Shown here: positions 1 through 37,322 of the stretch, in pieces
How positions within the stretch are numbered: the stretch's first letter is position 1
Layout of the letters: the number at the start of each line of letters is the position of its first letter
NCBI GenBank assembly: GCA_002841685.1
Contig: PHAM01000012.1
Coordinates: 1-37,322, forward strand
Direction of reading: 5' to 3'
Source of the DNA: Elusimicrobia bacterium HGW-Elusimicrobia-2
GTDB taxonomy: Bacteria; CG03
DNA: 37,322 nucleotides
Made by a program: the position numbers and the translations under genes
Notes under the pieces: generated by a model
The model's database searches: none
What the model saw: the letters and a program-made list of their open reading frames with translations, nothing else
What the model was told of the DNA's origin: nothing

Positions 1-2
1 AT

Positions 3-914
3 GTGGGTTGTATTGTTGCTAACGTGGGGACACTGATCAATATATGCCAGGCGGTGGAGAAGAATAAAGCCGTAACGCGGGTGAATGTCACAATCACGGG
101 AGATGTGGAAAATCCTGTTATAGCCCGCTGCGCCGTCGGCACCCGTGTGGCGGATATTGTCGCGCTTGCCGGGCCGCGCCAACAGAACCATACGCTGATA
201 AACGGCGGGCCCATGATGGGAGACATAATCGATGAGGATTTTTGTGTTACCAAGACTGCCGGAGCCATCCTTGTTCTGCCGGGCGATTCATCCCTCGTGG
301 CCAAAAAAATGAGGACAGCGCAGGTCTCAAAGCGCAGGGCGAAATCAATATGCGAGCAGTGCATGGATTGCACTCTGGTCTGCCCGAGAAATCTTCTGGG
401 CCACCGGATATTCCCTCACAAAATAATGAGGATGAATTTTTTCGCATCGCCCGAGTTTAATGAGATCAGCTCGGGAAGTTTCCTCTGTTCCCAGTGCGGC
501 CTTTGTGAGGCAGCCTGTCCGCAGAACCTTTCTCCGCGTGCGATTTTTAAATCCGTTAAAGAGGAACTTATCAAAAAGGGGCACAAAAATCTGCTCACCT
601 CATCGGATCTCCGGGCGCATAGCGAAAGAGCGTTAAGGCAATTCTCCTCTCATCGCCTTGTTCAGAGACTGGGGCTTGCGGAATGTGATAAATCTGCCGG
701 ATTTTATCCGGAAGAGATCGTGCCGGATAAAGTAAAAATAGCTCTGCATCAGAATGCGGGGCTCCCGTCTTTTCCCGTTGTAAAGCCGGGCGCGGAAGTG
801 AAGGAAGGCGATATCATAGCCAAGGCGCCGGAGAAGGCGTTAGGGGCGAATCTGCACGCCAGCATATCGGGGACGGTGGTGAAAATTGATGAAAATTATA
901 TTTATATCGGTTAA
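3..914 (+). CDS. pduS: PduS/RnfC-like Fe-S flavoprotein of a microcompartment (5' partial)
   Basis: The reading frame is open at the left window edge, so the N-terminal NADH/FMN-binding part is missing; about 303 residues are visible. An SLBB-like segment comes first, with 'NGGPMMG' near residue 67. Two 4Fe-4S ferredoxin motifs follow: CEQCMDCTLVCP starting at residue 117 and CSQCGLCEAACP starting at residue 162. The C-terminal part resembles a biotinyl/lipoyl-like barrel-sandwich, as in RnfC. The N-terminal 'NVGTLINICQAV' stretch and the order SLBB, two clusters, C-terminal sandwich fit PduS, the cobalamin reductase/electron-transfer protein of BMCs, better than membrane RnfC. The PduT-like shell gene that follows supports this, because PduS and PduT are thought to pass electrons across the shell. 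Family assignment is firm. The electron acceptor in this BMC is unknown, since no B12 enzyme is visible in the window. Confidence 0.85.
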   Translation: MGCIVANVGTLINICQAVEKNKAVTRVNVTITGDVENPVIARCAVGTRVADIVALAGPRQQNHTLINGGPMMGDIIDEDFCVTKTAGAILVLPGDSSLVAKKMRTAQVSKRRAKSICEQCMDCTLVCPRNLLGHRIFPHKIMRMNFFASPEFNEISSGSFLCSQCGLCEAACPQNLSPRAIFKSVKEELIKKGHKNLLTSSDLRAHSERALRQFSSHRLVQRLGLAECDKSAGFYPEEIVPDKVKIALHQNAGLPSFPVVKPGAEVKEGDIIAKAPEKALGANLHASISGTVVKIDENYIYIG

Positions 915-938
915 TGCGCGGATAAAAAGGAGTGCTAT

Positions 939-1487
939 ATGGAAGCTGCGATAGGTTTGGTAGAACTGTGTTCCATTTCCAGCGGATTTGAGGTTGCTGA
1001 CGCTATGCTCAAAATGTCGCCAGTTGAGCTCGTGGAAGCGCATCCTGTCTGCCCCGGGAAATTTATAATTCTTGTTACGGGAACTCTTTCAGATGTTGCC
1101 AGCAGCATGGATAAGGGGATAGATATGGCGGGGGAATTCCTGGTGGATACGCTGACCATCCCGAATGTTCACACTGAAGTTATAAGGGCTATCCGGGGAA
1201 TCACGGATGTTTCAGAGATAGAATCTTTAGGATCGGTGGAGACGATGTCCGTGGCCGCGTGCATTGTCGCCGCGGATGCGGCCAGAAAAAAAGCGGATGT
1301 CAGTTTGATAGAGATACGCATAGCGATGGGCATCGGCGGCAAAAGTTATTTCACCCTCACCGGAGAGGTGGGGGCGGTGAAGACGGCCGTCAACGCCGCC
1401 TGTAAAGCGGTCGCGGGCGACGGGATCATAGTCCATAAGATGGTGATTCCTCAGGTCCACCCCGATATGAAAAAAGTTGTTTTATAA
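939..1487 (+). CDS. pduT: PduT-like BMC-T shell protein (two BMC domains)
   Basis: This 182-residue protein has two fused BMC domains: residues 1-90 beginning AIGLVELCSIS, and 91-182 beginning SVETMSVAACI. The length matches PduT (about 184). In PduT a cysteine at the trimer pore holds a 4Fe-4S cluster; here Cys38 lies in the same motif (VCPGKF), so an Fe-S pore is predicted. The second domain carries 'MGIGGKSYFTLTGEVGAV' (residues 128-145). The start ATG at 939 has an upstream AAAAAGGAG ribosome site. It follows the PduS-like gene by 24 bp, so the electron-transfer pair is probably co-transcribed. After it the BMC operon is interrupted by an AT-rich restriction island; the shell and enzyme genes resume at 5725. 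Confidence 0.92.
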   Translation: MEAAIGLVELCSISSGFEVADAMLKMSPVELVEAHPVCPGKFIILVTGTLSDVASSMDKGIDMAGEFLVDTLTIPNVHTEVIRAIRGITDVSEIESLGSVETMSVAACIVAADAARKKADVSLIEIRIAMGIGGKSYFTLTGEVGAVKTAVNAACKAVAGDGIIVHKMVIPQVHPDMKKVVL

Positions 1488-1497
1488 AGGATGGACA

Positions 1498-3087
1498 ATG
1501 CTGAGAAATAGTTCGGAAATATTCACTGTAAAACAGGCCAGCGAATGGGCGAGTAAGCATCTCAAAAGAAATGTCACCACTTCAAATATTTCTTATCTTA
1601 TTCAATACGGAAAAGTCAAAAAATTTAGAGACAACGGAAATGCCCTTATAAAAAAAGCGGATTTGGAGGATTATTATAATTCTTTTTTAGGTAGAAGAGA
1701 AATTAACTGGAAGGCAAAATTGGGAGATGATTTAAATTGGAAATTGTCGTTCGATTATCTTAAGGAAGCTGATACAACTAAACATGTTCACCGCCTGCAT
1801 CCATATAAAGGGAAATTTATTCCTCAATTGGTGGAATACTTTTTAGACGACAATACGGATGATTTTAAAAAGGAAATATATTTTAAAAAGGGCGATATTG
1901 TTTTGGACCCTTTTTGCGGCAGCGGAACCGCATTAGTTCAGGCAAATGAATTGGGGATTCATGCGATAGGAACAGACATATCCGCTTTTAATGTTATGAT
2001 TAGCAATACAAAAATTGGGAAATATGATTTAACGAAATTACTTTATGAAATTGGAAAAATAACAAATGCGTTACGACAATTTATTGCAGATTCAAATACC
2101 GTTAAATTTGAAGCGCATTTACTGGAAGAATTAAAAAAATTTAATAATAATTATTTTCCATCCCCTAAATTCAGATATGAAGTAAGGCGCGGAGAAATAA
2201 ATGAAGAAAAATATGGCAATGAAAAAGCCAAACAGTTTTTGACTATATATTCAAATCTTGTTAAGCAATACGGGATACAACTTAAACAGAATAAATCCGA
2301 TACGTTTCTTGACAAATGGTATCTGGAACATGTTCGGGAAGAGATTGATTTTGTTTACAATTTTGTTGAAAAAGTGAAAGACTTAAATTCGCGAAAAATA
2401 ATAAAAATCATTTTAAGCAGAACCATACGTTCTTGTCGCGCAACAACGCATTCTGATTTAGCGACACTGAAAGAACTTATTACAACGACGTATTATTGCT
2501 CAAAACACGGGAAAATCTGCAAGCCGTTATTTTCTATATTAAGCTGGTGGAAAAGATATAGTGAAGACACTATTCAAAGATTGTGCGCATTTGATAAATT
2601 AAGAACGGATACTTTTCAAAAGTGTTTAACAGGTGACGCCAGAACAATAAATATTTTTTCAAAATTCAGGAGAACAAGGAACAAATTTGATATACTGCTT
2701 AAAGAGCAGAAAATAAAAGGAATTTTTTCAAGCCCACCTTATGTTGGTTTAATTAATTATCATGAGCAACATGCTTATGCGTATGATTTGTTTGCTTTTG
2801 ATAGGAAAGATGATTTAGAAATAGGTCCTCTGTTTAGAGGGCAGGGTAATGAAGCAAAAAAAACATATGTTCAGGGGATTTCAGATGTATTAAATAATTG
2901 TAAAAAATTTTTAGCGACGGATTTCCATGTATTTTTAGTCGCGAATGACAAATTTAATTTATATCCAACAATAGCTGAAAAATCCGGAATGAAAATTGTA
3001 AATCAGTTCAAGCGTCCGGTGCTTAATAGAACGGAAAGAGATAAAGGCGCATATTCGGAAATAATTTTTCATTTAAGGAGTAAATGA
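1498..3087 (+). CDS. Type II DNA methyltransferase, N4-cytosine/N6-adenine class
   Basis: This is the modification enzyme of a restriction system. The AdoMet-binding motif DPFCGSGTALVQANELG starts near residue 137 and the catalytic motif SSPPYVG lies near residue 410. S-P-P-Y is typical of amino-methyltransferases, most often N4-cytosine. 'HPYKGKFIPQLVEYFL' near residue 100 is a conserved segment of this class. The first 60 residues (FTVKQASEWASKHL...) look like a helix-turn-helix/excisionase-type DNA-binding fold. I chose ATG 1498 because AAAGGATGG lies just upstream; the in-frame ATG at 1477 would overlap pduT. The gene is far richer in A+T than the BMC genes around it and is followed by an AIPR gene and a TdeIII-type endonuclease, so this looks like a horizontally acquired island. 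Target base not proven; GGNCC is suggested only by the partner endonuclease family. Confidence 0.85.
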   Translation: MLRNSSEIFTVKQASEWASKHLKRNVTTSNISYLIQYGKVKKFRDNGNALIKKADLEDYYNSFLGRREINWKAKLGDDLNWKLSFDYLKEADTTKHVHRLHPYKGKFIPQLVEYFLDDNTDDFKKEIYFKKGDIVLDPFCGSGTALVQANELGIHAIGTDISAFNVMISNTKIGKYDLTKLLYEIGKITNALRQFIADSNTVKFEAHLLEELKKFNNNYFPSPKFRYEVRRGEINEEKYGNEKAKQFLTIYSNLVKQYGIQLKQNKSDTFLDKWYLEHVREEIDFVYNFVEKVKDLNSRKIIKIILSRTIRSCRATTHSDLATLKELITTTYYCSKHGKICKPLFSILSWWKRYSEDTIQRLCAFDKLRTDTFQKCLTGDARTINIFSKFRRTRNKFDILLKEQKIKGIFSSPPYVGLINYHEQHAYAYDLFAFDRKDDLEIGPLFRGQGNEAKKTYVQGISDVLNNCKKFLATDFHVFLVANDKFNLYPTIAEKSGMKIVNQFKRPVLNRTERDKGAYSEIIFHLRSK

Positions 3088-3088
3088 A

Positions 3089-4904
3089 ATGGACATTATT
3101 ATAAAAGGCTATCTTGATAGATTTGTTGAAGAGTTTGGACTAGATGGAAAAGAAATGGATATTAATTTTGAAAAGATGTGTTACTACGCAATTTTGAGTA
3201 ATGAATTGAACAATTTAGATGACAATGATATAGATGATATAAGTGTTGGTAAAAATAAAGGCATCGATGGTATTTGTTTTTCAATTGACGGTAAGATTGT
3301 TACAAATAAATCTGAAATTGAAGAATTGAGAGTTGCTCAAAAAAATTTTGAGATGTCACTTTGTTTTATTCAAGCAAAAACGTCTTCTAAATTTTCAGAC
3401 AGTGAGATAGGAAATTTTAGTGATACGGTCATTGATTTTTTATCAGAGAACCCTAAATATGATTTGACATCGAAAGCTAAAGAATACCACGATATTTATC
3501 TTGAAATACTTAAATTGCTTACATTTTTAAAATCATTTAATTGTAAATTATACTATTGCTCAACCGGAGTATGGAATAATGGAACAAGTTGTTCAAAAAC
3601 AATAGACATTAAGAAGGGCATTATAAGAAAAATGGAGAAATTTAAAAATGGACAAATTGAGATATTTCCAATTGACAAAGAAAAATTACGAAAACTTTAT
3701 GATAAAGCGAATCAACCGCTAAATACGGATTTTCTTTTTTCAAAAAAAATGACATTGGCTACTGTTAGTGATGTCGAAGAATCGCACATAGGGGTATTAC
3801 CTTTTAGTGAATTTAGAAAAATTATAATAGATAGTGATACAGATAAACTTAAGCCGTTGTTTTCCGATAATGTAAGGGATTTTTTGGGTATTGATGAAAA
3901 AGTAAATGATAATATCAGTAAAACAATTACTGAAAAACAATTTTCATTGTTTCAAATATTGAATAATGGTATTACAATTATTGCAGAAGAAAATAAAGGG
4001 CGAGGTGATAGATTTATTCTTAGTAACTATCAAATAGTTAATGGATGCCAAACTTCGAATGTTTTGTATTTAAATAGACATATAGAGGGTATTGACAGTT
4101 TGTTAATACCTATTATATGCCTATGCACTTGCCCCCACTTAAGCGCAATTGTGAATTATTCATCGTCGGATAAATTGCAATATTTACATATGGTGGTGTC
4201 AAGTGCATAAGCATTTACCTATTAAACTTATTATTACGGATAGTGAGAATATTCGGGACAGGACAATTGTATCAACAAATAATCAAAATAAAATAAAAGA
4301 AGAACAACTATTGGCTCTTACGTCTTTTCAAAAAGGGCTTGAAGAGTTCTATAAAAGTATGGATGATGGGTTGTATTATGAAAGGCGAAAATCTCAATAT
4401 TCATTCGACCCAAGAATTAAGAAAAAAGTAATAGTTGATATTAGAGAACAAATTAAAACATATGTTGCCATGTTTCTTGAAGAGCCACACGTAGTGTCTG
4501 GTTACTTTGGGAAAGTGTATAAAGAAAGAAATGAACAAATATTTCGCAAAGAGCATAAATACGAACCTTATTATTTAAGTGGTTTGACTCAGTTTAAATT
4601 TAAAACATTAATCAATTCCAAAAAAATAGATAGGAAGTATAATAAAGCGAGATATCATATATTTATGCTTTTCAGAAAGATTACCGAACCTAATGAAAAG
4701 GTTGATGCTTCAAATAACAAAATCCAAAAATATTGTGACGAGATAATTAAAACACTTCGAGACGAAAAGAAGTGCTTAGAAACTTTTATGAATGTTATAG
4801 CAATTATTGATGCCTCAGGAATTGATATTAATGATCAGAAAGAGATATATAAGAAATCGACAACGAATGTTTTGATTGAAGAATTCGTAAAACGGTATAA
4901 ATAA
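3089..4904 (+). pseudogene. AIPR-family (abortive infection/phage resistance) gene, split by a 100-bp insertion
   Basis: Two adjacent open frames (3089-4210 and 4203-4904) are the two halves of one AIPR gene. The first half ends with the AIPR hallmark: NVRDFLG, then a spaced NNGITIIAEEN, then 'YQIVNGCQTSNVLYLNR'. The second half continues with the expected 'IVSTNNQNKIKEEQLLAL' and 'YYERRKSQY'. The break is caused by a small element at 4116-4215. Removing it with one copy of its 9-bp target duplication (109 bp) joins the frames exactly, through ...LLIPIKLIITDSEN..., giving an ancestral protein of about 568 residues, normal for the family. AIPR proteins often accompany restriction-modification genes, as here between methyltransferase and endonuclease. 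With the insertion, the first half adds about 32 foreign residues and stops at 4210. The second half lacks a proven start (GTG at 4203 is possible). Loss of function is likely; function of a split protein cannot be excluded. Confidence 0.85.
4116..4215. mobile_element. MITE-like miniature inverted-repeat element, 100 bp
   Basis: The element has imperfect terminal inverted repeats of about 23 bp. The left end reads TATGCCTATGCACTTG and continues CCCCCAC. The reverse complement of the right end reads AATGCTTATGCACTTG and continues ACACCAC: 19 of 23 positions match. It is flanked by a perfect 9-bp direct repeat, TACCTATTA, at 4107-4115 and 4216-4224, the expected target-site duplication. It encodes no protein. 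Deleting element plus one flank restores the host AIPR reading frame. A 9-bp duplication is made by several transposase families (for example IS4/Tn10-like or IS1), so the helper transposase cannot be named. No second copy and no transposase are seen in this window. Confidence 0.85.
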
Positions 4905-5704
4905 TGACGACTTTATCAAAAGGATTTAAAAGGCATATCACTGAGACAATTAAAGTTTGCTTACGCGATAAATTTCAGAATTATAAACCTGAAACCGCAA
5001 ATATGCCGTTTCATTATCGCTTATTAGGTAAAGACAGAATGGCCTTATTTTCTTTTCTTCAATCGTTAAACACAACATTTGGAACTTCAATTTACGAGCC
5101 TGTTGCGAAAGAACTTGCAAAAACAATTTTCAAGGAAGTTTATACTCAATACAAACTTGGAAATATTATCACTCAAGCTGCTCAAAATGAGATTCAGAAA
5201 ATAATGAATAATCTTTCGGTGGGCGGCGAGGTAAATAAGAGCGGAGAAACAGAAAAAATAAGAAAGGTTGCGAGATCGGGGAAAGAAAACAAACTCAAAT
5301 CAGTAAAAGTGGATTTGTTCCTGGTTTCGAAAAAAAATGAAGTGTTTATGTTTGATTTAAAAACAGTTAAGCCAAACAAGGGTGATTTTATTTCCTATAA
5401 AAGAAATATGCTTGAATGGCTTGCAGTTTATTTTTACCAAGATCAGAAAGCAAAAGTAAATACGCTCATTGCAATACCGTATAATCCTTATGAACCAAAA
5501 CCCTATGCGAGGTGGACAATGAAAGGAATGCTAGATTTGAAAGAAGAAGTAAAAGTTGCTGAGGAATTTTGGAATTTTTTAGGTGGAAATGGAGCGTATG
5601 AGGATTTACTGGATTGTTTTGAACAAGCAGGTGTTGAATTAAGAGTAGAAATTGATAGATATTTTTCCAAATTTAAAAATAGGATGAAACGCAAAAATGA
5701 TTAA
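4904..5704 (+). CDS. TdeIII-family type II restriction endonuclease
   Basis: The 266-residue length and the N-terminal segment 'FHYRLLGKDRMALFSFLQ' followed by 'FGTSIYEPVAKELA' match the TdeIII/MjaII family, whose characterised members cut GGNCC. The catalytic core is a PD-(D/E)xK fold: 'KVDLFLV' near residue 132 supplies the first acid and 'VFMFDLKTVKPN' near residue 147 supplies the D-x-K. The ATG overlaps the stop of the AIPR gene by one base, so M, AIPR and R genes form one transcription unit. Base composition is AT-rich like its two partners. Specificity is an inference from family membership. A functional endonuclease would require the 1498-3087 methyltransferase to protect the host. 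Confidence 0.85.
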   Translation: MTTLSKGFKRHITETIKVCLRDKFQNYKPETANMPFHYRLLGKDRMALFSFLQSLNTTFGTSIYEPVAKELAKTIFKEVYTQYKLGNIITQAAQNEIQKIMNNLSVGGEVNKSGETEKIRKVARSGKENKLKSVKVDLFLVSKKNEVFMFDLKTVKPNKGDFISYKRNMLEWLAVYFYQDQKAKVNTLIAIPYNPYEPKPYARWTMKGMLDLKEEVKVAEEFWNFLGGNGAYEDLLDCFEQAGVELRVEIDRYFSKFKNRMKRKND

Positions 5705-5724
5705 CAACTGGGAGGTTAAATAAT

Positions 5725-6174
5725 ATGAATATAGCCATGGGTTCCGATCACGGTGGATTTGATTTGAAAGAGTATCTTAAAGCAGCTCTCCAGAAAAAAG
5801 GGCATACGGTTGTAGATTTCGGTTGCTATTCTCTTGACGCTGTGGATTATCCGGACATAGCTTTTCTTGTGGCTGAAGCCATGAAAGATAAAAAATACGA
5901 CAAAGCCATTCTCATAGACGGCACGGGCGGCGGGATGACGCTGGCGGCGAATAAGGTGAAGGGGGCCAGGGCCGTGTGCGCTTATAATGAGATGACGGGC
6001 GCCTTCGCCTCGGAACACGATGACGCCAACATCCTCTGCCTGGGCGGCAAGATGATAGGCGAACTGCTCGCAGAGAAAATAGCGGATGCCTATATAAACA
6101 CGCCCTTCGGCGGAGCGCGCCATCAAAGGCGGCTGGATAAGATAGCCGCTATTGAGAGGAAATATTTCAAATGA
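5725..6174 (+). CDS. RpiB/LacA-LacB-family sugar-phosphate isomerase, copy 1 (no active-site Cys)
   Basis: 149 residues, the normal RpiB length, with the family start 'IAMGSDHGGFDLKEYL' and 'GARAVCAYNEMTGAF'. RpiB enzymes interconvert ribose 5-phosphate and ribulose 5-phosphate using a cysteine in a CGSG/CGTG motif. Here that position is Asp65 in LIDGTGGG. The HNDAN-type segment that binds substrate is kept as H98-DDAN. The next gene, a second RpiB overlapping by 4 bp, has the reverse pattern. GGGAGG lies 9 bp before the start. This is the first BMC gene after the restriction island. It could be a catalytically altered isomerase or one half of a heteromer like LacA/LacB of galactose-6-phosphate isomerase. 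The family is certain; the substrate is not. Confidence 0.88.
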   Translation: MNIAMGSDHGGFDLKEYLKAALQKKGHTVVDFGCYSLDAVDYPDIAFLVAEAMKDKKYDKAILIDGTGGGMTLAANKVKGARAVCAYNEMTGAFASEHDDANILCLGGKMIGELLAEKIADAYINTPFGGARHQRRLDKIAAIERKYFK

Positions 6175-6608
6175 AAATTGCCGTGGCTTCGGATCACGCC
6201 GGTTTCAAGATCAAGGAAAATATTAAAAAATATTTGGCGGACAAGGGGTGTATGGTAGAAGATTTCGGCGCCCCGGGCGAAGAATCTTTTGATTATCCGG
6301 ATTCCGCGTATCCCGCGGCCAGGTCTATAGCAGAGGGAAAGAATGACAAAGGCGTGTTTGTGTGCGGCTCTGGTAACGGGGTGAATATAGTGGCAAATAA
6401 AGTAAAAGGCATCCGTTCGGCGCTCGCGTATAACAGGGAAGCCGCCGGATTTGCCGCCACCGATACGGGCTGTCAGGTGATCTGTTTCGGGGCGAGGTTT
6501 ATGGGTATGGATATGATTAAGGAATGTATAGATGCCTGGCTTTCGGCGCCGGCGGCAACGGGCCGGCATCTCAGGAGAATAAATAAAATAAACGGGGGAG
6601 AAAGATGA
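6171..6608 (+). CDS. rpiB: RpiB-family sugar-phosphate isomerase, copy 2 (Cys retained)
   Basis: 145 residues, starting 'KIAVASDHAGFKIKE'. The catalytic-cysteine motif is present as C65 in VCGSGNG, followed by 'ANKVKGIRSALAYN'. The segment where copy 1 has HDDAN reads TDTGCQ here, so the usual His98-Asn99 pair is missing. The ATG overlaps the stop of copy 1 (ATGA), which implies translational coupling and near-equal amounts of both proteins. Two RpiB-like genes beside deoC and shell genes are characteristic of SPU-type microcompartments, where pentose phosphates are the suggested substrate. Whether this protein works alone or with copy 1 cannot be decided from sequence. Confidence 0.88.
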   Translation: MKIAVASDHAGFKIKENIKKYLADKGCMVEDFGAPGEESFDYPDSAYPAARSIAEGKNDKGVFVCGSGNGVNIVANKVKGIRSALAYNREAAGFAATDTGCQVICFGARFMGMDMIKECIDAWLSAPAATGRHLRRINKINGGER

Positions 6609-6925
6609 ATGCCGCTAAAGTTATAGGCCGTGTTGTAGCCACGGCGAAATGGAAAACACTGGAGGGGAAAACACTGCTGCTCCTTCAGCCCACGGACTGG
6701 TCGGGCAGGGCGTGCGGCGACATTATCGTCGCCGCTGACAGCGTCGGGGCCGGCGCGGGGGAATTCGTTTTTTATGTTAAATCCAGAGAGGCCTGCTTTT
6801 CGTGGCTGTCGGGGAATAAACAGTTGCTGGCTGAAATGCCGCCGCTTGACGCTACGGTTATGGGTATTATAGACGGTGTGGATATGATAGATGAGCCGGA
6901 TGCCGGAAAGAAGCTCGTAAAATGA
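6605..6925 (+). CDS. BMC-P pentamer vertex protein (EutN/CcmL/PduN family), first copy
   Basis: 106 residues with the BMC-P pattern: 'KVIGRVVATAKWKTLEGKTL' near the N-terminus, then LLLQPTDW, IIVAADSVGAGAGEFV in the middle, and VMGIIDGVDM close to the C-terminus. Five copies cap each vertex of a microcompartment shell. The start overlaps the stop of the second rpiB by 4 bp and is preceded by GGGGGAGAAAG. A second BMC-P follows with another 4-bp overlap, so the locus makes at least two vertex proteins. Residues 52-56 (GAGAG) form the usual glycine-rich loop. Confidence 0.92.
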   Translation: MNAAKVIGRVVATAKWKTLEGKTLLLLQPTDWSGRACGDIIVAADSVGAGAGEFVFYVKSREACFSWLSGNKQLLAEMPPLDATVMGIIDGVDMIDEPDAGKKLVK

Positions 6926-7215
6926 AAATATGTAAAGTGGTGGGCAACGTTTGGGCGACGAGGAAGCAGGCGTGCCTGGTAAATTATAAACTTCTTCTTG
7001 TCACACCCTATGACACGGAAACGGGGAAAACGAACGGAGAAACCGTCATGGCTGTTGATGTCGTCGGAGCCGGGAAGGGCAATATAGTGCTTGTGAATGA
7101 CGAAGGCAATTCCGCCAGAGGAATGCTTGAGAAACCCGTCGCGGGGATAAGAACTGTCGTCTGCGGCATAGTTGATGAGACCTTGCTTGACGGAAAGCAT
7201 AGAAAATTTCATTAG
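6922..7215 (+). CDS. BMC-P pentamer vertex protein, second copy
   Basis: 97 residues, beginning '[20 protein letters not shown]', followed by [25 protein letters not shown] and a C-terminal [14 protein letters not shown]. This is the standard EutN/CcmL layout. It diverges clearly from the preceding BMC-P, so the pair is not a recent duplication. SPU and related loci often encode several BMC-P types that may occupy different vertices. ATGA overlap with the gene before; an AGGAGG site just after its stop serves the next gene, deoC. Confidence 0.92.
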
Positions 7216-7223
7216 GAGGAAAA

Positions 7224-8264
7224 ATGGATAGAAAAGAAGTTGAACAGATCGTGAGGGAAATTTTATCGCAGAATCAGAAGAGCCCCGTATCGGGTAAAAC
7301 GGCTCCCGTGATCAATTACGTCTCGCCTGTCACTTACGGGTCTTCCGGCAAGCCGGTTTCCAATAATGTGAAAGTCACTATCGGCACGGCGGGTAAAATT
7401 TTTTCAAATGACGGCTTTGCGCCGCTTAAACAGCAGGCGTCTTCCCGTGAGTTTAAATGCCCTTTGCTTGAAGGGACAGTCAGCGAATGCATAGGCTGCG
7501 CGCAGTGCGTTGTCACCCGTCCTGAGGACGTAAAGGCGATAATGCTGGCGGGCGCCTCAAGGATATCGGCTCTGCATCCGGAAAACGGCTCTTATGATTC
7601 GGCCATCGCCTCGATGATAGATCACACACTCCTTAAAGCCAATGCCACCCAGGAACAGGTAGGGGAATTGTGCGAAGAGGCTAAAAAATATCATTTCGCA
7701 ACCGTTTGTGTGAACCCCGGCTATGTGGCTTTATCAAAGGATCTTCTCAAAGGTTCTGATGTGGGAGTGACAACTGTCATCGGTTTTCCTCTGGGCGCGA
7801 CGACATCCACCACAAAAGCCATAGAGGCGCGCGACGCTATCGCCGCCGGCGCGGATGAGATAGACATGGTTATAAATGTGGGAGCGCTCAAAAGCGGCAA
7901 TTATCAGCTCGCGCTGGACGATATCAAGGCCGTCAGAGAAGTGACAAGAGGGCATGTCCTTAAAGTTATTATTGAAACGGCGCTACTGACAAAAGAGGAA
8001 AAGATCAAGGCCTGCGAACTTTCAAAGGAAGCCGGGGCTGATTTTGTGAAGACCTCAACCGGTTTTTCAACGGGAGGCGCTACGGTTGAGGACATCAAGC
8101 TTATGCGTTCCACCGTGGGCCCGGCTATGGGAGTCAAGGCATCGGGCGGCGTTCACAACAGGGACGATGTTGTGGCGCTTAAAGCCGCCGGCGCCACGCG
8201 CATAGGGGCTTCGGCTTCGGTGGCGATCGTTACCGGCGCGAAAACAGAATCGAAAGGATATTGA
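7224..8264 (+). CDS. deoC: Deoxyribose-phosphate aldolase with encapsulation peptide and Cys-rich linker
   Basis: DeoC cleaves 2-deoxyribose 5-phosphate to acetaldehyde and glyceraldehyde 3-phosphate. The aldolase core covers about residues 127-340. The Schiff-base lysine is K247 in [10 protein letters not shown], the second catalytic lysine is K276 in FVKTSTGF, and the acid is D214 in DEIDMVIN. Phosphate-binding '[10 protein letters not shown]' is near the C-terminus. The protein is about 100 residues longer than typical DeoC because of an N-terminal extension. Residues 1-16 ([16 protein letters not shown]) form an amphipathic helix like known BMC encapsulation peptides. A Ser/Pro/Gly-rich linker follows, then a cysteine cluster C79-x9-C89-x2-C92-x2-C95, which is not part of the aldolase fold and could bind a metal or Fe-S cluster. 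This is the most likely signature enzyme of the microcompartment; the product acetaldehyde explains the need for a shell. Confidence 0.93.
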
Positions 8265-8340
8265 AAAATACCGGTGTTATTGAATAATAATGCCCGTATG
8301 GGAGGGGACAGAACCAAGCCCCGGAAACAGGAGGATTAAA

Positions 8341-8613
8341 ATGGCACAGATGGCATTGGGAATGGTTGAAACGAAGGGTCTGATCGGAATGGTGGAAGCG
8401 TCCGACGCGATGGTCAAAGCGGCGAAGGTTGAACTTTCAGGATACGAGAAGATCGGCGGCGGTTATGTCACCACATTCGTCAGAGGCGAGGTGGGCGCGG
8501 TCCGCGCGGCTGTTGAAGCCGGTTCCGCGGCCGCCCAGAGAGTGGGAGAGCTTGTGTCCGTTCATGTAATACCCAGGCCGGACGACCAGTTGGAAGGGAT
8601 CCTGCCGAAATAA
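8341..8613 (+). CDS. BMC-H hexamer shell protein (PduA/EutM type)
   Basis: 90 residues, a single BMC domain: '[20 protein letters not shown]', the pore loop KIGGGYVT, '[16 protein letters not shown]' and the C-terminal '[18 protein letters not shown]'. This is the main facet protein of the shell. I chose ATG 8341 because ACAGGAGG lies 6 bp upstream; an in-frame ATG at 8290 would add 17 residues unlike any BMC-H. A 76-bp gap separates it from deoC, the longest gap between BMC genes here; no clear promoter or terminator was seen in it. Confidence 0.95.
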
Positions 8614-8634
8614 ACATTTTTTCCGGGTTGATTA

Positions 8635-8913
8635 ATGGATAAAGAGCGTCTGGAGAATCTGATCTTTGACGAACTCCTGAAGTTAAATCCCAAAGAGAAA
8701 AATATCAAGAGGGGTTTTTTCGCGGGAGATTATCTGCGAGGCCTGTCGCCTAAGGCGTCAGGCTCCGTCAGTCTCGTTACAGAGAATGATGTCAGGGAAT
8801 TTCTGAAAACAGGCTCAAGGGTACTGAGTGTGCCCGGCGGGGCTATAATCACGCCTCTTGCCCGGGAACTTATGGATGAGAAGAATGTAAAGGTGGAATA
8901 TGAAAGACCTTAA
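8635..8913 (+). CDS. Small BMC-associated protein with encapsulation-like N-terminus, function unknown
   Basis: 92 residues. The first 19 (MDKERLENLIFDELLKLNP) form an amphipathic helix similar to the encapsulation peptide of the neighbouring DeoC. A linker follows, then a C-terminal module 'VTENDVREFLKTG' and 'VPGGAIITPLARELMDE'. Modules with 'P-x-G-A-x-(I/V)-T-P-L-A-R-x' occur in N-terminal extensions of several BMC cargo enzymes, so this may be a free-standing version, perhaps an adaptor that organises cargo. That function is inferred. It is the last BMC gene: its 3' end overlaps the first V-ATPase gene by 14 bp, so the two operons are fused. Confidence 0.6.
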   Translation: MDKERLENLIFDELLKLNPKEKNIKRGFFAGDYLRGLSPKASGSVSLVTENDVREFLKTGSRVLSVPGGAIITPLARELMDEKNVKVEYERP

Positions 8914-9229
8914 TGGCAAAATCCTTCAGATAGCGGAAAAGGAAAAGGATCTCGTCGGGAGAAAAGCCGCGCTGAAGAAAAAAATAGAGAAAATTCTCAA
9001 GGCCGCCGCGTCCGAGGAGGAGCGCCTGATGAGCGATGCCGACCGCAGGGCGGGCGAAGAGAAGGAAAAAATGCTCTCTGAAAGCAGGGAACGTTCGCAG
9101 GAGCAGGTGAGACAGATGCTCCTTGACGCTGAGATAGAGGCGAAAAGAGAGGCTGTTATTTTCAGGCAAAAAAGCGGGAAGTTGATCCTCTCTCTCTTCA
9201 AAGAACTGGAAGGGTACTTTAAAAATTGA
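8900..9229 (+). CDS. V/A-type ATPase peripheral stalk subunit H/G
   Basis: 109 residues, almost wholly charged heptads (KEKDLVGRKAALKKKIEKIL..., AASEEERLMSDADRRAGEEK...), predicting a long coiled coil as in AhaH/NtpF-type stalk subunits, which pair with subunit E. There is no catalytic motif. The ATG at 8900 lies inside the 3' end of the BMC tail gene, with AAGGTGG upstream. Its stop (TGA) overlaps the TTG start of the next gene. First gene of the V/A-ATPase operon. Assignment rests on coiled-coil character and position. Confidence 0.75.
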   Translation: MKDLNGKILQIAEKEKDLVGRKAALKKKIEKILKAAASEEERLMSDADRRAGEEKEKMLSESRERSQEQVRQMLLDAEIEAKREAVIFRQKSGKLILSLFKELEGYFKN

Positions 9230-11190
9230 TCGCTCCTCTCAGAAAGATCTATCTGGCGGGCCCGGCGGGGCGTTTCAATTCCGTTTTCGCTTTTCTTCAG
9301 AAAAAAGGCGTGATGGAACTTGCCGAAACTCCTTTAGAGATCACGAGCCCTGCCGCAGATAAGGACAGCGTTTCTTTTTACGATATCGCCGGGAGAGTGG
9401 AGGATCTGAAAGAGCTCATACAGTTCCTCGCCGAAGGCGGCGAGGCCTCGGCAAAGGGTCAGAAAAAGATCCCCGGTTTTAACGCGGAGAAGATCCTCGC
9501 GCGATTTCCCGGTTTAAAAAAGGCTTTCGCCGAAAACCGCGGCAGAATAAACGAACTGTCGGACAAAATATCCCGTATTGAGAAAGCGCTGTCACTGCCG
9601 GTTGATTTTACCTCGCTTTCCGTGCTTTCCATGACCTCCTGGCGGCTTTTTTCGTTTCCGGCGAAAAAAGCATCAAACCTTGAGGACTTTTTCTCCGGCT
9701 TTTCAGATTCCGTCCTAGAGTGCGTTTATTCCGATTCCAAAAAGAAAATATACATGCTGCTTTTCCCCTCCGGCAAAATGCCGTCTGACGAAAATTTGCA
9801 AAGCGCATCGCTCATCTCGCGAATTGAGTTTATGGATATCCCTGCGGATCCGGAATCTGAATTGAAAAAACTCAGAGAAGATCTGATCATCGCCAAAGAT
9901 GAGGAGGAAATGCTCTACGACGAGAAAAAAGGCATGGCCGCGTATATGGGGCAGCTGCTGCTCGTCTATGATTATTATGAAAATGTGAAAATAAGAGAGG
10001 CCTCAAAACTGGAGAAGGTGTTTGAGACCGGAAAAATGTTCGTGCTGTCGGGCTGGATCAGGGAAAAAATCACAGGGGATGTTTTGAACGAGACGGCTTT
10101 GAATTTCCCCGATCTTTACTGTGAATCGAGAAAACCCCTGAAGGGGGAAGATGTGCCGGTGAGCCTGGAAAACAATGACCTCGCCCAACCTTATGAATTT
10201 CTGACGTCCATGTACGGCGTGCCTTCATACGGCTCGGTGGATCCGTCGCCGCACGCCGCCGTTTTTTTCGCTTTCTTTTTCGGGCTCTGCCTGACGGACG
10301 CCATGTACGGCCTTGTTATAGCGGGTGTCTCCGCCTGGGCGCTGGGATGGAAGAAAACACCCCGTGAACTTAAAAAAATCTTGAGAATATTTCTCGGCGG
10401 CGGTTTGTTCACGGTTGCCGCGGGGGCGGTCACGGGCGGCTGGTGCGGACCCGATTTTCTTTCGCGTCTCCCCGGGAGCCTCGGTTTTTTAAAAATCGCC
10501 GCGGACAAACTTGTTTTGTTCGATCCTGTTAAAGACGCGCTTTTATTTGTAGGAATAGCCATTGCCTGCGGTTTTGCGCAGGTTATGTGGGGAATGGTTC
10601 TGAAATGTGTTGATGACTTCAGGCAGGGCCGGACATGGGCTCTTTTCTTTGAGGATATAGCCGCTATTATGATACAGATCTCAATGCCGGCGCTGCTGGC
10701 GGTTTACGCGCTCAAGATTTTTACGCCGGGGGCAATGCTGCTGAATACGCTGCATATCATGTTCGGCGCCGGCGCCGCGTCCATAGTGACATATAACCTG
10801 ATAACGCAGGAAGGCCCCATTTTCAAACTGCTGTGGAGTTATTACGGCCTTTATTCCGTGCTCACGGGCAACGCGTTTTCAGATATTCTTTCCTATATCA
10901 GGCTGTTCGCCCTGGGATTGACGACGGGGCTGGTGGCTATGGCGATAAACGAGATCGTCTGGATAGTGGTGTCATGGGGCGTGTGGGCTATCCCGTTTGC
11001 GGCTGTTTTTTTTGTGCTTCTGCACGCCGGTAATCTTGTGATCAATATGCTGGGCGCGACGGTGCACACGATGAGGCTGCAGTTTTACGAGTTTTTCACC
11101 AAATTTATAAGAACTGGCGGCCATTATTTTAAACCGCTTAAAAATTTCGTAAAATACTCTTCGCTTGAGAGCGCAGAGACAGGACGGTGA
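9226..11190 (+). CDS. atpI: V/A-type ATP synthase subunit I (a), membrane stator
   Basis: 654 residues. The N-terminal half (about 1-340) is a soluble, partly coiled-coil stator arm. The C-terminal half holds about seven or eight membrane segments, starting near 'AAVFFAFFFGLCLTDAMYGL'. The essential half-channel arginine is R559 in the canonical SYIRLFALGL motif. It works with the K rotor ring to move H+ or Na+. The start is TTG at 9226, overlapping the previous stop; no better start is seen, and the protein begins with the family-like 'IAPLRKIYLAG'. The length is typical (600-700). Confidence 0.93.
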   Translation: MIAPLRKIYLAGPAGRFNSVFAFLQKKGVMELAETPLEITSPAADKDSVSFYDIAGRVEDLKELIQFLAEGGEASAKGQKKIPGFNAEKILARFPGLKKAFAENRGRINELSDKISRIEKALSLPVDFTSLSVLSMTSWRLFSFPAKKASNLEDFFSGFSDSVLECVYSDSKKKIYMLLFPSGKMPSDENLQSASLISRIEFMDIPADPESELKKLREDLIIAKDEEEMLYDEKKGMAAYMGQLLLVYDYYENVKIREASKLEKVFETGKMFVLSGWIREKITGDVLNETALNFPDLYCESRKPLKGEDVPVSLENNDLAQPYEFLTSMYGVPSYGSVDPSPHAAVFFAFFFGLCLTDAMYGLVIAGVSAWALGWKKTPRELKKILRIFLGGGLFTVAAGAVTGGWCGPDFLSRLPGSLGFLKIAADKLVLFDPVKDALLFVGIAIACGFAQVMWGMVLKCVDDFRQGRTWALFFEDIAAIMIQISMPALLAVYALKIFTPGAMLLNTLHIMFGAGAASIVTYNLITQEGPIFKLLWSYYGLYSVLTGNAFSDILSYIRLFALGLTTGLVAMAINEIVWIVVSWGVWAIPFAAVFFVLLHAGNLVINMLGATVHTMRLQFYEFFTKFIRTGGHYFKPLKNFVKYSSLESAETGR

Positions 11191-11227
11191 TTATGATGGT
11201 TGAGAAAGTTTATCGGGAGGTAATAAA

Positions 11228-11701
11228 ATGGATGGATTGACAATTGCTTTATTCGGGGCCGGGATCGCCGTGTTTCTCGGGGGGATAGGCTCCGCCGTCG
11301 GCGTGTCGACGGCCGGTCAGGCCGCCGCCGGCGTTTTGAGCGAGAAGCCGGAAAAATTCGGCGAGACATTTATTCTTGTGGCTCTTCCCGGAACACAGGG
11401 CATTTACGGCTTCGCCGTGGGATTTATGGCGATCCTCAAGCTCGGTCTTCTGGGCGGCGGCACGCCCGCGGCGGTATCTGTCAACCAGGGGCTTCTTCTT
11501 CTGGCCGCCTGCATTCCCGTGGGAGTGGCCGGGCTCTTGAGCGGAATCTATCAGGGCAGGGTCTGCGCTTCAGGAATAGGTATTGTGGCCAAACAGGAAG
11601 GCAAATTCGGACTCGCGGTCATATACGGCATTCTTGTGGAGACTTACGCGCTGCTGGGTTTTGTCACATCGATCCTGGTGGTCCTCTCGGTGCAGCTCTA
11701 A
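11228..11701 (+). CDS. atpK: V/A-type ATP synthase subunit K (c ring proteolipid), Na+-type
   Basis: 157 residues with four membrane helices, a duplicated hairpin as in Enterococcus hirae NtpK. The carboxylate is E138 in VETYALLGF. The other Na+ ligands of NtpK are also present: T56-Q57 in LPGTQGIYGF and Q109 in GIYQGRV. The first hairpin lacks a carboxylate, as usual for V-type rings, giving one ion per two hairpins. The ligand set predicts sodium coupling, inferred from residue conservation with NtpK. GGGAGG precedes the ATG. Confidence 0.93.
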   Translation: MDGLTIALFGAGIAVFLGGIGSAVGVSTAGQAAAGVLSEKPEKFGETFILVALPGTQGIYGFAVGFMAILKLGLLGGGTPAAVSVNQGLLLLAACIPVGVAGLLSGIYQGRVCASGIGIVAKQEGKFGLAVIYGILVETYALLGFVTSILVVLSVQL

Positions 11702-11702
11702 A

Positions 11703-12254
11703 ATGGCCTGGCAGGAACTTCTTGACAGTATAGAAAAGAGCATGAGCGATGAGCTCGATGAGATGCTTAAAAGCGCCGAGGATAAAAAAAAGAAGAGTCT
11801 CGCCGCCGCTGAAGCTAACGCGCGCAAGCTGCTGGATGATGCCCGCGGGGAATCTGAACGGGCGGCCGGACTCCTGCACGATGAGATCATCTCAGGCGGC
11901 CGGATACAGTCAAAAAACATCCTTCGCAAAGCGCATCTTCACGAGATAAACGCCGTTTACGACGCGTTTAAGGAAAAACTGATGGCCTCCGCTGATCTGA
12001 AAAAGAAGATACTGATTGATTTTATAGAGAAAAACGCGGCCGGCGCCCCGGAGGCGGAAGTGTCCGCCGAAGTGCACTCTCTGCTTAAGAGCGCGGATTT
12101 TTCAAAAAAAATAAAATTGGTAAAAACAAACACCGATTGTCCCGTTATCATCAACATGGATAAAATAGTTATGAGCTTTGACTGGGATGAATTTCTACAG
12201 AAATTCAAAGCCGACACTATCAGAAAAATGAGCGAAGAAGGATCCGGTGCTTAA
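11703..12254 (+). CDS. atpE: V/A-type ATPase subunit E (peripheral stalk)
   Basis: 183 residues. The N-terminal half is a long charged helix rich in Ala, Lys and Glu (MSDELDEMLKSAEDKKKKS, AAAEANARKLLDDARGE...), the C-terminal half a small globular domain, as in V-type subunit E that anchors the catalytic head to the stalk. I chose ATG 11703, one base after the subunit K stop; the frame extends further upstream only inside K. The 3' end overlaps the next gene by 8 bp. Sequence conservation in this family is low, so the call leans on fold type and operon position. Confidence 0.82.
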   Translation: MAWQELLDSIEKSMSDELDEMLKSAEDKKKKSLAAAEANARKLLDDARGESERAAGLLHDEIISGGRIQSKNILRKAHLHEINAVYDAFKEKLMASADLKKKILIDFIEKNAAGAPEAEVSAEVHSLLKSADFSKKIKLVKTNTDCPVIINMDKIVMSFDWDEFLQKFKADTIRKMSEEGSGA

Positions 12255-12783
12255 CAGTTTGACATTAGAACAGTCTCCTTTCGGACGCGGTGCCGGCGCT
12301 GTTTTCGCTGTGGGGAAAGCCCGCGTGCTGGAAACACTGCTCTTAAGCCCGCTGGAGCTGAAAGCGGCTTTCAACGCCGGGGATTTTCACGGCGCCGAAT
12401 CTGTTATAAAGAGCAGGGCTTTCGGACGCTTGGTAGATAACGGTAAGGAAGATTTCGGCATAGGAAAATATATCGCCGAAACCTCGGCCCTTTTCTCGGA
12501 AATATCGCAAAAAAGCGGGGCTTTTTTCACCTCTGACGAATCGGGATTTCTGCGATTCCTCGAGGAAAATTCCAGGAACGATATCCTCTCGGCGCTGGAC
12601 ATTTACCCCGCGCCGCTGGATTTCTATGGATTTATTGACGATAAAAGAAAAAGCCTGATGGGGCGGATAGAGGGCGATGACGTGCTGGAATATATATGGC
12701 TGGCGCTCTGGTGGCAGGCCAGGATAGTGAGGATGATACTCATGGCCAAGATGCGGGAAGCGGATTTTAAATATGTCTCCTGA
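12247..12783 (+). CDS. Probable V/A-type ATPase subunit C/d, short form
   Basis: 178 residues, mainly helical, sitting exactly where subunit C (AC39/d family) belongs, between E and F. Classical C subunits have 330-390 residues, so this is about half length. 'FLRFLEENSRNDILSAL' and a C-terminal 'LEYIWLALWWQARIVRMILM' recall the C subunit's helical tail. The start is GTG 12247 inside the end of subunit E. Either a reduced C subunit or an unrelated replacement, as in bacterial lineages that use a divergent C-like protein. Function is inferred from position only. Confidence 0.55.
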   Translation: MLNSLTLEQSPFGRGAGAVFAVGKARVLETLLLSPLELKAAFNAGDFHGAESVIKSRAFGRLVDNGKEDFGIGKYIAETSALFSEISQKSGAFFTSDESGFLRFLEENSRNDILSALDIYPAPLDFYGFIDDKRKSLMGRIEGDDVLEYIWLALWWQARIVRMILMAKMREADFKYVS

Positions 12784-13075
12784 GGAAAAAAAAGTTTTTG
12801 CCTGCGGCGAAAACTTTTTCTGCAGCCTTTTTGCCTCGCTCGGCGCCGCGACGGCGGAATGGAAAGGCGATGAAGCCGAGGTGTTTGAAAAAATGAAAGC
12901 CGCACAGGGAGCTTTTTTCATATTCTCGCAGAGCGCTTTTGAGGATCTGAAAAAAAATTTCAAGGAGCGTTTTGCCGACGCCCCGTATATAGTCTTCCCT
13001 CTCCCGGGGGAAGAGAACAGGATAGAAAGGGAAATAGCGGAGCTTGTAAAAATTGCCGTGGGAGTCGAGATATAG
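12773..13075 (+). CDS. atpF: V/A-type ATPase subunit F (central stalk)
   Basis: 100 residues, the normal size of the Rossmann-like subunit F that joins the rotor shaft. Features: FACGENFFCSLFASLGA at the start, 'AAQGAFFIFSQSAFEDLKK' in the middle and 'APYIVFPLPGEE' before the C-terminal helix. The P-x-P-G motif is typical for this family. The ATG at 12773 overlaps the end of the previous gene by 11 bp. Located directly before subunit A, as in most V/A operons. Confidence 0.85.
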   Translation: MSPEEKKVFACGENFFCSLFASLGAATAEWKGDEAEVFEKMKAAQGAFFIFSQSAFEDLKKNFKERFADAPYIVFPLPGEENRIEREIAELVKIAVGVEI

Positions 13076-13094
13076 CGCACCGGAGAACAGAAAT

Positions 13095-14846
13095 ATGAAT
13101 AAAAAAGGAAAAATTATCAGAGTGGCCGGGCCCCTTATTCAGGCGGTCGGCCTCGATGACGTCAAGATGTATGAGGTCGTGCATGTCGGCAGACAGGGAC
13201 TCATAGGAGAGGTTATAGAGATCCAGGGAGAGGTGATTTCCGTGCAGGTCTATGAGGAGACAGGGGGCATAGCCCCGGGTGAGCCGGTCGAGGCGACGGG
13301 TTCTCCTCTTACTGTCGAGCTCGGGCCGGGACTTATACAGTCCATATACGACGGCATCCAGCGCCCGCTTGAAAAGGTGCGGGAGCAGACAGGCGATTAT
13401 ATCTTGCGCGGCGTGAGGGCAGCGGGCCTCGCGCGCGACAAAAAATGGGAATTCAAGCCTCTTGCCGCAAACGGCACCCAGGTGCAGGAGTTCTCGATTC
13501 TCGGAACAGTTAAGGAATCAGAGGCTATAGAAAGCAAGATCATGGTGCCGCCCGGCGTTTCCGGAAAAGTTTCGGGAATCAAGGCGGGTTCTTTTCTTGT
13601 GACGGACGATATCTGCAAAGTGGGGGATACTCCGGTTCAGATGATGTTCAAATGGCCGGTGCGCAAGCCTCTGCCCTATACGAAAAAAATACAGCCGTCG
13701 GAGCCGCTCGTTACCGGCACAAGAGTGATAGATTCTTTTTTTCCTGTGGCCAAGGGCGGCACGGGATGTATTCCGGGGCCTTTCGGCAGCGGCAAAACGG
13801 TTGTTCTGCACCAGCTGGCGAAATGGTCTGACGCTGATGTCGTGGTTTACGTCGGCTGCGGGGAAAGAGGCAATGAGATGACGGATGTCCTCACGGAATT
13901 TCCCGAACTGCTGGATCCCAGGAGCGGGCGGCCTCTTCTTGAGAGAACGGTGCTGATAGCCAACACGTCAAACATGCCTGTCGCCGCCAGGGAAGCCTCT
14001 ATTTATACAGGTATTACGATAGCTGAGTATTTCCGCAATCAGGGTATGGATGTCGCCGTGATGGCCGATTCCACCTCCCGCTGGGCGGAGGCCCTCAGAG
14101 AAATGTCCGGCCGGCTGGAAGAGATGCCGGGCGAAGAAGGTTATCCGGCATATCTGACTTCAAGGATCGCCGGTTTTTACGAGAGAAGCGGAGTGGTGGA
14201 GGCGGGCACGCCTCCCAGGACGGGTTCCGTGTCAGTGGTCGGAGCTGTTTCGCCCCCCGGCGGCGATCTTTCCGACCCCGTGGTGCAGGCGACTCTGCGG
14301 ATGGTGAAGGTGTTCTGGAGCCTGGAATCGTCACTGGCTTATCAGAGGCATTTTCCGGCGATCAACTGGCTGAATTCCTATTCGCTGTATATAGACGATA
14401 TCACGGATTTTTATGAGAAAAACAGCATGAAAGAGTTTCCCGCGATGAGAAAACAAGCTCTGAAAATCCTGCAGGAGGAATCGAGCCTCCAGGAAATTGT
14501 CCGTCTTGTAGGAGTGGAATCGATCTCCGACGAGGACCGTCTGACTCTTGAAACCGCCAAGATCCTAAGAGAGGATTTCCTGCATCAGCACGCTTTTGAC
14601 GAGCAGGACGCCTATACCGCTGTCAGTAAACAGTTCAAGATGCTGGGAATAATCATGATGTTTCATGAACGCGCCGAAAAGGCCGTGAAAAAAGGCGTGC
14701 CGATAAAGCAGATCATGGATATTCCCTGCAAGGAAAAAATAGCCAGGATGAAAATAATGGATGAGGCGGAATTACCCGAGGTGGAAAAAATACTTAAAGA
14801 AAATTTTGCCGCGCTTCAGGTCGCAGGCGGAGGGAAGGAAGAATGA
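13095..14846 (+). CDS. atpA: V/A-type ATP synthase catalytic subunit A
   Basis: 583 residues, normal length. The Walker A loop is G228-PFGSGKT-235. Other family marks include 'VYVGCGERGNEMTDVL', 'ADSTSRWAEALREMSGRLEE' and 'EGYPAYLTSRIAGFYERSG'. The non-homologous insert typical of A subunits occupies residues of about 120-190. I chose ATG 13095, whose product starts KKGKIIRVAGPLIQAVG, as in homologues. Its stop TGA (14844-14846) overlaps an ATG that was the native start of subunit B; that B copy is now truncated after 20 codons by a 3-kb island. Confidence 0.97.
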   Translation: MNKKGKIIRVAGPLIQAVGLDDVKMYEVVHVGRQGLIGEVIEIQGEVISVQVYEETGGIAPGEPVEATGSPLTVELGPGLIQSIYDGIQRPLEKVREQTGDYILRGVRAAGLARDKKWEFKPLAANGTQVQEFSILGTVKESEAIESKIMVPPGVSGKVSGIKAGSFLVTDDICKVGDTPVQMMFKWPVRKPLPYTKKIQPSEPLVTGTRVIDSFFPVAKGGTGCIPGPFGSGKTVVLHQLAKWSDADVVVYVGCGERGNEMTDVLTEFPELLDPRSGRPLLERTVLIANTSNMPVAAREASIYTGITIAEYFRNQGMDVAVMADSTSRWAEALREMSGRLEEMPGEEGYPAYLTSRIAGFYERSGVVEAGTPPRTGSVSVVGAVSPPGGDLSDPVVQATLRMVKVFWSLESSLAYQRHFPAINWLNSYSLYIDDITDFYEKNSMKEFPAMRKQALKILQEESSLQEIVRLVGVESISDEDRLTLETAKILREDFLHQHAFDEQDAYTAVSKQFKMLGIIMMFHERAEKAVKKGVPIKQIMDIPCKEKIARMKIMDEAELPEVEKILKENFAALQVAGGGKEE

Positions 14847-14903
14847 AAGAATATAGAAGTATCAGGAGCATACAGGGGCCGCTCATCAGGGTTGACGGTG
14901 TGA
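14843..14903 (+). repeat. 61-bp direct repeat, left copy (att-like island boundary)
   Basis: Identical to 17935-17995 except position 14872 (A) against 17964 (T), a synonymous change in Ile codon 10. Sequence similarity ends sharply on both sides: upstream is the end of subunit A, downstream is island DNA. Confidence 0.95.
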
Positions 14904-14977
14904 AAATGACATCCTTAATATTATCTTGTTCAGGACATTGTTTTATTGACAATGCTTTTGCTGAGGTTGACATATAA
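14843..14977 (+). pseudogene. Truncated 5' end of subunit B gene (native copy)
   Basis: The first 20 codons ([20 protein letters not shown]) are identical in protein to the full B subunit at 17935 and overlap the subunit A stop by ATGA, the expected native junction. From 14904 the sequence becomes unrelated and AT-rich; the frame runs 24 further codons and stops at 14975-14977. It would encode a 44-residue peptide with no function. It marks the left edge of the island inserted here. Confidence 0.88.
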
Positions 14978-14978
14978 T
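14973..14978 (+). promoter_or_regulatory. Possible -10 box inside the island (weak)
   Basis: TATAAT occurs at 14973-14978. A perfect TTGACA lies at 14946-14951, but the 21-bp spacing is longer than the usual 16-19, and a second TTGACA (14967-14972) directly abuts the -10. It could serve the HEAT-repeat gene at 15126. Confidence 0.25.
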
Positions 14979-15048
14979 TGTTTTGCCTACAAAAGCAGTG
15001 CAACGGTGCAATATGCTAATGCTGCATGGACAAAAAAAGATCGGGATA

Positions 15049-15120
15049 ATGTTTTAGCAAGTTTTTTTAAAAAAGCAGTCCATATAAATGGAGTTACAAA
15101 AACAAAAGAAGAACTTGGAG
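15049..15120 (+). repeat. 72-bp exact direct repeat, copy 1
   Basis: Identical over 72 bp to 16431-16502. It encodes 'VLASFFKKAVHINGVTKTKE'. It ends 5 bp before the HEAT-repeat start codon and supplies that gene's ribosome site (GGAG at 15117-15120). Perfect identity between otherwise diverged copies suggests recent duplication or gene conversion. Confidence 0.95.
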
Positions 15121-15125
15121 ACAGG

Positions 15126-16163
15126 ATGAAAAGAATAATTAAAGCTGGTGTTTTTTTATTTCTGGTTATTTCATTAAATGAAGTTGGATTTGCGGAAGAA
15201 ACCACGAAAGAAAAAAATATCAGACAGAAGTCAACGGTTCAGAAGGGTCAGTCGAAACAACTTCCACAGAAGGAGTTAGAAAGACAGATGGAAGAGAAAA
15301 TGATAAGGCAGAATGCGCCGTATGTTGAGAAAAATATAGAAAGATTGAAAAAAAGAATAAAACAGATAGAAGAAGGGCACGCAAAAATTTTTTACAAAAA
15401 TGGCAAGATGGCAATAAAAACACTTGAGGAAGAAGGAGAAATGGTAGCGTGGGGTAATACATTTTTAAGTTTAGAGCGAGCAAGAGGAAAAGCAAAGTCA
15501 GCAGTGCCCCATATAGGAGAAATTTTAATAAAAGATCCGTGTCCTTATATAAGAAAGCTGGCGGCGAATGCCCTCGGCATGATAGGTGATAAATCAGCGA
15601 TACCCGCATTGAAGGAAGCGTTGAAGGATGATGATAATGAGATTATTGGAACAGCTATTAGAAGCATAGGCAAAATTGGGGGAGTCGGGGCGATTTCAGT
15701 ATTAAAGGCAATAGATGTTGAAGGGGACAGAGAAAAGAAGATTAATGTGGGGAATGAACTGATAAGGGCGGGGGATAAAGAAACAGGACTAAAAAAGTTA
15801 AGAGAAGAGAAATCAGTTGGGGTGTTATATTTTCTCATACTAAAGAAGATTATTTCGTTTAAAGATTGCGCTGATTTGTTTATGTGTGTGGCAGAATGTG
15901 GCGAACAATATGAAAGATTAAACGCAGCTTATGCATTGGCAAAATTTGGGAGTCGGGCCAATAAAAAACTTGCTTTTAAAATTGCGATTGAAAATTTAAA
16001 TAGCAAGGATATTAAAACGCTTGACTCAGCGGTAGGGATATTAAGAAATGTGGGCGATAAAAGAGCGATGCCGTATATTAAAGAATTTTTAAAGCGCGAG
16101 GATATATCCTATGTGAAATCAAGCGCGCAGCGAGTTTTGGAAGCATTAGAGAAGGAAAGGTGA
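15126..16163 (+). CDS. Secreted HEAT-repeat protein
   Basis: 345 residues. An N-terminal signal peptide (MKRIIKAGVFLFLVISLNEV, cleavage near GFA-EE) is followed by a Lys/Glu/Gln-rich coiled segment (about 25-85). HEAT/PBS-lyase-like repeats follow: 'AAVPHIGEILI'-type, 'IRKLAANALGMIGDKSAIPA', 'IIGTAIRSIGKIGGVGAISV', then weaker repeats to 'VGDKRAMPYIKEFLKRED'. These usually mediate protein binding; no enzyme motif is seen. I chose ATG 15126 over the longer frame from 14946 because of the signal peptide and GGAG 5 bp upstream. AT-rich, island cargo. Its TGA overlaps the GTG start of the next (broken) gene. Role unknown. Confidence 0.8.
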   Translation: MKRIIKAGVFLFLVISLNEVGFAEETTKEKNIRQKSTVQKGQSKQLPQKELERQMEEKMIRQNAPYVEKNIERLKKRIKQIEEGHAKIFYKNGKMAIKTLEEEGEMVAWGNTFLSLERARGKAKSAVPHIGEILIKDPCPYIRKLAANALGMIGDKSAIPALKEALKDDDNEIIGTAIRSIGKIGGVGAISVLKAIDVEGDREKKINVGNELIRAGDKETGLKKLREEKSVGVLYFLILKKIISFKDCADLFMCVAECGEQYERLNAAYALAKFGSRANKKLAFKIAIENLNSKDIKTLDSAVGILRNVGDKRAMPYIKEFLKREDISYVKSSAQRVLEALEKER

Positions 16164-17887
16164 AAATTAAAGTTGTATATGCTTTTCTAATTTTTGCTGC
16201 GACTGATTTAATTGCGTACAATCCTTCCGCATCTATTACTTAATGCCCAAAACAATTGGGACACGAAAGATGGGACTATATGGAACGAGGAACAGTATAA
16301 TTATTATCCGGGTGTGAACTGCTCTAATTTTTTTCGCAGTGTGTGATAGCAGGGGGGCTTGAGATATTTAAGTTTAAGGAATTTCTTGGTTTTACCGGGT
16401 TTGACGACAAGGGTTGCATAAATGCTTGTGATGTTTTAGCAAGTTTTTTTAAAAAAGCAGTCCATATAAATGGAGTTACAAAAACAAAAGAAGAACTTGG
16501 AGGACAAAAACTGGAAGATGCGGTAACAATTGTCGAAGGAGATGCAATTGTTTATGGAAGAACTTATCAGAATGATAATTATCAACATGCTGTACTTGTT
16601 GGACACTATACAGGTTCTTTATCAGGAATAAATTTGGGAGCATACGCTAATTCAAATGACATGGGTGGAAATATTAGTCTAACAGGGATGATGAACGGGG
16701 GCTCCGAAAGTCCTTTTGATATTGCTACGGTGTTTCATTTTCCGACGAAGGAGGAAGCGGGCTGTGATGAAAGAATTTTTGCAACTGGTTCAACTTATTT
16801 AGGGAACGATGTTTTTGTAAGGGTAAAATATTCAGCCGAAGGCGTTAACATAGAGGGTTTTATCTGGGAAAATCCTGATCCTGAGAATGAGGAACAGGAT
16901 ATGATTATAGGCGAGCCCGAAGAAGTTCTTATTTTTCAGACGGGGTGCGCATATCTCATTTCGGGATTTTGCATAGATGCCAATAAAGGGTGTCCGTCGG
17001 AAGACAGGGTTTTTTCAAGTGTTTGGACAAGCACATCCCCCGCTCATTGGGCATACTGGGTGAGAAAAGCGGTTGAATACGCGAATGATAATTATGAACC
17101 GGATGTTGAAAGAGAGACGGAATTGCAAAATGCCCGGTGGTGTATTACTGATAGAAAAGGCGCGTACAACGAGATTATCAAAAACATTGGTTATGAATTA
17201 AAAAATCCGAGCAAAAACGCGCTGATTACCGAAGATACAATTTCTCCGGCGACTATCACAGATTTGTGCATAAGAACTATAAGCGGAGCGCCTTTTCTTT
17301 TCTGGCGCGCGGCGGGAGATGACGGAAATTCAGGCAGAGCATCATATTACGATGTGAGGTATGCGAGTTATTCGTTTGGAACAGAGACATTTGATATTCT
17401 GCCGCAACTTGCTTCAGCTTCATATATATATCCGTCCGAATCGGGCAATGAGGATTCTTGCCTAATCGCGCCTGAGGGAGATGGCGATATTTTTTATTTT
17501 GCCGTAAAAACAATTGATGAATACGGAAATTATTCTGATATATCAAATGTTGTTAGCTATAAAACCAGCGGAACGGGTTCATACCGGGGCCGAATAAAAG
17601 CGTACTGCTGGCCAAATCCGGCCAAAAAGGAAAATCCAAAAATAAAGATTGAATGTTCTTTAATAGAGAAAATTGTGTTAAAATTTTGTACAATTGCCGG
17701 TACTGAGATTTTATCAGCGAAAATAACTTCGCCGAAAGAGCTTGTTAATGCCGAAGAAGGGATTTATGCATATGAATATGAGTGGGATGTTAAAAAATTT
17801 GCTTCGGGAATTTATTTATGTGTTGCAAAAGTTTATGGTGAAAAATCAGCCGCTCAAAAAGTTATTAGGATAGCTGTGATAAAATAA
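16160..17887 (+). pseudogene. Secreted Amidase_6-like protein with FN3-like and C-terminal sorting/Ig-like domains, frameshifted
   Basis: A GTG start at 16160 opens a signal peptide (KIKVVYAFLIFAATDLIA) that reads to a TAA at 16241. The sequence continues in the +1 frame as 'NAQNNWDTKDGTIWNEEQY' and 'PGVNCSNF'. After a run of seven T (16328-16334) it returns to the first frame with SQCVIAGGLEIF. Eight T would give the Amidase_6 active-site pattern N-C-S-N-F-x-S-Q. The long intact part (from 16343, 514 residues) has GDAIVYGR, HAVLVGHY (probable catalytic His), an FN3-like region (ISPATITDL ... AAGDDGNSGRASYYDVRYAS), and a C-terminal β-domain starting YCWPNPAKKENPKIKI, as in FlgD/sorting-like tails. 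Predicted exported cell-wall or peptide hydrolase, now inactive unless the shifts are sequencing errors or are recoded. Confidence 0.65.
16431..16502 (+). repeat. 72-bp exact direct repeat, copy 2
   Basis: Second copy, inside the Amidase_6-like pseudogene, where it encodes the same residues in their probable original context, between 'GCINACD' and 'GQKLEDAV'. Confidence 0.95.
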
Positions 17888-17934
17888 AATGACTTGCGGT
17901 TTCGGGAGAAATTATTGAAACGGAGGACGGTATA

Positions 17935-17995
17935 ATGAAAGAATATAGAAGTATCAGGAGCATTCAGGGGCCGCTCATCAGGGTTGACGGTGTGA
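17935..17995 (+). repeat. 61-bp direct repeat, right copy (5' end of functional subunit B)
   Basis: Right boundary of the island. It supplies the first 20 codons of the intact B gene with a new ribosome site (ACGGAGG at 17921-17927). Repeat-to-repeat distance is 3092 bp. Confidence 0.95.
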
Positions 17996-19311
17996 CGGGA
18001 GTCGGTTATTCGGAGGTGGCGAATATCCGCCTTGAGGACGGTTCCCGCCGCATGGGAAAGGTGCTGGATATATCCAGGGACAGTGCCCTGATACAGCTTT
18101 TTGAGGGTACGGAAGGAATAAATATAAACGGTTCCGGGGTGTCTTTTCTGGGAGAGACACTTCATTTCGGCGTGTCCCCTGAGATCCTTGGAAGGGTTTT
18201 TAACGGTGTCGGCAAGATTATTGACGACGGCGGCGAGATCATACCCGACAAAAAACTCGACATAGACGGGTTCCCTATAAATCCTTACGCGAGAGATTAT
18301 CCGGAGGAATTTATCGAGACGGGGGTGTCGGCCATCGACGCCATGACAACTCTTGTCAGGGGACAGAAACTTCCTATATTTTCGGCCTCCGGACTGCCTC
18401 ACAACGAACTGGCGGCCCAGATAGCCAGACAGGCCCGTGTCGTGGGTAAGGATGAGAAGTTTGCTGTTGTTTTCGCGGCCATGGGCATCACTTTTGAGGA
18501 GGCCCGTTTTTTTCAGAAAGATTTCGCCAGAACGGGCGCGCTTGAGAGGAGCGTGCTGTTTATAAACCTCGCGGACGATCCGGCTATAGAAAGGATAGCC
18601 ACACCGAGAGTCGCCCTTACGGCGGCCGAATACCTGGCTTTTGAAAAAGATATGCACGTTCTGGTGATTCTTACAGACATGACAAATTACTGTGACGCTT
18701 TAAGAGAAATATCCGCGGCGAGAAAAGAGATCCCCGGCAGACGCGGTTATCCCGGCTATATGTACACGGATCTGGCGTCTATCTTTGAGAGGGCGGGGAG
18801 AATAAAAGGCAAGAAGGGTTCTATAACGCAGATCCCTATCCTGACGATGCCGGAAGACGATAAGACCCATCCCATACCGGATCTGACGGGATACATCACC
18901 GAGGGACAGGTGATAATATCCAGGGTACTGAACAAAAAAGGAATATATCCGCCCATAGATGTTCTCCCGTCGCTGTCAAGGCTCAAGGAGAAAGGTATAG
19001 GCGAGGGTAAGACCCGCGAGGATCACGGCAATGTGACGGCGCAGCTGTTCGCCAGTTACGCCCGCGGAAAAGAGGCCAAGGAACTGGCTCTGATTCTCGG
19101 CGAGGCGTCGCTGACAGAGGATGATGTGAAGTTCGCCGCCTTTGCTGATGAATTTGAACAGCGCTTTGTGGCCCAGTCCGTGAATGAATCACGGGATCTT
19201 GCCGCGACACTTGATTTGGGCTGGGAGCTTTTGAAAAAGATTCCCCGCAAAGAACTCAAGAGGGTGAAAGAAGAACAAATTAAAAAATACATGAAGGCCG
19301 GGACCGATTAA
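17935..19311 (+). CDS. atpB: V/A-type ATP synthase regulatory subunit B
   Basis: 458 residues, normal length for the non-catalytic nucleotide-binding subunit. Family marks: '[20 protein letters not shown]', '[20 protein letters not shown]', '[20 protein letters not shown]', '[20 protein letters not shown]'. No Walker A lysine, as expected for B. The first 61 bp repeat those at 14843, and the ribosome site ACGGAGG is provided by the inserted island, so expression may no longer be coupled to subunit A. The rest is GC-richer like the other ATPase genes. Confidence 0.96.
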
Positions 19312-19314
19312 TAC

Positions 19315-19935
19315 ATGAGACTTAATGTAAACCCCACGCGCATGGAGATGCAGAGACTGAAGAAGTCCCTTGTCCTCGCCCGCCGCGGCTGGAAAATGCT
19401 AAAGGACAAGCAGGATGAGCTGATGAGGATCTTCCTGGAGAAAAAAGATGTTTTTTTTAAACTTTACAGGAAATGCAATGAGGATATGAGGGAGATCCTG
19501 TCGCTGGCCATAGCGGGTAACGCTTTTCTTTCCGGGGAAAAAACATCGCATCTGGCGTCGCTTTCCGGGGCCAGGCTCTTTCTTGAGGCCGGCGTGAAAA
19601 ATATTTTCAGTTTGAAGGTGCCGGATTTTCATGTGAAATATTCGGGTAAAGCCATAACTTACAAATCCGCCGAGAGCGTTGTTTACTGGGATAAGGCGGT
19701 GGAGAAAGCTTCCAGGCTGTTGCCGGATATTATCGCCGCAGGGGCCCTTCTTTTTGAAATACAGGCGCTTTGTATTGAGATCGCCTCAACAAGGCGGCGG
19801 GTGAATGCGCTGGAATATATAATGATACCCAATATCACCGAAACCGTTAAGTATATCAATTTCAAACTTGAAGAGATGGAAAGGGCCAACACCGTGCGTC
19901 TTATGAAAATTAAAGAAATTGTCAGGAGACATTGA
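19315..19935 (+). CDS. atpD: V/A-type ATPase subunit D (central rotor shaft)
   Basis: 206 residues, standard length. Begins 'RLNVNPTRMEMQRLKKSLVL', the conserved N-terminal helix of subunit D. The C-terminal helix 'STRRRVNALEYIMIPNITET' is the family hallmark, with R-R-V-N-A-L-E. Two long antiparallel helices form the shaft inside the A3B3 head. Starts 3 bp after the subunit B stop. Last ATPase gene; its stop overlaps the ATG of the GAF-HD-GYP gene (TGATG), so transcription probably continues. Confidence 0.95.
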   Translation: MRLNVNPTRMEMQRLKKSLVLARRGWKMLKDKQDELMRIFLEKKDVFFKLYRKCNEDMREILSLAIAGNAFLSGEKTSHLASLSGARLFLEAGVKNIFSLKVPDFHVKYSGKAITYKSAESVVYWDKAVEKASRLLPDIIAAGALLFEIQALCIEIASTRRRVNALEYIMIPNITETVKYINFKLEEMERANTVRLMKIKEIVRRH

Positions 19936-21107
19936 TGAAAAAAACAGAATTATCATCATCTGAGGCGAAAGTTATCCCGACGGCGGCGACCATCGATCCT
20001 AACCGTTTCGGCGAGTTATTGAAAGTCATCGAGGGCCTTCATAAGTATAATGTTCTGACATACACGGTCAACCGTGATCAGGAACTTTATGATCTCATAG
20101 TGAAGAAAGCCACCGATATTATGAACACCCACATAGGCTCGCTGATGCTCTTTGACGATAATGCTATGAAATTGAAAATAGTGGCGGCGCGCGGCCTGCC
20201 CCAAAAAGTTATTAAAACCAGTTCTCTTAAACCGGGAGAAGGCATCGCGGGCAAAGTTTTTCAGAGCAGAAAGCCCATTTTTTGCGAAGATATTGAGTTT
20301 GACGAGAGATTTAAGAGAAAGAGCAGGGTCAAATATTCTTCTAAAAGTTTTGTCGCCGTGCCGCTCAAGGTGAAGGGCCGTGTTGTGGGTGTGCTCAATG
20401 TGAACAACAGAAAAACCCGTGAGCCTTTCACGGCGGAGGGCATGAAAATACTGACGCTGATAGCGGATGAGGCGGCGATGACAATAGAAAACAGGCGTCT
20501 TCTGCGCAGTATAGAAAAAGCTTATATGGACACCATCGCTACGCTGGCGAAAATGCTGGATGAAAGGATGCCGTCCACAAGGGGCCATTCCAGAAGGGTG
20601 GCGGAACTCTCTTCGGAGCTGGCAAAGCGCATGGGTTTGTCTGAAGAGAGGTATCAGCTCATAAAACGAGCCGCGTTAATACATGATATAGGAAAAATAG
20701 GGATACAGGACAATGTCCTGCTGAAACCCCGAGCTCTTAATGCCGTTGAAAGAAAAATAATTCAAAATCATCCGCGGATAGGCAGCGAGATCGTTGACAG
20801 GGTGGAATTTTTCAATATTTTTGTGCCGATAATAGCGTTTCATCACGAGTGGTTTAACGGCGAAGGTTATCCCATGGGCTTGTCCGGGGCTCAGATCCCC
20901 CTGGGCGCGAGAATTGTCGCGGTTTGCGACGCGTGGGACGCCATGATTTCCGAAAGAGCGTACAGGGATCCTCTGACAAAACCAGAAGCGGCCGCGGAAC
21001 TTACGCGCGCCAGCGGCTCACAGTTCGATCCCGAGGTTGTCAAAGAATTCCTGAAAATGCTCAAAAAGAAAACGCGTAAAACGCCTTCCCTCTCTTGTTA
21101 TGAATGA
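19935..21107 (+). CDS. GAF and HD-GYP domain protein (probable c-di-GMP phosphodiesterase)
   Basis: 390 residues: a GAF domain (about 40-185, 'GIAGKVFQSRKPIFCEDIEF') followed by HD-GYP (about 195-375). The metal-binding pair is H250-D251 (ALIHDIGKIG). The HHExxxxGxGYP signature is present as HHEWFNGEGYP at 303-313. Such proteins degrade c-di-GMP (sometimes cGAMP) in response to a ligand bound by GAF. No membrane segment, so cytoplasmic. ATG 19935 overlaps the subunit D stop. It heads a chain of overlapping genes with a histidine kinase and a response regulator. Confidence 0.92.
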   Translation: MKKTELSSSEAKVIPTAATIDPNRFGELLKVIEGLHKYNVLTYTVNRDQELYDLIVKKATDIMNTHIGSLMLFDDNAMKLKIVAARGLPQKVIKTSSLKPGEGIAGKVFQSRKPIFCEDIEFDERFKRKSRVKYSSKSFVAVPLKVKGRVVGVLNVNNRKTREPFTAEGMKILTLIADEAAMTIENRRLLRSIEKAYMDTIATLAKMLDERMPSTRGHSRRVAELSSELAKRMGLSEERYQLIKRAALIHDIGKIGIQDNVLLKPRALNAVERKIIQNHPRIGSEIVDRVEFFNIFVPIIAFHHEWFNGEGYPMGLSGAQIPLGARIVAVCDAWDAMISERAYRDPLTKPEAAAELTRASGSQFDPEVVKEFLKMLKKKTRKTPSLSCYE

Positions 21108-21798
21108 GCTGAATGTCATAGCCACCCCGATAGGCAATCTCGCCGATATCACCGTTCGCGCGAGCGAGCTTCTGAAAAGATCTGACGCTATTATCTGTGA
21201 AAGTTCCGAGAAAACCAAAAAACTTCTTTTCGCTCTCGGTATAAAAGGCAAGCCGCTGATAAACTATCCATCTGACAACGAAGGCAGGGTGAGCTCTGTT
21301 TTCAGGGCCGCGGAAGTCAGGGATATGTGCGTGCTGGTCTCTTCCGCCGGAACGCCCGGCGTTTCTGATCCCGGGCATCTTATTGTCAGAGAGGCGAGGA
21401 GGCGCGGTATCCCCGTTTTCCCTGTTCCCGGGCCGCACGCGCCGGGGGCATGTTTGAGCGTTTGCCCGTTTAAGATCAAAGAATATATTTTCGCAGGTTT
21501 TCTTCCGCGCGGTTTTTCGGCCGCCGCCGCGGTTCTTAAAAAATATTTCACGCTTGGCGTTCCCGTCGTGGCTTTCGCGACAAAAAGAAATATAGAGCGT
21601 GTATCGAGGATTTTAAAAGAATATTTTCCACGCACTTCTGTTTTCGCGGGCCGCGAGATGACAAAAAAATTTGAAGAGTACGCGCTTTTTGATGACGCGG
21701 ATTCCTTCAGCGCATGGGCGTCGTCGAAAAAACTCGGCGAATTCACACTTGTTCTGAACCCGCGGGGAGGCCTGGAAGCGGGCGAAGAAATAAAATGA
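21100..21798 (+). CDS. rsmI: 16S rRNA (cytidine-1402 2'-O)-methyltransferase RsmI-like
   Basis: 232 residues, slightly shorter than typical RsmI (270-290). The N-terminal pattern 'LNVIATPIGNLADITVRASE' is diagnostic. The SAM-binding 'SSAGTPGVSDPGHLIVREA' matches S-D-A-G-T-P-x-x-S-D-P-G. 'VPGPHAPGACLSVCPF' replaces the usual G-P-S-A, and 'CESSEKTKKLL' replaces the usual E-D-T-R. These substitutions suggest a divergent member, though the fold (tetrapyrrole methylase) is clear. The ATG overlaps the previous gene by 8 bp and its stop overlaps the histidine kinase start. An rRNA modification gene in a signalling operon is unusual but may reflect simple clustering. Confidence 0.82.
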   Translation: MNELNVIATPIGNLADITVRASELLKRSDAIICESSEKTKKLLFALGIKGKPLINYPSDNEGRVSSVFRAAEVRDMCVLVSSAGTPGVSDPGHLIVREARRRGIPVFPVPGPHAPGACLSVCPFKIKEYIFAGFLPRGFSAAAAVLKKYFTLGVPVVAFATKRNIERVSRILKEYFPRTSVFAGREMTKKFEEYALFDDADSFSAWASSKKLGEFTLVLNPRGGLEAGEEIK

Positions 21799-24008
21799 AA
21801 CGCAAATCAGGGTTTTTCAGGAAATTTTTCCTCGTGATGATCTTCATCAGTGTCATACCCTTGTTTTTTATGGGTCTGCGGGCTGTCATAATAAACACGA
21901 AACTCTCGGGTAATGTGGAAAAAATCTCCTCGAATTCTCTTGAAACGGCGATTCTGGATAAGCAGAACCGCCTTTCGGAATGGATGGCCGGATCGATCGA
22001 CGATTATTTCTCCGGTTTGCTGCGCAACGTGCCCCGGATAGCCGAAAACATATCCGCTAAGGATGTGAGCGCCGAACAGCGCAGAAGGATCATGATCACG
22101 GAGTATAACACAGGCAGAGAGTTTCTCGCCCTGGCTCTTTTGGCAAGCCCCGGAAAAGTCCGTATGAAAATACCGGATAACTGGGAATACAGCGCAGGTT
22201 CTGTCGCTAAACTTGCCGGGGGTAAACCGAAATTCGCCTTTGGTGAGGTGTATTTCGTTGACAACTCGCCCGTGATAGATTTTATATACCGCTGCCCGGG
22301 AGGGGAATATCTGTATATTGCCATCAGCCTTGAATCAATACTTGGCAAAATCAAGGGAACGCCCTCGCAAATAGGAGAAGATGTTTTTATCGTCTCGTCT
22401 TCCGGGCGGATAATCCTTCATCCGGATTTGGCCAAGATGGCCGCCCAAAGGGATATTTCTTTTATTCCGCTGATAAGCGAATTTTTAACTTCCCGTTCGC
22501 CGCTCAGCAAGGGTGACTTCAACGGCATAAAAAACATTCCCATGATAGGTTCGATAAGCCCCGTGAGGCTCCTCGGATGGGGCGTGGTGGTCTGGCAGAC
22601 AAAAACGACCGCCTATGCGCAGGTGGGAATGGTGAAAAACGAGATCAAAACAACCAGCCGTCAGCTGATCAAACAGACTTATATACAGGTATTTGTCATA
22701 TCTCTCGCGGCTTTCTGGATAGCATTTGCTCTGGCTAAAAGCATATCCCGCCCGATAATGGAACTGAGCGGCGGCGCGCAGCGTGTGGCCGCCAGGGATT
22801 TCAGCACGGGGGTTAAGGTTGACAGCGCCGACGAAATAGGGGCGCTGGCGGAAATATTCAACCAGATGATGGATGAGCTTCAAAAGTATGACAGGATGCA
22901 GGCCGACAAACTGGACGCGCTGGTGTATTCCATCAAAGACGGCCTGATAATGATTGATCACGGCGGAAAGATACTTATGGCCAATGAGAAGAGCAGGGCC
23001 ATCCTTAATATGTTGGAATTTTCTCCCGGCGAAGATCTGGCCGCGGCCGTAAGAAGATCCGCTGATGTCTTTCCCCGGGCTGAAACCGCGTCGGAAATTA
23101 TTTCTGAGCTTTTGAATTCCGAAGAAGAAAATCCGAAATCAGAAATAGATATGACGCATGAGGATATGCCGAAATTTTATGAGGTGAGCAGGTATTCCGT
23201 TCTAACAAGGGATAAAATCAACATGGGCAGTATTATAACGCTGCGGGATGTGACGCTTGAGAAAGAGCTGGCTAAAATGAAAGACGACTTTCTGCATTCA
23301 ATAACACATGACCTCAGGAGTCCGATGACTTCCATCAGGGGCTTTCTGGAACTTCTGCTGGACGGCAGCGCCGGCGAAATCAATGAGGAACAGGAGAGTT
23401 TTCTGAAAATCATGGATGAATCCAGCGAAAAACTTCTGGGAATGATCAACAATCTTTTAGATGTGTCAAAGCTTGAGGCCGGAAAAATGGTTCTTAATCT
23501 CAACGATGCGGATCTGTCAAAAATGGCTTCACTAATTGTTGATTTCTTCTATCCTCAGGCGAAAAGCCTTAAGATAAATCTCAGTTTCCAATGCGCCAGT
23601 CCCCCGGATAAGATCAACATTGATGAAAATCTGGTAGAAAGGGTGATCACCAATCTTGTGTCGAATGCCATGAAGTTTACGCCGCCCGGAGGTTCCGTGA
23701 CAGTGGAGATCGCAGACGATGCTCCCTCGCCGGGTTTTTTAGCCGTGTCGGTTAAAGACACGGGCAAAGGAATTCCCGAGGGCGAGGTAAGCCGTGTCTT
23801 TGAAAAATTTCATCAGGTCGCAGACACCGCTTTGAAAAAAACAGGCACGGGCCTTGGCCTGACGGTGTGCAAGTACATTGTGGAAGCGCATTTGGGCTCA
23901 ATCAGCGCGAAATCCGTTTTTGGCAAAGGTTCGGAGTTCAGTTTTTATATACCCAAAGATCTGATAAAAGAAAACGGCGAAGTGCGCAGGAAAAGTGAGA
24001 CGCTTTAA
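21795..24008 (+). CDS. Membrane sensor histidine kinase (Cache-HAMP-PAS-HisKA-HATPase)
   Basis: 737 residues. Membrane segment 1 (about 9-31), a periplasmic Cache-like sensor (about 35-300), membrane segment 2 (near 'IQVFVISLAAFWIAFALAKS'), HAMP (after SISRPIMELSGGAQRVAARD), a PAS-like domain (LVYSIKDGLIMIDHGGKILM), HisKA with phospho-acceptor H505 in SITHDLRSPMTSIRG, then HATPase_c with N box 'ITNLVSNAMKFTPPGGSVTV', G1 'KDTGKGIP' and G2 'TGTGLGLTVCKYIV'. All kinase motifs are intact. ATG 21795 overlaps the rsmI stop (ATGA). The likely partner is the double-receiver protein at 25395, two genes downstream. Confidence 0.93.
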   Translation: MKRKSGFFRKFFLVMIFISVIPLFFMGLRAVIINTKLSGNVEKISSNSLETAILDKQNRLSEWMAGSIDDYFSGLLRNVPRIAENISAKDVSAEQRRRIMITEYNTGREFLALALLASPGKVRMKIPDNWEYSAGSVAKLAGGKPKFAFGEVYFVDNSPVIDFIYRCPGGEYLYIAISLESILGKIKGTPSQIGEDVFIVSSSGRIILHPDLAKMAAQRDISFIPLISEFLTSRSPLSKGDFNGIKNIPMIGSISPVRLLGWGVVVWQTKTTAYAQVGMVKNEIKTTSRQLIKQTYIQVFVISLAAFWIAFALAKSISRPIMELSGGAQRVAARDFSTGVKVDSADEIGALAEIFNQMMDELQKYDRMQADKLDALVYSIKDGLIMIDHGGKILMANEKSRAILNMLEFSPGEDLAAAVRRSADVFPRAETASEIISELLNSEEENPKSEIDMTHEDMPKFYEVSRYSVLTRDKINMGSIITLRDVTLEKELAKMKDDFLHSITHDLRSPMTSIRGFLELLLDGSAGEINEEQESFLKIMDESSEKLLGMINNLLDVSKLEAGKMVLNLNDADLSKMASLIVDFFYPQAKSLKINLSFQCASPPDKINIDENLVERVITNLVSNAMKFTPPGGSVTVEIADDAPSPGFLAVSVKDTGKGIPEGEVSRVFEKFHQVADTALKKTGTGLGLTVCKYIVEAHLGSISAKSVFGKGSEFSFYIPKDLIKENGEVRRKSETL

Positions 24009-25395
24009 ATCTCTTAAAAAAGCGGCGTGTTTTTTAGCGGTCTTTGCCGCGAGCGGTGTGATGCCTGCCGCTTCCGCGGATGACGACAGCGAAGATAGCG
24101 GCCTTCAGATGATAAGAGTGATTCCCGGGGACACTCTCCACGCCATAGCAAAGTTGTATCTTAAAGACCCGGACCGATGGCCGGAACTCCTCAAATATAA
24201 TGTGATAACTTCGGGAGACCCCGATGTTATTCATGTGGGGGATAAGCTTCTTGTGCCGGTGAAGGAAATAAAAAAATCCATGAGGGCGGCTTTTCTTATA
24301 GAAAAAATCGAGCAGGTCAGTTTTCGCGCCCGGGGAGAGGCGTTTTTCAGGGACGCCTCGCTCAATCAGAAAATATTCTACGAAGACACACTCCGTACTT
24401 TCGCGAATTCTCACGCCAAAGTGCTTTTCCCGACAAAAGAGGTGACGAGAGTGTCTCCCAACAGCCTTGTCATCATAAAACCGAGGGAACTGGATCAGGA
24501 AGTGAATCTTCTCAGAGGCGAAGTGTTCTTTAAAAAAACCAAGGTACAGACGCCTTCGGCGGTTTTAACGCCGCAGGAGGAAGGGCTTTACAGGGCCGTG
24601 GTCGGCGATGACAAGAGCACCAGTATAGAGGTGTTCGAGGGAAAGGTCGATGTCGTCTCACCCGACGGTAAAGGGAAAATAGAGCTGGATAAGGGTTTTT
24701 CCTCAAACATTAAGTTCGGGGATCTTCCGATGGCGCCCGCTGAAATAACAATGCCTGACGCGCAGCAGTTAAAAGCTCTCAAAGACGATATAACGCTTCC
24801 GGCAGATTTTCAGATCAGTGTCGCCGATATCGAGACGGTGGGGGTGTTTAATCCCGAGGCCGATAATTTTGTCCAGGAGGTGACGAAGCGCGATAAGATC
24901 CGGAATAAAATAAGTTCTGTGGAGATCGCGCTGGATGAATATTTTTCGCAGATCATCCTGAAGCTGAAGCCGCTTGACGTACAGAAGGAGATCAGCAAGC
25001 TCGCCGACGGCAAGTATTATTACCGCGTGGAATATGCAGGGGGGGATTCCGCCAGATATTCAAAAGTGAAGGGGTTTGAGCTCAACCGCGCGGCCAGGGA
25101 GATGAGTGTGATCATACTCTATCCGCCGGCTAATTTAAAAATCGATGACGAATTCATCGAGGTGCGTGGCTCCGCCAGCCGCGACATATCAAAACTTTCC
25201 ATAGACACGGCGCTGGTGGGCCTCGGCGACGACGGTTCGTTTTCCCAAATAGTGTATCTTCCTATGGGGCCGCATGAAATGGAGATAGTTTTTCAGGACC
25301 GCCTCGGCAACACAAAAAAAATTCTGCGGCGCGTGGTGCGTGCCAAAAAACAGCCCGGGTTCCTGCAAAAAATTTTTGGAGGGTCACAGAATTGA
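23995..25395 (+). CDS. Exported LysM-FecR domain protein
   Basis: 466 residues. GTG start at 23995 inside the kinase 3' end. A signal peptide (residues 1-27, RFKSLKKAACFLAVFAASGV with cleavage after ASA) is followed by LysM (about 38-85: IRVIPGDTLHAIAKLYL, ending VIHVGDKLLVPV), which binds peptidoglycan. A FecR-like β-rich domain (about 115-230: 'EDTLRTFANSHAKVLFPTKE', VNLLRGEVFFKK, SIEVFEGKVDVVSPDG) and a C-terminal β-domain (about 370-450) follow. Between a kinase and a response regulator, it may be a periplasmic sensing or wall-anchored partner; that role is inferred. Confidence 0.85.
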   Translation: MRRFKSLKKAACFLAVFAASGVMPAASADDDSEDSGLQMIRVIPGDTLHAIAKLYLKDPDRWPELLKYNVITSGDPDVIHVGDKLLVPVKEIKKSMRAAFLIEKIEQVSFRARGEAFFRDASLNQKIFYEDTLRTFANSHAKVLFPTKEVTRVSPNSLVIIKPRELDQEVNLLRGEVFFKKTKVQTPSAVLTPQEEGLYRAVVGDDKSTSIEVFEGKVDVVSPDGKGKIELDKGFSSNIKFGDLPMAPAEITMPDAQQLKALKDDITLPADFQISVADIETVGVFNPEADNFVQEVTKRDKIRNKISSVEIALDEYFSQIILKLKPLDVQKEISKLADGKYYYRVEYAGGDSARYSKVKGFELNRAAREMSVIILYPPANLKIDDEFIEVRGSASRDISKLSIDTALVGLGDDGSFSQIVYLPMGPHEMEIVFQDRLGNTKKILRRVVRAKKQPGFLQKIFGGSQN

Positions 25396-26165
25396 TGAAA
25401 GTCATTCTCGCGGATGAGGACATAGACAGAAGGTTCGCCGTTAAACTGCTCTGGCGAAATTATGACTGCAATATCAGGGAGGCCAGAAATTTTGATATTC
25501 TGCTGATGCTCATAAAAGAGGATAAGCCCCACATATGTATCATCAATTATCTTCTCGCCGGCAGTAAGGGGATCAATATTTATGATATGTGCAGAAAGCT
25601 CACGGAGGAATTTGATGTCCCGGTGCTGGTGCTCCTGCCCGACAACATGACGGGAGAACATGAAATATCCCGCGTGCACTTTTTGTCCTCGCCCGGAGCC
25701 GTGCCCCAGCTGCCGGATGTTATGCTGGAAAAGATGAAAGAGCTGACGGGCAAATATCCCGCGCTCAAAAAAAACGAGGTCGCGCCGGAACGGAAAAAGC
25801 TCAGGAAGATACTCATCGCTGACGATGAGGCCGCTATAAGGAAACTGCTCGGGGTGATGCTTAAGGCTTATGAGATCGAGGAGGCCGCCGACGGTATGGA
25901 TCTGGAAGAAAAAGCCCCCGCGTTCCGCCCGGATCTGATAATAACAGATGTTATAATGCCCGGTATCTCCGGCTGGAAAGCGGTGCGCGGCATCAGAGAG
26001 AAGGAAGGGTTTGAGGAAATCCCCGTGATATTCGCATCCGGCTATGTGAAGGATAAGGAAATATATGAAATGCACCGTCCGGAAGGGCCGACGGAATTTT
26101 TGCTTAAGCCTTTTAGCAAAGAGAGCCTTTTTAATGCGGTGAAAAAGTTTTTTGTGCTGGATTGA
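25395..26165 (+). CDS. Double receiver-domain response regulator without output domain
   Basis: 256 residues. The first receiver (about 1-120) is degenerate: the phospho-acceptor position is N51 (ICIINYLLAGSKG) instead of Asp. The second (about 137-256) is intact, with D143-D144, phospho-acceptor D185 (IITDVIMPG), and K238 in LLKPF. There is no DNA-binding or enzymatic domain, so it probably signals by protein contact. I chose ATG 25395, overlapping the previous stop (TGATG). Probable partner of the kinase at 21795. Last gene of the run that began with the BMC operon. Confidence 0.9.
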   Translation: MKVILADEDIDRRFAVKLLWRNYDCNIREARNFDILLMLIKEDKPHICIINYLLAGSKGINIYDMCRKLTEEFDVPVLVLLPDNMTGEHEISRVHFLSSPGAVPQLPDVMLEKMKELTGKYPALKKNEVAPERKKLRKILIADDEAAIRKLLGVMLKAYEIEEAADGMDLEEKAPAFRPDLIITDVIMPGISGWKAVRGIREKEGFEEIPVIFASGYVKDKEIYEMHRPEGPTEFLLKPFSKESLFNAVKKFFVLD

Positions 26166-26189
26166 TCCCAGGATTGATCCGATTTACCC

Positions 26190-26219
26190 TTGTATGGCGG
26201 GGCAATAAAATAGTACAAT
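26190..26219 (+). promoter_or_regulatory. Candidate promoter for the tRNA-Met/tRNA-Val unit
   Basis: TTGTAT at 26190-26195 and TACAAT at 26214-26219 with 18-bp spacing, about 45 bp before tRNA-Met. Nothing else was recognised between 26166 and 26263. Confidence 0.45.
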
Positions 26220-26263
26220 CGTAACCGTGAGATACGGCGTTTATTTTGGGAAGACGAAAAAGA

Positions 26264-26337
26264 GGGCCTGTAGCTCAGTTGGTTAGAGCATCGGTCTCAT
26301 AAACCGGTGGTCGAAGGTTCAAGTCCTTCCGGGCCCA
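26264..26337 (+). tRNA. tRNA-Met (CAT), elongator type
   Basis: 74 nt cloverleaf: acceptor GGGCCTG/CGGGCCC with discriminator A at 26337, D arm TAGCTCAGTTGGTTAGAGCA, anticodon stem TCGGT/ACCGG, anticodon CAT at 26298-26300. The G1-C72 pair argues against initiator tRNA. A CAT anticodon could also be the lysidine-modified tRNA-Ile2, which sequence alone does not exclude. CCA is not encoded. Confidence 0.9.
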
Positions 26338-26375
26338 AAAATATCCGTGAGGGGCGGCGCTCCCCGCCAAGGCGT

Positions 26376-26387
26376 CCCGCCGGCGGG
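26376..26387. repeat. Perfect 12-bp palindrome between tRNA genes
   Basis: CCCGCCGGCGGG, between tRNA-Met and tRNA-Val, preceded by a second GC-rich inverted pair (GGGGCGGCGCTCCCC at 26351-26365). It may be an RNA processing hairpin or a relic of a palindromic repeat. Confidence 0.5.
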
Positions 26388-26394
26388 TAATGAC

Positions 26395-26468
26395 GGGCGG
26401 TTAGCTCAGCTGGTTAGAGCGTTCGGTTCACATCCGAGAGGTCATAGGTTCGAATCCTATACCGCCCA
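26395..26468 (+). tRNA. tRNA-Val (CAC)
   Basis: 74 nt cloverleaf: acceptor GGGCGGT/ACCGCCC, discriminator A at 26468, anticodon stem TTCGG/CCGAG, anticodon CAC at 26429-26431, T arm ATAGG/CCTAT around TTCGAAT. CCA is not encoded. Its last 18 nt and the following 33 bp are repeated at 26602-26652. Confidence 0.95.
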
Positions 26469-26501
26469 AAATTAGAGCGATCTAACAAGGTGAGCGAGCC
26501 A
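26451..26501 (+). repeat. 51-bp direct repeat, copy 1 (tRNA-Val 3' end plus downstream)
   Basis: Starts in the T loop of tRNA-Val (CGAATCCTATACCGCCCA) and continues through AAATTAGAGCGATCTAAC to GTGAGCGAGCCA. Exact match to 26602-26652. Confidence 0.95.
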
Positions 26502-26533
26502 ATCCGCCTACGGCGGACGATGCGCGAGTTTGC
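26494..26533. repeat. 40-bp palindrome-bearing repeat, copy 1
   Basis: Matches 37090-37129 at 38 of 40 positions. The core at 26503-26517 is a hairpin, TCCGCC-TAC-GGCGGA. Both copies lie directly downstream of a tRNA gene. The same 15-bp core occurs at 31053-31067. Confidence 0.85.
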
Positions 26534-26592
26534 CAAAAGGCAAGGCAAGCGCCGCGAGGGGCGGCCTGCGAGAAATTTCCGTCAGGAAATTT
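26530..26592. repeat. Two hairpins between the tRNA-Val repeat copies
   Basis: TTGCC-AAAA-GGCAA at 26530-26543 and AAATTTCC-GTCA-GGAAATTT at 26573-26592, both perfect stems with 4-nt loops. Neither is followed by a T run, so terminators are unlikely. They probably belong to the repeat insertion that fills 26469-26601. Confidence 0.6.
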
Positions 26593-26601
26593 ACTTGTAG
26601 G

Positions 26602-26652
26602 CGAATCCTATACCGCCCAAAATTAGAGCGATCTAACAAGGTGAGCGAGCCA
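26602..26652 (+). repeat. 51-bp direct repeat, copy 2 (orphan tRNA-Val 3' fragment)
   Basis: Second copy, 151 bp downstream, with no 5' tRNA part. The arrangement, a tRNA 3' end repeated at a distance, looks like an attachment-site scar or a slipped duplication. It ends 40 bp before the next gene. Confidence 0.95.
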
Positions 26653-26692
26653 GGCATATGCAAAGGGGACTTCGTCGTCCCGCGAGGAGAAA

Positions 26693-27406
26693 ATGGCCGA
26701 GATTATAGAACAACTGATAGAGCTGCAGGCAAAAGATAATGATCTGGATGCCGTCACCGCACGCATAGCCGCTATTCCCGATGAAATAAATACTATTAAA
26801 GAGCAGACGAATGTTTTAAATGCTGAACTGAAAGAAAAAGAGGAAGATTATAAAAAACAGGCCGTGGCTCAGCAGGATCTTGAAAACGATATCCGCAAAC
26901 TCAATGAAGAGATAAAAAAATCCCAATCCGAGCTTTACTCTGTTAAGACGAATGATCTGTATACAACGATCCTTGAGGGGATCAAAGATAAAAAAAACAA
27001 GGTCTCGGACGCGGAGACCTCTCTCCTGGAATTGATGGACAGGGTTGACGGCGCGAAGAAATCATTCACGGCTCTGAAAGAGGATGTTGCCAGGCAAACA
27101 GATGATATGAATTCCCGATGCCTCGCGCTGAACGCTGAAACAGACGCCTTGTCCGCGGAATTCGGTACTAAAAAAGTTGCGCGGGATGAAAGCGCCTCAA
27201 ACATGAGATCCGACGGGACTATCGCGAAGGTTCTTGAGCAATACGAGAGGATAAGAAAATCAAAAGGCGGAGTTGCCGTTGTGAGAGTTAAAGACGGTAA
27301 CTCCTGCGGCGGCTGCAACATTGCTTTGACAAGGCAGCAGATTATAGAAGTCGCCTCATCCGATATTGTGGTCTGCGAGAATTGCGGCCGCATGCTGTGC
27401 GCGTGA
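26693..27406 (+). CDS. C4-type zinc-ribbon coiled-coil protein (CT398/YbgI-like zf-RING_7 family)
   Basis: 237 residues. About 1-175 is a long coiled coil (LIELQAKDNDLDAVTARIAA..., LNAELKEKEEDYKKQAVAQQ...), typical of this family. The C-terminal zinc ribbon has C-x2-C in SCGGCNIAL and C-x2-C in VCENCGRML. These widespread small proteins are poorly understood; the Chlamydia homologue binds flagellar/RNA-polymerase factors, so a role as a regulatory adaptor is possible. ATG with GAGGAG upstream. The gene after it encodes an RNase H-like protein, a pairing seen in other genomes. Confidence 0.85.
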   Translation: MAEIIEQLIELQAKDNDLDAVTARIAAIPDEINTIKEQTNVLNAELKEKEEDYKKQAVAQQDLENDIRKLNEEIKKSQSELYSVKTNDLYTTILEGIKDKKNKVSDAETSLLELMDRVDGAKKSFTALKEDVARQTDDMNSRCLALNAETDALSAEFGTKKVARDESASNMRSDGTIAKVLEQYERIRKSKGGVAVVRVKDGNSCGGCNIALTRQQIIEVASSDIVVCENCGRMLCA

Positions 27407-27434
27407 GCAAAACATCGCGCCCGGGAAATCCGGC

Positions 27435-28013
27435 ATGGTGAAAGACGCGGAAATTTTCGCGTTTCTCGCCGAAAAACAGAGCTTCGCCAAACTTTATCAA
27501 AAATATAAAACATTAAAACCGTCCCGTGTGAAGAATATGCTCATCGCCGCTTCAAAAAAAATATCATCCGAAGGTCCCGCGCTCGGCGCGACCGGTGTCG
27601 TTGAGTGTTTCGTGGACGGCGCCGCTGCGCCCAACCCAGGCCCGGCGGGCGCGGGGGCCGTCTTGAGCATGGATTCCAGAGTCATCGCCGAAATATCCAG
27701 ATACCTGGGAATAAAAACAAACAATCAGGCGGAGTATTCCGCGCTAATTCTCGCGCTGGATGAGGCGGCGAAAATAAAAGAGGGCTTCTCTTCCCTGCAC
27801 GTTTATTCAGATTCGCTTCTTATGGTGAATCAGATCAATGGTTTGTGGAGAGTGAAGGACGCCGAAATAGCGGCTCTGCTTTCCCATGTCAAAAATAAAA
27901 TAGAAATAATCAAATCGAAAAAAAACGCTTCGTTGTCGTTCACTCACATCGCGCGCTCAAAAAACAAGACGGCGGATGCCCTTTCCGTTCTTGCAATCAA
28001 GAGTAAAAACTGA
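27435..28013 (+). CDS. RNase H-like protein
   Basis: 192 residues. The RNase H fold occupies about residues 53-190, with the expected acidic residues: D in ECFVDGAAAPNPGPAG, E in NNQAEYSAL, D in HVYSDSLLMVNQI and D in KNKTADALSVLA. It should cleave RNA in RNA-DNA hybrids. The N-terminal 50 residues are helical and family-specific. The start is uncertain: ATG 27435 or GTG 27438; neither has a strong ribosome site, and it lies 28 bp after the zinc-ribbon stop. The frame extends upstream into the zinc-ribbon gene but without a better start. Confidence 0.85.
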   Translation: MVKDAEIFAFLAEKQSFAKLYQKYKTLKPSRVKNMLIAASKKISSEGPALGATGVVECFVDGAAAPNPGPAGAGAVLSMDSRVIAEISRYLGIKTNNQAEYSALILALDEAAKIKEGFSSLHVYSDSLLMVNQINGLWRVKDAEIAALLSHVKNKIEIIKSKKNASLSFTHIARSKNKTADALSVLAIKSKN

Positions 28014-28019
28014 TATAAT
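27991..28019 (+). promoter_or_regulatory. Strong candidate promoter of the nucleoside operon
   Basis: TTGCAA (27991-27996), a 17-bp spacer and a perfect TATAAT (28014-28019). It overlaps the end of the RNase H gene and points at the operon beginning at 28153, giving a leader of about 125 nt. Confidence 0.65.
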
Positions 28020-28029
28020 AACTCTCATG

Positions 28030-28071
28030 CCTGTTCATCAAGGATGGGCATACCCGGGGATAAATTACAGG
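28030..28071 (+). ncRNA. Possible structured 5' leader
   Basis: CCTGT (28030-28034) can pair with ACAGG (28067-28071), enclosing a small hairpin GGG-CATA-CCC (28046-28055). The rest of the leader is T-rich and ends at an AGGAGG ribosome site (28143-28148). No known riboswitch class was recognised; the structure is small enough to be chance. Confidence 0.25.
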
Positions 28072-28152
28072 GTTTTTAAGTCTCCGCCGGTTTTTTGTGG
28101 GATTTTTTGAAGTTTCGAAAAGGCAGGGACAAATCCGCCTTCAGGAGGAAAA

Positions 28153-29133
28153 ATGATAAGACTGGGAAGGAATTTTACGAATTTGTTCATTGTGGACGTT
28201 TTACCGGAGGAAACGCGGAACAAAATACTTAGCGGTGAGATTGATATGTTTTCCATGAACGCGCTGGGGCTTGTTGAGTTCAAAAAGAATGTTCTCAAAC
28301 AGCTGGATATGGCTAAAGCTCAGGGCTTGAATCATATTGAGCTGGACGCGGATATGCCCAATCCCTATGCCGGTTTCACAAAAGAAGAGCGCTCCGCCAT
28401 CCGCAAAAAGGCGGAAGACAATGATATAACCCTCTCCGTCCATCTGTCTTATTCGGGGATAGGCAGCGGTGTGGCCTGCATACAGAAGGAAGACAGGCAG
28501 AAAGCGGTTGAACTGCAGAAATTGTACATAGATTTCGCTAAGGATATAGGAGCGAAACACGTCAACATGCATCCGGGGACAGCTCCTTTTTATATGAGCA
28601 GCCCCATCTGGTTGGAGAAGATAGAAGCCGCGCTCATAGAAAGCGTTCTTGAACTGGCCGAATACGGCGGAGATATCAATTTTCACATTGAGAACAATGT
28701 TTCGTTTGACACTCTTTATGTCGAGCCCGAAGATATCATCCGGCTTGTGGGGAAATGCCGGAAAAAAGGCGCGGAAGTCTATTTTAATCTGGATATAGGA
28801 CATTGGTTTACCCGCGCTCTTGCTCCGGGCGGAAACGCCAAGCCTGTGCCCGAACACCCCGAAGAGATAATGAAGACTATCCCGAAAGAAATGGTGAAGG
28901 AGCTCCATCTTAATGATTTTGTACCGAAAACTTTCACATTCCATCCGCCGCTGCATCTGACCGAAGGTCCTCTTCAGAAAGAAAATCTCATAGCTTACGG
29001 AAAGATAGTCAGGGCGCTGGAGCCGGAAGTCATCATCCTTGAAACCGCGGCTAAGGTAAAAGAGTATCTGGTTCAGAGGAATGAGCTTGTGAAAGAAGAA
29101 TTGGAATATGTTAAGGAATGCCTGGCCTTATGA
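28153..29133 (+). CDS. Xylose isomerase-like TIM-barrel protein (sugar phosphate isomerase/epimerase family), copy 1
   Basis: 326 residues with the AP-endonuclease-2/xylose-isomerase-like barrel pattern. Likely metal and substrate residues are H140 (NMHPG), E180 (HIENN), D214 and H217 (LDIGHW), H252 (LHLND), H264 (FHPP) and E297 (ILETA). Family members isomerise or epimerise sugars or sugar phosphates with a divalent metal. The N-terminus RLGRNFTN is shared with a paralogue at 32873. AGGAGG precedes the ATG, and the stop overlaps the P-loop gene by ATGA. First gene of the operon. The exact substrate is unknown; the phosphorylase and PfkB kinase in the same operon suggest a pentose phosphate. 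Confidence 0.85.
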   Translation: MIRLGRNFTNLFIVDVLPEETRNKILSGEIDMFSMNALGLVEFKKNVLKQLDMAKAQGLNHIELDADMPNPYAGFTKEERSAIRKKAEDNDITLSVHLSYSGIGSGVACIQKEDRQKAVELQKLYIDFAKDIGAKHVNMHPGTAPFYMSSPIWLEKIEAALIESVLELAEYGGDINFHIENNVSFDTLYVEPEDIIRLVGKCRKKGAEVYFNLDIGHWFTRALAPGGNAKPVPEHPEEIMKTIPKEMVKELHLNDFVPKTFTFHPPLHLTEGPLQKENLIAYGKIVRALEPEVIILETAAKVKEYLVQRNELVKEELEYVKECLAL

Positions 29134-29759
29134 AGAAAGATTATATATTCCTTCTTGGACGGCCGGGATGCGGAAAGTCCTTTGTGTATGAGACGATAAT
29201 AAAGAAGCTCAAGGAAACGGAGAAAATCGAAAAAGTCGAAAGGGTGGACGATTTTCCCATACTCAAAGAGCTTCTGGATAAAGACACGGAATTCAAAAGA
29301 CATCTGAGAAAAGAGGGCGGTTTTGAGGTGACGGATTTCACCATTGTCGATGAGGTGCTCAGCACCATAGACAGCCGGCTTGAGGGTGTTAAATCAAAAA
29401 ACGACCTTGTTTTTATAGAATTTGCCAGGGCCGACTACATTTCGGCGTTGAAAAATTTCAGCCCTGCCACTTTTGCGCGGTCGATGATCGTGTATATTTA
29501 TTGTCCCTACGAAGTGTGCCTGGCGCGGAACAGAAAAAGATTCGAGCAGCAGAAGAACAACGCTTTCGACGACCATATTGTGCCGACGGATCTCATGGAA
29601 AGCTATTACAAAAATGACGACATAGAGAAATTGTTTCTCTCAAAACGTTCCGAACTTGACAAGGTTATGCCCGGGGATTTTTTTGTGATAGACAACGCAT
29701 CCGAGGGTATTGAAGCGCTGATAGGGCAGTTTGACGCCCTGATAAAGGAGTTAAAATGA
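29130..29759 (+). CDS. P-loop kinase-like protein, copy 1
   Basis: 209 residues. Walker A is at the N-terminus (IFLLGRPGCGKS). A conserved 'VERVDDFPIL' follows, then 'LVFIEFARADYISALKNFSP' and a lid-like basic helix (CLARNRKRFEQQKNN). The layout resembles adenylate-kinase or deoxynucleoside-kinase types, but the second-substrate site is unlike any I recognise. ATG 29130 overlaps the TIM-barrel stop (ATGA); an in-frame ATG at 29118 is less likely. A paralogue at 33868 follows the second TIM barrel in the same way, so the two proteins probably act as a pair. Confidence 0.7.
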   Translation: MKKDYIFLLGRPGCGKSFVYETIIKKLKETEKIEKVERVDDFPILKELLDKDTEFKRHLRKEGGFEVTDFTIVDEVLSTIDSRLEGVKSKNDLVFIEFARADYISALKNFSPATFARSMIVYIYCPYEVCLARNRKRFEQQKNNAFDDHIVPTDLMESYYKNDDIEKLFLSKRSELDKVMPGDFFVIDNASEGIEALIGQFDALIKELK

Positions 29760-31024
29760 ATTACGCGGAATTTATAAGGGCGGAAGCAGGATCTTTGAAT
29801 TTTGATAAAGTCTCAGCCAGGATAGAAGCCGCGCGCGGAAAAAAGGCTCTTGTTTACTGTCATGATGATCCGGACGGCATCACTTCGGGAATAATACTCA
29901 GGCGTTTGCTCGAAAAAAAGGGCATTGATGTAACAGTGAAGGTGCCAACGACCATGGAACTTGAGGAATTCCGCTTGAAGAAAGATATTGAGAGCCATAA
30001 ACCTGATATAATATTTGTCGCCGACAAGGCCACCATGGGTTATTATGACGATTACGCCGATATACATGACAATATAATCATACTGGACCATCACCCTCTT
30101 CTGGGTGAAGAACTTAAAAGGGTCATGGTTGTCAATCCGGTGCTCGGCTCATATCAAAGATGCTCGGGGAGTTTGGTCGCCCACATGCTCGCTTCTTTTT
30201 GCGGTGAGGTTGATCCCGGCGATGACATCGCGGCGCTGATAGGCCTTAAAGGCGATTGGGCCATTGAGCCGGCCACTGACGATATATCGGATTATGTGAA
30301 GCCGTTTTACGACGGTATCAAAGAAAAATACGCGTGGCTGATCGATAAGATGGAAGCGCGACCCACAATGTTCGAGGTGCGTCAGCGGGCAAAAACCACA
30401 CTCCTGAATCAGGCCGCGGAGATAATATTCGCGCTGGGCGGCGGCGGATTTCAGTATTTCTACAATGACAGAGATAAGGAACTTGCCGATATAACAAGCG
30501 GGGAGTTCGCCTTTGATAATCTTGAGGAATGGCTGAAGAATCCTTCGGTATTTTCAGCGGAGGAGGATTTTATAGGAGCTCTTTCCGATTCCGCCAGGGC
30601 GAAAAAAATATTTGATTATTATCTTTCCGACTGGGAAGCAACGGCTTCTCTCATGCACAAGGCGGATCTTGTGAAAACAGCGCAAGGTACGGATATTTAT
30701 CTGTTCAAGGGCGAAAAAGTGAAACTCATGCCGATGGCGGGAAGTGTTGTCCTTTATGAACTTCCTTCGGAGAATGAGGATGTTATGTTCATAATGTTCT
30801 CGGACATGGGTGAAAAGGGCGTGCATTTTTCCTTCCGTTCCAAAAATGGCAAATTGCACTGCGGTAATTTCGCGCACGGCCTTGCCGTGGCCTTGCAGGA
30901 AAAAATCGGTAAAGAATACGCTTCAGGCGGCGGCCATCCTTTCGCGGCGGAATGCAGGATAAAGAAAAAAGCGCCGCTGCGGGAAATCATGGGTCTTTTC
31001 GAGGAAAAGCTTTCGGCTTTATAA
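29756..31024 (+). CDS. DHH/DHHA1-family phosphoesterase (RecJ/nanoRNase-like)
   Basis: 422 residues. The DHH domain carries D-x-D as D38-P-D40 (YCHDDPDGITSG), D90 in FVADKAT, and D111-H112-H113 (LDHHPLL). The DHHA1 domain ends with GGGHPFAAE (about 391-399). Such enzymes hydrolyse phosphodiester bonds in ssDNA, short RNAs or cyclic dinucleotides using Mn2+. The length is shorter than RecJ and there is no membrane or GGDEF part, so it is not GdpP; archaeal RecJ-like proteins are the closest in layout. ATGA overlap with the P-loop gene. In this operon it could release mononucleotides for the downstream phosphorylase; inference only. Confidence 0.85.
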   Translation: MNYAEFIRAEAGSLNFDKVSARIEAARGKKALVYCHDDPDGITSGIILRRLLEKKGIDVTVKVPTTMELEEFRLKKDIESHKPDIIFVADKATMGYYDDYADIHDNIIILDHHPLLGEELKRVMVVNPVLGSYQRCSGSLVAHMLASFCGEVDPGDDIAALIGLKGDWAIEPATDDISDYVKPFYDGIKEKYAWLIDKMEARPTMFEVRQRAKTTLLNQAAEIIFALGGGGFQYFYNDRDKELADITSGEFAFDNLEEWLKNPSVFSAEEDFIGALSDSARAKKIFDYYLSDWEATASLMHKADLVKTAQGTDIYLFKGEKVKLMPMAGSVVLYELPSENEDVMFIMFSDMGEKGVHFSFRSKNGKLHCGNFAHGLAVALQEKIGKEYASGGGHPFAAECRIKKKAPLREIMGLFEEKLSAL

Positions 31025-31034
31025 TGGAGGAAAG

Positions 31035-31937
31035 ATGTTGAATAAAGCGAAATCCGCCTGCGGCGGAAAAAAAGTGAAAATAGCGGTAATAGGCGGCAGC
31101 GGCCTTTATGATCTTGAGGGTCTTAAAAATGTGGAGGAGGTCGTTGTATCCACGCCTTACGGCAAGCCGTCCGACAGCATAATCTGCGGCGAACTTGATG
31201 GCGTCGGCGTGGCTTTTCTTCCCCGCCACGGCCGCGGCCACAGGATCCTGCCGAGCGAGGTGAATTCGCGGGCAAACATATACGCGCTGAAATCCATAGG
31301 TGTTGAAAGGATAATATCCGTCAGCGCCTGCGGTTCCCTGAAGGAAGAAAAATATCCCACGGACATAGTTGTTCCCTCCCAGATATTTGATAACACGAAG
31401 CAGAGAGGACGTTCCACTTTTTTTGGCGAGGGCGTTGTGGCGCATGTGCCGCTGGCGGAGCCTTTCTGCGGAGAACTTTCGGATATTTTGTATAAAACCG
31501 TGGAAGAAACGGGAGCCCGTGCGCACAAGGGCGGCACCTTTGTCGTTATAGAAGGCCCGCGTTTTTCCACAAAGGCCGAATCCATGTTTTACCGGTCTTT
31601 GGGCGCCGATATCGTGGGCATGACGGCGATGCCGGAGGCTTTCCTCGCCCGCGAGGCGGAGATCTGCTATGCCACCATGGCGCACGTGACGGATTATGAC
31701 GTCTGGAAAAAAGGCGAAGAGGTGAACACCGAAAAAGTCATATCCAATTTCAATAAAAATATAGCTAAGGCAAAACAGATACTCAAAAATATCATTCCGC
31801 GCCTGTCGTCGGAGCGTTCGTGTCTGTGCCGCGACGCGCTCAGGGGGGCGGTGATGACGGATAAAAAATACATAAACCCCGCCATGAGAAAGAAGCTCGG
31901 GGTTATAATGGATAAATACATGCCGGAGGAAAAATGA
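31035..31937 (+). CDS. mtnP: S-methyl-5'-thioadenosine/purine nucleoside phosphorylase
   Basis: 300 residues. The phosphorylase core starts 'KIAVIGGSGLYDLEGL', followed by 'FLPRHGRGHRILPSEVNSRA', 'VIEGPRFSTKAESMFYRSLG', 'MTAMPEAFLAREAEICYATM' and TDYDVW. The last motifs are those of MTA phosphorylase rather than ordinary PNP, though archaeal relatives accept adenosine or guanosine. It yields adenine plus (methylthio)ribose 1-phosphate. The N-terminus has an extra 'LNKAKSACGG' encoded by a palindromic repeat (31053-31067); GTG 31074 could be an alternative start. ATG 31035 has GGAGG upstream and is preferred. ATGA overlap with the PfkB kinase. Confidence 0.9.
   Translation: MLNKAKSACGGKKVKIAVIGGSGLYDLEGLKNVEEVVVSTPYGKPSDSIICGELDGVGVAFLPRHGRGHRILPSEVNSRANIYALKSIGVERIISVSACGSLKEEKYPTDIVVPSQIFDNTKQRGRSTFFGEGVVAHVPLAEPFCGELSDILYKTVEETGARAHKGGTFVVIEGPRFSTKAESMFYRSLGADIVGMTAMPEAFLAREAEICYATMAHVTDYDVWKKGEEVNTEKVISNFNKNIAKAKQILKNIIPRLSSERSCLCRDALRGAVMTDKKYINPAMRKKLGVIMDKYMPEEK
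31053..31067. repeat. Palindromic repeat core inside the phosphorylase 5' coding region
   Basis: TCCGCC-TGC-GGCGGA, identical to the hairpin core at 37099-37113 and differing by one loop base from 26503-26517. It adds SACGG in frame to the phosphorylase N-terminus. Confidence 0.8.
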
Positions 31938-32872
31938 AAGAAAACATCATTGTTGTGGGATCGGTCGCGCTTGATTCTATAACCACGCCCTTTGGTAAAA
32001 TAGACAGGGGCGTCGGCGGTTCATCGGTGTATTCGTCGCTTGCGGCGTCTTTTTTCTCGCCTGTCGCCATCATAGGCGTTGTCGGAGCGGATTTTCCGGA
32101 AGATTTTCTCAAAAAGATGAACAAAAAAGGGATCAATACCGACGGAATAAAAAGAGAGCCGGGCAAAACTTTTTTCTGGAGAGGCAAATATTCATGGGAT
32201 CTCTCAACGGCTATAAGCCTGGATACCCAGTTAAACGTTTTTGAGAAGTTTGACCCGTCGGTGCCGGAGGCTTTGCGCGGATCAAAGCATTTATTCCTGG
32301 CCAACATAGACCCGGTACTGCAGAAAAAAGTTTTGAAGCAGATGAAATCTCCTAAATCGGGCGGGTACAAGGCGCTTGACACGATGAATTTCTGGATAGA
32401 AAGTAAAAAAAAGCACATAGGCGACCTTTTGCCGGGCCTCGACGCTATTCTTATCAATGAGGCCGAGATAAGACAGTACACCGGCGAGCACAACATAATC
32501 AAAGCGGCCAGGCAATTGCTGAAAAAGGGCGTGAAGACGGTTGTTGTAAAAAAAGGCGAATACGGTGTCGGATGTTTCAGTAAAAAGGGGATGTTTTTTC
32601 TTCCGGCCTATCCGCTTGAGGATGCTGTTGATCCCACCGGCGCCGGCGACAGTTTCGCCGGAGCGTTTATGGGTTATCTGGCCTCATCCGGGAAAATCAC
32701 ATGGAGCAGTATAAAGAAAGCCGCCGCATACGGCACGGTTATCTCGTCCTTTACGGTTTCCGGATTCGGCGTCAAAGGGCTTATGGATCTTAAAAAGAGC
32801 GAAGTGGATAAAAGATACAGGGAATTCGTTAGATTGGTGCATTTTGAGAAAGTTAAGATAATAGGAGGATAG
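31934..32872 (+). CDS. PfkB-family carbohydrate/nucleoside kinase
   Basis: 312 residues of ribokinase fold. Substrate motif 'GGSSVYSSLAASFFSPVAII' near residue 34. The C-terminal signature DPTGAGDSFAGAF has catalytic base D239. Family members phosphorylate ribose, adenosine, fructose or, in archaeal nucleoside degradation, ribose 1-phosphate. The ATG overlaps the phosphorylase stop (ATGA), so the product of phosphorolysis or a released pentose is a reasonable substrate. The substrate cannot be fixed from sequence. Confidence 0.88.
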   Translation: MKENIIVVGSVALDSITTPFGKIDRGVGGSSVYSSLAASFFSPVAIIGVVGADFPEDFLKKMNKKGINTDGIKREPGKTFFWRGKYSWDLSTAISLDTQLNVFEKFDPSVPEALRGSKHLFLANIDPVLQKKVLKQMKSPKSGGYKALDTMNFWIESKKKHIGDLLPGLDAILINEAEIRQYTGEHNIIKAARQLLKKGVKTVVVKKGEYGVGCFSKKGMFFLPAYPLEDAVDPTGAGDSFAGAFMGYLASSGKITWSSIKKAAAYGTVISSFTVSGFGVKGLMDLKKSEVDKRYREFVRLVHFEKVKIIGG

Positions 32873-33871
32873 ATGAGGTTAGGCAGAAATTTTACAAACA
32901 TGCTGGAGACGACTTTTTTGACCGATGAGAAAAAAAAAGACTTAAAATCGGGCAAGCTCACGGTGCCGGATATGGACGCCACGGTGCAGATAAAAGCCAA
33001 GAAGGACATCCGGGGGCAGATAGATGTTATCAAGCGAATAGGATTGAATCACATTGAGCTCGACGGCGGTGTGCCGAATCCGTTCCTCGCCCTGGCCGAT
33101 GGTGAAATAGCGGGAATAAAAAAATATGCCGAAGAGCAGGGGGTGTCTATTTCGGTGCATCTGCCATACACTTTTGTCGCGCAGAGTGTTGTTACATTCC
33201 AGGAGGAAGATCGTATAGCTGCCTGCGCGCTGATGAAAAGATACATAGATTTCGCGAAGAATATAGGCGCTAAACTTGTTAATATGCATCCGGGAAGTGT
33301 GCCTTTTTATCAGGCGACAGGTAAGTATCTTGATCTTGCTAATGATAGCCTTAGGAAAAGCACAATAGAACTGGCGGAATACTGCAAAAAAAAGGATCTC
33401 TTAATGCACGTTGAAAATAATACTGCTTTTGACACCATCGGTGTTGAGCAGAATGACATGCTGGCTTTGATGAAAGATGTAAGGGCCGGGGGACTTGATG
33501 TGAAATATTGTTTTGATATAGGGCATTGGTTTACAAGAGCTCTTCCTATGTTTGGAGGAAAAGGCCTGGCGGACCCTGTAGAAAGTATCATAGAAACAAT
33601 TCCGGCTGATATGCTTTATGAAGTGCATCTTAATGATTTTTGGATCAATCCTGACCCCAAGGGTCAGCCGGCATTCAAGTTCCATCCTCCGCTGCACAGG
33701 GAGCAGGGCTTTTTGAAAAGAAAGAATCTGGAGAATATGAATAAACTTTTCAAGAAAAAGGGCGTGGAGATAGTGGTGGTCGAGACAGCGGTGCGTGACA
33801 TGAACGATCTTCTTAACGGGATAGATGTCCTCAAGGAAGAGTCGGCGTACCTGGCGGAGATTTTTGTATGA
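32873..33871 (+). CDS. Xylose isomerase-like TIM-barrel protein, copy 2
   Basis: 332 residues, a clear paralogue of the 28153 protein: shared RLGRNFTN start, NHIEL, SVHLPYT, NMHPGS, HVENN, DIGHWFTRAL, VHLNDF, FHPPLH and VVETA, so all probable metal ligands are kept. AGGAGG precedes the ATG. Again it is followed, with ATGA overlap, by a P-loop kinase-like gene. The retention of both copies with all key residues suggests two related substrates or two sequential steps. Confidence 0.85.
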   Translation: MRLGRNFTNMLETTFLTDEKKKDLKSGKLTVPDMDATVQIKAKKDIRGQIDVIKRIGLNHIELDGGVPNPFLALADGEIAGIKKYAEEQGVSISVHLPYTFVAQSVVTFQEEDRIAACALMKRYIDFAKNIGAKLVNMHPGSVPFYQATGKYLDLANDSLRKSTIELAEYCKKKDLLMHVENNTAFDTIGVEQNDMLALMKDVRAGGLDVKYCFDIGHWFTRALPMFGGKGLADPVESIIETIPADMLYEVHLNDFWINPDPKGQPAFKFHPPLHREQGFLKRKNLENMNKLFKKKGVEIVVVETAVRDMNDLLNGIDVLKEESAYLAEIFV

Positions 33872-34479
33872 AAAATATATTTTTACTTGGCAGGCCGGGA
33901 TGCGGCAAAAGCATCGTTTACAGGACTATAACGGATATACTGAAGAAAAACGGCAGGGCTGTTAATTTTGAGAGGATAGACGATTTTCCCATCCTCATGG
34001 GGCTTCACGACGGCGATGTCGCCTCCGGCAGGACAGACAGATTCATGCCCACCGATGATGGCGGTTTTAAGATCATGGATCCGGGCATATGGGACGAGAT
34101 GCTCGTGGGCCTCAATAAGAAAACCCTCGGCTATAAAGATAAAGAAGGCGCGCTGGCAATAGAGTTTTCACGGCCTGACAACGCCCGCTCTCTTGCTATT
34201 TTTTCGGATGAAATCCTCAAAAACGCGACAGCGCTGTACATAGACGCTTCTTTTGAAACCTGCGTTTCCCGCAACGAAGAGAGGACCAAAAGGGCGGCGG
34301 AAGAGGGCATTGACGCGCATTTTGTATCCAGAAAAGAGATGGAAGAGACATACCTGCATGACGACGGGGACACACTCCCGGCGAAGGCGCCCGTGAAGGT
34401 CATAGTTATCAAAAACGATGATGGGGTCACGCCGGAAGATATTGAAAAACAGCTTCTTTCGGTTGTGGACGAATTCTGA
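33868..34479 (+). CDS. P-loop kinase-like protein, copy 2
   Basis: 203 residues. Walker A IFLLGRPGCGKS at the N-terminus, then FERIDDFPIL and 'LAIEFSRPDNARSLAIFS', matching the paralogue at 29130, and a lid-like 'CVSRNEERTKRAAEEGIDAH'. The shared 'ER(V/I)DDFPIL' and 'IEF-x-R-x-D' motifs are not ones I know from named kinase families. ATG overlaps the TIM-barrel stop. Followed 2 bp later by adenosine deaminase. Substrate unknown. Confidence 0.7.
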   Translation: MKNIFLLGRPGCGKSIVYRTITDILKKNGRAVNFERIDDFPILMGLHDGDVASGRTDRFMPTDDGGFKIMDPGIWDEMLVGLNKKTLGYKDKEGALAIEFSRPDNARSLAIFSDEILKNATALYIDASFETCVSRNEERTKRAAEEGIDAHFVSRKEMEETYLHDDGDTLPAKAPVKVIVIKNDDGVTPEDIEKQLLSVVDEF

Positions 34480-34481
34480 AG

Positions 34482-35528
34482 ATGAAGGTTTCCGGCGACG
34501 CTCTGAGAAAATTGCCGAAGGTTGATCTGCACTGTCACCTTGACGGGTCGGTAAGGCCGCAGACGATATTTGACATAATGAAGGCCGCGGGCTGTAAACT
34601 TCCGTGCCCGGATCCCGCGGGTATAGCCGGATTCGTGCAAGTCGATTCAACATGCCGTTCTCTGACGGATTTTCTCAATAAATTCGAATTTTTCTATCCC
34701 TATCTGAGGACGCCTGGATCAATGGAGAGAATAGCGTATGAGCTCTGTGAAGACGCGGCAAAAGAAAATATCCGTTATATGGAGATCCGCTTCGCGCCCT
34801 GTCTGCAGGCTTCTGAGAAAGTGACGCAGGAAGACATCCTCCTGAGCGTTCTTGCGGGTTTGACGAAAGGGCAGAGGGATTTTGATATAAAAACAGGAGC
34901 GATTCTCTGCGCATACCGCGGCACGCCGAGAGAGGATTGGGAAAAAACATACGATCTCGCCGAAAAATATACGGGACAGGGCGTGTGCGGCCTGGATCTT
35001 GCCGGAGATGAGAGCCGTTTTCCCGGGGCCCCGTTCGCGCTTATTTTTGACCGCGCGAAAAACGCGGGGATACCTGTCACAATCCATGCGGGAGAAGCCG
35101 CCGGCTGGGAATCAGTCAAAGAAGCGGTTGATGTGCTCCATGCATCCCGCATAGGGCACGGTGTGAGGATAGCCGAGAATGAAGTGTTCGCGGAACGCGT
35201 CAAGGATGCCGGAATTATCCTGGAGGTCTGCGTCACAAGCAATGTGCACACCGGAGTGTGCGCGGATTATAAAAGCCATCCCCTTCCCGATTTTTACAGA
35301 AAGGGCATCAGAACCACAATCAACACGGATGACAGGGGCGTGTCAAACATAGACCTCACGCATGAATGGAATATTGTTCAGACAAAGTGCGGCCTTGAAA
35401 TAGACGATGTGCTGGATATGAATATTCTCGCGATTGACGCGGCCTTTTGCGAAGCCCCCGATAAAAAATTTTTAAAAAACAGGATACAGACAGAAACCCG
35501 GAAAATAATGTCCGGTTTATCCGGATGA
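34482..35528 (+). CDS. add: Adenosine deaminase family
   Basis: 348 residues, standard length. Zinc ligands H17 and H19 (DLHCHLDGS), H202 in TIHAGEAAGWESV with the catalytic Glu of A-G-E, the RIGHGV motif, and 'TTINTDDRGVSN' with the final metal-binding Asp. Converts (deoxy)adenosine to (deoxy)inosine. It fits the neighbouring purine nucleoside phosphorylase: deamination then phosphorolysis releases base and pentose 1-phosphate. Starts 2 bp after the P-loop gene. Confidence 0.92.
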   Translation: MKVSGDALRKLPKVDLHCHLDGSVRPQTIFDIMKAAGCKLPCPDPAGIAGFVQVDSTCRSLTDFLNKFEFFYPYLRTPGSMERIAYELCEDAAKENIRYMEIRFAPCLQASEKVTQEDILLSVLAGLTKGQRDFDIKTGAILCAYRGTPREDWEKTYDLAEKYTGQGVCGLDLAGDESRFPGAPFALIFDRAKNAGIPVTIHAGEAAGWESVKEAVDVLHASRIGHGVRIAENEVFAERVKDAGIILEVCVTSNVHTGVCADYKSHPLPDFYRKGIRTTINTDDRGVSNIDLTHEWNIVQTKCGLEIDDVLDMNILAIDAAFCEAPDKKFLKNRIQTETRKIMSGLSG

Positions 35529-35559
35529 GCGGCAGGATGAAACCTGTTCAGGAGGTTTT

Positions 35560-35778
35560 ATGAAATGCTCTGTTGACAGGATTGAGGAAGGGATAGCGGT
35601 CATCCTTGTGGGCGGCGGCGGAAGGATGGAAATACCGGAGAAAAATTTCCCGTTTAAGATACAAGAAGGCGATTTTTTTGATGTTGCCTTCACCCACGAC
35701 ATCAAAGAAAAAGACCGTGTGAAAAAAAATATCTCGGATATAAGAAAAAGACTTCTGAAAAGATCCCGTAAACAATGA
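35560..35778 (+). CDS. DUF3006-family small protein
   Basis: 72 residues: 'KCSVDRIEEGIAVILV', then IPEKNFPFKIQEGDFFDVAF and a basic C-terminal helix. This matches the DUF3006 pattern (D-R-I/F-E-G-x-A-V-L ... E-G-D-x-L). Family function unknown; in other genomes DUF3006 genes commonly sit next to secreted nucleases or hydrolases. AGGAGG upstream of the ATG; its stop overlaps the PLD gene (ATGA). Confidence 0.8.
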   Translation: MKCSVDRIEEGIAVILVGGGGRMEIPEKNFPFKIQEGDFFDVAFTHDIKEKDRVKKNISDIRKRLLKRSRKQ

Positions 35779-36770
35779 AATTCGCCCGTGCCCGCTTTGC
35801 CGCGGCGCTGTTTGTTCTGTCTTCCTGCGCGCCGCGCGCCTATATATGCCGCCCGGCGTCAAACAGGGATTATCTCCCGCGGCTTAAGGAAATCATAAAA
35901 GGCGCCAAAGAAAAGCTTTATATAAGCCAGCTTTATTTCCATATGGATGAAATCACGCGCCCGCTGGTTTTCCTTTTGAACGAGGCCGTTGATCGGGGCG
36001 TTGATGTGAGATGTATTCTTGAAGATTCCGTCTCGTATAACGCCGAGGCTCTGCCGCTGCTAAAAAGGATAGGCGTCGAAGCCAGGCCTGACAGCGGGGA
36101 TATTTTCTCTCACTCCAAATTTGTGGTAGCCGACGGAGAAAAAGTCATTGTGGGCTCCACCAATCTGAGTTCCACCTCCATCGACAGGAATAACGAGACC
36201 AATGTTTTTATCAAAGATAAGAAGCTGGGGCAGTGGTTTGAGGAATATTTTATGGCCATGTGGAACGGGGATGCGTTTCCGGGCAGCGTTACTTCCGGCT
36301 CCGTGACGACGGTGGAAACGTCATTCGCCGACGAGGCTCTCATCGGGATGTTTGAGAGAGCTAAGGAAAGAATAGCCCTGCTCATATACGGCATTAAAAT
36401 TTATCCCGGAGAAAAGGAAAATCCTGTCATGAAGGTAATTTATGCTCTTTTCGCCGCCGCTGACAGAGGCGTAAAGACAGGGGCGGTGATGGAGAAAAGC
36501 GATTACAATGACACGCTCAACAAGATGACCGATGACGCGGCGGAATATTTCAGAAGCCGCGGTGTGGATGTGTCGTTTGACAACGAAAAAATCATCACTC
36601 ACGCGAAGCTTGCCGTCGCCGACGACACCGTTATGATAGGCTCTTCCAACTGGGGCTACGGAGGTTTTGAACTTTACCGCGAGGCCAATATAGTTATAAA
36701 AGACGAGGCGCTCGCAAAATATTTTTACAAGTATTTTCTCATGGTAAAAGAGCAGGGCGCCGCAAAATAG
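35775..36770 (+). CDS. Phospholipase D-like lipoprotein
   Basis: 331 residues. The lipobox LSSC with acylated C18 predicts an exported, membrane-anchored protein. Two HxKxxxxD motifs, HSKFVVAD (with downstream GSTN) near residue 114 and HAKLAVAD (with GSSN) near residue 276, form one PLD active site. Members of this group are phospholipases or nucleases; the Nuc-type nucleases use the same fold. Together with DUF3006 and the nucleoside operon, an extracytoplasmic nuclease that supplies nucleotides is attractive but not proven. Last gene of the operon. Confidence 0.87.
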   Translation: MKFARARFAAALFVLSSCAPRAYICRPASNRDYLPRLKEIIKGAKEKLYISQLYFHMDEITRPLVFLLNEAVDRGVDVRCILEDSVSYNAEALPLLKRIGVEARPDSGDIFSHSKFVVADGEKVIVGSTNLSSTSIDRNNETNVFIKDKKLGQWFEEYFMAMWNGDAFPGSVTSGSVTTVETSFADEALIGMFERAKERIALLIYGIKIYPGEKENPVMKVIYALFAAADRGVKTGAVMEKSDYNDTLNKMTDDAAEYFRSRGVDVSFDNEKIITHAKLAVADDTVMIGSSNWGYGGFELYREANIVIKDEALAKYFYKYFLMVKEQGAAK

Positions 36771-36780
36771 ATTTAGAGGG

Positions 36781-36808
36781 TTTACTGTTGCCGGATTTTT
36801 TATATAAT
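36781..36808 (+). promoter_or_regulatory. Candidate promoter for the tRNA-Arg/Lys/Ala unit
   Basis: TTTACT (36781-36786), 16-bp spacer, perfect TATAAT (36803-36808). The stretch 36809-36913 holds no ORF or structure I could assign; it probably is leader of the tRNA transcript. Confidence 0.55.
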
Positions 36809-36913
36809 AGTCGCTACGGTAAACGTTATGGTGCACCCGGCCTGACCGCGATGAATAAAGAGCGGCGACTGAGCCCGAAGGGCAAAGGAAAGGCCCTTGC
36901 GCGAGATGTGAGC

Positions 36914-36987
36914 GCCCCGGTAGCTCAACTGGATAGAGCGTGTGGCTTCGAACCACAAGGCTAGGAGTTCGAGTCTTCTCCGGGGCA
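36914..36987 (+). tRNA. tRNA-Arg (TCG)
   Basis: 74 nt: acceptor GCCCCGG/CCGGGGC, discriminator A, anticodon stem TGTGG/CCACA, anticodon TCG at 36948-36950. CCA is not encoded. Confidence 0.95.
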
Positions 36988-37001
36988 AAGAAAAAAATAC
37001 A

Positions 37002-37074
37002 GGGTCGTTAGCTCAGCTGGTAGAGCAGGGGCCTCTTAAGCCCAAGGTCATAGGTTCGATTCCTATACGACCCA
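37002..37074 (+). tRNA. tRNA-Lys (CTT)
   Basis: 73 nt: acceptor GGGTCGT/ACGACCC, discriminator A at 37074, anticodon CTT at 37035-37037. The anticodon stem has one G-A mismatch at its outer end. CCA is not encoded. Confidence 0.92.
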
Positions 37075-37089
37075 TTTTTAATGTAGTAC

Positions 37090-37129
37090 GCGAGCCAATC
37101 CGCCTGCGGCGGACGATGCGCGAGCTTGC
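37090..37129. repeat. 40-bp palindrome-bearing repeat, copy 2
   Basis: Between tRNA-Lys and tRNA-Ala; 38 of 40 positions match 26494-26533. Hairpin core at 37099-37113. Confidence 0.85.
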
Positions 37130-37155
37130 AGGAGTTACACGAGTCAGATCTTTTA

Positions 37156-37231
37156 GGGGCAGTAGTTCAGTTGGGAGAACGCCACGTTCGCAACGTGGAG
37201 GTCGCGGGTTCAACTCCCGCCTGCTCCACCA
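37156..37231 (+). tRNA. tRNA-Ala (CGC), CCA encoded
   Basis: Acceptor GGGGCAG/CTGCTCC contains the G3-U70 pair that defines alanine tRNA. Anticodon stem CCACG/CGTGG, anticodon CGC at 37189-37191. Unlike the other four tRNAs here, CCA is encoded (37229-37231). Confidence 0.95.
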
Positions 37232-37265
37232 TACGCCGTTTTCGGCATTTCTGTCAAAAAATTTC

Positions 37266-37290
37266 GGTGAGCACGGCTCACCTTTCTTTT
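37266..37290 (+). terminator. Rho-independent terminator after tRNA-Ala
   Basis: Perfect 7-bp stem GGTGAGC-ACG-GCTCACC (37266-37282) followed by TTTCTTTT. It ends the tRNA-Arg/Lys/Ala unit. Nothing was recognised in 37291-37322. Confidence 0.85.
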
Positions 37291-37322
37291 CGGAATTTCC
37301 GGAATCCCCCTCTGAAAAAAAC

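What the first reader, a model, noticed from the sequence alone, without database searches (positions are those of the whole stretch)
5725..6608. Tandem RpiB pair with complementary active-site losses
Copy 1 has Asp65 where the catalytic Cys should be but keeps H98-DDAN. Copy 2 keeps C65-GSG but has lost the His/Asn segment. In RpiB dimers residues from both subunits meet in one site, and LacA/LacB form a heteromer with a similar division. A coupled (ATGA) pair could make one hybrid isomerase inside the microcompartment.
Basis: partly seen in the sequence, partly recalled or inferred. Interest (0 to 1): 0.62.

Follow-up and report, generated by a model that had tools for sequence, protein, structure and literature searches.

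The report
Compartment-type isomerase beside altered ordinary isomerase
Two neighbouring sugar-phosphate isomerase genes in a bacterial organelle operon each lack a different textbook catalytic residue, but the first is not damaged: its aspartate marks a version of the enzyme that, in our sample, occurs only in bacteria with these protein organelles, while the second is an ordinary copy that has lost half of its active site in this one family.

Summary
Copy A (5725-6174) has Asp65/His98; copy B (6171-6608) has Cys65/Asp98; they overlap by ATGA. The pattern is conserved in six genomes (four genera) of the window's family, and both genes are under purifying selection.

The reading of A as damaged is wrong. 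Asp65 marks a distinct RpiB clade. Of sampled genomes outside the phylum, 23 of 23 with an Asp65 copy (13 families) carry microcompartment shell genes; 0 of 25 with only Cys65 copies (18 families) do. There the Asp65 copy stands alone in its locus, sometimes with an encapsulation-peptide-like N-terminus or fused to DeoC. A is most likely a complete isomerase with an Asp base.

B belongs to the ordinary Cys65 class. In the rest of the phylum B keeps His98-Asn99; only the window's family lost them. No RpiA or third RpiB is found.

The hybrid survives only as one account of B. For it: LacA (Asp65, His kept) and LacB (Cys65, His lost) show the same split and share one site. Against it: B keeps its phosphate-binding Arg/His/Arg, and EryI shows that a lone Cys65/His98-minus member can exist.

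The parts
5725..6174 (+). Copy A: Asp65-type (microcompartment-type) RpiB-family isomerase, 149 aa; Asp65 at 5917-5919, His98 at 6016-6018
   Evidence: PF02502 167.8 bits; Asp65 clade; shell-gene association
6171..6608 (+). Copy B: ordinary Cys65-lineage RpiB, 145 aa; Cys65 at 6363-6365, Asp98 in place of His at 6462-6464
   Evidence: PF02502 157.1 bits; His98-Asn99 lost only in the window's family
6171..6174 (+). ATGA overlap of the stop codon of A and the start codon of B
   Evidence: sequence
6605..6925 (+). BMC-P (CcmL/EutN-type) shell vertex protein
   Evidence: NCBIfam CcmL model 64.6 bits, below that model's cut-off
6922..7215 (+). second BMC-P shell vertex protein
   Evidence: NCBIfam CcmL model 49.7 bits, below that model's cut-off
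7224..8264 (+). DeoC deoxyribose-phosphate aldolase with a long N-terminal extension beginning with an encapsulation-peptide-like helix
   Evidence: TIGR00126 284 bits over residues 128-336; helix judged from the sequence
8290..8613 (+). BMC-H hexameric shell protein
   Evidence: PF00936
8635..8913 (+). small protein: EP-like helix plus the ITPLAR module that is fused to Asp65 RpiB in other genomes
939..1487 (+). BMC-T shell protein (two PF00936 domains), directly before the A-B pair in relatives that lack the restriction insert
3..914 (+). PduS/RnfC-like iron-sulfur protein of the compartment locus (start outside the window)

Best explanation
The pair is one whole enzyme of a special type plus one altered ordinary enzyme, not two halves of a broken one. 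Copy A is the microcompartment-type RpiB-family isomerase. In this clade an aspartate stands where ordinary RpiB has its catalytic cysteine and probably serves as the general base, as Glu75 does in the M. tuberculosis enzyme; the rest of A's site is intact, so A most likely works as a homomer in the SPU compartment beside the aldolase DeoC. Copy B belongs to the ordinary Cys65 RpiB type, which in this phylum sits in the same operon. In the window's family B lost the ring-opening half of its site but is still under selection. B's job is unsettled: a LacAB-like mixed oligomer in which B's Cys side pairs with A's His side is somewhat more likely than B acting alone on an open-chain substrate. Shown here: residues, clades, synteny, selection, shell-gene association. 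Inferred: catalysis by Asp65, encapsulation of A, oligomeric state, substrate.
For: Asp65 copies: 23 of 23 genomes (13 families) have BMC shell genes; Cys65-only: 0 of 25 (18 families) (residues; shell search; Fisher p 3e-14 by genome, 5e-9 by family). Asp65 copies are the only RpiB in their locus, with EP-like N-termini, DeoC fusions or the ITPLAR module. They form one clade (95/91), not rejected with the motif columns left out. All other site residues of A are invariant in 13 genomes of the phylum. A has dN/dS about 0.03-0.08. The one genome of the phylum without shell genes has a single complete Cys65 RpiB and no A. Carboxylate base precedent: MtRpiB Glu75 (PMC3755991, PMC4783025).
Against: No enzyme data. 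Asp65 as base is not shown; Asn99 is also Asp in A, which may disturb the oxyanion site. LacA carries Asp65 in a site that is vacant in the LacAB crystal, so Asp65 can also accompany a dead half-site. The Asp65-BMC link is one clade, so the counts are not independent events, and only top-ranked loci were inspected. A itself has no encapsulation peptide.
Confidence: 0.72

Rival explanations
1. In this family A and B form a LacAB-like heteromer: B supplies Asp8, His9, Tyr42, Cys65 and Ser67, and A supplies His98, Arg132, His133 and Arg136 to one working site per AB dimer. A may also form its own homomers. This is an account of B and is compatible with the best explanation.
For: B's Cys face is invariant (8 of 8 positions) while His98, Asn99 and Asn102 are gone. 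LacA (Asp65, His kept) and LacB (Cys65, His lost) show the same split and share one site at their interface (PMC3755991). ATGA coupling and constant adjacency. No RpiA or other RpiB in the genome, yet Rpe is present. A few positions where B of this family matches A but not other B (F32, D44, Y87, A95, K139).
Against: Asp65 relatives stand alone. B keeps R132, H133 and R136, which LacB lost. B evolves about three times faster than A. Outside this family B is complete and needs no partner.
Confidence: 0.42
2. B of this family works alone with a changed job: like EryI it isomerises a sugar phosphate that stays open-chain (for example erythrose-4-phosphate), so it needs no ring-opening His98, or it keeps a low activity with Asp98.
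For: EryI-annotated relatives in triose-phosphate-isomerase operons have Cys65 and lack His98 with no second RpiB beside them. B scores higher with the erythrulose-4-P isomerase model than A does (95.9 against 77.9 bits). Phosphate-binding residues and a fixed Asp98-Thr99 are conserved.
Against: B is far below the cut-off of that model (240 bits). The substrate of EryI is from general knowledge, not tested. H102N abolished activity of Leishmania RpiB on ribose-5-phosphate, so a pentose role would need another solution.
Confidence: 0.28
3. B of this family is dispensable and in decay; A does the cell's isomerisation.
For: B evolves faster than A, and the Gly-Gly of its phosphate loop is gone.
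Against: dN/dS 0.09-0.22, intact frames in four genera, all Cys-face and phosphate residues invariant, fixed Asp98-Thr99.
Confidence: 0.12

Closest known systems
Ribose-5-phosphate isomerase B (RpiB, e.g. PDB 3he8 from C. thermocellum)
   Same: Same fold family and length, ungapped alignment over the whole of A; best PDB match of both copies
   Different: A has Asp for the Cys base and Asp99 for Asn99; B has Asp98-Thr99 for His98-Asn99
Galactose-6-phosphate isomerase LacA/LacB
   Same: Adjacent RpiB-family genes; one member Asp65 with His kept, the other Cys65 with His lost
   Different: B lacks LacB's C-terminal extension and keeps R/H/R; A keeps His9; both far below the LacA and LacB cut-offs; no lac genes; membership in a compartment operon
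M. tuberculosis-type RpiB (Glu75 base)
   Same: Precedent for a carboxylate replacing the Cys base
   Different: The Glu sits at another position; A has Asp exactly in the Cys column
SPU microcompartment loci (Axen 2014, Sutter 2021)
   Same: DeoC plus pfam02502 isomerase plus shell genes
   Different: The text passages read describe one RpiB per locus and do not mention Asp65; this phylum has a tandem Asp65/Cys65 pair
EryI / erythrulose-4-phosphate isomerase
   Same: Cys65 kept and His98 absent, as in B
   Different: Different operon (triose-phosphate isomerase), H133 and R136 not kept, B below the model cut-off

Membership tests
RpiB/LacA/LacB superfamily (PF02502) | Full-length match above the gathering score | tested here: met
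   A 167.8 and B 157.1 bits against 24.7
RpiB equivalog (TIGR01120) | Score above the curated cut-off of 138.65 | tested here: inconclusive
   A 141.8 (just above), B 132.4 (below)
RpiB equivalog (TIGR01120) | Catalytic Cys65 and His98 in one protein | tested here: not met
   A has Asp65; B has Asp98
LacAB | Score above the LacA or LacB cut-offs | tested here: not met
   Best 97.7 against 164 (LacA) and 96.6 against 234 (LacB)
LacAB | Complementary Cys-side and His-side subunits in adjacent genes | tested here: met
   Alignment with LacA/LacB of Lactococcus, Enterococcus and Loigolactobacillus
LacAB | Cys-side subunit has lost the phosphate-binding R/H/R and has a C-terminal extra helix | tested here: not met
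   B keeps R132, H133, R136 and ends at residue 145
LacAB | Obligate heteromer | not testable with these tools
   Only single chains can be modelled
SPU microcompartment locus | DeoC-type aldolase and pfam02502 isomerase with shell genes | tested here: met
SPU microcompartment locus | Aldehyde dehydrogenase and phosphotransacylase in the locus | not tested
   The locus continues upstream of the window; both are visible in related loci L160 and L163 by eye
Asp65 microcompartment RpiB clade (defined here) | Asp65 and clade membership | tested here: met
   A only
EryI | Score above the NF051858 cut-off (240) | tested here: not met
   B 95.9 bits

The most novel reading that the evidence does not exclude
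Asp65 is a general adaptation of RpiB-family enzymes to life inside aldehyde-producing microcompartments: the reactive catalytic thiolate is replaced by a carboxylate that acetaldehyde cannot modify. In the window's family such an Asp65 enzyme has also captured an ordinary Cys65 RpiB that lost its own His half, giving a LacAB-like heteromer caught at an intermediate stage; LacA may itself come from the Asp65 clade.
Probability: 0.2. Interest if true: 0.75.

Novelty: new variant of a known kind. Interest (0 to 1): 0.55.

Why it matters
SPU compartments are among the most common microcompartment types, yet the role of their isomerase rests on annotation. A residue that cleanly separates the compartment isomerase from the housekeeping one gives a sequence marker for these organelles, suggests that the encapsulated chemistry differs from plain RpiB, and offers a testable reason (base chemistry in an aldehyde-rich lumen). 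The pair in this phylum offers a graded series (single complete RpiB without shell; Asp65 plus complete Cys65; Asp65 plus His-less Cys65) for testing how LacAB-like heteromers could arise.

Tried and rejected
Random decay of B: rejected as the main account because of dN/dS 0.09-0.22 and fixed Asp98-Thr99 in six genomes. Sequencing or assembly error: rejected by relatives. A third isomerase missed through an incomplete genome: unlikely, since none of 16 genomes of the phylum has RpiA and each genome of the window's family where PF02502 was found has exactly two copies. Apparent absence of the pair in G006 and G012: their contigs end beside the BMC-T gene, where the pair should start. LacA as a proven member of the Asp65 clade: it nests there with all columns but is unresolved when the motif is left out, so not claimed. 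B being two unrelated genes within the phylum: one B clade is not rejected (p-AU 0.5). Paper searches for EryI/RpiB and the RpiB general base gave nothing useful.

Full report
Observation. Both ORFs exist at the stated places, overlap by ATGA and are full-length members of PF02502, 39% identical. Copy A reads ILIDGTGGGM with His98 in SEHDDAN. Copy B reads VFVCGSGNGV with D98-T-G-C-Q in place of the H-N-D-A-N segment. In Leishmania RpiB, C69S and H102N abolish activity on ribose-5-phosphate (PMC4783025).

Within the phylum. The window's contig belongs to a 1.78 Mb genome with exactly two PF02502 genes, no RpiA, and an Rpe. The two nearest relatives of the pair lie in assemblies titled Elusimicrobia. 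Of 16 genomes of the phylum, 13 have A followed by B, in the order PduS-like, BMC-T, A, B, BMC-P, BMC-P, DeoC, BMC-H as far as the contigs reach; in G007 and G009 there is a gap of some hundred bases between A and B. Two more (G006, G012) have shell genes, but the contig ends at the BMC-T gene beside the expected position. The one genome without any PF00936 gene (G014, 97% complete) has a single complete Cys65/His98 RpiB next to a plain DeoC. No genome of the phylum has a detectable RpiA.

Order of events. A is Asp65, His98, Asp99, Asn102 in all 13. B is Cys65 in all, but keeps His98-Asn99-Asn102 outside the window's family and is Asp98-Thr99 in all six genomes of that family. So the two departures are not a matched pair of losses: Asp65 is old and shared, while the loss of His98 is confined to one family. 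Both genes are under purifying selection, A more strongly than B.

Asp65 is not damage. A profile of A against 386 genomes spread over the bacterial domain found more Asp65 proteins. Inspecting top-ranked loci and their neighbourhoods gave 23 genomes in 13 families outside the phylum with an Asp65 copy. Most lie next to shell genes and/or an extended DeoC. In family f99 the Asp65 protein starts with an encapsulation-peptide-like helix (MVSEDIIKKIVKEVAAQL); in f154 it is fused to DeoC. It is the only RpiB in its fetched locus, and an ordinary Cys65/His98 copy lies elsewhere in several of these genomes. A whole-genome search for shell proteins then gave 23 of 23 positive for genomes with Asp65 and 0 of 25 for genomes with only Cys65 copies drawn from the same ranking; Fisher p 3e-14 by genome and 5e-9 by family. 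The Asp65 proteins form one clade, and one clade is not rejected with the motif columns removed, so this looks like one origin that stayed linked to compartments rather than many independent events; the p-values overstate independence accordingly.

How A probably works. All other site residues of A are invariant, and a carboxylate base has a precedent in MtRpiB Glu75. I infer that Asp65 is the general base and that A is active as a homomer. Why Asp: the RpiB cysteine is unusually reactive, being seen oxidised in crystals and known to react with iodoacetate (PMC3212906), and SPU compartments are thought to release acetaldehyde through DeoC (PMC8217296). Replacing the thiolate may protect the enzyme. 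This is inference and untested; an altered substrate is the alternative.

What B does. Three facts favour a hybrid in this family: B's Cys face is fully conserved while its His face is catalytically gone; LacA and LacB show the same split, LacA with Asp65 and LacB without His98; and no other ribose-5-phosphate isomerase is found. Three facts caution against it: Asp65 relatives stand alone; B keeps the phosphate-binding R132/H133/R136 that LacB lost; and EryI-type proteins show that a Cys65 protein without His98 can exist with no RpiB partner beside it, presumably because its four-carbon substrate cannot close a ring (substrate from general knowledge). I put the hybrid at about 0.42 and a lone changed function at about 0.28.

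A possible partner of A. A small module with the motif ITxxDV...ITPLAR is fused to the N- or C-terminus of the Asp65 isomerase in seven sampled loci (L199, L200, L201, L205, L207, L215, L219) and stands alone elsewhere, including window 8635-8913. The stand-alone forms begin with an EP-like helix (read from sequence). No Pfam family matches it. It may tether A to the compartment, since A here has no such helix of its own; this is inference.

Limits. Genomes are mostly metagenome assemblies; the association was sampled from top-ranked matches, not from all SPU loci; there is no heteromer model and there are no enzyme data. The held papers on SPU loci (PMC4207490, PMC8217296) name the enzyme RpiB, and the passages read do not mention Asp65 or a tandem pair; supplementary tables and subscription papers were not searchable.

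Noticed in passing
window 8635-8913; L199, L200, L201, L205, L207, L215, L219: A roughly 45-residue ITPLAR module without a Pfam family, stand-alone with an EP-like helix in some compartment operons and fused to either end of the Asp65 isomerase in others; it also begins proteins of about 300 aa in the phylum (L109, L113, L114, L115, L116). Possible encapsulation adaptor.
   Followed up: partly
window 1477-5704: A restriction-modification module (N6/N4 methyltransferase, AIPR protein, TdeIII-type endonuclease, 279.9 bits) sits inside the compartment operon between BMC-T and copy A; a methyltransferase and the endonuclease are also there in G003, but not in the other pair loci inspected.
   Followed up: partly
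window 3089-4904: The AIPR gene is split over two frames (profile positions 1-79 in ORF 3089-4210, 86-302 in ORF 4203-4904), so it looks frameshifted.
   Followed up: partly
window 8900-19935: A V/A-type ATPase operon (G-like, I, C, A, B and D subunits) follows the compartment genes directly on the same strand, with a HEAT-repeat protein inside it.
   Followed up: no
L123, L193, L194: LacA of three lactic acid bacteria has Asp in the catalytic-Cys column and groups with the Asp65 compartment clade when all columns are used, unresolved without the motif; LacA may descend from a compartment-type isomerase.
   Followed up: partly
L166-L170: In several genomes an ordinary Cys65 RpiB is fused to a downstream domain that looks like serine hydroxymethyltransferase (judged by eye from the sequence, not searched).
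   Followed up: no
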